Below are positions 1 through 64,000 of a stretch of 64,000 nt of DNA, piece by piece. The stretch is from Pseudeuparius sepicola (taxonomy: Eukaryota > Arthropoda > Insecta > Coleoptera > Anthribidae): NCBI GenBank assembly GCA_963920635.1, contig OY987307.1, positions 13,779,735-13,843,734 of the forward strand, read 5' to 3'. A program made the position numbers and the translations under genes. Numbering within the stretch: the first letter of the stretch is position 1; the number at the start of each line of letters is the position of its first letter. The notes beneath the pieces were generated by a model. That model was not told the origin of the DNA. It saw only the letters and a list, made by a program, of their open reading frames with translations, and did no database searches.

Positions 1-1180
1 TACGGTTTCTTAGGTTTTTGCGTAGTATTTGAACGAATGCTCTCCTAGGTCGATCGGGAAACGTCGGCCCTAGACGAGAATTGCAACGAAGATAAAATAA
101 TAGTAATTGTCCCCCTCCTCCGCACCAGAATTCAGTTGCTTCTGGAGTACTCCAAGTTTGGAGTATTGTGAGGGTGAGAATTATTATTATATTATTATTA
201 TAAAAAAGTTGCACTAAATGCAGAACAATTGAACAACTCGTTTCACTTCTTCCGTCGCTGATTGAAATTTGAATGCTGAAAAGCAAAATGACGTTATATA
301 TTTAAAAAATTAAGGTAATCTTGACATAATTTTCAGAGAAAACTTCCCGGGAAATAATCCTTTCTCTTGATTTAAATAATTGTGTTATTAAGCAGTTATT
401 AAAATAAGCTTATTTATTTTTTAGAATGATTTTTTGCCTTAGTGTTGAAACGTCGTTTTTACAAAAATTAGAGGCTCATCCCATTACAGCTCTACAGTTT
501 ATTGCAAGCAAACCTCTTTTTGTGACGTTTCCTTTCGTTTTCCCCTTTATAAATATCCGGATTATTCCAGCCAGTTGGGCTCACAGGATCTGTTTAAATA
601 TTCCATTCATTCCAATTCAGGGGGGATGAAAACCGGAGAAATATTTGCTCAGAATCTCTCAATTTATATAAAAGTATTGCGTTGATAAGCGTTTGACGGG
701 ATTATTTTTTCGCTTTGTTAGCGACCGCAGTCTAGTTTTTTTAGAATGTTTTACAATTTAACGTTCAGATCATGTAATGCGTGTACAAGCAAGCGGAAGC
801 ATTGGAACCAGTCAGCTAAATCAGAATTGGGGAGACCGATATATCATGGAATCCGAAAACATCGGCAACAAATTATCGAATGCATAATGTCGCATAGTAT
901 GCATCGAAAATACGAATTATCGATAACGTTACATTGAAAAGCAAAATGTCGAATAAACAAAAAATTGAAGATACAAAATTCCAAAAATTCAAAATATCGA
1001 AAAATAAACAATTTATTTTTCGAAATTTTGAATTTGTTTCGCTAATTATTACCAACACAAATTTGCAGTTGGCAGTTGCTACGGTAGGAAATTTTGAAGG
1101 CATTTTGAAAAAGAAAATTATTGACTTTATATATATTTTGTGCCAAAAAGGCAAAATCCAACGATATGCTAATGGTTAGT
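1..1180. other. No gene recognised; one short repeat
   Basis: I see no convincing coding region here. The reading frames are short and lack recognisable motifs. The only structured piece is a repeat at about 131-200 that ends in an ATT-rich tail and recurs at 4934-4995 and, inverted, near 46604-46668 (listed separately). Confidence 0.5.
131..200 (+). repeat. LINE-tail-like repeat, copy 1
   Basis: Contains GTTGCTTCTGG-GTACTC, then GTTTGGAGTATTGTGAGGGTGAGAA, followed by ATT/ATTATT simple sequence. Two other copies share the same core and the same ATT tail. A shared core ending in a short microsatellite-like tail looks like the 3' end of a non-LTR retrotransposon or SINE. That identity is inference. 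Confidence 0.5.
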
Positions 1181-1600
1181 TCTATAAGTGAAAAATCTAG
1201 TGCCAAAGTGGACCGAATTGTGTATGATGGTATTATCCTTAATATCGGAGAAACGATGACCATGAAGCAAGCACATAACCACTAGGGTTGTCCCTCCATA
1301 CTCCAATCAATGAAGGCAGTAAATGATATAAAGAAGGAAGCGTCAACAACTCTAGATGCTCCTCGAGCAATTATTTCAATAAATTTAGGAGGTTTACACA
1401 AAGCTGATTATTCGCCTTTCCCAAGTGTTTTGAAGTTGAGTAGGACTGCAACATTTGAAAAAAACCGTGGCAAATCGAAGCTAGAAGACTTAGTTATTCT
1501 GGGAGAGTATAATAAGATAAAGTTGAGCAATTCATTTATTTTGATTCGAAAAACGAAGGCAAAATTCTTATCTTTTGCAAAAAACGATACATAAACTTAC
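1180..1600 (+). pseudogene. FLYWCH/MULE transposase remnant, N-terminal part
   Basis: The conceptual translation reads like the end of a FLYWCH zinc finger (an AKVDRIVYDG stretch, then KQAHNH) followed by the helical linker seen in MULE-type transposases (INDIKKEASTT-like, then a DAPRAIIS segment). Stops and frame changes interrupt it, for example the stop after the HNH motif near 1285. FLYWCH-MULE proteins normally run for several hundred residues, so only pieces are left. It lies upstream and in the same orientation as the DDE-like piece at 1905-2330, and I take both as one dead element. Assigned by motif reading only. Confidence 0.5.
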
Positions 1601-1904
1601 TAAGCAAGTGTGAAGTGTGAGGGATGGTATACATGAACGAAATTTTCCATGTGTGCGCACATAGCAGTAATTATTAACAACGTTTATTTTTGACTGGAAT
1701 ATGTTTTTAGGGGGCCCACACAGACAGAGGGAAGACCACATCAGTTTGCCCATCTAGTTTGTGTAGTAAGGTCACCCAGGAAGAAGCTTTAGTTATATAA
1801 CATTAGCCCGAGCTTCTATAATCAAGAAAATAATTTGTAAAAAAATAAATCGTCGATTCCGGTAGACAAAGTAGCTATTGACAAAGTGGCTATTAGAACG
1901 CCAT

Positions 1905-2330
1905 GTATAATTTATTTACACATTTATTTATTGGAGGAATTGCATTATTGCTAACACTACGTTTTTTGAACAGATCCGAAAATATATGGAAACAACAATA
2001 ATGAAAATGATTGCTATGGATTTTGAAATAGCAGCAATCAAGGCTACGCAACTGTTATTTCTTAGTTCTAAAAATCACTTTCGACAATGCATTTATAAAC
2101 AACTCGTCGGAGTCAAAGAAGCTGTATGCACCAACGTTGACTTTCAGTCTGAAGTTAACCTTTTAACTGCCATCACTTTTTTGTCCACCACTACTTATTT
2201 ACATTGCAAGATGCGCGGGTCCACTTTTTGGCCGAGGAGGTTGTTGCCTCGGTCCTTAAAAACCTCCCAGAGGCCAAAAAAGAGCATACGCAACGTACAA
2301 TGTATTATATTCTTCCTATTATATTAGGTA
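1905..2330 (+). pseudogene. MULE transposase DDE-domain remnant
   Basis: From about 1986 the frame reads AMDFEIAAIKA, matching the MULE pattern in which a catalytic Asp sits in a (T)DFE-AAI motif. It continues with a RQCIYKQL segment and a LTAITFLS segment, in the order expected for the MULE catalytic core. The His/Cys segment that normally follows the DFE motif is eroded and no intact terminus is visible. Upstream bases from about 1905 also read as MULE-like in another frame, implying frameshifts. Non-functional. Confidence 0.5.
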
Positions 2331-2486
2331 TAGGAAATTTTAATTAAACGCTATGGAGTAGATTGTAAGTAATAATATTACAAATAACCATTGCTCAATT
2401 ACTAAAAATTAAAATCGGTAATAAATATAAGAAGCAGAATGCAGCGATAATAAAAAAATAAAAAATAAACTTGGCTTCTGTGTGAG

Positions 2487-2555
2487 ATTCGAACCCATGA
2501 CCTACGGTTTAGTGTCCGGACTCTTTTAACCCAGCGCTACGTTCACTATTGCTTG
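2487..2555 (-). pseudogene. tRNA-like remnant
   Basis: On the minus strand an A-box-like TAGCGCTGGGTTAAAAGAG is followed about 35 bases later by a B-box GGGTTCGAATCTCAC, the spacing of a tRNA gene. The acceptor and anticodon arms do not pair well, so it looks like a degenerate tRNA or the head of a tRNA-derived SINE. Confidence 0.35.
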
Positions 2556-3248
2556 ACCTTGCTATTAGCCACATTATTTTGCACTGAAAAATATATCCTA
2601 TTCTAGTTTTTCTTTGGCAAATTCGTATTCTTTTTGATCAAAACTAGTTTATAAAACAATCGATGTGAAACATTAAATTTAACGCCAGTTTCAAGTTGCT
2701 ACATATATTTTATTAATGGTTTTAAGGTCCTTGCACTTTCGCTTTCGGACCTGTTGGCGAGCATGTAAAGTGAACTTAACGGGGGAGGAAGCGGGAAAAC
2801 CCTACTTTGAAGACGAAGAAATAAAAGCTGGAAGCCGTCTGACAAATAATATTTTTTATAAAAACAACTTAAATTTGGGTAGTTTATCGACGGTCTCTGC
2901 AATGAATAGAGACTAACAGAGTTCAAAATAGCACAGCAGCTGCTGTGTGGCACACAGGAAAAGAGAAAGCAAAAACTAGAATGACTCAAGTGAGAGAATT
3001 AGTACACTTGGGTCAAAATTCGAAGAATATTTGGAGGACACCAGATATTTTTTTATCAGCTTCTTAAAAAGAAGTAATTTGTTGTACATAATATTGTTGA
3101 TATTGTTAATTAAAAATAAAACAAATAAAGCAAATAACATTGTCATATGGGACAATGGGGAAGTAATCGCCCAATACAGAAAATTTTGACAAGACTGCTT
3201 TCTATCATAAATTATAAAACAGAATGAATATTTAGTGTCCCCATTATA

Positions 3249-3300
3249 ATTTTAAAAGAAATGGCTTGTGGCATATGGGACAAGCCATTTCTTTTAAAAT
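3249..3300. repeat. Perfect inverted repeat (21-bp arms, 10-nt loop)
   Basis: The arms at 3249-3269 and 3280-3300 are exact reverse complements around the loop GGCATATGGG. The tip sequence CATATGGGACAA also occurs at about 3145. No coding sequence is associated. Confidence 0.85.
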
Positions 3301-4933
3301 AAATTATAAATTTACATTCTTACTGTGACAATAATTATTTGTCAAGTAAAATTTACAATTGGCAAGAGTGATTCCCGGCATTTTCGGTCGGCAACGGTAC
3401 CTACCTATTATTCCTTCTTCCTGTAAATAATTATGTATCTATAGACCAGATTTTTTTTCTTCAAATATATTTATGTATTTGCCCATCAATACATTTTCGC
3501 AAATTGAAACAATTACCGTTTATAAACAAATGTGTATTTCTCAATAAAAATTCTGAAAAGGGTTTTTAAAATTATCTATCTAGGTGCATAACTGTTTTTA
3601 TGAGTGTTTTTAATCCAACTCACGTATAATGCCCGAAATCAATTTTTTTATAAGGTATTTCAATTACTCTGTGTTGTGTTAGCTTTTTTAATTTTAAAAA
3701 TGTACACTATTGCAATTTTAAACCTATAAGCACAACTAAAAATAGTAGATTATGTCGCAAAGAGTAGAAGTCGGTCTTTTATACTGAGGTCAGAGGTTGA
3801 TAACTGGGCGAAGCATAAAAAGATCTTATATTTTGTCGTAGGTAGTTAAATTAAGAGGCTACGATACTTATGAAATCCGCCCGAAATGCCCGACTCAATT
3901 CAGGACAAACGTCGCTCGATTAGATATGCCTATCCTTTTCCTTCCTCTGGTCCCCACGACTCCCCACTCCAGCCTGCCCCTTCATAGTGCTACGATTGAG
4001 GGGCAGCCGGCCGTAGTTACTACACTGAGAAAAATCTGTCACTTTGTAAAAAAAACCTGTTTAATTCAATATGAGATATTATTCCTCAAACTCAAGCAGA
4101 AGCTTTTTTGTAACTAACAATAATCAATTCAATTACAATTGATATTGAATTCTAATGAATAATTTAAATGTAATATTTTATTTCAATAAATAGCGTGTTC
4201 TGGAATTGATTCTATAATACTTCTTTTCTAAGCACATTCTTTTGTCAGAACAACATAACGTTTCATGGTGTTGAATTGAATAGGGATACATTTAACTGTT
4301 CATTATACTGAAATTACAACTATTGTCACTGATTTTTTGCTGGATTTGTAATACTTAATTGTGGGTACTAATATCAATTATAGCCATTCACTTGCAGTGT
4401 TCATTATGACTACGAACGATATAGAGTGTAGGGTTGATTCAAAACCTTTAATTTGCGATCACTGTGTGCACTCCTAAGTTAACCCCCAGTTAACCCTGAA
4501 AAAATCAGCTTGTTTTAAAGAATTTTTTTTTACCCTTATAAAGCACTTTAGATAGTGGTGATCTTTTACCTATATCTCGTGAAGTATTGAAGTTAAAAAA
4601 AAAACTTCATGAGGGAAAGTTGTAGAGAACGTAATAATGTATACATAAGAAAAAAAAAATTGTACACATGAGAAGAAAAAAAATTGCAAAAAAATGTTTG
4701 CAAAACCACTCCTATTGCGGGGTTCGTAACACGACTTCGACGGTGATTTTTTGGGGTTATACTCAGGACGCTACCCACAACCAACCCTGAAAATATCTAC
4801 CTGTTAAGAATCATTTTTTTTTCTACCTCTATAAAAAAATGACAATTTGCTTGGACTATGATTACTTACATTGATGAATATAAAAGTTGCCATTAAGTTA
4901 TTTTGTTCATCCAATGAATTATAATGTTTTTTC

Positions 4934-4995
4934 AGTTGCTTCTGGGGTACTCTTATATAGTTTGGAGTAGTCTGAGGGTGAGAATTATTATTATT
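4934..4995 (+). repeat. LINE-tail-like repeat, copy 2
   Basis: Shares CAGTTGCTTCTGG-GTACTC and GTTTGGAGTA-TCTGAGGGTGAGAATTATTATTATT with the copy at 131-200. The tail is again ATT-rich. Confidence 0.5.
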
Positions 4996-6082
4996 CAAAT
5001 AAAATAAATTTAATTGTTTAAATAAAACATAAGATATTTTAAAACCGAGGTTATGCTTTCATTGTAGTATGCCAATTTTAGTATCGAAGTGACAATACGT
5101 CTTCTTAACGGAAATTCAAACTATTTTAAACTTATGGGTTCATCTGCAATTACGTCAAAAGTATAGATTATATTGTTGGGACCACATGGATTTGCTTGTA
5201 TATTTAAAGTAGGTAATGGAAAAGTGACTATATACACGAACTCACTAAAATCACAACAGTCTTTTTTTCCTGTGTAGACGTGTAGATAATATGAAATAAT
5301 AACTCGTGCCGGCCGCCGCCGACGGCCGCCGGGGTCACACGAGTCTCGCCGATGCCGACGAAGAAGCGCGAATATATATTTAAAAAACGGCGGTGGCCTG
5401 TTTGCTTTATTGCAAAAATGATATTTTTCAGGGCGTTCACTTTTCGTTGGCAACACACTGCATAGCTTTTTGGCGTCGAAGCAATTTTACTATTATTTTT
5501 CATATCAGCAAAGGTGCATGCTATGAAGGGTTCGTGTATAAAAAAAACTTCTGTAATTGCTCAATTATAAAATCTAAATTAACGATTCGATTACCGAATT
5601 CTTCTTGAACCACATTAGGGTCAGTTGAACATCTATTAATGTTTGATTGGATAATTGTTCTGCATAATAGTGTTGCTACGACTAAAAAAGTGCGTCTAAA
5701 GTCTACTTCTTCAAAATGTTTTATATAACTACACTACACTGTAAGAGTTCACTTTAGAGGGATTAGAGTGAATAGGCCATATTATATCACAACGGTTTCG
5801 TTAATCTATAAAATTACATCCTCAAGGACTAATTTATAGAGTTACGAAACTGGTCTCCCTTTTTAAATAAAGTAATAGTTGTGAGATAATAGGAGCTATT
5901 AATTTCTAATCCCTTGTAAATGTTCCATTCAAAGCCCTGTTTTTCCCAGAAAGTTTGTTTCCCAAACCCTATGCACCTTCAGTACTACTTATACCTAAAT
6001 CCGAATAAGTGTGCAAAATGCAAAATATGTAGGTACCCCTCTCTCAAATTCTGGAAACCATATTAGGTCCCTACGGGAATAA

Positions 6083-6274
6083 AAGCACTCAAGCCCACAA
6101 ATTACTCCTATTGGTTTCACTACATGTGACTGTTGTGACATCATTATCAAACATTATAGGTATTCTTGCCCTGACTGCGGTTCAGTTTCAGAACCTTATT
6201 CTGACAAATCTGAATTATCGAACATCCTAGAAAATGTATTAAAATGTCATAAATTCGACAGACTGGAACAATAA
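6083..6274 (+). other. Small Cys-rich reading frame, unrecognised
   Basis: An open frame of about 63 codons from a stop at 6080-6082 to the stop ending at 6274, with no ATG near its beginning. It contains CDCCD followed about 14 residues later by CPDCG, a layout resembling a zinc ribbon, then a SELSNILENVLK helix-like stretch. Just upstream, in another frame, is a KCAKCKIC segment. It could be an exon or a relic of a mobile element. I do not recognise the family and claim no function. Confidence 0.2.
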
Positions 6275-7562
6275 AATGTACTATTTTTATTTTGCCCGAT
6301 TTTCAACTCCAATGACTTTCGAACAATCTTCTAACGAAGAAGTTTCTAAAACTGACTGGATGTCAGAATTATTATCGTTCCCTCTGGAAAGTATATAAAT
6401 TAGCTTTTATCATGCAGCGATTTACATAGGAATTCGTTTTCAAAAAATGCTTCACATGACCCATTTATTTGGCAAAATTATTACTTGTACCTATCACATT
6501 TTTAAAGTAAAAATCAAGCGCACAATTTGGTCTAGAATTTAAATTTACTCTTTTTGCACGACCAGGCCATTTTATGCCCTAGGGATTAAACCATTTTACA
6601 CAAAAGCAAAAAGTAGGTACTTTGTGAATAATAATTATTTATTTTCTAAAATTTATTTGTGGCGCAATGGATTAATAATTATTTATTTATAATTCCTGGA
6701 GGAATAATAATAATGAGTATTATTATATGCCAGTCGACATACATAATGTCGCGGTAGAAAATATTTTCTTCGGGTACTCGGAAATATAAATATTTGCTAA
6801 CATACTAACATTCAAAACAAGCGAAACACAAATAAGGGAGACTGAGACTAATAAAATGAAAAATGAACCATCTGATATCGATTGAAAGTTCTCCTGACGT
6901 GGTTTCCGAGCCCGGTGAGGTACGCCGAAGTAGGGGGAAGTAGGGGAACCGCGAGTTCCAGAGAACGCCCGCCCGCCCGCCTATCTCCGTACGTCTAATT
7001 CCTGCTCGAATGGCCAATTCACGGATCATTTTATTGCCGGGCAATGGGTTCGTAGTTTTCAAATCATAGCCAAACGAACAAACGTATCGACTTGAAAGTA
7101 GTCTTAAAATAATGTTATAGAATGCCTCAATCGTCGTTGTGTCCTTCGAATTATTTTTGAGTGGTGGAAATACTCGAAATTCTTAACCGAATATAGTCGA
7201 ATTTCGGGTATGTTTGGCATTTTTTTTCACAGTGTCGCATTAGTCCTGCACAGTTCGTGATACACAACGACGATTCTTCGTAGTTTTATCTAAGCCACAA
7301 AAAAAAATCAAGTGAAAATATTAAGAAATGCAAGTAGGAGATGTAAACTACGAAACCCTTGAAAATGGGGGGTATCGTAGCGCCTTAAGGAATTCGAATA
7401 TGGAGTTTTTAAAAGATTTTATTCGACAGTTTCAACGTGGCAGCGATTCACGCAACAGGACAAGACAAGACTAAATGACATGGAGCAGAGCTCTTATTTA
7501 TAAGTTTACAAAAAACAAGCTTAGCCTACGCGTGCCCGCGCCCTCAGCACTTTGTCAGCACT

Positions 7563-7640
7563 TTGTCAGCACTTTTACACAAACAGGACCATTGTTTAGA
7601 CGGCCATAACTAGGTTCAAATCCCAGACGATGTATTTTTT
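7563..7640 (+). pseudogene. tRNA-like remnant
   Basis: Contains a B-box-like AGGTTCAAATCCCAG. The A-box half is poor. A second tRNA-like piece lies in inverted orientation about 120 bp downstream. Confidence 0.25.
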
Positions 7641-7746
7641 TTTAATTATTGTCAACAAAAATATGTATTGTTAATATTGCCATAAACTAAAATAGTAAAT
7701 AACAAAAACTGTATTTATTGTTGAGAATTAAAAAAAAGTAAATGCA

Positions 7747-7815
7747 TCATGTGGGATTTGAACCTACGATAAAATAAATGACGCTTTCATAGGCACGTGC
7801 TTTTACCGATTAGGA
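7747..7815 (-). pseudogene. tRNA-like remnant
   Basis: On the minus strand an A-box-like CTATCCTAATCGGTAAAAGCA is followed by a B-box AGGTTCAAATCCCACA. The spacing is slightly longer than in a normal tRNA, and stem pairing is poor. Confidence 0.3.
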
Positions 7816-8158
7816 TAGAGCCAGTTCTGAAGATTGTTCTCATGAAGCGGCTCATAGCTTTGAAATAATTAATTTTAATTAATAAACAATTTTGCGGTGC
7901 CTCCAGAGATTACCTTTTTTGGTGTTTCGTTCAGGTGAATTTTCTGAACAGATTTGTATTATTTTATTTCATCGGCCTCGGAATTATTTATATTTATTTA
8001 ACTAAAGTGGCACTGATTGTTTTGATTTTGGCATATTATGTCGTTCTAACATCATCGGAACCAACCATTAAAAAAACAAGGTATTATATTAGGTTTTGTA
8101 CCAGATTTTAACAATAACAATCCAAGCACGTTTCCTTGGTTACCACCTTTATTGTTTC

Positions 8159-8302
8159 ATAAAAATCCTGGGTATCTACTAATTAATTAATTTAAACTTG
8201 GTGGAAAAAGGAACTCTGGTGGTGTTTTTACGTAGGCTACATGTTAGCAAGTGGCCCGACATGTGTTTTGAATTACAAATTGGTAGAAACCCAGGATTTT
8301 TA
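8159..8302. repeat. Short MITE-like inverted repeat
   Basis: About 25-bp terminal inverted repeats: ATAAAAATCCTGGGTATC at the left and GAAACCCAGGATTTTTAT at the right, enclosing about 145 bp with no coding capacity. The family is not recognised. The same structure is at 17423-17566. Confidence 0.55.
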
Positions 8303-10294
8303 TTAAATGACCTACAAACTATCAGGAGAAAGAAAAAGAAGAAACACCTTTATTGTAGAATTCACAAATAATGAACTTTTCAGGCACTGTCGCTAACCAG
8401 AAATATTCTTCTGCTCTCAAATTTTCAAAATCACTTTCTAACCTTTACGTACCTACCTCAAGGCCCACTTCCCAGGGCTTATATACTCAAATGGAAGACT
8501 GGAAACTAGAAACTACTCTAGAATATTCCTGGCCAATGATACTTTTACAAATCATAAAGTTCTAGAAAATTTCTAGAAACCTAAGGACACTCTAAAGGGA
8601 CAACAATGAAAAACTAAAAGAAAATGGGACCCTGGGGGCCACAGGTCAACAAAGCTGTAACGGTAAATGCGTCCAAACTAATCTTAAAAATTATAAAACT
8701 CTAAGTAGAATACCGAAACCTAAAATTTATCTGCCAAATCTTTGAGTAGGTTAGGAAACAGTGCAAATGTGTTAATTAAAAGCTAATATAACAACTTTAG
8801 AGGAATTTTTCGTCTCATTATTATTTACTAATTATTTATTTTCTTCCCTCAATCGGACTAAATAAAAAACGATCATAAAATATTTCACCCACTGAGCAGT
8901 AAAAAATGCACGTTTAGAATGACAAAGAAATAGTCCAAGAGCCGGCCGCATTATTTCAACTCTCATAAGATTATAGAATAAGATTTTATGTAAAATGCAG
9001 AGAGTATATTTCTTTACTTGAAGCGATTAGGTTGCCTCAATTAATATGGGTCTGATCATTGTTATTTCAAGAAGTTGTGGTTAATTTTCAGGCAAATCTA
9101 CTCTCATATATGATTATAGAAGAAAATAGGTACCATCGGAAAGAAGGCCCATGGAGCAAAAATAAAAAAGGGGTTGCCACCTCCCTAAGCGGTTTCTTCG
9201 CAATGGCAGTCACCAGTAAAGTGGTGTTTTTTTTTTGTTGACTTTCAAGTCTCATAAACTTATTAAATAAATTCGATGCCAAATGAAAGCTTGAATTTTT
9301 CTCTACAAGATGAGGTGAGGTTGCCTGCTACAGGGTGGGCCCAATAACCGGCAGCCAGCATTTTATGACGCGGTGGGCGGTGGACCTTCCCCGTAGCCAG
9401 CGTCCAAGAGGACAGAACACGCTGCTCCATGTGGTACACGAGGATGATGCTTCGCTGGCAATAAAATGTATGTATGTACCTACAGGGTGATCCAAATTGG
9501 TCATTTTTAGGGGGTTTCTCCTATTTCTCGACGAGATAGTAAAAAGTAGCTAAGATGTCTGGAACTCCATTTTGCGAGGAAAGTTGAATGCCGCAAACCG
9601 CATCTCGATATCTTGATTAGTTTAGGAGATACAGGGTGTTTCTCAAAATGTCTCATTTTCTTCACAGTCCCATAACTTTTTTATCTGTGACTTCCTCATT
9701 TTCGTAAAAATATTTATAGGGCACTTTTTTACGTGTAATTTACTGAAGTAGACGGCAAGTTTTTATATGTTTCTGTTTTAGAGTTATAACAACAAATATA
9801 TGTTTTTACATGGTAAATCCTAATTAAAATACCGTAACATGGGTATACTTTGATCAATTTTTAAATTAAAAGTTATGTGACTTTTCTTTGAAAAATAAAA
9901 GTGGCACAAGAAATATCTTAATATCGGTTTTTCTTGATCTGCAGATTCTGAAAAAAATGAAGTAAAAAAAACAGTACTTTTACAGAAAAAAAAAATAAAA
10001 AGTTGGTGACCAAAGATATACCTAATATGGGGATACTTTGATCACCAATGATTTTTATACAGGAGTACAAAGTAACCCCACTAATAAGTATGAAATTTTT
10101 TTTTTTTAATTCTACAGCTAATACTTTGGGTTTTAGAGCTAGATTTGTATATTGGGGTAACATTAATCATAAACAGAACTCATTTTTATTTAGAAAAATT
10201 TATTTATAGTAAACAAAAATATATTTTTCTTTTATGAATAAGGCACATTAACTTAACAGCCATTTACTTTTAATACTTTGGCAAATATCACATC

Positions 10295-10458
10295 ACAAAA
10301 AAAAAAACAAAATACCGCAAGCGCAACTTATCATCGGATAACACATGAATTTGCTACTAAACTTTAATTTTGTTCGATTAGCAGCTAGAAATTTAAATTA
10401 ATCGAAATCAGAGTTTAAAAATATTAAATTTTTGTGTCCAACTTTCTGCCGGTCCCTG
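10295..10458. mobile_element. End fragment of a CAGTGACC-family MITE
   Basis: The bases ending GTCCAACTTTCTGCCGGTCC-CTG match the terminal 160 bp of the elements at 49433-49778 and 53304-53786, including the CAGCTAGAAATTTAAATTAA block and the ACCGCAAGCGCAACTTATCA block. Only one end is visible. It abuts TA within the psq exon. Confidence 0.65.
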
Positions 10459-10610
10459 TATAATGTGCCAAAGGGAAGTTTGAATTGCTTAGACGCCACA
10501 CGAATGCTCGATGTTTCATCAGCTATCATTTGCAACTCTCTTTCCAATGCATCGTCAGTGTAATCACGGTACTGTCGAGTCCCAAGTATTCGTTTATGTG
10601 TACGAGGCAT
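10398..10610 (-). pseudogene. Pogo-like transposase N-terminus (psq HTH), truncated
   Basis: A 70-codon frame starting at an ATG (10610). Residues 1-51 (MPRTHKRILG, then YTDDALERELQ, then SIRVASKQFKLPFGTLY) match the pipsqueak-type helix-turn-helix at the start of pogo/Tigger/CENP-B-like transposases, which bind their own terminal repeats. After residue 51 the protein changes abruptly. The last 19 residues are translated from the terminal repeat of another element ending at 10458. The family normally runs 400-500 residues with a DDE domain; none is present here. Non-functional as a transposase, though it could still bind DNA if expressed. Confidence 0.7.
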
Positions 10611-11477
10611 TTTTCTGAAACAAAACCAAAAGTTCGTATTATTTTATAAAATTTTAAAGCTTATTTATACATAAAAAAAATATAATAAAGGGGAAACATT
10701 GATCACTCTACTATCCAACTCGATTATAAGAATATATAATAAATGGGCAAACTTTGATCACTCGACCAATGTTACCCCAGACCCTGATCAAAGTTACACC
10801 ATGGCATAAAACCGATCTAAACAAAAATATATGTGATAATTTTGTCATGTAAATAACTCAGTAAATTTCTCAAATATATTGTCGAGGTATAGCATATCTT
10901 AGCATAACCTGATTTTGCAAACTTACCCGTGTGGATATGAAGTTTTTAAGCCTATAAAAACACGCCTAATATATGTGACACTTAAATACCAGTGGAGCAC
11001 GTGTGCACGTCCAACCCGGCGCTTGCTCAACGACGACTGCCAAGCGCGACCTTGACTGCGCCTAACCGCACAAAAATAAAATGGCGCGCACAAATAATAC
11101 AGCAGCTACGGGCGTTTAGAAAATAACGAAGTTTCGATCAAAGTATACCCGGGAAACAAAGTATACCCATGTTACGGTATTTAACTTTAAAACAGTAAAC
11201 TACAGAAAACTCCCCTCTTCACTAGTGGATTCTACGCAAAAAATTGCACTTTAGAGAAATGAAAAATATTCACAAATAAAAAAGTTATAGGACTTTGAAG
11301 AAAATGAGACATTTTGAGAAACACCCTGTATCTCCTAAACTAATCAAGATATCGGGATTCGGTTTGCGGCATTCAACTTTTCTAGAAAATGGAGTTCCAG
11401 ACACCTTAGCTACTTTTTGACTATCTCGTCGAGAAATAGGAGAAACCCCCTAAAAGTGACCAATTTGGATCACCCTG

Positions 11478-11822
11478 TAGGTATATACCTACATTTGATT
11501 CGAAGGTGTGCGCGTACTTATGTCTACCTTTCTATCAGCATATGAACAAGGCCTGGGATTATTATTTACTTAAAAAATCTCGAGGCATAGCTGCCCAAAT
11601 AAAACAATACTTTAAGAGTTGGTCCTTATTTTCTTGATTGTAAAAGTCTCGGTAGAAGTTCTTTTTACCAGCAATCTTTAAATTTCCTCTGTCTAGGTAC
11701 TTAATATATCGGCGAAGTGACAAGAAGTAATTATTTTTGTGCGCTTATGAAGAAAGCAATAACCAGTTCATAGGATACTTGGGATAGCAAACTTACCAAC
11801 AGGAATAATTTTCAAAGGTAAC
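11478..11822. other. No gene recognised (and 20742-21086)
   Basis: Unstructured AT-rich sequence between the foldback element and the LINE reverse transcriptase fragment. I see no motif in it. Confidence 0.4.
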
Positions 11823-12480
11823 CTATAGCTCATTTTTATTTTCGCAATCAAATGCCTTAGTGAGATCACACAGCCTCACCGCAGTATGTCTTCCCTGATC
11901 AAGGTTCTGTACTATGCTCTCAACGACACTTCTCACGGCTTTGCTGGTGGGAAATCCCCCCCCCCCTAAAGCCAAATTGAGCAGATGTAAAAAACATATT
12001 ATTTCCAAAATAGTCTTTTAGGCGGTTGTTGAGAATACATTAAGTCACCCTAGCAAATTTAGGCACTACCGATATGGGTCGATAGTTGTCTAGACAATTT
12101 GCATTTCCCTTTTTTAACAGGGGCGTCACTTTGGAAACCTTGAAAGAGTCCGGGAAGCATCCGAAAACCAAACATTCAATTATCAACTCAGCCAAGGGTT
12201 CGGATAGAATGTCAGCACTGTCGACAAGTAGTTTTGTGTTCAAATTATTTATATCTGTTGAGGCAGATTTCTTAAGTTGTTTAATAACATTGAAGACTTC
12301 ATGGGCAGTTGTTGGAAACAGAAAAAAGTTTTTTGTGTCCGCGGGCGATACACCCATCATGTCCATAACATTATGTTGCGATGTTGGTAGAGCAGTGATG
12401 ATATTCTCAGCCACCGAGGTAAAAAAGGAATTGAAATCGCAAGGAGACAGGTGACACTCAGTTGCGTTACCCCCCTTAGA
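11823..12480 (-). pseudogene. CR1/Jockey-like LINE reverse transcriptase fragment
   Basis: The minus strand reads, in order, an SPCDFNSFF-TSVAENI segment, then KKSASTDINNLNTKLL, then PLAELIIECL-FGCFPDSFKVSKVTPLLKKG, then NYRPISVVPKF, then AQFGFR and DLTKAFDC. These are the fingers and motif A region of a non-LTR retrotransposon RT. A stop after ARVT (about 12040) and a frame change near the C-tract at 11956 break it. The part with the catalytic YADD box is missing, so it is dead. The EN-linker fragment at 13560-13888 has the same orientation and may be the upstream part of the same element. Confidence 0.8.
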
Positions 12481-12503
12481 ATTTCGCTCCCAGTTTATTT
12501 TTA

Positions 12504-12874
12504 AAGCAGTAAATGAAACTTATCCCACGGCTGCAAGGCTTAACAAACACAAAATTGTCGACAGTTCTGCATGCAACAAATGCAGCAAAAATGATACGTT
12601 GATGCATAGAATAAAAAACTGTGGCGATGTAAAAAATATATGGCGTTGGATCTATAAAGTTCTAGAAAAAAACTTTAGTATAGATTTTAACTCAAAGCAA
12701 AACATTCAAGATTTAGTACATTTTAAGATTCCAAGCACTGAAAAGAACGATGGATGTAAATGGATAATATGCGGCTATATACATTATATACTCAAGTGTA
12801 AAAAATCGAATTTGATTGAATTGATAGACATGTTAAGGTCTCATAGATACAGTTTAATAAAAAAAGGTGTATAG
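12504..12874 (+). pseudogene. LINE ORF2 C-terminus with zinc-binding motif
   Basis: The plus-strand frame reads PTAARLNKHKIVDSSACNKC and continues SKNDTLMHRIKNCGDVKNIW, giving a C-X2-C-X7-H-X4-C arrangement. This is the zinc-binding tail found after the RT domain in several non-LTR retrotransposons. The frame is open from about 12504 to a stop at 12874. It is opposite in strand to the neighbouring RT fragment, so it comes from a different insertion. Its last 96 bp are duplicated directly downstream (12882-12977). Confidence 0.6.
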
Positions 12875-12977
12875 TGTAAAGGGCTATATACATTATATAC
12901 TCAAGTGTAAAAAATCGAATTTGATTGAATTGATAGACATGTTAAGGTCTCATAGATACAGTTTAATAAAAAAAGGT
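12773..12977 (+). repeat. 109-bp-offset tandem duplication
   Basis: The sequence from GGCTATATACATTATATACT to AAAAAAAGGTGTAT occurs at 12773-12868 and again at 12882-12977, apparently exact, with a 13-bp spacer. The same pair is at 22037-22241. Confidence 0.9.
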
Positions 12978-13245
12978 GTATCTCCAAAAAGTTTACACAC
13001 CCTAGGTTTCTAAGTATCTTAGAAATAGACTAAGTATTTATACAGTTCGAATACACGGACTACGGACATGAGCCAAAGCTAGTCCGATTGACTGGCAGGT
13101 CGTTTGGTTTTTAGTGTACTCTGGACGACGGGTGGGTGCGTATGGCGATTTAAAAAAATCCCATACTATCGAGCGTTTATTCTAAAACTAATATGCTATT
13201 TTTTAACTCTTAAAATAAAAGTTATTCCAGAAAAAGAAACACATT

Positions 13246-13557
13246 TTACAACAAATGTTCAAATAAACCGCCTTCTGCGGCTAAACAATAACCCAGTCTA
13301 CCATAGAACCCTCTCCTTACGTTAGCCAACATGTTCGGGGTAATTAGTTGGAAGGGACGTTCAATTAATTGACGCAATTCTTCCAAATTATTAGCACTAT
13401 TCTCCCTAAAGTCGTAAATTTGTGATTTAACAAATCCCCATAAAAAAAAGTCACACGGAGCCAAATCTGGACATCTGGCTGGCCATAAAATTGTTCCCCT
13501 GCCGCTAAGAAAACGATTCGGAAAAGTTTGGTTTAAATACTCCTGTACCAATATAGC
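13246..13557 (-). pseudogene. Mariner-like transposase C-terminal fragment
   Basis: The minus strand reads LVQEYLNQTFPNRFLSGRG, then ILWPARCPDLAPCDFFLWGF, then KSQIYD. This is the block around the last catalytic acidic residue of mariner-type DDE transposases (WPARSPDL-P-DFFLWG). The helices that follow end in a natural-looking FEHLL tail at 13246. Everything upstream of this block is absent; the frame continues instead into LINE sequence (from 13560), so a junction lies near 13558. Confidence 0.75.
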
Positions 13558-13559
13558 AG

Positions 13560-13888
13560 AGAGAGTGGCCCGCTCCGCCTTCAGCTCATTGGTAAACCAC
13601 TTGATTGGATGCCTTTTTGGGCTACAAGATCTCCTCAGGGGAAAACATTCAACAGCATACTTCGTATACAGATCGATAATAAACTGCACGCGATTGTTCA
13701 TGTCTGTCACATTACCACCAGTCCAACATCCCCCAAAAGATTCCTGAACTTGGACATTCCAGCATCAGAAATCCTCCTAAATGTATGGTTCAAGGATCTC
13801 TTGCAACTAGCTCTTAGACTTAAATACACACCCATGTGCTCAGACAGATGTGGGTCACATACACCAGATAAACACAGATCGCTATATA
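13560..13888 (-). pseudogene. LINE endonuclease-RT linker fragment
   Basis: The minus strand reads SDLCLSGVCDPHLSEHMGV, then HTFRRISDAGMSKFRNLLGD, then NNRVQFIIDLYTKYAVECFP, and then PIKWFTNELK. This is the pattern of the late endonuclease domain (SG-SDH) and linker of CR1/Jockey-type LINEs. A frame change occurs near 13710. It stops exactly at the tip of the mariner-type element at 13889. Confidence 0.6.
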
Positions 13889-15249
13889 CAGGGTGGTTCA
13901 CTTTTATGTGGTAGGACTTTAACATTAGATAGAAAAAGATAATCTAAAATGAAAATTTTATATCAACATATATCGGGGAAAGCTTAGTTTCCGAGATACA
14001 GGGCGTTGAAGTGTTGGAAAAAATATGAAGTATTTTTTACACTGTCCGAACCAGTGGAGATATTTAAACCAAATTTGATGTGTAGTACCACCTTTTTGAC
14101 TACGATATTCAGTGATAATATGAAGGTCCTGAAATAACTAAATTTAAAAAGTAATTAGTACGGACCTGTCTCACATCAACGTAAGTTTTTTTAGTAGCTG
14201 AGCATAATAATATGTGGGAAGACATTCCTTTAAACTTAAGATTGTTGGCTTGGTTCCAACTTGACGGCTGTCCTGCACATTTTCACCGAAATGTGAGGAA
14301 CTGGTTAAATAATAACTTTCCAAATAGGTGGATCGGACGAGGGGGACCGGTCGCTTGGCCACCACGTTCTCCGGACATAACACCTCTGGACTTCTTCGTA
14401 TGGGGATTTTTAAAAGAACAAGTCTATGCGACTCCTGTAGAAACAAGGGAACAACTTATTGATCGTATCAGAAATGCGTGCGATGAATTGAGAAATGGCA
14501 ATTTAATCGATGCTGTTCAATCCGTTAGGCGTCGAAGTGAATTATGTGTGCAACAGAATGGATCACATTTTGAACAATTGTTGAATGTTGTACAAATTTA
14601 GAATTATAAAAATTATTAAGAAATAATACAGATTTGATAAAAATGTTAAAATGATAATAAAGTAATGTACCTCAAACCAAGTGCCAGTTTATTTTTAAAA
14701 TTGTTTCCATAAAATTAAAAATAAAATAGCTGAATCCGATAAGTGTTCCATAATTAATTTCTGTTATTTGCGATATTTATCAATAATGTTAGAAAACACA
14801 TTTTTAGGCAAAAAAGGCTGAGATGGAAACGAAATAATTTATTTACTACACAACCGTGGCAGATACAAAAAAATGTCAAGATACACTTTTCGTAGAGAAT
14901 TGAAAGAACTTTACGAAAAAAAAATTTACGTTGATGTGAGACAGGTCCGTACTAATTACTTTTTAAATTTAGTGATAGTGAAAACCCATAACTCCACCAC
15001 TGGTTATTTCAGGACCTTCATATTATCACTAAATATCGTAGTCAAAAAGGTGGTACTACACATCAAATTTGGTTTAAATATCTCCACTGGTTCGGACAGT
15101 GTAAAAAATACTTCATATTTTTTCCAACACTTCAACGCCCTGTATCTCGGAAACTAAGCTTTCCCCGATATATGTTGATATAAAATTTTCATTTTAGATT
15201 ATCTTTTTCTATCTAATGTTAAAGTCCTACCACATAAAAGTGAACCACC

Positions 15250-15252
<3 letters not shown>
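13889..15252. mobile_element. Mariner-type element with about 300-bp terminal inverted repeats
   Basis: Starts CAGGGTGGTTCACTTTTATG at 13889 and ends with the exact complement at 15252, flanked by TATA on both sides. The two arms match through the CCTGTCTCACATCAACGTAA block, about 300 bp from each end. The central part carries a plus-strand transposase tail (14212-14601). The element sits at the end of a LINE fragment and just before a (TA)n array. Confidence 0.85.
14212..14601 (+). pseudogene. Mariner-like transposase, C-terminal 129 residues
   Basis: An open frame ending at 14601 reads AWFQLDGCPAHFHRNVRNWL, with the second catalytic Asp in the QLDGCPAH motif. It continues with VAWPPRSPDITPLDFFVWGF, the block holding the third catalytic acidic residue, and then a helical C-terminus. 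Such proteins are normally about 350 residues; the N-terminal helix-turn-helix and the first catalytic Asp are missing. It lies centrally between the long inverted repeats of 13889-15252, so it is the internal deletion product of the element's own gene. Confidence 0.8.

Positions 15253-15286
<34 letters not shown>
15253..15286. repeat. (TA)n microsatellite
   Basis: 34 bp of alternating TA directly at the right end of the mariner-type element. The same length is found at 24517-24550. Confidence 0.95.
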
Positions 15287-15287
<1 letters not shown>

Positions 15288-15806
15288 TTCATTTGTTGCT
15301 TCCCAAATCATGCCTATCTTTTGATTTGGTTAATGTTACACCGTACTGATGATTGCCAAATAGCATGAAACACGTGTATGCGGTTACTAGTTTTTTCTTT
15401 TTGTTAACTTTGAGTGTTTGCCCATTATCACCTTTTCTTGTAATTGTTACATTTACACTCGCTAATCTTACATCCTTATTGTCATTGTATCTTGGGTTAT
15501 GAAGATTTCCACGCAGGTCGCTTTAGCAGCCTCCGTGGCGCTGTTAGTACAAGCCCCAAAATAGGGGATGTGCTGACTGAAGCTGCAAATGTGCTGTTGG
15601 CTCCTGCCTGGACTTCATTTGTTGCTTCCCAAATCATGCCTATCTTTTGATTTGGTTAATGTTACACCGTACTGATGATTGCCAAATAGCATGAAACACG
15701 TGTATGCGGTTACTAGTTTTTTCTTTTTGTTAACTTTGAGTGTTTGCCCATTATCACCTTTTCTTGTAATTGTTACATTTACACTCGCTAATCTTACATC
15801 CTTATT
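15287..15806 (+). repeat. 194-bp direct repeat pair with 132-bp spacer
   Basis: The block CTTCATTTGTTGCTTCCCAA to ACATCCTTATT occurs at 15287-15480 and 15613-15806, apparently exact. The pair is bracketed by TA microsatellites. The same pair is at 24551-25070. The repeat has no recognised identity. Confidence 0.9.
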
Positions 15807-15823
15807 ATATATATATATATATA

Positions 15824-16425
15824 CAGGGTGTTCCTTAATAACATGCTAATACTTAAGGGAGTTATTTTTGGGCCCATTTTAAGAAAAAAACTTCATATGA
15901 ACGTATGTCGTAAACGTCCCAACTTTTGAGATACAGGGCGTTAAAGTTCATTTTTTTAAATTGAATTTTGGCTACATCTCCCGAAATAATCAAGCTGCTG
16001 AACTGAAATTTGGCACTGCTATGTTTTTGGGGATGGAGAATAAGCTGAAAATGTCAATTTCACCGTATCTCACAGAGGGCACCACTTGCGCTGTTTTTTG
16101 ATCACGCTTTTACGCGTAACTTTTTTGAGGTTATCTTTTTGGTCCTGCAGGTCCATCATTTTAGTGCATATTTTCATTCTACAAGAAAAAGGTACTCTTG
16201 TTTCATAACGATTAAATCAACCGTTTGCTTTGAAATTGCCAAAACGTTCTCCAAAACACCTGTTGACTTCAATATTCGAAACATAAAATTTTCACCTACC
16301 ACCTTCAAGTTTTACAGATCAACTGTTCCATTTAATGCCCATTTGGCATTTTTTTTATCATTTTGAATGTACAGTTGATCTGTAACATTTGAAAGCAGTA
16401 GGTGAACATTTTATGTTTTGATTGA
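15824..16425. mobile_element. CAGGGTG-ended foldback MITE, right arm truncated
   Basis: Starts CAGGGTGTTCC at 15824 after TA. The inner halves are inverted repeats around a GCCCATTTGGC centre (GTACAGTTGATCTGTAAC on the right mirrors GTTTTACAGATCAACTGTTC on the left). The right arm ends prematurely near 16425. Its internal sequence is shared with the complete element at 43905-44675. Counterpart at 25088-25689. Confidence 0.7.
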
Positions 16426-17280
16426 TGATTATACAGTTCAAATTCTCTGACTGTTTTTAACTCTGGTTATTGGTTCGGACTAGTTTGAGATTGCTTCCTA
16501 GAACAAACCTATTAATTGCAATAAATAATAACAGCAGTTAACTTTATAAAAAAACACTATATTCCGTAAAGATATAATATACTTTCTCAATGTTTGTTGA
16601 AGAATAGTCGGTCTTTGGATTACAGGATTTACTTCTGAATACAAGTCCGAAAGGGGATCTGGCAACGGTGCAGCAAACTAGTAAAGATAACGGTGCCGTC
16701 CTAACCTAATCTTGATGTTTTGCGGGTATCGAAACATAACCTAGCTTTCTAGCTTTGCGGTTTTCGCGTTTCGCGAGATTGTTTCGCTTTGGCATCTCGC
16801 TTTAAGAATTGTGAGAGAATAAATAGGTATGTCAATTTCCGGAAGATTGTCTGAACTTGCTTTAACAAAACCCACATTCACTACAGGAGGAGCCATTACT
16901 TTACTCTTTGTCAACTTCTTCGCACTGAAACAGAAAGCAAATTAAACACTCTATCTACTCTCATACCTATATAGGTAGGTATTTCTTGGAATCTAAATGA
17001 TTACCTATTTATATTCTTTAGGTACCTACCTACAATCAAATTGAGAAAGAGTGCTTACTAAATTATACTTTGCTCTCAAACACTTTTATCTGGGGATTGA
17101 ACTACCTACTACCAATATCAATTTTAAGGTACCTATTCATTTTTCTTTGTAATTGAAACTATAGGATTTAGGATTGTACCATGTACATAAGTTAAGATTT
17201 GCATTTGTAATTAATTAGATTTTATTACACTATCTCTCTCAATTTCAAACACAAGCACAATTTTTAATTATATTATTATA
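16426..17280. other. No gene recognised (and 25690-26540)
   Basis: AT-rich sequence with several GGTAGGTACCTACC-like motifs near 16975-17130 and a CGCGTTTCGCGAGA stretch near 16768. I see no coding signal. Confidence 0.4.
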
Positions 17281-17422
17281 TTGTTTTGATTTTGGCATAT
17301 TATGTCGTTCTAACATCATCGGAACCAACCATTAAAAAAACAAGGTATTATATTAGGTTTTGTACCAGATTTTAACAATAACAATCCAAGCACGTTTCCT
17401 TGGTTACCACCTTTATTGTTTC

Positions 17423-17566
17423 ATAAAAATCCTGGGTATCTACTAATTAATTAATTTAAACTTGGTGGAAAAAGGAACTCTGGTGGTGTTTTTACGTAGG
17501 CTACATGTTAGCAAGTGGCCCGACATGTGTTTTGAATTACAAATTGGTAGAAACCCAGGATTTTTA
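17423..17566. repeat. Short MITE-like inverted repeat (tandem copy 2)
   Basis: Identical counterpart of the element at 8159-8302. Confidence 0.55.
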
Positions 17567-19558
17567 TTAAATGACCTACAAACTATCAGGAGAAAGAAAA
17601 AGAAGAAACACCTTTATTGTAGAATTCACAAATAATGAACTTTTCAGGCACTGTCGCTAACCAGAAATATTCTTCTGCTCTCAAATTTTCAAAATCACTT
17701 TCTAACCTTTACGTACCTACCTCAAGGCCCACTTCCCAGGGCTTATATACTCAAATGGAAGACTGGAAACTAGAAACTACTCTAGAATATTCCTGGCCAA
17801 TGATACTTTTACAAATCATAAAGTTCTAGAAAATTTCTAGAAACCTAAGGACACTCTAAAGGGACAACAATGAAAAACTAAAAGAAAATGGGACCCTGGG
17901 GGCCACAGGTCAACAAAGCTGTAACGGTAAATGCGTCCAAACTAATCTTAAAAATTATAAAACTCTAAGTAGAATACCGAAACCTAAAATTTATCTGCCA
18001 AATCTTTGAGTAGGTTAGGAAACAGTGCAAATGTGTTAATTAAAAGCTAATATAACAACTTTAGAGGAATTTTTCGTCTCATTATTATTTACTAATTATT
18101 TATTTTCTTCCCTCAATCGGACTAAATAAAAAACGATCATAAAATATTTCACCCACTGAGCAGTAAAAAATGCACGTTTAGAATGACAAAGAAATAGTCC
18201 AAGAGCCGGCCGCATTATTTCAACTCTCATAAGATTATAGAATAAGATTTTATGTAAAATGCAGAGAGTATATTTCTTTACTTGAAGCGATTAGGTTGCC
18301 TCAATTAATATGGGTCTGATCATTGTTATTTCAAGAAGTTGTGGTTAATTTTCAGGCAAATCTACTCTCATATATGATTATAGAAGAAAATAGGTACCAT
18401 CGGAAAGAAGGCCCATGGAGCAAAAATAAAAAAGGGGTTGCCACCTCCCTAAGCGGTTTCTTCGCAATGGCAGTCACCAGTAAAGTGGTGTTTTTTTTTT
18501 GTTGACTTTCAAGTCTCATAAACTTATTAAATAAATTCGATGCCAAATGAAAGCTTGAATTTTTCTCTACAAGATGAGGTGAGGTTGCCTGCTACAGGGT
18601 GGGCCCAATAACCGGCAGCCAGCATTTTATGACGCGGTGGGCGGTGGACCTTCCCCGTAGCCAGCGTCCAAGAGGACAGAACACGCTGCTCCATGTGGTA
18701 CACGAGGATGATGCTTCGCTGGCAATAAAATGTATGTATGTACCTACAGGGTGATCCAAATTGGTCATTTTTAGGGGGTTTCTCCTATTTCTCGACGAGA
18801 TAGTAAAAAGTAGCTAAGATGTCTGGAACTCCATTTTGCGAGGAAAGTTGAATGCCGCAAACCGCATCTCGATATCTTGATTAGTTTAGGAGATACAGGG
18901 TGTTTCTCAAAATGTCTCATTTTCTTCACAGTCCCATAACTTTTTTATCTGTGACTTCCTCATTTTCGTAAAAATATTTATAGGGCACTTTTTTACGTGT
19001 AATTTACTGAAGTAGACGGCAAGTTTTTATATGTTTCTGTTTTAGAGTTATAACAACAAATATATGTTTTTACATGGTAAATCCTAATTAAAATACCGTA
19101 ACATGGGTATACTTTGATCAATTTTTAAATTAAAAGTTATGTGACTTTTCTTTGAAAAATAAAAGTGGCACAAGAAATATCTTAATATCGGTTTTTCTTG
19201 ATCTGCAGATTCTGAAAAAAATGAAGTAAAAAAAACAGTACTTTTACAGAAAAAAAAAATAAAAAGTTGGTGACCAAAGATATACCTAATATGGGGATAC
19301 TTTGATCACCAATGATTTTTATACAGGAGTACAAAGTAACCCCACTAATAAGTATGAAATTTTTTTTTTTTAATTCTACAGCTAATACTTTGGGTTTTAG
19401 AGCTAGATTTGTATATTGGGGTAACATTAATCATAAACAGAACTCATTTTTATTTAGAAAAATTTATTTATAGTAAACAAAAATATATTTTTCTTTTATG
19501 AATAAGGCACATTAACTTAACAGCCATTTACTTTTAATACTTTGGCAAATATCACATC

Positions 19559-19722
19559 ACAAAAAAAAAAACAAAATACCGCAAGCGCAACTTATCATCG
19601 GATAACACATGAATTTGCTACTAAACTTTAATTTTGTTCGATTAGCAGCTAGAAATTTAAATTAATCGAAATCAGAGTTTAAAAATATTAAATTTTTGTG
19701 TCCAACTTTCTGCCGGTCCCTG
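19559..19722. mobile_element. End fragment of a CAGTGACC-family MITE (tandem copy 2)
   Basis: Identical counterpart of 10295-10458. Confidence 0.65.
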
Positions 19723-19874
19723 TATAATGTGCCAAAGGGAAGTTTGAATTGCTTAGACGCCACACGAATGCTCGATGTTTCATCAGCTATCATTTGCAAC
19801 TCTCTTTCCAATGCATCGTCAGTGTAATCACGGTACTGTCGAGTCCCAAGTATTCGTTTATGTGTACGAGGCAT
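19662..19874 (-). pseudogene. Pogo-like transposase N-terminus (tandem copy 2)
   Basis: Identical to 10398-10610: a psq helix-turn-helix exon cut at residue 51 by the terminal repeat of a CAGTGACC-family element. Confidence 0.7.
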
Positions 19875-21086
19875 TTTTCTGAAACAAAACCAAAAGTTCG
19901 TATTATTTTATAAAATTTTAAAGCTTATTTATACATAAAAAAAATATAATAAAGGGGAAACATTGATCACTCTACTATCCAACTCGATTATAAGAATATA
20001 TAATAAATGGGCAAACTTTGATCACTCGACCAATGTTACCCCAGACCCTGATCAAAGTTACACCATGGCATAAAACCGATCTAAACAAAAATATATGTGA
20101 TAATTTTGTCATGTAAATAACTCAGTAAATTTCTCAAATATATTGTCGAGGTATAGCATATCTTAGCATAACCTGATTTTGCAAACTTACCCGTGTGGAT
20201 ATGAAGTTTTTAAGCCTATAAAAACACGCCTAATATATGTGACACTTAAATACCAGTGGAGCACGTGTGCACGTCCAACCCGGCGCTTGCTCAACGACGA
20301 CTGCCAAGCGCGACCTTGACTGCGCCTAACCGCACAAAAATAAAATGGCGCGCACAAATAATACAGCAGCTACGGGCGTTTAGAAAATAACGAAGTTTCG
20401 ATCAAAGTATACCCGGGAAACAAAGTATACCCATGTTACGGTATTTAACTTTAAAACAGTAAACTACAGAAAACTCCCCTCTTCACTAGTGGATTCTACG
20501 CAAAAAATTGCACTTTAGAGAAATGAAAAATATTCACAAATAAAAAAGTTATAGGACTTTGAAGAAAATGAGACATTTTGAGAAACACCCTGTATCTCCT
20601 AAACTAATCAAGATATCGGGATTCGGTTTGCGGCATTCAACTTTTCTAGAAAATGGAGTTCCAGACACCTTAGCTACTTTTTGACTATCTCGTCGAGAAA
20701 TAGGAGAAACCCCCTAAAAGTGACCAATTTGGATCACCCTGTAGGTATATACCTACATTTGATTCGAAGGTGTGCGCGTACTTATGTCTACCTTTCTATC
20801 AGCATATGAACAAGGCCTGGGATTATTATTTACTTAAAAAATCTCGAGGCATAGCTGCCCAAATAAAACAATACTTTAAGAGTTGGTCCTTATTTTCTTG
20901 ATTGTAAAAGTCTCGGTAGAAGTTCTTTTTACCAGCAATCTTTAAATTTCCTCTGTCTAGGTACTTAATATATCGGCGAAGTGACAAGAAGTAATTATTT
21001 TTGTGCGCTTATGAAGAAAGCAATAACCAGTTCATAGGATACTTGGGATAGCAAACTTACCAACAGGAATAATTTTCAAAGGTAAC

Positions 21087-21744
21087 CTATAGCTCATTTT
21101 TATTTTCGCAATCAAATGCCTTAGTGAGATCACACAGCCTCACCGCAGTATGTCTTCCCTGATCAAGGTTCTGTACTATGCTCTCAACGACACTTCTCAC
21201 GGCTTTGCTGGTGGGAAATCCCCCCCCCCCTAAAGCCAAATTGAGCAGATGTAAAAAACATATTATTTCCAAAATAGTCTTTTAGGCGGTTGTTGAGAAT
21301 ACATTAAGTCACCCTAGCAAATTTAGGCACTACCGATATGGGTCGATAGTTGTCTAGACAATTTGCATTTCCCTTTTTTAACAGGGGCGTCACTTTGGAA
21401 ACCTTGAAAGAGTCCGGGAAGCATCCGAAAACCAAACATTCAATTATCAACTCAGCCAAGGGTTCGGATAGAATGTCAGCACTGTCGACAAGTAGTTTTG
21501 TGTTCAAATTATTTATATCTGTTGAGGCAGATTTCTTAAGTTGTTTAATAACATTGAAGACTTCATGGGCAGTTGTTGGAAACAGAAAAAAGTTTTTTGT
21601 GTCCGCGGGCGATACACCCATCATGTCCATAACATTATGTTGCGATGTTGGTAGAGCAGTGATGATATTCTCAGCCACCGAGGTAAAAAAGGAATTGAAA
21701 TCGCAAGGAGACAGGTGACACTCAGTTGCGTTACCCCCCTTAGA
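21087..21744 (-). pseudogene. LINE reverse transcriptase fragment (tandem copy 2)
   Basis: Identical counterpart of 11823-12480, with the same stop and frame change. Confidence 0.8.
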
Positions 21745-21767
21745 ATTTCGCTCCCAGTTTATTTTTA

Positions 21768-22138
21768 AAGCAGTAAATGAAACTTATCCCACGGCTGCAA
21801 GGCTTAACAAACACAAAATTGTCGACAGTTCTGCATGCAACAAATGCAGCAAAAATGATACGTTGATGCATAGAATAAAAAACTGTGGCGATGTAAAAAA
21901 TATATGGCGTTGGATCTATAAAGTTCTAGAAAAAAACTTTAGTATAGATTTTAACTCAAAGCAAAACATTCAAGATTTAGTACATTTTAAGATTCCAAGC
22001 ACTGAAAAGAACGATGGATGTAAATGGATAATATGCGGCTATATACATTATATACTCAAGTGTAAAAAATCGAATTTGATTGAATTGATAGACATGTTAA
22101 GGTCTCATAGATACAGTTTAATAAAAAAAGGTGTATAG
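21768..22138 (+). pseudogene. LINE ORF2 C-terminus (tandem copy 2)
   Basis: Identical counterpart of 12504-12874. Confidence 0.6.
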
Positions 22139-22509
22139 TGTAAAGGGCTATATACATTATATACTCAAGTGTAAAAAATCGAATTTGATTGAATTGATAG
22201 ACATGTTAAGGTCTCATAGATACAGTTTAATAAAAAAAGGTGTATCTCCAAAAAGTTTACACACCCTAGGTTTCTAAGTATCTTAGAAATAGACTAAGTA
22301 TTTATACAGTTCGAATACACGGACTACGGACATGAGCCAAAGCTAGTCCGATTGACTGGCAGGTCGTTTGGTTTTTAGTGTACTCTGGACGACGGGTGGG
22401 TGCGTATGGCGATTTAAAAAAATCCCATACTATCGAGCGTTTATTCTAAAACTAATATGCTATTTTTTAACTCTTAAAATAAAAGTTATTCCAGAAAAAG
22501 AAACACATT

Positions 22510-22821
22510 TTACAACAAATGTTCAAATAAACCGCCTTCTGCGGCTAAACAATAACCCAGTCTACCATAGAACCCTCTCCTTACGTTAGCCAACATGTTC
22601 GGGGTAATTAGTTGGAAGGGACGTTCAATTAATTGACGCAATTCTTCCAAATTATTAGCACTATTCTCCCTAAAGTCGTAAATTTGTGATTTAACAAATC
22701 CCCATAAAAAAAAGTCACACGGAGCCAAATCTGGACATCTGGCTGGCCATAAAATTGTTCCCCTGCCGCTAAGAAAACGATTCGGAAAAGTTTGGTTTAA
22801 ATACTCCTGTACCAATATAGC
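22510..22821 (-). pseudogene. Mariner-like transposase C-terminal fragment (tandem copy 2)
   Basis: Identical counterpart of 13246-13557. Confidence 0.75.
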
Positions 22822-22823
22822 AG

Positions 22824-23152
22824 AGAGAGTGGCCCGCTCCGCCTTCAGCTCATTGGTAAACCACTTGATTGGATGCCTTTTTGGGCTACAAGATCTCCTC
22901 AGGGGAAAACATTCAACAGCATACTTCGTATACAGATCGATAATAAACTGCACGCGATTGTTCATGTCTGTCACATTACCACCAGTCCAACATCCCCCAA
23001 AAGATTCCTGAACTTGGACATTCCAGCATCAGAAATCCTCCTAAATGTATGGTTCAAGGATCTCTTGCAACTAGCTCTTAGACTTAAATACACACCCATG
23101 TGCTCAGACAGATGTGGGTCACATACACCAGATAAACACAGATCGCTATATA
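22824..23152 (-). pseudogene. LINE endonuclease-RT linker fragment (tandem copy 2)
   Basis: Identical counterpart of 13560-13888. Confidence 0.6.
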
Positions 23153-24513
23153 CAGGGTGGTTCACTTTTATGTGGTAGGACTTTAACATTAGATAGAAAA
23201 AGATAATCTAAAATGAAAATTTTATATCAACATATATCGGGGAAAGCTTAGTTTCCGAGATACAGGGCGTTGAAGTGTTGGAAAAAATATGAAGTATTTT
23301 TTACACTGTCCGAACCAGTGGAGATATTTAAACCAAATTTGATGTGTAGTACCACCTTTTTGACTACGATATTCAGTGATAATATGAAGGTCCTGAAATA
23401 ACTAAATTTAAAAAGTAATTAGTACGGACCTGTCTCACATCAACGTAAGTTTTTTTAGTAGCTGAGCATAATAATATGTGGGAAGACATTCCTTTAAACT
23501 TAAGATTGTTGGCTTGGTTCCAACTTGACGGCTGTCCTGCACATTTTCACCGAAATGTGAGGAACTGGTTAAATAATAACTTTCCAAATAGGTGGATCGG
23601 ACGAGGGGGACCGGTCGCTTGGCCACCACGTTCTCCGGACATAACACCTCTGGACTTCTTCGTATGGGGATTTTTAAAAGAACAAGTCTATGCGACTCCT
23701 GTAGAAACAAGGGAACAACTTATTGATCGTATCAGAAATGCGTGCGATGAATTGAGAAATGGCAATTTAATCGATGCTGTTCAATCCGTTAGGCGTCGAA
23801 GTGAATTATGTGTGCAACAGAATGGATCACATTTTGAACAATTGTTGAATGTTGTACAAATTTAGAATTATAAAAATTATTAAGAAATAATACAGATTTG
23901 ATAAAAATGTTAAAATGATAATAAAGTAATGTACCTCAAACCAAGTGCCAGTTTATTTTTAAAATTGTTTCCATAAAATTAAAAATAAAATAGCTGAATC
24001 CGATAAGTGTTCCATAATTAATTTCTGTTATTTGCGATATTTATCAATAATGTTAGAAAACACATTTTTAGGCAAAAAAGGCTGAGATGGAAACGAAATA
24101 ATTTATTTACTACACAACCGTGGCAGATACAAAAAAATGTCAAGATACACTTTTCGTAGAGAATTGAAAGAACTTTACGAAAAAAAAATTTACGTTGATG
24201 TGAGACAGGTCCGTACTAATTACTTTTTAAATTTAGTGATAGTGAAAACCCATAACTCCACCACTGGTTATTTCAGGACCTTCATATTATCACTAAATAT
24301 CGTAGTCAAAAAGGTGGTACTACACATCAAATTTGGTTTAAATATCTCCACTGGTTCGGACAGTGTAAAAAATACTTCATATTTTTTCCAACACTTCAAC
24401 GCCCTGTATCTCGGAAACTAAGCTTTCCCCGATATATGTTGATATAAAATTTTCATTTTAGATTATCTTTTTCTATCTAATGTTAAAGTCCTACCACATA
24501 AAAGTGAACCACC

Positions 24514-24516
<3 letters not shown>
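23153..24516. mobile_element. Mariner-type element (tandem copy 2)
   Basis: Identical counterpart of 13889-15252. Confidence 0.85.
23476..23865 (+). pseudogene. Mariner-like transposase, C-terminal part (tandem copy 2)
   Basis: Identical counterpart of 14212-14601. Confidence 0.8.
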
Positions 24517-24551
<35 letters not shown>

Positions 24552-25087
24552 TTCATTTGTTGCTTCCCAAATCATGCCTATCTTTTGATTTGGTTAATGT
24601 TACACCGTACTGATGATTGCCAAATAGCATGAAACACGTGTATGCGGTTACTAGTTTTTTCTTTTTGTTAACTTTGAGTGTTTGCCCATTATCACCTTTT
24701 CTTGTAATTGTTACATTTACACTCGCTAATCTTACATCCTTATTGTCATTGTATCTTGGGTTATGAAGATTTCCACGCAGGTCGCTTTAGCAGCCTCCGT
24801 GGCGCTGTTAGTACAAGCCCCAAAATAGGGGATGTGCTGACTGAAGCTGCAAATGTGCTGTTGGCTCCTGCCTGGACTTCATTTGTTGCTTCCCAAATCA
24901 TGCCTATCTTTTGATTTGGTTAATGTTACACCGTACTGATGATTGCCAAATAGCATGAAACACGTGTATGCGGTTACTAGTTTTTTCTTTTTGTTAACTT
25001 TGAGTGTTTGCCCATTATCACCTTTTCTTGTAATTGTTACATTTACACTCGCTAATCTTACATCCTTATTATATATATATATATATA

Positions 25088-25689
25088 CAGGGTGTTCCTT
25101 AATAACATGCTAATACTTAAGGGAGTTATTTTTGGGCCCATTTTAAGAAAAAAACTTCATATGAACGTATGTCGTAAACGTCCCAACTTTTGAGATACAG
25201 GGCGTTAAAGTTCATTTTTTTAAATTGAATTTTGGCTACATCTCCCGAAATAATCAAGCTGCTGAACTGAAATTTGGCACTGCTATGTTTTTGGGGATGG
25301 AGAATAAGCTGAAAATGTCAATTTCACCGTATCTCACAGAGGGCACCACTTGCGCTGTTTTTTGATCACGCTTTTACGCGTAACTTTTTTGAGGTTATCT
25401 TTTTGGTCCTGCAGGTCCATCATTTTAGTGCATATTTTCATTCTACAAGAAAAAGGTACTCTTGTTTCATAACGATTAAATCAACCGTTTGCTTTGAAAT
25501 TGCCAAAACGTTCTCCAAAACACCTGTTGACTTCAATATTCGAAACATAAAATTTTCACCTACCACCTTCAAGTTTTACAGATCAACTGTTCCATTTAAT
25601 GCCCATTTGGCATTTTTTTTATCATTTTGAATGTACAGTTGATCTGTAACATTTGAAAGCAGTAGGTGAACATTTTATGTTTTGATTGA
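25088..25689. mobile_element. Truncated foldback MITE (tandem copy 2)
   Basis: Identical counterpart of 15824-16425. Confidence 0.7.
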
Positions 25690-26540
25690 TGATTATACAG
25701 TTCAAATTCTCTGACTGTTTTTAACTCTGGTTATTGGTTCGGACTAGTTTGAGATTGCTTCCTAGAACAAACCTATTAATTGCAATAAATAATAACAGCA
25801 GTTAACTTTATAAAAAAACACTATATTCCGTAAAGATATAATATACTTTCTCAATGTTTGTTGAAGAATAGTCGGTCTTTGGATTACAGGATTTACTTCT
25901 GAATACAAGTCCGAAAGGGGATCTGGCAACGGTGCAGCAAACTAGTAAAGATAACGGTGCCGTCCTAACCTAATCTTGATGTTTTGCGGGTATCGAAACA
26001 TAACCTAGCTTTCTAGCTTTGCGGTTTTCGCGTTTCGCGAGATTGTTTCGCTTTGGCATCTCGCTTTAAGAATTGTGAGAGAATAAATAGGTATGTCAAT
26101 TTCCGGAAGATTGTCTGAACTTGCTTTAACAAAACCCACATTCACTACAGGAGGAGCCATTACTTTACTCTTTGTCAACTTCTTCGCACTGAAACAGAAA
26201 GCAAATTAAACACTCTATCTACTCTCATACCTATATAGGTAGGTATTTCTTGGAATCTAAATGATTACCTATTTATATTCTTTAGGTACCTACCTACAAT
26301 CAAATTGAGAAAGAGTGCTTACTAAATTATACTTTGCTCTCAAACACTTTTATCTGGGGATTGAACTACCTACTACCAATATCAATTTTAAGGTACCTAT
26401 TCATTTTTCTTTGTAATTGAAACTATAGGATTTAGGATTGTACCATGTACATAAGTTAAGATTTGCATTTGTAATTAATTAGATTTTATTACACTATCTC
26501 TCTCAATTTCAAACACAAGCACAATTTTTAATTATATTAT

Positions 26541-27002
26541 AAGAAAGGAGCAATGATGGTATAAAAATGAATTAATACCTCATTTAGTCCTTTACTATTA
26601 TGGCGAAGCGATAAACAATGGTTTTAATAAAATATAAAATTCAAAATCGTTTGGAACCCCTCAATAACTTTGATAAAATTACAAATTTTGAAATGTAAAC
26701 AAAACTCCAGCTGATATTATTTGACTAGTGACATATCAAATCACAAAATAATAAGATTAGGTCTCCAGTCCAAGTCCGTACCACATGATAAAAAAACGAA
26801 TGCAAATGTTCGGCTTGTTATTATGACGGCAACACGCGGTCGGGTCCCGAACGCAAATTCAAATAAATTCAAATTTTATTTTGAAAATTCTAACTTCGTG
26901 GATACTTATTCGGGAAATAAAAAATGGTTAAAGCTATCTTAGGACTTGATGAATCAAGTTATGTGCAATTTATTTGAAAATTTGATTAGAGGAAACTACC
27001 CT
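26541..27002. other. No gene recognised
   Basis: Single-copy-looking AT-rich sequence right of the tandem duplication. A frame at 26721-26942 has no recognisable motif. Confidence 0.4.
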
Positions 27003-28266
27003 ATTACATTGTTGTAAGCGTTGTCGGAGGTAAATCACAGTCAATATTCATTTTATTCAGTTTTCCGATTGACAAGCGCCACGGTGTTGATTTCGTGTAC
27101 TAACGTCACTCTTTGTTTTCGACATTCTCTTTGGTCTAGTATCCGTGGTAAAATTTGGCAGAATCGACAGTTGACTCCTCGGCCTGTCATCTTGATTTTT
27201 CCGTTTCCGTTTTTCTATAAATACGTTAGCTTTTCAAACCTTCTAAATCATTCTAGAAGGCGGAAGTCGTCATACTTGTAGAAAAGTTTATAAATAGGCC
27301 CCGCGACAATAAGTCGAGGCACTTCCCTATCGACCACTCCTGGTGAACTCACGTCAGGTGAAAATTCGGTTTTGATTTTCTGTCTAGAGGATTTCTGTGT
27401 GAAAACTCTCTTCAAAGCCTAATTTTCTGCCTTACGGACGGCTTGAATGGTTCTGTATATCGTGTGTGTTTCATTAGGTTTTTCTGTTTTTTTACATGTG
27501 CTGAGAGCACATGTCCTGAGGTGTGGGTGTCCACATGCTTCTGGGAGCACAGTCTGAGTGAGTTAGTTGTTAAATTTTAATAATTTCTTATTAATAATGT
27601 CATTCTGACGACTTCTTGAGCTACTCTCACCTAGGCCTGTTCTCCCCTTTTCTCTGTGGGCTACACGCTGCAAGCTGTGACCATAATTTGATTGTAAATT
27701 TGTTTATTATCACAGACTTAGTAAAAGGAACCCTTAAGTTGCCTGAGGCACGTGGACTCTACCACGGTTCTTTTTTTGGGCTATCTAGCTTTTGTGGCTG
27801 TAATCGAACGGGGAAGTCGCCAAACATTTTATATTTTATTAATGTTACGTTTTATCTTGTAAATATTGTACAGTAAATTTTTAAGACAGGTTTAGTCAAG
27901 ATGATTGGTCATTTTGGTTTTTAATTTTTAATCTATTTCATAGTCAGGGATCAGGGGTCATTAAGTCAAAGTTACGTCTCGTAATCCGTCTTGAGATTAT
28001 AACATTGAGTATGAGTAACTTTTAAGTCACGAAATCTGTACAGACTGCTTCATAATTTCTTTTTATATAACTACTGTTAAGTAACTTAACACTGACCATT
28101 GTAAAGACATCGATTTTTCGACCGCAGTATTTTCGGAGATACTCATTGTGTTTTTTTTTACATGCTCTCTGGTACGTGAGCGAAGCACCATCGGAGTACG
28201 GACATACACACCATCCTACGACACAGGTCTGATAGTGGTCGCACATCGTGTAGCCTCAACTTGAAG
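27003..28266 (+). mobile_element. LTR-like long repeat, copy 1
   Basis: About 1.26 kb matching, in inverted orientation, the two segments at 59404-59640 and 60927-61927. Near 27230-27300 it has a promoter-like layout: a CATTCTAGAAGGCGGAAG motif resembling a heat-shock element, then TTTATAAATAGGCC, a TATA box. Short frames such as the one at 27616-27876 also exist in the other copy but are not conserved as proteins. It resembles a solo LTR, but I could not fix clear TG/CA ends or a target duplication. Confidence 0.5.
27235..27300 (+). promoter_or_regulatory. TATA box with heat-shock-element-like motif in LTR-like repeat
   Basis: CTTCTAAATCATTCTAGAAGG followed about 30 bp later by TTTATAAATAGG. 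The other copy (minus strand, about 61625-61690) keeps both the TTC-GAA inverted motif and a TTATAAATAAGCC box. Alternating TTC/GAA units are the heat-shock factor site. Function is inferred. Confidence 0.4.
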
Positions 28267-28845
28267 CGTCCACGACCCAACCTTAAGTCTCGAATCTAGC
28301 CGAGGTCATCACTACAACGATAATAAGTTTGGAGTAACGGTGGCGACTCGCCAGTGTCGAGGTACTCTGTGAAATCCAATACTCCAAAATTTTCTCGTGC
28401 TCGTAAACAAAACTTTAAATGCTCACGTGAACTTTTCTTGCTAGTAGTGTTGTCGTATTAAGCTCACGAACATCAATCTCTGATTTTGTATCTTTTAGAT
28501 TGAACATTTTTCATAGTGTTTTCTTTACTTCCCAACTGTGACAAATTCTAAATTGTAACCAATAAAATTTAACTACTCAGTTTACCTACTTCACTTGGTT
28601 GTAACAGCTTGTGTATGTACGATTTCAACTTGTAAATATATTGTAAATTGGAAAATGTGTTATTTTATTTAACCACCAAATAGTTCAAGCTTGTGGCGCT
28701 CAAATATAACCATTTTGGTTATTTATAAGTCTTTGAAATGAAAAGCCCAGCTTAAAACCAGGATGATGCAGTTTTCTCCGGAGAATCCGAATCTAGCTTC
28801 AGAATTTATATACAGGGTGTTCTCGAAAAGTTAAGAACAAAAATA
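28267..28845. other. No gene recognised
   Basis: AT-rich sequence. A CAGGGTGTTCTCGAAAAGTT tip at about 28813 looks like the end of another MITE, whose partner end I cannot find. Confidence 0.35.
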
Positions 28846-29612
28846 CAGGGTGTCTATTTAAGAAGGGCCACTCGACAAAATCTTGACAAATATGCATTTT
28901 TCTGAGAACTTTATATGAAAAAAAAGTGCTTTTTTGATGAGCTAACTTTGCGTAAAAACACACTTGAGATCCATGGCCTACTTTTCGAGATATTTTTTAA
29001 AATCCCGAAAATCGCCGAAATTCTTCGGCATGTAACTTTTTTGTTTCAAGAGTTATCGAAAAAATGTTTAATAAAATTTGTTGGAAAAACTGATTGCTTT
29101 AAACCTAGTTTATCAGAATTTGGAAAAAAACATGGTTTGTTGTATGCTCGCTTAACATTTACATTTTTTTATTTATAGCTGTCATGCATACTAGAAAATT
29201 TTAAAAATGTGAAGAATGCGCAAGATACCGATACCTCGCAAAAAATTTCAAAGATGTCCAATGTAGCATGTTGGGAAAAAATACCTAAAACATGAAGGTA
29301 CAGGATTCGAGTCCACGGCTCGCTGCATTTTTCGGTGGGTACTAAGATAACACCCATTAAACCGTGGCATTGTTTTAAATTCTTATAAAGTAGGCTTAAA
29401 GCAATTAGTTTTGCCCACAAATGATATTGGGGAATATTTTTCGATAACAAAAAAGTTACAAACCGAAGAAATTTCGGCAGTTTTCGGGTTTTTCAAAAAT
29501 ATATTTGAAAGTGCCTAGGCCATGGATCTCAAATGTTACACATAGTTACCCTATCAAAAAAGTAATAATTTATTTCAAATAAAGTTCTCAGAAAAATTAA
29601 TGGTAAGATTTA
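28846..29612. mobile_element. CAGGGTG-ended foldback MITE
   Basis: The left end is TA-CAGGGTGTCTATTTAAGAAG. The block TCTGAGAACTTTATATGAAA on the left mirrors TTTCAAATAAAGTTCTCAGA near 29575, and AGATCCATGGCC mirrors GGCCATGGATCT near 29525. The right tip is eroded, so the end at 29612 is approximate. No coding capacity. Confidence 0.65.
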
Positions 29613-31003
29613 TTGGGGGATTTGTTGGACGAAAATTTTTATTTGTAAAACAGGCTTTAATAAATGGAGTATTGTGTATAGGCGCTTGTAAGCCTGCCGT
29701 GGTTTCAGCACGGCCACAACTGGGCACTCCTCAAGTTGGTGGCGCTCCGAGCTCTGTACTTGTTAAACTGGGAGAGAAATGCTGCTGCCCTTCCCTCAGA
29801 ATAACGAGATATGAATCAAGACGAATGTTTCTGAAGCATACCAGGTAAATAATGCACTCCAACAGGAAGTATACGGGTTCCGTCGGCTAGGTGGTATTTC
29901 ATTCAATTGGTAAGTGGCGGTGAGATGTAAGAGGCCGAGTATTCCGGTAGTTTAGTTGGTTCAAAGCGAATATGATCGAAGTAGGTGTTCTGGGTTTGAA
30001 TCCAGGTTTTTTTTCAACAGGTTATGCTTGATATGGTATGTGGTATGCCACAAAGACATCTCTCTTGATTTATATTTCACAGGTACAAAAGTCTATTCTT
30101 AGCCTGATATTATGTCGTTTACGATAATTAAACGGTGGAGTAATGTTACACAACGGGATTATATTTTCGTTTAGTTTGCAGGAGCTCCAGACACAAACAC
30201 AGGCATCTCCCGGCAAAATGCCCTTTGCCTTGAGGCCTATGGTGAGACGAATGGTTTGGTTTATTGGTATTTTTTACAAAAAATAAGCAGAAAAGATTCT
30301 TGTCCTTGGCTAGTCGGTTGACTCGAATTCGAACTCGGCTGAAACTGTCTTTCCTCCTGGTCATCGTCATCGGTCTCATAATTTATACCCCCTTCCCCCT
30401 TGTACGTGGGCGGTGGAATAATTTGAATTAAAATAGCTTTGGCGAGCAGCATGCATCGGTCTAGGCGCGGCTAGAGGTATATCTACGCTGGCAACGGCTA
30501 GCTTGGGCCGGGGACTGGTCGGAGCGTTCTTACCTAATACCTAACCTTTGCATTGACCTAAAGAACGGCTAAGGGGCTCTTTGGATCGGAAATTTAAAAT
30601 TATGCATTTGCCAAAAAGAGACGGAAGTAGTAATTTGATCGATCCTATCAACAAAATTTTCACTGCTATTGTCACCCATCTAGTCTAAGAGTAATTAAAT
30701 AATACCATACTAAATTTCAGCAAATAAATATACTTATTATTCAAAAACAACTCGTTTAATTTGGCAACTATTTCAAATAGCCGGGGAATCAATTTATAAG
30801 TGAAGAGGATTTATGTAAATAAACCATATTAAATTTAGTTAGTCTGAAAAAACAACAACAGAGGGGAAAACGTTGTGCATAATTTTAACAAATATATATT
30901 GGACAAACTTTTAGTAAATCTTGTCTGAAGTCAGAATCTCTAAAAAAATTTGAAACAGTCAAATAATTTCTGTACTGTGAATTACTCTCTAAAATATTTC
31001 AAT
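29613..31003. other. Gene-poor stretch with one tRNA-like remnant
   Basis: No coding region supported. A tRNA-like piece lies at about 29945-30010. The reading frames on the minus strand near 30146-30452 are low-complexity and lack motifs. Confidence 0.4.
29945..30010 (+). pseudogene. tRNA-like remnant
   Basis: A-box-like GGTAGTTTAGTTGGTTCAAA followed by B-box TGGGTTTGAATCCAGG with tRNA-like spacing. Poor stem pairing. Probably a degenerate tRNA or SINE head. Confidence 0.3.
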
Positions 31004-31008
31004 GCCAT

Positions 31009-31352
31009 GGGCGCCCATAGGGGGGGGGCAAGGGGGTGCACGTGCCCCCCCTGGAGATTCTCAAAATCCCTTCGCGTTATATTTTATATTATTATAGTTG
31101 AGGAAAAGATTATATATTCTTCCAGATATATAAAACAAACCCCTGAAATATTTTATACAAAATTTAGCTGGGCCACAATCACATAAACCAATTATCGATT
31201 CAAAGCTAGCCTAGCTCTAGTTTTTTTTTATTGTTTTAATTTTTTCTTGTATTTTGTTTAGGTTGGTTGACATTAAAAATTGTTTATTTGTTACTCTTAC
31301 CCAAACTTTTTTAATTTTGCCCCCCCCCCTAAAATATTTTCTATGGGCGCCC
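31009..31352. mobile_element. hAT-like MITE with G/C-rich ends
   Basis: The left end GGGCGCCCATAGGGGGGGGG is mirrored on the right by a C-run and CTATGGGCGCCC. Ends of this kind with a G-run next to the tip are frequent in hAT MITEs. I do not see a clean 8-bp target duplication, so the family is tentative. Confidence 0.55.
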
Positions 31353-31867
31353 TTTTGCATAGGTGTTACAGAGCGGAACGTCAGACGTGTTTTATTGTCA
31401 AAATACAAGATGTGCAACTAATATTCCCCTTCATTATACTTAATTTACGGTAGTCAGTGAACAATAAATATAGCATTGTACATACATGGCGTGCTCTCTC
31501 GTCATAAGCGACGAATCGCGCTTCTATTGGTCAAATGGTCGTGAACTCGCTAAACGCTACTTGCTAAAGATGGCCGCTTAAAACGTTTTTTTACAAATAT
31601 CTCCAAAACTGTGCATTTTTTTAAATTAAATAACAACATATTCCGTTAAGAGAGCCTTATCACACATAGTGCCAACTCATGTGTGTTTTTAGTGTGTTTT
31701 TGGACATAAAATCAACCAAATCTATTGTCTCGTTTGCGAAAACAATATACCTGAAATGTATTTTCTTCGTCTTCTCTAATAGAAAATTACCAGAAACTTT
31801 AGGTACATTGTTTTTCCAAACGAAACATCAGATTTGGCTGATTTTTTGTCCAAATATGCGCAATATA
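31353..31867. other. Left flank of the provirus; probable arm of an interrupted foldback element
   Basis: About 31555-31640 is similar, in inverted orientation, to about 43695-43795 on the other side of the provirus (shared ACAAATATCTCCAAAACT and GATGGCCGC-TTAAAACG type blocks). The provirus therefore seems to have inserted into a foldback MITE-like sequence. Confidence 0.4.
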
Positions 31868-32275
31868 TGTTACGGGCGACGTGAAGACTTTTTAAAAAAA
31901 CTTTTATTTGGGTAACGCGAGTTACAGAGTTTTTGCTTAGACTACAGACAAGACTAGAATTAACACTCTTACTTTACTAGGTCCTATTTATACAGATCTG
32001 TTATGCTGAGGTGTTGTGGTTCTCATGGGAAAAGAATATAATAAACAAAGGGAAGATCAAATTCTGCAATTCTTGCAGTAAGCAAGTTTTAACAATACTC
32101 AAAAGGAATATGGTATGTTCTGGTAATCATTCTAGAACAATATACAATGGAAAATGATATCTTTGTAGTAAGCATCTTGAACAATAGAGAATGAGAACAT
32201 AATATCCAACAGTAAACAGAATCAAGGGTAAAAACAAGGTTATGATCAAGGTGATGCTTGAGGTCGGATATAACA
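31868..32275 (-). repeat. 3' LTR of the provirus (408 bp)
   Basis: Starts TGTTACGGGCGACGTGAAG and ends GGTCGGATATAACA on the plus strand, so both strands show TG...CA ends. It matches 42424-42822. It lacks a GACGAA hexamer near the start and has extra bases around TAGGTCCTATTTATACAG. Confidence 0.95.
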
Positions 32276-32287
32276 CCTTCCCCCTTA
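32276..32287 (-). promoter_or_regulatory. Polypurine tract
   Basis: Immediately inside the 3' LTR the minus strand reads AAGGGGGAAGG, the purine run that primes plus-strand DNA synthesis in LTR retroelements. Confidence 0.8.
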
Positions 32288-32323
32288 TATTAAAAATTTG
32301 TGTTAACAAATTTTAACATTAAA

Positions 32324-32587
32324 TTAGGCATATGTTTTAGTATTAGAATTTAGTTCAATTTCTTCTTCTTCGCGAGGTTCGTCCAATCTATACGAAGGTC
32401 TTCTTTTGACAGTAAAAAATTTTCTTAAATTTTGAAAAACGCGATTTCGAGTTCTAGGAGGTTGTGGAGGATCGTCTCCGTTATTAGTGGCAATAATGCC
32501 TATTTTAATGTTCATAGATTTTTTACATTTAAAATAAAAGTACACAATAATTAAAAGTATGATTAAAGTAATGGATAGATATGTCAA
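32324..32587 (-). pseudogene. env: env membrane anchor and cytoplasmic tail
   Basis: An 87-codon frame with a hydrophobic segment at residues 4-19 (LSITLIILLIIVYFYF), then Lys/Arg-rich and acidic stretches (RKFFTVKRRPSYRL, EPREEEEIEL). This fits the transmembrane anchor and cytoplasmic tail of an errantivirus Env. It ends about 50 bp before the polypurine tract. Confidence 0.75.
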
Positions 32588-32647
32588 TATTGGCGTATAC
32601 TTATTTACAGTCGGTTCGTTAATAATATTATCAAGATCCTTTGCATA

Positions 32648-33700
32648 TTAGTCTAATTTATGCTTTGCGACATTTAAATCGTCATAATTAAATTTATTTA
32701 GTTGTAAAGGTTTTAAGTCAGGTAATTTTAGTTTATTTGGAGTTTCTTTGTAACAGTCAAATGGAATACTAATTGGGTTAAATTTATAGGTTTGATTAGA
32801 TTTATTTAAATTTTTCGTTTGAACTTTAGTACTTCCAATATAGGCGATGCATTCAGATTTTAGCGTTAAAATTGAAGTTTTATCTAGCATTATAGTCAAA
32901 GGATTTTGATTTTTACACTTAATGGTTATAGGAAACATTTCACTTGAAATTATTAACCATTGATTCTCTTGAATCAATTGAACATTGTAACTTTCAATTG
33001 AAATTGTGACTATGTCACAAGTATTAGGTAAATGGGTTTTTACCTCTAATAATTGAGCTTCACATCTTGAATGTGAGTCAATAGGAGTAGGATATAAATC
33101 TTTGCACATTATTAGATCGAATGCTAGTTCTTTACAATTTTTTATATCATAGAGAATTACATAGAGAGCTGGGTCATCGCTTTTTGCTACAAATTTAGTA
33201 TCAGTGGATACCATGTGATAAAATCCAGTTTTATTGTCGAAAATTGGAATAGGATAAATTCTATAAAGAGTATACCATTGAGGTTCTACTAAAGGAATGT
33301 CTAATATAAAAACGAGCCTATTTTCTGTTTGAAAAACCTTTAGCTCTATAAAGTCAAGATAAGTTGCAACATTTAGGAGTTGAGGAGTTAATGGTAAATT
33401 ATTTTTGTTTAAAGTTTGAGCGATTATTTGCAAATGATGAACCAGGTCTTCAGGAGTTATAACTGACGTGTGAATAATATGTATCTTTGCAAAAGTAATA
33501 GAATTTAGAATGTCATTTATAAATTGCTTTCGATAAAGGTATAGGATTCTAGGAGTCTTGTAATTTTGCAGTGTAATAGGTAAAATTATCAGAAATGTTA
33601 TAAATGTAATTTTCGATTTGTTTTATGTCATTATTAAGGGTAATTTCATCAATTCGTAATTTGTTGATAGAGTCATTAAAATTTTTGATAACTGAAGTAG
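32648..33700 (-). pseudogene. env: env ectodomain part
   Basis: Open from 33433 to 32648 (261 codons); homologous-looking bases between 33433 and 33700 are in other frames. It contains YLDFIELKVFQTENRLVFIL, PLVEPQWYTLYRIYPIPIF and several Cys in the NCKELAFDLIMC and RCEAQLLE segments, as in the F2-like part of errantivirus Env. Potential N-glycosylation sites (NKSN, for example) lie near its end. The membrane anchor is in the next frame. Confidence 0.75.
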
Positions 33701-33721
33701 TTACTAAAATTTGTTTTTTCA

Positions 33722-34200
33722 TTAATTTTTCAATTCGTGTTCGTCTCTGTTAATTTTGTCAATACAATCGTTATAATACTGTCCGTCTGAAGCATCTAAA
33801 TTTCCGGTAATAAATTTCCAAACTGACCCTAAGCCATTAATTAAACCTCTTTTGTATCTTCTTACATCAATAGCTAATTCTTCAAATTTAAGCGCAATGT
33901 TTTCGGAAAGTTGATTTAATAAAGTGAGATGTGATTTAACTTCGCTTAGAAAGGCGGCCATTCGTACGTCTTTTGGTTGAATTACAAATTGCATATTTTC
34001 TAAAATGTTATTATTATTTTCGAATGTTGTTTTCAGAGATGAAATGTCTTTATACACCAATAAACTCCACTTGTCATTAGAAATTTTGAGTCCGGATTGC
34101 TCTTGATAGAACACGCCTATGGTGTTATTAATTGGTCGCAGGGTATATTGTGCCATAGCGGTAGCGAACAAAGAAAATCTGTAACGAAGTTTCAGAATTA
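33722..34200 (-). pseudogene. env: env N-terminal part with furin site and fusion peptide
   Basis: The minus strand has a hydrophobic signal-like stretch just after the macrodomain stop, then an ectodomain. A basic RYKR site (residues 105-108 of the 149-codon frame) precedes a Gly-rich hydrophobic GLINGLGSVW and a conserved GNLDASDG-YY block. This is the arrangement of errantivirus Env and baculovirus F proteins. No ATG precedes the signal-like stretch, so expression would need splicing. A stop at 33722 ends this part; the next part is in other frames. Confidence 0.85.
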
Positions 34201-34782
34201 GGAACTTGGTTTAATATAACAAATTATTTTAATATCAGTATTTTTGAAAATATATTTGATCATATGGAGAACTGTGTCCCAATCTAATTTATCTAATCCA
34301 CAAGCTAACTTGGGGATGGCTATAACTTCATCTTTTTCGTCAGTGCTCTCGAGGCAAATTGTTCGTAATTCTTTTAAGCAATTAAATAAATTAGCATAAG
34401 TAGGTTTATAATAGAAAAATTCTTTAGTTATTAAATAATAAATATTTTTTCTTGTCGGAAGTTGAAGTACTGCTATTTCACCAATTGACTTATTTTGATT
34501 TTTTAGTTCATCTACGTGTCCAAATTTATTCTTAAATTCTTTTGCAATTCCTGCATTCATTTCTAGGTCTTTAGATACACAGTGGGCGAATGAAACATTT
34601 TCAGGGACATCAAATAAATTGCCCAGTTCAATGGAAACGTTATTATTTTCAATAGGGATTTTTCTATCTAGAGTATAAAAGAATTCTTTAACAGTTAGTT
34701 CTTCGTCCTCCAATTCGTGACATTTCTTAAGCATATCAAAATTCATTTTTGTAGTTTGGTTAGTAATTGGGTTATGTAGCAA
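34198..34782 (-). CDS. TARG1/OARD1-type macrodomain in a retroelement Pol
   Basis: A 194-codon frame on the minus strand; the first ATG is codon 13. Residues 1-20 (HNPITNQTTKMNFDMLKK) are the tail of the integrase GPY/F domain. Residues 48-190 form a complete macrodomain of the TARG1 kind: ELGNLFDVP, SFAHCVSKD, MNAGIAKEFKNKFG (ADP-ribose-binding loop), YYLITK, KPTYANL and ACGLDKLDW. K120 and D164 sit where TARG1 has its catalytic Lys84 and Asp125. TARG1 removes ADP-ribose from acidic residues and from DNA ends and deacylates O-acetyl-ADP-ribose. Here it would be the C-terminal part of Pol, before env. It has no stops, although most neighbouring genes are broken. A role against host ADP-ribosylation is inference. 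Confidence 0.88.
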   Translation of the reverse strand: MLHNPITNQTTKMNFDMLKKCHELEDEELTVKEFFYTLDRKIPIENNNVSIELGNLFDVPENVSFAHCVSKDLEMNAGIAKEFKNKFGHVDELKNQNKSIGEIAVLQLPTRKNIYYLITKEFFYYKPTYANLFNCLKELRTICLESTDEKDEVIAIPKLACGLDKLDWDTVLHMIKYIFKNTDIKIICYIKPSS

Positions 34783-36140
34783 AGCTGAATTCGAATTTCC
34801 TTAATTTTATAGGGTCCATTGAATTTGTTAGCTAGTTTATTTTTTATTTGGGACTCCTTGACATAAACCTTTCCTCCTACGCGAAATTGTCGCTGCTCCG
34901 CAACGTGTGTATCAAATCGCTGTTTTGCCTTTTGCTTGCGCATATCCGTACATTTTCTCGCCACTTCATAATAATGCTTTATTTTATTGTTTAAATCGCG
35001 AACGTATCTAGAGATTAATTCTTGCTGATTATACAAAACTTCTGGAGGTCTGGACGAGGTGTGACCGAACAGTAATTCATAAGGAGTAAAGCCGTGTGTT
35101 TTATTTATAGATTTGTTATATGCTATACAAGCGTAAGGAAGCATTTGAAATGGGTGTTCGTTAGGATTTTCTGTACTACACGCGCGTATCATTTCAGTTA
35201 AGGTAGCGTGAAACCTTTCTAAAGAACCATTTGATTGCGGATGACTAACACTAGAGAAAGTTAATTTTATATTGTATACTTTACATAGATCTTTCATTAA
35301 TTGATTATTAAATTCTTTACCTACATCGCAATGGATTCTTAAAGGAGTTCCAAATTGTTGAAAATAGAGTAAAAAAGCGTCTACTACAGATCTCGCCGTT
35401 TTATTAGGAAGTGCGTAAGCCTGGGTAAATTTTGTCAGTTCGTCTCTTATGGTAAGGATATTATTTTTCACTGGGATTTCTAGGATGTCAATATTTATTC
35501 TTTCGAAAGGAGTTTTGGGAGTTTCAGTAATGACTAAAGGACTGTCCATGTTTTGTCTACAAATTTTTGTCTTTTGGCAGATTTCGCACTGCCGAATAAA
35601 GGTTTCAACGTCTTTAGTTAGTCCTGTCCAGTTATATTTTTGTTTAATGCGTCTAATTGTTTCGTTTATTCCTCGATGTAAGTTTGTCTTGCCTGGGTGA
35701 AATTGATCTATTATTATTGGTATTTGGTCTTTGTCTGGTATAGTCACAATGTTCTGACAAATTGTTAATTGGAAATTTTTATCTGAGAACAAAAAATTAA
35801 ACATTTCTAAAATTGGAGAGTCTGGATTGTTTTCGATGTAATAAGTTTTATTTTCTTCGAATATATCTTTACTGTAATAAAGAGATATGAAGAGTACTTG
35901 TATTGCAGTTTCAAAATTAAAAGGAACAGGAATTATATAATATTTTCTTTTAGCTACAATTTGACTGGAAAGAACATTTGCTTTATTATAGTTAAAATCA
36001 GGATTTAGCTCGAGTAAATCATCGATAACTTTTTCGTGAAGGTCTGTTAATTTGTCTTGTTGAAAAATTAGTACAATGTCCTTGTGTGTTTTGTCTAAAA
36101 GTTGATTATTTGTGTATTGGATTTTAGAATAGTCGATCAT
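34743..36140 (-). CDS. pol: Integrase (465-residue open frame)
   Basis: An open frame with a full set of integrase features. The zinc-binding HHCC consists of H148, H155, C185 and C188. The catalytic triad is D218 (INIDIL), D272 (IHCDVGKEF) and E308 (NGSLERFH), with 35 residues between the last two, the DD35E spacing. A GPY/F-type start lies near the end (NKFNGPYKIKEI). Just after this block the frame shifts: the last 17 residues (to LLTKLQK) are out of frame, and the true GPY/F tail continues in the next frame at 34782. Integrase inserts the cDNA into the genome. Apart from the 3' shift it looks intact, and it is the longest open frame in the window. Confidence 0.92.
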   Translation of the reverse strand: MIDYSKIQYTNNQLLDKTHKDIVLIFQQDKLTDLHEKVIDDLLELNPDFNYNKANVLSSQIVAKRKYYIIPVPFNFETAIQVLFISLYYSKDIFEENKTYYIENNPDSPILEMFNFLFSDKNFQLTICQNIVTIPDKDQIPIIIDQFHPGKTNLHRGINETIRRIKQKYNWTGLTKDVETFIRQCEICQKTKICRQNMDSPLVITETPKTPFERINIDILEIPVKNNILTIRDELTKFTQAYALPNKTARSVVDAFLLYFQQFGTPLRIHCDVGKEFNNQLMKDLCKVYNIKLTFSSVSHPQSNGSLERFHATLTEMIRACSTENPNEHPFQMLPYACIAYNKSINKTHGFTPYELLFGHTSSRPPEVLYNQQELISRYVRDLNNKIKHYYEVARKCTDMRKQKAKQRFDTHVAEQRQFRVGGKVYVKESQIKNKLANKFNGPYKIKEIRIQLCYITQLLTKLQK

Positions 36141-36660
36141 TGAAGTTGTCTTGTATAACTAAAAAATCTGTCAAATTCATTACAGATTATAGCAATTTCG
36201 TCAGTCTCATTATTGTCAATAGGCGGGTCAATGTCTTGAGGATTATCATGGGAAGTAGATGGTTCGTCTAGGGAAGTGTGAAAGGAAACAGCTTCTTTTA
36301 CATGATTGATTTTGATTCGAGACAAAGCGTCGGCATTTCGATTAATTTCTCCAGGTTTATAAATTATTTGATAATTATATTCTTCTAATTTAAGTCGCCA
36401 ACGTGTTAAACGACTACCAGGATCTTTTATTGAGAAAAGCCAGGTTAAAGGTCTATGATCTGTAAGTAATAAGAATTTTCGTCCGAAAAGATAAGGTCTA
36501 AAGTTTTTCAGCAATTATTGCCAAAAGTTCTTTCTCATTTCTGCTAGGCTTAAGGTTCTTGAAAAGTATACTATGGGAAGATCATTTCCAACAGGTCCTT
36601 GCGAAAGTACCGCTCCTACAGCAAAAGCGCTTGCATCTGTAGTTAAAACAAATTCTTTTT
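36137..36660 (-). pseudogene. pol: RNase H domain of Pol
   Basis: The minus strand reads LTTDASAFAVGAVLSQG (first catalytic Asp), FSRTLSLAE, then in a new frame FLLLTDHRPLTWLFS and RWRLKLEEYNYQIIYKPGE, and NADALSR. These are the expected RNase H blocks of gypsy elements. A frameshift near 36515-36525, at the ETNYST-type Glu region, breaks the domain. An acidic linker of about 60 residues leads to integrase. Confidence 0.85.
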
Positions 36661-36665
36661 CAAAA

Positions 36666-37075
36666 TTAAGATATATCAGAATTGGTGTTTGGTTTGGTTA
36701 TTAACGCATTTTTAAGTTGTTCGAATGATTCGCGACAATCTTTATCAAAAATAAATGGTACGTCTTTTCTTAAAAGTCGGGTTAAAGGCTTTGACATTTT
36801 TGCAAAATTTGGAATAAACTTCCTGTAGTAACCAGTAAGACCCAAAAATTGTTTAATTTGTTTAGTAGTAGTAGGTTGAGGAAAATCTATTACAGCTTTT
36901 ACTTTTTGTGGATTTGGTTTAACCCCTTCAGGTGTAATAACATGTCCTAAATAAATTACTTCTTTTCGTAAGAATTCACACTTATCTGGCTGTATTTTTA
37001 GATTTGAATTTCTTAATCTTTGAAAAACTTCAGTAATACGAGAGATATGCTCATTAATTGTGGAAGAATAAATAA
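36666..37075 (-). pseudogene. pol: Reverse transcriptase, C-terminal (thumb/connection) part
   Basis: Continues the RT on the far side of the insertion: EVFQRLRNSNLKIQPDKCEF, VIYLGHVITPEGVKPNPQKV, QFLGLTGYYRKFIPNFA and FEQLKNAL. The GHVIT and GYYR-FI blocks are standard for gypsy RTs. Counting one AATAA copy as target duplication, the two RT parts are in the same frame, so the split is due only to the insertion. Confidence 0.9.
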
Positions 37076-37524
37076 CCCATATAGCATTTAATATTTTTTG
37101 AATATGCAAAGTAAGTTCCTAATGTGCAAAAAATATTCCCCATATTTATAAAACATTGTTACAATATTTTACGAAATATGTTCAGTAACTGCATATACCC
37201 AAGATATTTGTTAATCGCAGATACAAATATAATATATTAGATGAATGTACAAATGATGTATATGTGTGTTTTGAATAACAATATCTTGTGTAACATATTC
37301 CTAACTTAGTGGTTCTATAAATATTTATAAATTGAACATTTAACTTAAGTACATTACAGGCACGTTCACCTTAGGAACGTGCAATTTGGAATATTGCTGG
37401 AACATGCTAAATAGTATATTCATACAGCAAATATCTTATGAATGTTCACAAACGGTACTTATTCCTAGTCTTGTGACGTCACAGAGATTCTAGCTTACAC
37501 TATTTTTAGATAATATTTCCAAGT

Positions 37525-37598
37525 ACCTCGATGGCTCAGTTGGTTAGAGCGTCAACTTGTAAATCGATGGTCGTAGGTTCGAACCCAGAAACTGGTGT
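37525..37598 (+). pseudogene. tRNA-Thr-like segment inside a DNA transposon
   Basis: ATGGCTCAGTTGGTTAGAGC (A-box and D arm), an anticodon-loop-like CTTGTAAA (anticodon TGT, Thr), and GTCGTAGGTTCGAACCC (B-box, T arm). The T stem and acceptor stem no longer pair fully. The same segment with other point changes occurs in the second copy (57147-57220), so it is part of the element, not a chance insertion. Confidence 0.6.
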
Positions 37599-37768
37599 TG
37601 GCGGATTTTTTTTATTTTACAATCTACACGTGAATATTAAATGGATATACATAGAACATACATTGAATACTTTGTGGAACGTGCATTCAATATATTTGTG
37701 AATGTTTATATTACGTGAAATAGTACCTTCAAAAGGCGAACACCTGAATGTTGCCTGAATGTTCAGAT

Positions 37769-39298
37769 TGTTACAACCAAATGTGATTTTAGTTCGATAT
37801 TTGGTGAACTCGCTGGGGTCACTAGGAAATACCTAATAAAAACAATAATTGTTTTTCTACGCATGTAATCGCCCTGGAGTTTCACGAGTATCTCCTGATA
37901 TTCTTCTGTTTTAAATCCCTCCAAACTGCTTAATTTTTATCCGCTTCCTAAGTATGTTTCTGATGTAATCTCTAATTAGCTATTTCCGAAGGCAACTGCA
38001 TCGCCATCTATTGAGCAGCGCCTGAGGCTACTATGTGTGCTTCCTGGTTCCGTGGTACCCTCGCCGTGTTTCCTCGCTATTAATCACAGATGTCCTTCGG
38101 ACCCAGTTTAACGAATAAAATCTTTCTTATACTACCACTATTTAATACATCTCATTCCATCCCGAGATTACATTTTGGGTAAGTTCAACTGTGAATATTT
38201 TATTCTTGGAGCTGTTTTTTTTTACACAGTGTTTTCTTTATAGAGCACCTACTCCAACGGTTTCGGTGCCGGAATTTCACGATAATTCAAGGACACTTGT
38301 TGATAAAAAACCCTCATATCTCGAGGTTAGATTTATTTTTGTTTTTCAAGTCCCCATTTTGGTTTTAATTCCCAAATTGATTTATGAGTGTAACTAAAAT
38401 AGGTTTTCTATTTTAGGGTTTTTTTATTTCCCGGCCTATAAGTTCTTAATTACGGCCTACGAATTTTTCTTGTTTTGGATTTGAGTTTGGAGCGTGGCCT
38501 TGATGATTCACTAACAGCGAAGACCTAGCGGTTTTCTTCTTGGAGCGCACATTGTCCTTGACTGTTCTAAGAGGGGTTCGGAGAACCTTCGCCCAGAAAC
38601 ATCGTAGTTTTGAAGACTCAACTTGCAGCTAAATTTTGCATGTTTACCTTTTTTACATTTATCGTGCCTGGACTAGTAAAACTAATTTGATTTACGTGTA
38701 CAATCGAAAGCGTAGGCTGCTACTGTCTACCTTCCTTTTATTATTGCGTACGTTGTGATATTTCTGCGTACGTCTTGATTATTATTGCGTATATTATGTC
38801 GTGTCAACTCTTGCGGGGTTGTGATTAGTTATTGCAACGTTCTGTGCTATTATCATTGTTTTTTTCTGTGAACTGAACGTGTACACGCTCGGGGGTTTAT
38901 GATACTATAGGCTTGTTTTACTATACAGCACGTATCATTTTAATTATTAATATAGCTGGTGAATCTGAAAGGCATAGCTTTAAAGTTATGACTAGTAATT
39001 ATTGTTTATAACCTTGAGAGTATTTAGTGCCATTTACTCAATCTTATTGATATTTTTGAGTTCAGTTTTTATTTACCTACGAAGGACTTTCCTAGTTTGG
39101 ACTTAAAAGAAATTGTGTGAGATGTAGAGCGCACAAACTAGGTGGCGCCTATTATTATAAAGATCTTTTATTTCCCACGCCCGTCTCCACTGTTAGCTGG
39201 CGGCCGCTCGATACTCACCAACCAAGAATTGAGGTAGGTAATTTGACTTTATCTTGGATTTATTTTTCTTACCATCGCGTTACGCTTTGAAGGTAACA
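37769..39298. mobile_element. Solo LTR (1.53 kb) nested in the DNA transposon
   Basis: Begins TGTTACAACC and ends GGTAACA with the 4-bp duplication AGAT on both sides (37765-37768 and 39299-39302). The sister transposon copy at 56657-57495 lacks this block at the same point. The termini TG...CA and target size fit a Ty3/gypsy-type LTR left by recombination. An AATAAA signal is near 38115. Short frames inside have no motif. Confidence 0.85.
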
Positions 39299-39398
39299 AG
39301 ATAATGTTTCTACAGTTTTTATGAATATTCCTACAATATGCATGTTCTCTGAAAAAATATTTTCATAATATTCCGCCAATGTGATTTTGCTATATGGG

Positions 39399-40229
39399 AA
39401 TAATGTCGTCCATGTAAACTAAACACTTTTCGTTTTGTATCCCCATTAGTATATTATCCATAACCCTCTGAAAAGTTGAGGGCGCATTATGAAAGCCAAA
39501 GGGCATACGTAAATATTCAAAATGACCATTTTCAACAGAAAAAGCAGTTTTTGAAATGTCTTCTGGATTCATTTCAATTTGTTGAAAACCAGAAGCGAAA
39601 TCTAAAGTAGTAAAATAATGGCAATTACCCAACTGTTCTAATATATCTGAAATATTAGGCAGTGGTTACCTGTCATTAACTGTTAATTCATTTAATTTTC
39701 GATAATCAATGACAATTCTCCATTTTTGTTTGCTTGAAGCGTCTAATTTTTTTGGAACGACCCATACTGGGGACGACCATGGTGAAACAGAAGGTCTAAT
39801 TATTATTCCTTGAGAAAGCATTTTATTAATTTGTGTTTTTACTTCTTCCTTGTGAACCTGTGGATATCGATAAGATTTAGTACAAATTGGCTTAGCGTCG
39901 CCTGTATCAATAGTATGTTTTATTTCATTGGTAAAACTTAGGAAATCTCCGTCAAACTAAAATATATCTTCAAAATTTAAACATAAATTAGTAATTAATT
40001 CTTTTTCTTCTTGGTTTAAATGTTCTAGCCTTAATGATTCTTTTATTTCTTCTACTCTACTTTTTGTTTCATTAAAATTACAAATAATATTAGTATTAGC
40101 GTTCGTTTCTTTAATGTCAGGCTCAAATTCAAATTCCTCGAAACAAATATCCTTTGTTATGGCATTAGCGTTTAATATTGTCGTATAAAAATTACCGTCT
40201 TCGTTTATTTTTACTATAGCATTTGGCAC
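39399..40229 (-). pseudogene. pol: Reverse transcriptase, N-terminal part, cut after YMDD
   Basis: Contains, in order, an RT entry segment (about 40229-39957), [63 protein letters not shown] and VYMDD. A stop lies between 39957 and 39960 and another near 39669. Two residues after the catalytic YMDD the frame enters the terminal repeat of an inserted DNA transposon (37076-39398). The remainder of RT is at 36666-37070. Confidence 0.9.
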
Positions 40230-40244
40230 GTATACCTTTTCTAC

Positions 40245-40840
40245 TCATTGTGCGCATAAAATCATTTCTTTATTCGTATATTTATTCGTATGTAACTTGC
40301 GTATTTTTTCGCAACGCGGTTCTATCGTAACCATATTTATATTATAACTCGTATTTTCGCTTTCAAAATTATTTATATTTTCCGTATAATCATTATTATT
40401 ATTATTATTTCGTTCATAAGCGTTTATATGAAGGCTATCGTGCCTTTCGTCAACATTAACTTGTCTTTTATAAACAACTCGATTATTATTATCATCATTA
40501 TTATTCGAAAGCTCGTTAAATTCATCTCCGTCTTTTAGTAATTCGTGTACCTTATAGTACGTAATTAATTGTTTATTCCTAAAACCTACTATTGCACCGT
40601 ACCTTTCTAAAAAGTCAGCGCCTAAAATTCCGTCGAATCCTATATCTAGATCGCAAATATACACTTTATGGGGAGAAAGAGGACCAGTAAAAGAAACAAA
40701 TACCCCTTCATTTGAAAATTCTCTGGACATCGATTTAAAAATTGCTGAACCGTCTCTGGTTTGAAAATTGAAATACCAGCTCCCGTGTCAATTAAAATTT
40801 TGTACTTATCGGTATTATCTTTAATATGATATAAATTACT
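40245..40840 (-). pseudogene. pro: Retroviral-type aspartic protease
   Basis: The minus strand at about 40780-40790 encodes the active-site DTGA (an ILIDTGAG-ISIF context). About 80 residues later the ILGADFLERYGA block follows, the second hallmark of the aspartic protease fold in gypsy elements. The two lie in different frames; a shift occurs near 40730. After the fold comes a long N-rich spacer before the RT domain. It would cleave the Gag-Pol polyprotein. Confidence 0.8.
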
Positions 40841-40854
40841 ATTGTCAACGGTAT

Positions 40855-42093
40855 TTATGCAAACGTTTGGTCCGTATTGGTCATACCAAGATTCTTGAAG
40901 TTCGGAATAGGATTCTGGTCCGAGGCTGTTATTTGAAAATTTTCAGTTTGTTCCAAATAATGTTGTTGAGGAGCTCTATTTTGGTTATTAGGATTTGAAT
41001 TTGGGAATCTAGGAGTCAAATTTTGATTAGTAGGCTGGAAACTTGAATTATTATTAAAAGTTCTTGGGAAATTGTTTCTAAGAATATTATTAGAAAAATT
41101 TCTAGGAGGTTGATTTCGAGGTTGGAAGGTTTGATTTTTCGGCTGGAAGGTTTGAGGTTGATTCCTAGGTTGGAAAGGAGAGGAATGTTGGAAATTATTT
41201 TGATGAGGGATGAGGGAAAGATGTACTCCAAGGTCTTTGTTGTTGGAATCTATTTTGAGAGAAATTATTTCTTGAGGAGTTATTTTGGAAATTGTTAGAG
41301 AAGTTAGGAAGATTTGGACCATTCCTGTAAAAATTGTTTTGATTTTTAGTTCGACATTCATTTATAATATGTCCATTTATTTTGCAATAATTACAAAATT
41401 TTGGAAAATTATTCCTGGTTCTTTTGACATTATTATTGAAGACGGGTACGCGATTTTGCCTCTGAAATTTTTGATTTTCAAAATAGGAAAGTTGCAATTC
41501 TCTCTTAATTAAAGCTATAGCATCCATCATGTTTGGTGGATGGCTAGCACGAATTAATTGTCCTATCTTTGGTTCTAGACCCGTTAAAACTGTATCTAGG
41601 CACATGCTATCGATTAATGTAGCTTGCGACTCTTTTTGTTCCCTAGTGAGAAGGCTTTGTTTTCCTATTGCGGCATATATTTTCGAGCAGTGAGTTTGAA
41701 CTCTGCCTACAAAAGTCAAAGCATTTTCATTTTGGGATGGACACATTCTTTGTAAATCTTGAATTAATGAAGTTAGATCGCGAGGATCTCCGAAATGAAC
41801 GTTAAGTAATTGTTTGATTTCGCGCCAGGTACTCAAATCTCTTGAATTGATAAGTTGGGCTGCACGTCCCTTTAATTGGTTTTTTATTTTTATTACTAGT
41901 AAAATAGCTTGATCGCCAACAGTCATTTGCATGGCCTTATCACATGCAATGATAAAAGTATTTAAATTGATTTGATCCCATCGTATTCAGGAATGATAGA
42001 AAATATTTCGCTTAATTTAAATGGTACTTCGTCGTTATTTGAAGCGTTTGCTTCATTGTTTAGATTAGAGTTTATAGCTTCGTTATTCGGCAT
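40855..42093 (-). pseudogene. gag: gag (errantivirus-like), frameshifted
   Basis: The minus-strand ATG at 42091-42093 opens a frame beginning MPNNEAINS. It shifts near 41975, and the main part (41932-41195) carries the helical capsid-like region (QLKGRAAQLINSRDLSTWRE, HFGDPRDLTSLIQDLQRM) and a CX2CX4HX4C zinc knuckle (C180, C183, H188, C193 of that frame). A second shift near 41200-41230 leads to a low-complexity tail rich in N, Q, P and repeated FQPRNQ units (41361-40855). Gag would form the particle and bind RNA. Two frame changes make this copy inactive. Confidence 0.85.
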
Positions 42094-42260
42094 GTTGAAA
42101 TGTATATAGTTTATAACATAAAAAGGTTCAATATATCAACGTAGAAAGTTCAAAAATTCACACAAAAATTCACTTCAAGTTTTTCACTTACAATAGTAGT
42201 GACTTCATGCTCATTGGATGTCGTTGATGCTGCTGTTGTTGCTGGATGCTGGCCTCAGGC

Positions 42261-42397
42261 GACTGTCCTTCTCGGTGCCTCCGGATCTCCCTGTTGAAGA
42301 CCCTTTTCAGCTGGCTCCAATCGTAGTGGTGTGGTGACCCCCGAGGAGACTGTCCTTCTAAGTGCCTCCGAATCTCCCTCGTTGAAGACCCTTTTAT
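42261..42397 (-). repeat. Imperfect tandem repeat in the 5' leader
   Basis: About 48 bp (GACTGTCCTTCT, then GTGCCTCCG, ATCTCCCT, GTTGAAGACCCTTTT) occur at 42261-42308 and 42348-42397. They lie between the PBS and the gag start. The stretch is also open on the minus strand (42188-42421), so the repeat would encode two related REIRRH-EGQSP blocks, but there is no proof of translation. Confidence 0.75.
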
Positions 42398-42402
42398 CGA
42401 GG

Positions 42403-42420
42403 ATCCCACTTCTGACACCA
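42403..42420 (-). promoter_or_regulatory. Primer binding site of the provirus
   Basis: Three bases inside the 5' LTR the minus strand reads TGGTGTCAGAAGTGGGAT, the position and TGG start expected for a PBS. It looks complementary to the 3' end of an insect tRNA-Leu ending in TTCTGACACCA. The tRNA identity is from memory and unverified. Confidence 0.7.
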
Positions 42421-42423
42421 AAT

Positions 42424-42822
42424 TGTTACGGGCGACGTGAAGACGAAGACTTTTTAAAAAACTTTTATTTGGGTAACGCGAGTTACAGAGTTTTGGCTTA
42501 GACTACAGACAAGACTAGAATTGACACTCTTACTTTAAACAGATCTGTTATGCTTAGGTGTTGTGGTTCTCATGAGAAAAGAATATAATAAACAAAGGGA
42601 AGATCAAATTCTGCAATTCTTGCAGTAAGCAAGTTTTAACAATACTCAAAAGGAATATGATATGTTCTAGTAATAATTCTAGAACAATATACAATGGAAA
42701 ATGATATCTTTGTAGTAAGCATCTTGAACAATAGAGAATGAGAACATAATATCCAACAGTAAACAGAATCAAGGGTAAAAACAAGGTTATGATCAAGGTG
42801 ATGCTTGAGGTCGGATATAACA
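42424..42822 (-). repeat. 5' LTR of the provirus (399 bp)
   Basis: Partner of 31868-32275, upstream in the direction of transcription. On the minus strand it runs TGTTATATCCGACC to CCCGTAACA. An AATAAA-type signal is present near the U5 side (CTTTTATT read on the plus strand). Confidence 0.95.
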
Positions 42823-43904
42823 TATATAATGCGGTATTTGAGATGGGCATTGGTTTTATGAAAAACATAATGATTTTCAAAATAAACACAAAAAACTCAC
42901 TTGGGTTGGTAGTATTTAATGCCATGTGTGTTTAGGCCACCTTAACTTCCCTACTAACTGCTTTTACCTAGGTATCTCCATAAATATGCGTGTATGCGTA
43001 TATATTTGCCTTTTATATTAAAACGGGCTATTTAATTGAATTGTTGATATTATAATATTTTAGCTCTCTGACTTACCGGCACATTCCTAATAACCAAGCC
43101 TTTATTTATAAATAAAACTAAGTATTTGTGTAACCAGATCTTATTCACACATGCGATGCGAGATGCATGTAATAATAAAATCAACGGAAAGACCTGCGAA
43201 AATGTCACTCAAGTGACACTGGACGAATCTGATGAAGATAACTTGGACTTACCGCTCGATATTCCTTTATCGACTGAAGAAGAAGAATTCGACGAATTAA
43301 AAGAAAGCGACGTTAATTCCGTTAAAACCTATGCCGTTGATAGCATTGACATTAACGAACCAGGTCCGTCGGGCTTTTGTAGATATAGATAATTTTACTT
43401 ATCAAGTGGATTGGTCTACGGTGGGAAACCAATTTAAAAAAACGCCTCGTGTACAAGTACAGCATTTTTAATAATTAAAATTAATTAATTAACATGCGTT
43501 AATTAATGAAATAATTGATTAATCAATTAATTGGATGAAAGATACTCCATTGTTTCATGACAAAATTGCATAAATACATAAATAAATAGTTTTGGGGAAC
43601 CCTACTACACACTTCGGAAAATCGCCTCTACATAAAATTTATGCAAAAATTTAAACTTTACGACGACTTTTGTGCCTAAACGGTTAACTTTAGCGAAAAT
43701 ATTCTAAGGACATTTTTCGTAAAAAATCGCATAGTTTTAGAGATATTTGCAAAAAACCGTTTTTGACGGCTATCTTGGCAGATGGTGGCGCCGACAGTAA
43801 GTCTCAAATTGTGCATTTTATGAATTTTAGATATGAACCCCGAAACCTACAAACCTGCAAAGGTTCAAAACTTCCCGAGTTATTTCCAGGTAAAAATCCC
43901 CATG
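42823..43904. other. Right flank of the provirus; no confident gene
   Basis: About 43695-43795 mirrors the left flank at 31555-31640. A frame at 43126-43392 encodes an acidic stretch (ESDEDNLDLPLDIPLSTEEE and an INEPGPSG segment) and could be the N-terminus of a piggyBac-like transposase or an exon, but no catalytic motif follows. An AATTAATTAATT-rich stretch lies at 43465-43530. Confidence 0.35.
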
Positions 43905-44675
43905 ACTGGGTGTCCCAAATGTAATGGGCCATAGAGCAACTGCATATATTTTGGGTCAAAATATTACGATTGAGCTTAACAACTACGGGTCAAATCTCAC
44001 CTGTTAACTCCAATGTTCGAAACATAAAATTTTTTCCTACCGCTTTCAAGTGTTACGGATCAACTGTACCATTTAAAGAGAAAAAATCCCTATGAACAAT
44101 GTACCAAAAATTATTCGTTTCAAAATGGAAAGGATTGAATTTGACAAAATTTGGACACCCTAGAAAGCCAATAGTATTTTAACCAATGCCCATTTGGCAT
44201 TTTGTCTTTATTTTGAATGTACAGTTGAGTTGGTCTGTAACATTTGAAAGCGGTAGGTGAAAATTGTATGTTTCGAATATTGAAGTCAACAGGTGTTTTG
44301 GGGCACGTTTTGTCAATTTCAACGCAAACGGTTGATTTTATCGTTGAGACATAAAAAGGTGCACTAAAATGATGAATGCGCAAGACCAAAAAGTTAACCT
44401 CGAAAAAGTTACGAGTAAAAGCACCATCCAAAAACAGCGCAAGTGGCACCCTCTGTGAGATACGTAGAAGTTGACATTTTCAGCTTATTCTCCATTCACA
44501 AAAACATAACCATGTCAAATTTTAGTTCAGCACCTTGATTATTTTAAGGGAAAAAAATGAACTTCAACGCCCTGTACTTCACGAACTATTGAGATTTAAC
44601 CCGTAGTTGTTAAGCTCAATCGTAATATTTTAACCCAAAATGCAGTCTATGACCCATTGCTTTTGGGACAACCTG
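43905..44675. mobile_element. Foldback MITE, complete
   Basis: The left end CTGGGTGTCCCAAATGTAAT is mirrored on the right by ATTGCTTTTGGGACAACCTG, followed by TA. The arms match for more than 80 bp (the CGATTGAGCTTAACAACTAC block on both strands). The interior is homologous, in inverted orientation, to the truncated element at 15824-16425. No coding capacity. Confidence 0.75.
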
Positions 44676-46866
44676 TATAGAAGTATAATTTACTAATAGA
44701 GAAATTTTTGGACGTAGCATTATTAGAAAATAGCTTCCCAACAAATTGTGTATTGTTTGATTAGTATGTAAAATACTATTTTAAGAAGAATTATCGAACC
44801 CATTTAATGGGTTAAATGTTTTTTGTATATATTTCCCATAATCGGATAGTAGTCCTGATTAATCGACTGAGGCCCCGAAACCGCTGATATGGGCAAGCTA
44901 GTCTGGTTAATCAAGGAGAATTGGGACCCGACCGCAGAAAAGGGCCAGCAGACATTCAGAAGGGAATTGGCGGTTTCCATAGTTTGCCCTGATTTGGGTT
45001 GGAACAGGGTTCGATCTAATCGACGATTTGAAGTAAATCAACTAGAACCAATTTATCTTAGATGTTACTTCTGCATCGCAATCTTAGTTAAAAACAATAT
45101 TTTTATTAGAAATATGATCAATTTTACGTTACCAAAAAAAAGTGATTGTCTTCATACAGGGTGTCCCAGAGTCAGTAGTCCAAAGTTTGATTGTTTAGAA
45201 GCCCAAAGATCGCTATTTTGTTATGCTGTCGTAAATATCTGATTTTCAAGAAAAGTAAATTTCTGATTTAAAGTTAGTGCACATATCACGATATTTTTAT
45301 TTTTGATAAGAAAACAATTTTGCGAACAGTTTGCTCAGACGCCAGGAGTGGTTTTTCTCGGTCCAGAGTTGTTTCAGCCAGGGAGGTTTGCAGGGGGTGA
45401 AATCAAACCAATAGTTATCACCAAATTATCCCATATATTAACCACCCAAAAACTATGTATAAAATAATAATTATAATTATAAACTAAACTAAAATAAACC
45501 TTCTTCTCCGGCGACAGGCGACGGCTCTCTGAAAATTATACAAGCGATCCTACGGAAACAGCACCGGTGGAAGCACCGGCTAGCTGAGACTAGGAAGGCA
45601 AATGGTATTTTTTACAAGAGTGGTACAAATTTGGCGGCGGTGTTTGGATAGTACCGGCAATTGCTACCGATACTCCCCAGGCAGCAGACAGGCGTTCTTT
45701 TGTCAAACTGAAATGGAAACTATTATAATACTCAAATTACTCTCGGAGCTGCGATATTATATATTATCGATCTGATAGCACCAGAGCGGATACAGTAGTA
45801 ACTAGGTTGGTGAGTGTTATCTCATAAAATACACAAACGTAACATGACGTGATTTGTGGGATGTGGGAATCAACAAATTAAGCTAGAAAACTGTTATTAC
45901 CGGGCTAGCTATTGCCCGTAGTCTATACCTGTATCCGAAATTATAAAATAAATAACTATACTCACTATATATTTACCGTTGAGATTTATTTACAAAATTT
46001 TGTTTATCCATATATAAATGTGTTACGTTTTCAAGTTCCCCTTCGCAAATCAGGGGAATTCTGGTATTTTTTTATGAAATTGTTATTTCCGGGGATTTTA
46101 TTGTTAACACTAAATAGGGCTAATTATTCCACTGTAAATTAGAAGCGCGAAGCATAGTACGTAAAGTTCCCGAACTGTGAAAATTATTTAATTGCCCTTT
46201 ATCTCGTCGCAATAAAGCTAAAACTTTATTTCATTTTATCCAATTCTGTAAAGCGAAATTTTCTATGTTGTAGCAATTCCCATAACAGTTGCCGCTAAAA
46301 TTAAATGTTTCGAAATAAGTTCAATCCCGAGTCTATTAACAACTTAAAACTCCCGTAAACAAATTAGTAGATAAAATAGTTTGGAACTTCCGAGCTTTGA
46401 GCTTTGTGTGGAGTTTAATTCCATTAGAATCAATTATTTGCTAAATTGGAGTTAAATTGCTAAATGCCTAGGAGCCTTGGAGCATTTCACAGGCCCTGTG
46501 CATTAGACTTTTAATTTTACTTCCACGTCACTCCGCGATGGAAGTTTGTTTCAACATAACAAAATTACAAAACTTCAAACTTATCGTTGTTGTTAACTAA
46601 TAATAATATAATAATAATACCCACCCTCACAATATTCCAAACCAAGAGTATAACCCAGAAGCAACCAAAAAATGCTTGTGTGGGGGAGTGGCGGCAATTA
46701 GTATTATTTTATTTTCATTGTCATTTGCGGCCAACCAGCGTGGGTCTTGGAAGGAAAAAATCACGTTAGTAATTAAACAATTAAAGCTTAAAAAAACTAA
46801 ATATATTCTCTACTATCGATGATCAATTATCGGAAAGTGTCAGAAACGAAAAATGTCAGATATCAT
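44676..46866. other. No gene recognised
   Basis: A single CAGGGTGTCCCAGAGTCAGT tip at 45157 looks like one end of another MITE. An inverted LINE-tail-like repeat lies at 46604-46668. The frame at 44889-45242 has no motif. Confidence 0.4.
46604..46668 (-). repeat. LINE-tail-like repeat, copy 3 (inverted)
   Basis: The minus strand reads GGTTGCTTCTGGGTTATACT, then GTTTGGAATATTGTGAGGGT, then an ATT-rich tail, as at 131-200 and 4934-4995. Confidence 0.5.
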
Positions 46867-47322
46867 CAGAGCTGGGCAAGTAATTAGGCGAAAGTAATTG
46901 AACTGTCAATTAATTCCTTTTCATGGAATTGTACTTAGTTGGAATTACTTTTGAAATAGAGACAGTAATTGTAATTTAATATCAAGTCCTTTTTGGAAAG
47001 GAATTGTACTTGTAATTTAAAATCAATTACTTCTGGCAATTGCAATTCCTATTTAAAATTCCTTTAATGTAATTACTGTTTCAATTACAATTACTTTTCC
47101 AATTACAATTACTTTTTCAATTACAATTACTTAGACAATCTCCTCTTGTGGTGCCGGCCGGCGACGGCCCGAGCTGATTAATCAGGGAAACCTGGATTGA
47201 TTTAGGAAATATTGCAACGTTGGTTGGGCCAACCTCGCCAACAAAATGCAATGCAAAATAAATGCGTCATCACTGACAAAGTCCGCAATAATTAGAAAAG
47301 TTTTTTAAAATATAATTGTATT

Positions 47323-47454
47323 CTTCCATCGTCAGCACCAGTCGAGAGACTATTTTCGTTTGCGACAATTGTGAATGCCCCCAAAAGGTATGCTCTAACT
47401 GATAATAATTTTGAAATGTGGCATGGCCTTAAGATTTTTTTGTATACATTTTAA
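47323..47454 (+). pseudogene. hAT transposase C-terminal dimerisation domain remnant
   Basis: A frame of 43 codons reads LPSSAPVERLFSFATIVNAP, then KRYALTDNNFEMW, and ends with a natural stop. SSAPVERLFS and the R-L-D-NFE spacing are signatures of the hATC domain at the end of hAT transposases. The rest of the gene is gone; the element is non-autonomous. Confidence 0.8.
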
Positions 47455-47619
47455 AAGATTTATTTTATTTCTCTATTCATGTAGCCGTTTATTTTCAGTT
47501 TTATTTTCATAGAAACTGAGCTGTGACTCTGTGAGGCCATTGTGTTTTTAGACATAGGTATTACTATATTATACTGTTGCCTACTGAATATAATTCATTT
47601 TGTTCATTAAAATACTGTA

Positions 47620-48296
47620 CAGGGTGGGCCAAATTGGACACTTTTAAAGGAAACTCCTATTTTAACGGAGATAGACGAAAACTGATATCGGTGTCTGAAG
47701 CTCATTTTCTATGATCAACTTTAATGGCGAAAACCGCTGTCACCGGTTTTGTGTTTCTGTAAAACATTTCTAAAGCACTTTTTCACGCAGAATCCAATAC
47801 AGCTAGAACTACTTTTTTTTCAATGGTTTAAGAGTTACTGATGGAAAAAAAATATTTTTTAAATGGAACACCCTGTATATTTTTGCATTTTTTAATAGAG
47901 CAAAAAATTAACATTCCAAAAATATATAACACTTAAATCATTACTTAGGTAGTTATCAATTACTAATAGCTTTTATGAATTTTTTCATAAGGAACTCTTA
48001 AACCATTGCCTTAAAAAAAATGTAGTAGCAGTATTGGATTCTACGTGAAAAAGTGCTTTAGAAATGTTTTTACAGAAACACAAAATTTTCATCCTGAAAA
48101 AAGTTACGGCCACTTTTCGAAAACGCACATATTCGAATAACGCCCCGTAACTCAGGAACAGTGACAGATATCGACTTTCGGTTTTCGCCATTAAGTTTAT
48201 CATAAAAAATGAGCCTCAGACACCGATATCAGCCTTCGCCTATTTCCATCAAAAATAGAAGTTTCCCTTTAAAAGTGTCGAATTTGGCCCACCCTG
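47620..48296. mobile_element. CAGGGTG-ended foldback MITE (nested in hAT)
   Basis: Starts CAGGGTGGGCCAAATTGGAC and ends TTTGGCCCACCCTG, flanked by TA. Long arms share AAACTCC/AGTTT, ACTGATATCGGTGTCTGA and GTGAAAAAGTGCTTTAGAAA blocks in inverted order. No coding capacity. Confidence 0.85.
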
Positions 48297-48664
48297 TACA
48301 TTTTATTTATTTGATTTTAATATTTGCCATTTACAAAGACACAAAGACTAAATTGTTTTTGCATCGCAGAAAATAATGCTTAATATAGTTAAGTTATCAG
48401 TTATGGTTTTTTAAGTAACTAGGTAAGTACCTACCTTATTTTGGTGTCTACAAGTTTAATAGAAAATAAAGCAAAAAAGAAATAATTGAAAAAGTAATTG
48501 TTTACATCAATTCCAATTCCAAATACAAGTAATTGTAATTGTAATTCAATTACATTTCAAAATATCAAAGGAATTGTAATTGGATCTAATTACATTCCTA
48601 CAAAAGTAATTGGAATTGTAATTGGTCAGTTTTTAATTGTAATTGACCCAGCTCTGGACATCAT

Positions 48665-49432
48665 GAATAATTTAGCAATGCCCATTATATTCTTAATAAA
48701 ATAATTAGATTTTGTCTATTTCCAAAACCATACTAAAGGCAATTAGAAGACATGTTTTAAATGGATACAATTATGTGGAAGCGAAAAGATAAATTTCAAA
48801 ACTATAACCACCATATCAACACAAACTGTGTATATAGAAGAAAATAGATCGGCATAATATTGTGTCCTTACACTGGCTTTAATGTTTAATGTGTGGCAAT
48901 TTGTAATTTTTTTATCGGTCAATCAAGAAAATATGTTTGACAGTGGTAGACAATAAATGACAATATAATGGACCTTTTTCACTAACTTGAAGTTACGTAA
49001 CTTGCATGACTAAAAAGGGAGAACATATTTACTAGTTTTGTGTAGTAGAAACCGATTTTCCAAAAAAGTACCACACAATTTTTTATTAGGCAAAGAAGTG
49101 GTAACAATATCAGAATATCCAGCGACATTTTGGATGAATAAAAGTACGCCCCGATTTGCCCTGTTGTCGGAATTTTAATCGATATTTCCTATACTTGTGC
49201 TAATAAGATTTTGAAGGTTAAATTTCCGCATTATTCCAACAATCGTAGAAACATAGTCTTCCATTAAGCTTGCAACAACAATCGACGGATTATGAATTTT
49301 TCTAAATTTCCTTTTTTTATTTGGAAAATATCGGGAGCTATTTTTTTAAATGAACACACATTGTAAGAAACGACGGTATCTCTTATATCTCTATCTCAAT
49401 GCTATATAGTCCGTCCAAGGAAATTCCATATA
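48665..49432. other. No gene recognised
   Basis: AT-rich, no motif identified. Confidence 0.4.
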
Positions 49433-49778
49433 CAATGACCGGCAAAAAGTTGGACACAAATAGAAAACTTTTTTATTATTAATTTCTCAGAAAATTTTAT
49501 TCTTGATAAAAGTTTCAAACTTAAGACACACATATCAAACTTTAAATATCTCTTTTTGGGTACGAGGTAGATTAAAAAATGTCAAAATAACTCAAGAGTA
49601 AAGTACCCTTATTTTTTAAAATACGGTAAAAAGTGACTTACAAAAGTTGTTTGGAATCAAAGGTGGATGTCAGATTTAAAGTCACAATTTTGTTCGATTA
49701 GCAGCTAGAAATTTAAATTAATCGAAATCAGAGTTTAAAATTATTAAATTTTTGCGTCCAACTTTCTGCCGGTCACTG
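49433..49778. mobile_element. CAGTGACC-family MITE (346 bp)
   Basis: Ends CAATGACCGGCAAAAAGTTG and CAACTTTCTGCCGGTCACTG with TA on both sides. Its interior matches parts of 53304-53786 and 10295-10458. Tc1/mariner-like by TA target and short TIRs. Non-coding. Confidence 0.85.
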
Positions 49779-51644
49779 TATCTGATCGCATACTCCTGCT
49801 ATGTCAGTGGTTGTTCAGATTTTGATTCCTGTGAAATTGTTATGCGCTGCACTACTTTTATGATTTATTTGTATGTGGAAAGTGTCCTTAACCACCCGTG
49901 GGATATATCGTCATGGTGTCAGCACTATTTCACGACCTGGTATGATTTTTTCAATGCGATTTTTTTGCCCATTATCATAAGGTCGGTATTTTTTATTTTT
50001 AATTAAAACTTACGAATATTTTGGAAATATCTAAAAATCGGGTAAACTGATTCAAAACAGCCCATAATGGTCCCATTAATAACCAATAACTGGTAGTTTT
50101 TGCACGATCCCCATTCTTGTTATGAGGTCCCTACTTTTAAAACTTCTCCCAAATTGAATATTTCTCACCTTTACTTTGCAAGTTGAATTCCCGCCCGTTT
50201 AATCAAACACTTCTTTTTTCCTTCGTTAACCTATTATAAGATTAGCCAAGGAGGCATTCGGGTAACTTAGTTAAACTCCCTTGCTGCACCGGCTCTTACC
50301 TCGGGGATCTTCTTTCACAAGTCGAAAAAGAGAATATGTTAAGTGTATTGTCTTCACAACGGAAGTTTGTTCCTCAAAGACGTGTCGACAATTTTAATTT
50401 AGGAACATATAGAAAAACACTAATTATGCGCTTTTAAAATTATACTAGGATTGTTCACTACTAGCTTAAACACTTTCATAGAGCTAGAAATTACATTTCT
50501 AAAATAGAAGATAGTTGCTTATGCACTGGGCCCCCATTTGATAATTTGTATATGTTTTAGGTAAAGTTTATTACAAATTGTCCTCTAAAAGCAAAATAAT
50601 TTCTCTTGTAGGCCATCGAGTTCTAATTACTCTGTACATGAAGTCTACTTTGTCAAGAATATAAATGTAATTGAACAGAATATTATGCAGCTAAGCATTG
50701 ATCGATATCATTCTGCCAAAACTGCACTTCAAAATTCCGCAGATATGTAAAATATTCATATTGCATGATGTCGTCCCGAATTTTGTCTTCGATCAGCCCC
50801 GGATTTCCATATTTATATACGGGCGTCACCGAAAATGTACAGATGGCAGCAGTTGGCCTCTAACCGCATATAATAACAATGACATAAAAATGGGAGTGTT
50901 CTCCCTCGAGACATGAACCTTGTGTGTATAGATGTATACATGCGAACTCTGCAAACTGAGGGAAACGTGAAAATTCCAGAATCAGATTGCGTGAACTGAA
51001 ATGAGAAATATTTGAATACTTCTGTGATTTACCTGGAAATTTTTAAGACTTGTACGTCTTCTTTTATTCTTATGAATGTATTCTTTGTGCTGTCGGAATA
51101 AATTTGATTTGAAACATGACAAAATGTCGTTTATGTGCTTCAGTACATGTATTTTGACCAATAAAGTATTGTAAATGGAATTCCAACTTCCAAACCCACC
51201 CCAAACTGTAAAGACAGTTAGATCCCTCCTCAAACAGCCAACTGAATTGGGGCCTCAAACCCGTAATGTCGTCGCCGGTAAGTCACCGCCGACGGGGCGC
51301 ATAAATATGTAAATCCGGCCCTGGAAGGGCCTCGTTCTGACCCGGGCGTTTCGACGGATGTTTTCGCTCCTGTATCGCATCTGAAATTCAGATATTTCGC
51401 AACTGAGAAAATCGAAGACGAGGGATTTAGCTATTCGATTTGATGGTCATGCGATTACTGGACGGAAGCAACATATTATTTTGAGAAATAACAGGTTCTG
51501 AGGTCTGATCCAAAGTCGCCAAGTAATAAGTTGATAAAAAAATTGGAAATATTTTTATTATTTATATATTATAAAACAATTATTTGAAAATATTTTATTT
51601 GTCGATGACAATAAAACATCGCTTAGTGCTTAGTGAGGTTCATA
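49779..51644. other. No gene recognised
   Basis: No frame with recognisable motifs. A GC-richer patch at about 51268-51345 stands out from the AT-rich background. Confidence 0.4.
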
Positions 51645-52155
51645 CAGGGTGTTCCAGAAATGAGTGCTGCCCCATACATAGCCGTAATAAGCCCAGAAAT
51701 TAAGAGACCCGCCTTTTTTTGCTCAAAACTCAAAATTAAGGGTCCAGGAGCTGTCAAAAAATGTAGTTTTTGGTCATAACTTTTGACTGATTTAATTCAG
51801 CTTCGGAAAATATTGGTAAACAATTATCATGCATGACCCGATATGATCAGAAATTTTGCATTTCCACCAAAAGTTTTAACACTATTATTATTCTAAAAGT
51901 ACATACATAATTTAATTCTGCTTAAAAAGTATTCTCAGATATTTTCGTATAGGTAAAAACGTGAACGAGACATAGAACGTAATAAATTTAGAAAAAATTG
52001 AAAACAATATAAACTATTCCTTGTGACACTTTTTCCAAAGATTAAATATATTAAAAAATACAATAATTTACAGGCGTGATAGTACCATAGTTGATAAAAT
52101 TAATAAAGGTATTTTACTCTAATGATATTTTCATATATTTTTTTTGGACACCCCG
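51645..52155. mobile_element. CAGGGTG-ended MITE (511 bp)
   Basis: The left end TA-CAGGGTGTTCCAG and the right end TTTGGACACCCCG-TA are inverted. Arms are short and eroded. Non-coding. Confidence 0.6.
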
Positions 52156-52269
52156 TAGATTAAATGTTAAGTTACTCAATGACAACTTCAGTTTAAATAT
52201 AAGCAAAATTGTTTATCATGTATGCTTTCTTTCCAAAAAATGTAAAAAATTTTCCCTCTTGTTCAGTCT

Positions 52270-52650
52270 AAAAGTGGACATACTCAAGAACCTCCAGAGT
52301 CCATAGATCTAACTAAAGCTCCTAAAATTGGTGATTGTGTTGTCAAGTACGGAAGAATTTTGGGTAGCTCTGTCACTTCTGGTGATTTTAACTTCAGTGA
52401 AATAAAGTGGCTACTATGTAGACACTAAGGCCACTGGGCGCTGCTGCATATTTTAGTCAAGCCTTTTACAGTCATGCTTGTTCGTTTTGTCACAGCCAAC
52501 TAGATTTAGAAACAACAATATCTATTTTGGACCTTGACTTCTCCAACAGTGAAGAAATTATTGTTTCCTATCGCACACCGGTGGGATTGCCGGATCATAT
52601 GACTATTCATAGCAGTGTTCAGGTTTTCTATAAATCGACAAGTAGGTAGG
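52270..52650 (+). pseudogene. LINE endonuclease (APE-type) remnant
   Basis: The frame reads DLTKAPKIGDCVVKYG, then VTSGDFNFSEIKW, the GDFN block of the apurinic-type endonuclease of non-LTR retrotransposons. After a stop at about 52428, and in other frames, it reads QAFYSHACSFCHSQL-like, LDLDFSNSEEIIVSYRTPVG and LPDHMTIHS, the SDH-type catalytic end. Order and spacing fit a CR1/Jockey-like element. Several frame changes; dead. Confidence 0.65.
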
Positions 52651-53303
52651 TATTTTTCCTAGAGCAAGCTCGATTTGCATGGACTTAATTCCTCGCTAGA
52701 AAATTTGGTTCTGGAAAAAACATGTTTGTATGCCAACACAGTCGCGGTCAATAACTAAAATAAATATAAAAGTATCTGGAGGACTACACCTTGACATCTC
52801 TATGTAATATGAATATGGCTGGAAAAACAATGTTCTCTTATCTTTCCTATGAAACTACATAATAGAAAATGTTATTGGATTCATACGGTACCCTGGTAGA
52901 ATGTTGTTTATTGGGTAGTTTATAGTATTATGAGAGTGACAATTATTTTTGGTCTAAGATACGGCTGCCAAATATGTGCGCTCATCGTTTTTTTATATCA
53001 TAATGCAGTTTTTATTGATCGTTTTAAATAGAGAAATATATTTATGCTGGGTTGCCTATTAAAATATGACCGCAATTAGTCTTAATTAAAATAAAATGAA
53101 TTAATTTTTTCAAAACGATTTCGTTCACTAGTTTTTTAAATAAATTATAATTCATTTCAGAGCAAAATATGTAAAGAACTTTAAGAAAATTGGGTTGCTA
53201 TTGCTCGCTTGGCCGCAACCTTACGGTAGCTAGGTGTAAACAGGTAGGTATCAATCCGGTAAATATATAATTACGTTCATAACGTATCCTTTTAAGTTAT
53301 ATA

Positions 53304-53786
53304 ATGACCGACAAAAAGTTGGACACAAAAATTTAATAATTTTAAACTCTGATTTTGGTTAATTTAAATTTCTAGCTGCTACTCGAGCAAAATTAAAGTT
53401 TAGTAGCAAATTCATATGTTATCCGATGATAAGTTGCGCTTGCGGTATTTTGTTTTTTTTTTTGTAATGCACAGGGTGGTCGAAAAAAATACAAAAAAAG
53501 TTAAATTTCTTTTTTTTAGTAGGTGGTTGTGACTTTAAATCTGACATCCGCCTTTGATTCCAAACAACTTTTGTAAGTAACTTTTTACCGTATTTTAAAA
53601 AATAAGGGTACTTTACTATTTAGTTATTTTGACATTTTTGAATCTACCTCGTATCCAAAAAGAGATATTTAAATTTTGATATGTGAGTTTTGAGTTTGAA
53701 ATAATGCACCAACTTTTATCAAGAATAAAATTTTCTGAGAAATTAATAATAAAAAAGTTTTCCATTTGTGTCCAACTTTCTCACTG
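53304..53786. mobile_element. CAGTGACC-family MITE, larger version
   Basis: Ends AATGACCGACAAAAAGTTGG and GTGTCCAACTTTCTCACTG with TA at both sides. About 483 bp; it contains a CACAGGGTGGTCGAAAAA stretch absent from the 346-bp relative. Non-coding. Confidence 0.8.
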
Positions 53787-54155
53787 TATATCAAATTGAA
53801 GGTAATTACTAGCTTGGAATGCGGTTGCCTATATCCTCTTGCTCCACTGAAAGAAAATGAACTGTTTTTTCAATATATCAAAGTGGCCGCAAAAAGGGGT
53901 TGCTAGCTGTTAGAGATAGATCAGAGTGAAAGAGAGTTAGCACTCGACACCATTCATCAGACAAAGATATAGTACTCTGTCACCTGTATGTCGTTTTAAA
54001 GCTACTGCGTATGCGTTGATAGGTAATGTTCTCAACTAGATAGTAACATTTTTATTCTAACCACATTGTTTTGGAGCTTGTAACGCAACACGTGGTTTTA
54101 ATATAATATTTTAAAATTAATACGTTTGTTGAAGTAAAACTTAAATTTAAAAAAA

Positions 54156-54308
54156 TGAAGATATGTCTTCTATGTGGTGAAAAGCATAATGTGCTTGACT
54201 TAAATGCTTTATTTAAAAAGTGCTCTTTAATATGTTATTGTTTCGTCGCAAATAAAACCTCTGATCTATGTTTAACAGCTAGCAACCCCTATTTGCGGCC
54301 ACTTTGAT
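54156..54308 (+). other. Short CxxC reading frame in the long-inverted-repeat element
   Basis: An ATG-initiated frame of 50 codons starts MKICLLCGEKHNVLDLNALF and has further Cys residues. A CxxC at the very N-terminus is seen in ZAD- and THAP-type DNA-binding domains, so this might be the first exon of a lost transposase. Its 3' end runs into the inner inverted repeat. Speculative. Confidence 0.2.
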
Positions 54309-54672
54309 ATGTGCAACTGTAATCGATCATTTAGAGAAAAAATAGCTTTACTTAGATATATAACTTAAGAGGATATTATTATATTACGGATTGATAGGTA
54401 CCTGTTTACACCTGGCTACCGTAAGGTTGCGGCCAGGCGAGCAATGGCAATGGTTCTTTACATATTTTGCTGTGAAATGAATTATCAAAAACAAGTGAAC
54501 GAAATCGTTTTGAAAAAAGTAATTAATTTTATTTTAATTAAAAATTCTTGCGACCATATTTTAATAGGCAACCCAGCTTAAATATATTTCTCTATTTAAA
54601 ACGATGAATAAAAATTGCATATTGATTAAAAAACAGATGAGCGCACATTATTTCTTGGCCGTATCTTAGACT

Positions 54673-55168
54673 ATTTCAAAATATTCTCCGGCATGTAACT
54701 TTAATATGAGACAACTTCTGTCTACACAAGCTGTAGTTTATAAGTAGTTGAGACAAAGTTAAAAACAAAACCTACTTAACGTGATTACAGCAAGCTGACA
54801 TTTCCAGCTGCAGTTTTCAACGCAAACACAAACTGTTTTAATAAAGAAAATGGCGATGCAAGGAGCAGTGCCATAATGAATTTTTAGATATACAACATGT
54901 GCCGTAGGCTTATTTGTCAAGTTGCTTTGCTTTGTGAATACTATAAATACATGTCTTTTAAAACACAGAAAATTGTTTATGGAATGCAAGGAATATTATT
55001 GATATTTTTTTGTAAATTGTACCTAGGTATGTACATTCTCTTTTTAATCCGATAAACTATCTTCAGGTACCTATTTATTTAATATCTTGAAGATATACCA
55101 AATCAAAATCTTAATTATTTGTTTCGGGATATTCAACAGATTCTTGTTCAATTTTCAGCACCATAATA
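54673..55168. other. No gene recognised
   Basis: AT-rich, with a GGTACCTATTTATT-like motif near 55068. No coding signal. Confidence 0.4.
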
Positions 55169-55720
55169 CAGGGAAACCCAAAATGAATTCCCAGCGGCCG
55201 GGGTAGACGCTACGACCAAAAATAAGACGAAAATCATATATGAAAAAATTTCAAAAAGTACTTCCTTAAGAAGTTATGGCCATCTAAAATAGTGAATTCA
55301 AGACATTTTCGCAAGATAGTATTAATTCATTTAAATCAAGTCATATCTGCACATAGTGTCATTTGCTGCCATTTTGTTCAATGCATTCGTGCAACCGTCG
55401 AAAAAAATTGTTTTCTACACGGCTTATTATTTCATTCTTGGGCATAATAATATTATGAAAATTCACCTTTTCAATGTCGTAGTGCTGTTTACTATAATTA
55501 TGCGACAACTAAATTTTGATATTCGAAATTTCATATTCTGGATACGAAAAACGGTGACTTGACTTAAATTAAACTATTTTTTAACATGATTTCACTGTTT
55601 TCGATGGCCACAACTTCTTAAGGAAGCACTTTTTGAAATTTTTTCATAAGTGATTTTCGTCTTATTTTTGGTCGTAGCGTCTACCCCCGGCCGCTGGGAA
55701 ATTCATTTTGGGACACCCTG
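55169..55720. mobile_element. CAGGG-ended foldback MITE (552 bp)
   Basis: The left end CAGGGAAACCCAAAATGAAT is mirrored by ATTCATTTTGGGACACCCTG at 55720, flanked by TA. Arms of about 150 bp match through CCCAGCGGCCGGGGTAGACG and CTTCCTTAAGAAGTT blocks. Non-coding. Confidence 0.85.
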
Positions 55721-56404
55721 TATATTGAGAACAAAATAATTATCATATCACCTTAAAATTTTGGATTATATTTCCTTTAAAAACTTAATCTTATAGAATC
55801 TCATCAATTTTGGAGGTTCTCGTCTCAATGTGTGATAAAAGTTGTGATGTTTTTATTTTCCGTGATGGTTTGGTCAAAAACCAGCAGAAAATCTATTCTC
55901 TCAATAATATGTTGCGACGTTTCGACTCAACCTAGAGTCTTCTTCATAGCATCTGAAATATTAGATAGATCCTTCTCACAAGTCACAAGCTTTGACAAGG
56001 AGCTATCTAATATCTAATCTAATAACGATAGTGCCTGAAAGGAGGAGTTCAAATAAAACAGACAGTAAAATTTTACAAATTTAATGTTACGTTGAGAAGT
56101 GAGTTAAACGAGTACAGCTGTCAATAATTATTTAAGCCTTTTACAAATAGACTAAATTGGTAAAAACAATTGTTATGTTAAAATTTAATAAAACGTTCGT
56201 TTACTACAATGGCATGCTGTTTCTAAGAAAAAAAGATCTTGTAACTTTGGACGATCACTGTCGATGAGAATACCTGAGTTAATTTGGCTGTGGCGACTGG
56301 TCAGCCACCGGGAATCCGGACTCCTCAAGGTAGACAGCTTGCACAACTAGCTCTCAGGAAAGCAAGGTCGTGGTCTTTGAGCCGGAAACCTGGGAGGGAT
56401 GACT
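55721..56404. other. No gene; contains a partial hammerhead-like motif
   Basis: Apart from the motif at about 55911-55955 (listed separately), no feature is recognised. Confidence 0.4.
55911..55955 (-). ncRNA. Partial hammerhead-ribozyme-like motif
   Basis: On the minus strand CTATGAAGAA is followed by the hairpin GACTC-TAGGTT-GAGTC and then CGAAACGTCGC. In a hammerhead ribozyme, CUGAUGA, stem II and GAAAC occur in this order. The first core box lacks one G, and I cannot find a convincing stem III partner. Such motifs are known in Penelope-like elements. Likely a decayed relic. Confidence 0.3.
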
Positions 56405-56656
56405 ATTAAACACAGTGGCGTGACCAGAAATTGTGTATGGGGGGGGGGTTCGGGGGTTAAGCGAATGGAGGTTTAGGGGAAGGAGAATGAGAGGGGGGGA
56501 GAAAAATCTAAGACTGGTAGTTAAAAAATATACTAAAAATTAAAAATAAAACTATTCTTAAAAAGGAACAAAATTGATTTTAATAAACCTACAATCCAAA
56601 ATCAAGTTTTCGTTTTTTGTATTTGGACTTGGACTAAGAGTTCCGACTGAAAACAT

Positions 56657-57495
56657 CCCATATAGCATCTAATATTTTTTGAATATACAAAATAAGTTCC
56701 TAATGTGCAAAAAATATTCCCCCATGTTTATAAAACATTGTTACAATATTTTACGAAATATGTTCAGTAAGCGCATAATATAACCAAGATATTTGTCAAG
56801 CGCAGATACAAATATATTAGATGAATGTCCAAATGATGTATATTTCCACAATATCTTGTGTAACATATTCCTAACTTAGTGGTTCTTATAAAAATTTACA
56901 AATTGAACATTTAACTTAAGTACATTACAGGCACGTTCACCTTAGGAATGTGCAATTTTGGAATATTGCTGGAACATGTGAAATAGTATATTCATACAGC
57001 AAATATCTTATGAATGTTCACAAATGGTTGTATATAAGACATTCACGATATACTTATCTTATCAATGTTTACGAGTGGCGATAACTGGATTATCATGACG
57101 TCACCGAAATTCTGGCTTACACTATTTTTAGCTAATATTTCCAAGTACGTCGATGGCTCAGTTGGTCAGAGCGTTGAACTTGTAAATCGATGGTCGTAGG
57201 TTCGAACCCTGCACCCGGCGTTAGCGTTTTTTTATTATTTTATAATTTACACGTGAATATTAAATGGGTATACATAGAACATACAAAAATGCTTCTGAAG
57301 TTTCAAATTAATCTTCAATGAATATTTGTGGATATTTACAATACGTGAAATAGTACCTTCAAAAGGCAAACACCTGAATGTTGCCTGAATGTTCAAGATA
57401 ATGTTTCTACAGTTTTTATGAATATTCCTACAATATGCATGTTCTCTGAAAAAATATTATCAGAATATTCCGCCAATGTAATTTTGCTATAGGGG
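56657..57495. mobile_element. CCCATATAGCA-ended DNA transposon, copy 2
   Basis: Shares its whole interior with 37076-39398 apart from that copy's nested LTR. The left end CCCATATAGCA is intact; the right end TGCTATAGGGG is altered. It contains the tRNA-Thr-like segment. No clean target duplication seen. Confidence 0.85.
57147..57220 (+). pseudogene. tRNA-Thr-like segment (second element copy)
   Basis: ATGGCTCAGTTGGTCAGAGC, a CTTGTAAA anticodon-loop-like stretch, and GTCGTAGGTTCGAACCCTGC. The T arm still pairs with one wobble; the acceptor stem does not. Homologous to 37525-37598. Confidence 0.6.
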
Positions 57496-57898
57496 ATTAG
57501 CCTATCGACACCGTGGCGAGTTATTTTCCCGAAAGCCTGTTTGCCCGAGTCCCGATTGACCCCAGCGCAGCGTCCCGATTCGTCCCTTTTGACGGTACTG
57601 ATGTATTTGATCATCTGTATTCTGTACCCCTACCCCTGTAGCTCTGCCGCAGAAGGAGAACTGTACAGTGCAATTATTATCATTAGCCGAATATCCGTTT
57701 TTAGACTACAAAGTGTGCATTTGTTTTAACTCATAAAAGATAACATTTTTGTTTAATAGAGTAATTTAGTAGAGTAGTTTTTCGGTTATTCTTTTGTTTT
57801 CCACTTTTTTCTTCACTTTTCGTTTGAAAATTCAACCTGCTTGGGGGGGGGGGGTTGAACCCCCGAAACCCCCCCGTGGGCACGCCACTGATTAAACA

Positions 57899-59403
57899 AG
57901 CCTGGTTGTCGACGAAGTATCACCCTTTGTGGCAAGGCGGGTAGAGGTAGTTCCCTTATTCCTTTTTTCCCTCGGTGTTACATGAAAGGGTAAAAAGCGA
58001 AACAGCATACGTTTCAACACGCAACAAGTAAATCCTGTGCTTATACAAAGGGGAATAAAATAAAGTTAAATTTATAATTAAACTAGATATTACAGCAAAA
58101 ACTACTGTGCACAGCAATAACTCAAATAATTAATAAAGTGAATATAAATGACTCGATAAATGATTGAAAATTGATATTCTTGACGTAGAAAAAAATATAT
58201 AACAATAACTTGCTAAAGTTACTAAAGAACATCCAATGACTTGATTTGACTTGATCTCCCTGACACTTAACTTAACATTTAACAAGAAAAACCCTCGGCT
58301 TCTCTCTGTTCCGGAAAAAGGTGATATTAATATACATATAATAAGGAACAATTTAAATATTTAGCAACCGACAAGTTTCGGTACTTGGCTAACAGCTGAT
58401 CTAGTGTGATTAAATAACTCGTAAGGAAACGAGAAAGCAAAAACCGTGTGCTATGGCTTTATACGTCGTGATATCTTTCACAACAAAATTATAATCAATC
58501 AAACAAATTAACTAAAGGTAATATAAAAAGGTACGAATAGGGTGATAAGACAGCTGTGGGTCCGCAAAGAAACAGCAATCTGAGAGATGAGATATTTTTT
58601 CATAAAAGTGGCAAAGCCCAAATTTCTAATAAATATTTAAAAAAAATACTCACTCCAGATTCCTGTGTAGCCGTAGCAGGGACCCAAAACTGCTCTTTAA
58701 ACCCTTGTTCCTCAGTCACCATTCGCTTAACAAGGCAAGGCTCGCCAAAAACCAACCCAAACACCCTCGATGGTGGTTACATCCAGAGACATTTTTCACA
58801 CTAAACTGCTCAAAAATGTTGAAGACTGGGCACGATGATCAAAGATGATTTGAAAAATAAAAACAATATCAAGAGTGCACAATCTCCCGGATTACCGAAA
58901 CTAGTCGCTTGCCGAACAGAGAGAAAAAGCCTCGAAACTCTCACAGACAGTGACCACCTCCGGCTTCTAGAACAGGATGAAATTGTTCTCCCAAAAAAGT
59001 TATGGTGAAAAACTTTAAAAATTAACCGCGAACCGACGGGTTCCGGTGCAAAAACACAAAGGTTAGGTTATACATCTGTCCACTTAGGCGCTCTTCTTCT
59101 TCAAACTATTCTATATGGTTTAAAATCCGCTGGTCTAGTACATTAAATAGTTAATGGTTGAAACTCTTAAAATCTATTTAAAGTTATTTTAAGATAATAG
59201 ACAATAACGTACCTGTTAAGATAATAGACAATAAAATACCTGTATATCAACAAATCCAAGTCCAGCACAAAACTTTTGCGTATACATGGTTGCATAGTAG
59301 TGCCGAGATTTTTATTTAGCCTTCTATAAATATTTTGCCGTATATTGGACGAGCCAAAATAAAAATCGTGGTAACGGAGATTATCATAAATTTCCGTTAC
59401 AAC
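57899..59403. other. No gene recognised
   Basis: I could not support any feature. A TTCTAGAACAGGATGAAATTG stretch near 58966 resembles a heat-shock-element array. The frame at 58556-58804 lacks motifs. Confidence 0.35.
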
Positions 59404-61927
59404 GTATCAAGCTGGGGCTAGACGATGTGGGACCACTGTTAGACCTGTGTCGTAGGATGGTGTGTATGTCCGTATTCTGATGGTGCTTAGCTCACGTACC
59501 AGAGTGCATGTAAAAGAAAACACAACGAACAGTCTCTGAAAACTGCAGTCGAAACTTCGACGCGTTTACAATGGATAGTTAAATTTCTTAAATGTAGAAT
59601 GAATGCACCCTGAACCAGACTATGAAATATATTATTATAATAATGGTAATAATAACAAGGCTTTATTTAGCAATTTGCTATAATATTACATCAATACCTA
59701 TATTGAATACATATTATATATACCCTCGATTATATTATAATAGCTTCATTAATAATTAAAAGATACTTTTGTTTCAATGTACATTTTTAATTGTGATTTA
59801 TATATTGATAATTTTTTTATAGTTTTTAAATCTGTTGGAAGTTCAATAAACATTTTTAAGCCTTTGTAACATAACTGATTCTATCCAAATGTTGTCCAAA
59901 AATTAATTAGATTAAAATCATTCGTGCATCTGACATTATAATTGTGAAGTTCATTAATATATTTAATAAAGTTGTTAGGGGAAATACTTGGAATCAAGAT
60001 ATTCTTTAATTTAAAGACAAAAACTAATGTATTTTCGACTATTTTCTGGTACACACTAAAACAGTTTAATTCATGCATCCTGAAAACATTTGTATATTTA
60101 TCACAATTTAAAATTACTCTCAAAGCTCTATTTTGTAACTTCTGTAACACATCAATTTGAAATTTATGTAACAAAAATAACACAGTGGAACAATATGTAA
60201 AATGTGGGTGTAATTGATTTAAAAATTTTTTACTTTGACTTTTGTGTCAAATCACTTGACATTCTTGAAAAGTATCCAATTTTTTTGAAATTTTAGCTGT
60301 AAGATATTCAATATTTTATGTACTCTACTTCTCCAATTTCACTTATATCCAAAGAAAGATTAAAATCATTTTTTTCATCTAGGTTAGCATTTGATAAAAC
60401 CATGTATTTTGATTTACTGGAATTTAATTTTAACTTATTTAATTCAAACCAAACTGACATACTTTTTAAATATTTTCTCAAATTTTCAAATATCACCATT
60501 TTCGAATTTCCAACAAAATAAATTAGTGTGTCATCACTCATCAGCAAACAACTGAATTTTGCAATGCTTCACTGTCTGACCAAATCATTTATGTATAAAA
60601 TAAATAGTAAAGGTCCTAATACCGAACCCTGGGGTACTCCATGAATTGTCTCTATTGCCTTTGAACTCTTTTGTTTAAATTTAGTTATTTGATACCTGTC
60701 CACTAAGTTATCTTCCAACCATCGGTCCCTCTAAATCCCATTTGATACAATTTTAAAAGTAAAATTTTTCTGTTGACTGTTTCAAACGCTCTTTTTAGAC
60801 CCAAAAATACCACACCCACCAACTTCTTCTCATCTATAGCTGTCTTCCATACTCCAAGTAATCTTTGAATTGCAATTTCACAAGAATATTTTTTTATAAA
60901 ACCAGCCTGACTTATTAAAAATTAATAACCAAAAGCAATCAATTATCTTGACTTAACCCTACAATAAAATTACTGTACTATATTTACAAGATAAAAGGTA
61001 CCATTAACAAAATACAGAACCATTGGCGAGTTCCCGCTCGATCTCGAAGCAAAAGATAAAAAATATATAACAGCCACAAAAGCTAGATAACCGAAATAAG
61101 AACCGTAATAGATTCCACGTCAATCTCGGGCAACTTAAGAGTTAGTTTCGATAAGTCTGTGCTAATAAACAAATTTATATCCAAAATATGGCCACAGCTC
61201 GCAGCGTGATTCCCACAGAGAAAAGGGGTGAACAAGCGTAGGTGAGAGTAGCTACAAAAAGTCATCAAATGACGGTATTTAATAAAAAAAATTTAAAATT
61301 TAACAGCTAACTCAGCCAGGCTGTGCTCCCGAGATCCTCTCCGTGGTCCACCTGCAGCAGGTTGCTGTTGAAACTCAGCAATACGTGGACAACCATACCT
61401 CAAGACAAGTGCTCTCAGCACATATAGTAAAAGAGAAAACCTGAATTAACACAGCGAAAATAAGTGCACACCATGTGCAGAACTACTTAAGCCATCCGTA
61501 AGGCTGAAAGTTAGGCTTTGAAAGAAAGTTTTCAGGCGGGAATCTTAGAGGCAGAAAATCAAAACCGAACTTTCACCTGACGTGAGTTCACCATGAGTGT
61601 TCGATAGATAAGTGCTACGATTTCTCTCGCCGGGCTTATTTATAGCTTTTTTTTATAATATGACGACTTCCGCCTTCCAGAATGCTTTAGAAGGTTTGAA
61701 AAGTTAAACTTATTTAGAAAAAACTGGAAGTACCACAACCGACAATCCAGATGACAGGTCTCTGTCAATTCTGCCAAACTTTTACCACTGATACTAGACC
61801 AGAAAGAAATGTCGAAAATAAAGAGTGAAGTTAGTACATGAAGTCCGTGGCGATAATCAATCACAAAACAGAATAAAATGTAGTGAATATTTCTGTGATT
61901 TACCGACAGTGTTTACAACAATGTAAT
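59404..61927 (-). mobile_element. LTR-like long repeat, copy 2 (inverted, split by a LINE)
   Basis: The minus-strand equivalent of 27003-28266, in two blocks (59404-59640 and 60927-61927). The blocks rejoin at the AAGTCAAGAT / CTATTTCATAGTC point of copy 1 once the LINE (59641-60926) is removed. It keeps the TATA box and TTC-GAA motif near 61625-61690. Confidence 0.55.
59641..60926 (-). pseudogene. CR1/Jockey-like LINE fragment, 5'-truncated
   Basis: The minus strand reads QAGFIKKYSCEIAIQRLLGV, then FETVNRKILLLKLYQMGFRG, GVPQGSVLGPLLFILYINDL, then SDDTLIYFVGNS (catalytic Tyr-Ala replaced before DD), LNKLKLNSSKSKYMV, and the C-terminal DVLQKLQNRALRVILNCDKY with LNCFSVYQKIVENTLVF. This is the RT from motif A to the end of ORF2. 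It has several stops. The 3' end carries a TAATAA-type simple tail at about 59641. It lies inside an LTR-like repeat, so it inserted later. Confidence 0.8.
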
Positions 61928-62354
61928 TGTTCTAATAATACATACCTTCAATTTATGAATGAAATTTAAACACTTTTGCAAACGGCACATACCCTTTAAT
62001 CAACAGTTTGGTTTGAAAACAACAAGCTCTACATAGGTAGGCAATTTATTATGCATCAGCTTGTATAGGTAGTATTAGGGCAACATTCTTAAAAATAGTA
62101 ACTTTGTAGAAGGTGCGATGAATGAATCAGAATTAACTTAAAACGTCGTAACGAAAACTATACAAAATTTTCATTACACACTGGAAATTCTCTCTTTTAA
62201 AATGCTTAGTTCTGTCTGGGCTATCACTTTGATTTTCGAATTTACGTTTATTGTAAAGTCTACAACATGGCCCAGGTGTACTCAACAGTAGGTAGTGGAC
62301 AATTTACTTCATTGATGTTAGCTATACCTTATGTTGAGTCAATTCAACAAAACT
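61928..62354. other. No gene recognised
   Basis: AT-rich sequence left of the gag remnant; no motif seen. Confidence 0.35.
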
Positions 62355-63536
62355 TCTACAACTAGCAGTTTTTAAAAACAATTGTATTTGTTTATCATTA
62401 ATCCCTGCAATAACACAATCTACTATTTGTTCGTTGGTAAAATTTAAAGCAAGTTTATTCAGTTTTGCCAGTTTGTTAAAACAGTAATCATTGAGGTTTT
62501 AACCAAGTACAATCTGATACGTTTCAGCATCACGGAATAAGTAAGCAAAATTGTCTTCGGGAGGAAATGTCTAAGGGTCCAGTAGAAAAACGATAAGGTT
62601 CCATTTTTTTCGAAATCGACATTTCAGCGGCGTTTGTTAGCAATGATAAACAATGATATTTCACTAAAAACTGCGGTTGAAAATACACTGTACAGTGGAA
62701 TAACGATGAGCGCCCTATGAAAAACCATGAGGTTCCCTCTCTCGGCTGGTTAGACAGTCTCTGGCGTTCTCTATTTTCAGTTTTCTATGCTTGAACGCAA
62801 TTGTTCGCAATTGTTTATTTACATATTCTGTATTTTTGACAATATATAATGTTAGAATTTTCACTTCGCTTTAATTTTGAATTTTACAACTTTTAAATGG
62901 ATGGAAATGTTAGGTATGGGTATACATGATGTTTTTATTCGTGCCTGGGTTCAAAATGGGGTTCTAATAAATTTTTAATCTAGAAAATTACTCAGAATAT
63001 ACTCTGAATGTCATTAAAGGTATTGGTTCAAACGTAAAAATAAAAACTATTTCACCAGTAGTTTAAAACTTTAAATTTCGTTTTACTCAACTTTGTTAAA
63101 AATGGAACCTCATCGTTTTTCTACTGGGCCCTTCGTCTGTCGTAATATTACCTGCCATTCTTTCTGTCCAAGAATACTGGTTGTTTTTCAATCCGTCATA
63201 CCAAACGCGGGCTAGGCCTTTTAATTTACCCAAAGCTAAATATGTTGTTGTTAGGTCATCCCAGTGATATAGGTGAGCACAATTATTGATTTTCCGTAAC
63301 CAATCATCGATATTTTGATTTCCTTTCGACGGATCAAAATCAGTCAATACTCGGTCGTCTTTAAAAAATGACAAGTTACGTGTCACTGAGACTGAGTTAT
63401 CTCGATTATTACCTAATGAGCCTGTACTTACAGCACGTCTAAGCACCTCAAGTTCTTGTGCCATTCTCTCAACAGTTTGGGTAGTGATAGGGGGTGTCTC
63501 TGATCTGAGGGAAGAATCTTCGTTTTCCATCTCCAA
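62355..63536 (-). pseudogene. gag: gag of a second Ty3/gypsy-type element, split by an insertion
   Basis: From the minus-strand ATG at 63536 the frame reads TVERMAQELEVLRRAVSTGS, then DFDPSKGNQNIDDWLRKINN and LALGKLKGLARVWYDGL, the capsid-like block of gypsy Gag. It then hits an insert (62573-63134). Beyond the insert it continues with TFPPEDNFAYLFRDAE, YCFNKLAKLNKL and IVDCVIAGINDKQIQ, with one stop. Removing the insert and one target copy brings the blocks back together apart from a small shift near 63165. No protease or RT follows within the window. Confidence 0.75.
62573..63134. mobile_element. 562-bp TIR element inserted in gag (4-bp target)
   Basis: The left end AAGGGTCCAGTAGAAAAACG is mirrored by CGTTTTTCTACTGGGCCCTTC on the right, with about 35-bp inverted repeats. 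The GTCT target (62569-62572 and 63135-63138) is duplicated, and collapsing it restores the gag order. A subterminal AACGATGAG / CCATGAGGTTCC echo lies near 62703-62735. No coding capacity; superfamily not assigned. Confidence 0.75.
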
Positions 63537-63717
63537 AATTCACAATACTGCACTATTTGAATTATCCCACTTCTGAGATATAAAAGGGGTAATTATTATA
63601 AAAAGTCTTTGAATATAAAAGATAATGCCAATTTATTCACTCTCTCTGACATCTGATTATTGAATGCCCGACCGTGCCTCCGTTGCCCACCCGATGAGTC
63701 TCCGGGTCCCGCCCAAA
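63537..63717 (-). other. Probable leader of the gypsy-type element
   Basis: Non-coding bases between gag and a possible LTR edge. At 63700-63717 the minus strand reads TTTGGGCGGGACCCGGAG, a possible primer binding site next to a TGTTTACA end. Tentative. Confidence 0.3.
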
Positions 63718-64000
63718 TGTAAACATTCTGCGTCCAGCAGGTTCATTGTAGACAAAACATACCTATATTTAGTCGCGTAAGCCTATAGATATAATACCAT
63801 CAAAATAAGGGTGAAAAACATCAAATAAAATTATTGGAATGTCCATATCAGTGTTCAATTCTTCTGGTGCCGGAACATTGAGGGTCATAAAATCGAATGA
63901 AAACAGCCTGTATCGATAAGTAACTTCATATTAGGGTTTTCAATTTGAATATAAGCTAAACTATTGCATTGCTCTACATAAATTCGACTATTTCCTTTTC
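63718..64000 (-). mobile_element. Possible 5' LTR of the gypsy-type element, cut by the window end
   Basis: Begins TGTAAACATTCTGCG on the plus strand directly outside the putative PBS. The other boundary is beyond 64000, so the LTR cannot be confirmed from one copy. Confidence 0.3.

What the first reader, a model, noticed from the sequence alone, without database searches (positions are those of the whole stretch)
34198..34782. A TARG1-type macrodomain carried by an errantivirus-like retroelement
Seen: within a provirus bounded by LTRs, the frame between integrase and env encodes a complete macrodomain with the block order of TARG1/OARD1 (GNLF, AHCVSKD, MNAGIA, YYLITK, KPTY, CGLD-L-W). Known: macrodomains bind or hydrolyse ADP-ribose, and several RNA viruses use them against host PARP-driven antiviral ADP-ribosylation. 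I know of no described Ty3/gypsy or errantivirus element with such a domain. Inference: a host TARG1-like gene was captured and may counter host ADP-ribosylation or act on ADP-ribosylated DNA ends during integration.
Basis: partly seen in the sequence, partly recalled or inferred. Interest (0 to 1): 0.92.

Follow-up and report, generated by a model that had tools for sequence, protein, structure and literature searches.

The report
Macrodomain fused to retroelement integrase
A virus-like jumping element in what looks like a beetle genome carries, fused to the end of its integrase, a domain of the kind that in animals removes the chemical tag ADP-ribose, and related elements in the same genome carry such a domain at other places in the same polyprotein, which suggests a role against a host control system.

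The parts
31868..42822 (-). whole LTR element (10,955 bp), outer TATA on both sides; broken copy
42424..42822 (-). 5' LTR of the element
   Evidence: LTR pair K2P 0.026 (10 differences in 394 compared positions)
42405..42420 (-). putative primer binding site TGGTGTCAGAAGTGGG (tRNA-Leu type is recalled, not tested)
   Evidence: sequence
41195..41932 (-). gag-like frame with a CCHC-type motif by eye (CNYCKINGHIINEC)
   Evidence: no gag family in Pfam
40245..40730 (-). protease frame by eye (GILGADFL)
   Evidence: no Pfam match
37076..39398 (.). 2.3-kb foreign insert that interrupts RT in this copy
36666..37109 (-). C-terminal part of reverse transcriptase
   Evidence: RVT_1 1e-7
36137..36514 (-). 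RNase H part
   Evidence: RT_RNaseH 2e-12
35715..36140 (-). pre-integrase domain, predicted degenerate macrodomain fold, no TK motif
34743..36140 (-). integrase frame (H2C2, rve, GPY motif), ends early by a frame break
34198..34782 (-). frame with the integrase tail (first ~20 residues) and the macrodomain
34213..34647 (-). TARG1-like macrodomain, residues 46-190; catalytic K120 (34423-34425) and D164 (34291-34293)
33722..34171 (-). N-terminal piece of broken env
   Evidence: Baculo_F 4.4e-8
32648..33433 (-). C-terminal piece of broken env
   Evidence: Baculo_F 5.3e-26
31868..32275 (-). 3' LTR of the element

Best explanation
The macrodomain is a regular C-terminal module of the Pol polyprotein of an abundant, young, env-bearing Ty3/gypsy (errantivirus-like) family, made as integrase-linker-macrodomain. 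Shown: the fusion, its family-wide presence, the TARG1 fold and catalytic pair, purifying selection, and similar domains at two other Pol positions in other families of the genome. Inferred: it is an active ADP-ribosylhydrolase that Pol carries into particles and the pre-integration complex, where it removes ADP-ribose put by the host on element proteins, chromatin or DNA ends (by PARP1-type enzymes at integration breaks or by a silencing enzyme). That the catalytic pair is kept while the position in Pol varies argues that the activity, more than the position, is what selection keeps.
For: Fold and sequence. In-frame fusion in other copies: (6 of 7 non-window pieces show IN and macro in one frame; L006 does not). 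50 of 150 scored copies lie in 1494-1499-aa open frames. Pocket: H67, C68, S70, T119, K120, D164 match human H32, C33, S35, T83, K84, D125 as described in PMC6397177; T, K, C and D are invariant over 14 element and cellular rows. Selection, in copies chosen by integrase rank and open frame: 20 replacement and 16 silent variants, pN/pS 0.305, P 6e-4, 35 in-register of 39 copies; YYLITK and CGLD in 39 of 39. Other families: of 20 pieces fetched, macro upstream of RT in 14, between RNase H and integrase in 4, unassigned 2. Sister families with the macro elsewhere. Similar domains in unrelated arthropod viruses by fold: Kadipiro virus 39%, a woodlouse iridescent virus 42%, several thrips viruses.
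Against: No assay, no expression data. The window macro fails the published TARG1 pattern (spacing 36, and A for the first G), as do 8 of 8 family copies tested; 17 of 28 pieces of all families pass it. Of 39 copies, three changed the motif W and three the AHCVS motif. Pfam Macro is below its cut-off for pieces of several other families and absent for L022; these rest on my own profile. The copies were chosen for open frames and share ancestry, so the P value is rough. Vertebrate antiviral PARPs are not known to me from insects (recalled).
Confidence: 0.6

Rival explanations
1. One reading: the domain binds ADP-ribosylated chromatin and steers integration, as the chromodomain does at the same end of integrase in chromoviruses; hydrolysis is secondary.
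For: C-terminal position on integrase; P0127 has integrase, chromodomain and macrodomain in a row.
Against: In other families the domain sits before RT or before integrase; the catalytic pair is kept in 39 of 39 copies, which binding alone would not need.
Confidence: 0.2
2. Structural spare part: macrodomains in Pol are scaffolds on the way to decay, as the pre-integrase domain seems to be, and the catalytic residues are relics.
For: The predicted pre-integrase macrodomain has lost the TK motif in all 10 rows of the alignment shown.
Against: pN/pS 0.305; catalytic pair kept across families only 35-59% identical.
Confidence: 0.12
3. The substrate is nucleic acid: the domain removes ADP-ribose from cDNA or RNA ends before or during integration.
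For: Fusion to integrase; TARG1 acting on ADP-ribosylated nucleic acids is recalled, not from a call.
Against: Nothing here separates this from protein substrates; macrodomains upstream of RT are less obviously placed for it.
Confidence: 0.06
4. Chance insertion of a host gene into this one copy.
For: None found.
Against: 150 of 150 scored genome matches of the family carry it, 50 in the same long frame.
Confidence: 0.01

Closest known systems
Cellular TARG1/OARD1 (C6orf130), human chains 4j5r, 4j5q, 2l8r
   Different: Here a domain of a retroelement polyprotein, with an extra loop before the PxLxCGLD motif; fails the strict published pattern
Teleost epsilon-like endogenous retroviruses with macro-domain or CNPase ORFs (Basta et al. 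2009; known to me only from a passage of PMC4977317; the paper itself is not held)
   Same: A vertebrate retrovirus lineage carrying a macro-domain protein
   Different: Described there as additional ORFs in vertebrate retroviruses; here fused inside Pol of Ty3/gypsy elements at three positions. I could not compare the sequences
Chromoviral integrase with C-terminal chromodomain (recalled; P0127 shows one)
   Same: An extra chromatin-related module at the integrase C-terminus
   Different: Macrodomain in place of, or in P0127 in addition to, the chromodomain
Beetle errantivirus-like Pols P0095-P0105 (Anoplophora, Diabrotica, Anthonomus among the named ones)
   Same: 60-74% identical integrase over the matched part, same pre-integrase domain
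   Different: 8 of 11 reach the integrase end and stop within about 17 residues without a macrodomain; 3 do not reach it
Viral macrodomains of nsP3/Nsp3 type (PDB and BFVD rows)
   Same: Macro fold; erasers of host ADP-ribosylation in RNA viruses (established knowledge)

Membership tests
TARG1/OARD1-type macrodomain | macro fold closest to TARG1 | tested here: met
TARG1/OARD1-type macrodomain | catalytic Lys (K84) and Asp (D125), human numbering | tested here: met
   K120 and D164
TARG1/OARD1-type macrodomain | published pattern TKx(30,35)Px[IL]GxGxD (PMC6397177, passage) | tested here: not met
   0 of 8 window-family pieces; 17 of 28 pieces of all families. So I call it TARG1-like
TARG1/OARD1-type macrodomain | hydrolysis of ADP-ribose from Glu/Asp | not testable with these tools
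   needs an assay
Errantivirus-like Ty3/gypsy element | LTRs and short target duplication | tested here: met
Errantivirus-like Ty3/gypsy element | Pol order RT-RNase H-integrase and closest relatives of that group | tested here: met
   the relatives found are unclassified beetle Pols, so the genus name itself was not tested
Errantivirus-like Ty3/gypsy element | baculovirus F-type env | tested here: met
   Baculo_F 4.4e-8 and 5.3e-26; env is broken in this copy
Errantivirus-like Ty3/gypsy element | primer tRNA | not tested
   16-nt site read by eye, tRNA type recalled
Macrodomain fold (pre-integrase domain) | macro fold | tested here: met
Macrodomain fold (pre-integrase domain) | TARG1 catalytic Lys motif | tested here: not met
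   no TK after the YY(F)I strand in the 10 rows

The most novel reading that the evidence does not exclude
Macrodomains are a recurrent, mobile module of errantivirus-clade Pol: a degenerate one became a standard part between RNase H and integrase, and intact TARG1-like hydrolases have been gained or moved again and again to at least three Pol sites, so that these elements form an eraser system against an insect ADP-ribosylation pathway that restricts or silences retroelements and that has not been described.
Probability: 0.4. Interest if true: 0.92.

Novelty: new variant of a known kind. Interest (0 to 1): 0.82.

Why it matters
ADP-ribosylation as a control on retroelements is known to me only from a mammalian case (SIRT6 on KAP1 and L1, passage in PMC4695847). 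Elements that repeatedly keep a catalytically intact ADP-ribose eraser in Pol would point to such control in insects and give a direct test: the domain is small, its active site is known, and hundreds of copies show what selection keeps. It would also add an eraser to the short list of modules fused to integrase.

Tried and rejected
Rejected: chance insertion in one copy. Rejected: separate ORF or env-linked gene, because the frame is continuous with integrase in other copies.

Not established: (1) That macrodomains were swapped between families. RT of L022 and L024 is 84% identical and their macros 47%, which suggested it, but AU tests on the macro data do not reject the RT grouping (p 0.199 for L022+L024; p 0.067 with the window family added). 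Fast evolution explains it too. (2) Two separate acquisitions: P0127 falls outside the element group, but one group is not rejected (p 0.286). (3) Host origin: the search for the beetle TARG1 gene with half of a mollusc OARD1, and with the Pfam family, did not complete. (4) P0005 and P0087 are labelled as element macros from the look of their tails only; Pfam gives nothing.

Led nowhere: scans of viral contigs with the macro and with integrase (no confirmed relative); a scan with a cellular relative gave 4 loci in viral contigs (not followed). Profile comparison of the pre-integrase domain with macrodomains gave no hit and the macro profile does not reach it in the beetle Pols, though it does reach that region in P0107 and P0108 (domain E 9.6e-12 and 1.6e-12). 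Those two were in the 14-row alignment behind the fold prediction, which may have helped it. The last protein search found 1 long protein among 84 candidates (P0127). A first selection count (macro 12 replacement, 19 silent, ratio 0.154, 39 copies, 6 others out of register) is biased, because copies were ranked by macro similarity; one search replaces it. In one search one of the 17 replacement counts of the integrase part is a counting artefact (a two-step codon). L117 and L119 gave no domain match.

Papers: ten searches. Passages seen of PMC4977317, PMC10499221 (reference list only), PMC6397177, PMC4695847; the rest only as listings. I found no report of a macrodomain in Ty3/gypsy Pol in these searches; subscription papers and preprints are mostly not held.

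Full report

Its element. LTRs at 31868-32275 and 42424-42822 are flanked by TATA and differ at 10 of 394 compared positions, K2P 0.026. Between them, on the minus strand, lie a gag-like frame and a protease-like frame (both by eye), RT, RNase H, integrase, the macrodomain and a Baculo_F-type env. This copy is broken: RT holds a 2.3-kb insert at 37076-39398, integrase and macrodomain are in different frames, and env is in two pieces. The nearest integrases are beetle ones (Anoplophora, Diabrotica, Anthonomus among those named), so I infer a beetle host.

Not a separate gene. The first residues of the frame match the integrase end of the beetle relatives. 8 of 11 relatives reach that end and stop within about 17 residues, without a macrodomain; the other 3 do not reach it. 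In the host genome (769 Mb) the macro query gave 1008 first-look candidates; the 150 scored all match without an inner stop, the window at 99% and the others at 94-96% identity. 50 of 150 lie in open frames of 1494-1499 aa (counted). Of 7 non-window copies with flanks, 6 show integrase and macrodomain in one frame; in L006 no integrase is seen in the piece. So the domain is the C-terminal part of Pol in this family.

Selection. Among 39 copies chosen by integrase similarity and open frame, 35 are in register; the macrodomain has 20 replacement and 16 silent variants, pN/pS 0.305, P 6e-4 under neutrality with sites taken as independent; the integrase end and linker give 0.38. YYLITK and CGLD are in 39 of 39, AHCVS in 36, and three copies changed the motif W. 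An earlier count with ratio 0.154 is biased and not used.

Other families in the same genome. A query with a scallop OARD1 gave 841 candidates, 150 scored, many in long frames other than those of the window family. Of 20 pieces fetched, 14 have the macro upstream of RT (protease upstream above the Pfam cut-off in L011 and L022, weak in L024; L016 needs the next piece, L118), 4 have it directly after RNase H (3 of these with integrase further on in the piece), and 2 (L019, L023) are unassigned. Macros of different families are 35-59% identical. Pfam Macro is below cut-off for L011, L016, L020 and L024 pieces, absent for L022, and above for L021 and L023; my profile of 85 cellular and unassigned homologs finds all 28 pieces. 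In L022 and L025 with their next pieces, Pol ends right after integrase without a macrodomain, and the window family has none before RT (L029), although RT of these families is 77-84% identical. So close relatives hold the domain at different places.

Origin. In a 50-row tree, 13 rows (10 from this genome, P0032, and P0005 and P0087, which are labelled as element parts by eye) group with 95/94 support, with P0127 outside. In a 27-row tree the group has 14 rows and 85/92. AU tests reject neither the RT grouping (p 0.199, 0.067) nor one group with P0127 (p 0.286). The host gene is missing from all trees, because the service did not answer. One old gain with fast evolution and moves within Pol, or several gains, both remain.

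How it may work. The catalytic pair is kept although the position in Pol changes, so I favour an enzyme delivered by Pol. The likely place is the particle and the pre-integration complex; likely targets are ADP-ribose on element proteins, chromatin or DNA ends. A mammalian precedent for ADP-ribosylation in retroelement silencing is SIRT6 on KAP1 (PMC4695847, passage). Unrelated arthropod viruses have similar domains by fold (Kadipiro virus, thrips viruses, a woodlouse iridescent virus). The tether reading, by analogy with chromodomains, is second. Biochemistry, expression and processing are untested.

Novelty. Macro-domain ORFs in fish retroviruses are in print (passage). In ten paper searches I saw no macrodomain in Ty3/gypsy Pol. 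I rate this a new variant of a known kind.

Noticed in passing
window 8016-17276 and 17280-26540: 9,261-bp tandem duplication with 100% identity: very recent, or an assembly artefact. Identical 154-aa frames at 13246-13710 and 22510-22974 look like mariner-type transposase by eye.
   Followed up: no
window 37076-39398: 2.3-kb insert in RT of the provirus; its first ~700 bases resemble 56651-57399 (85-90%).
   Followed up: no
G000:C9:4193397-4327515: 21 integrase matches of the window family, mostly 6,013 bp apart: a tandem array of Pol units. The one unit end read (L108) has lost most of the macrodomain and keeps its last residues after unrelated sequence.
   Followed up: partly
P0127 (1025 aa, public protein): One frame with integrase, chromodomain, TARG1-like macrodomain and a stretch with a weak rhabdovirus glycoprotein match.
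   Followed up: partly
L109-L112 (IMG/VR contigs of 20-170 kb): TARG1-like proteins, 36-39% identical to P0023, in contigs filed as viral.
   Followed up: no
window 63096-63536: 146-aa frame that looks gag-like by eye, probably another retroelement cut by the window end.
   Followed up: no
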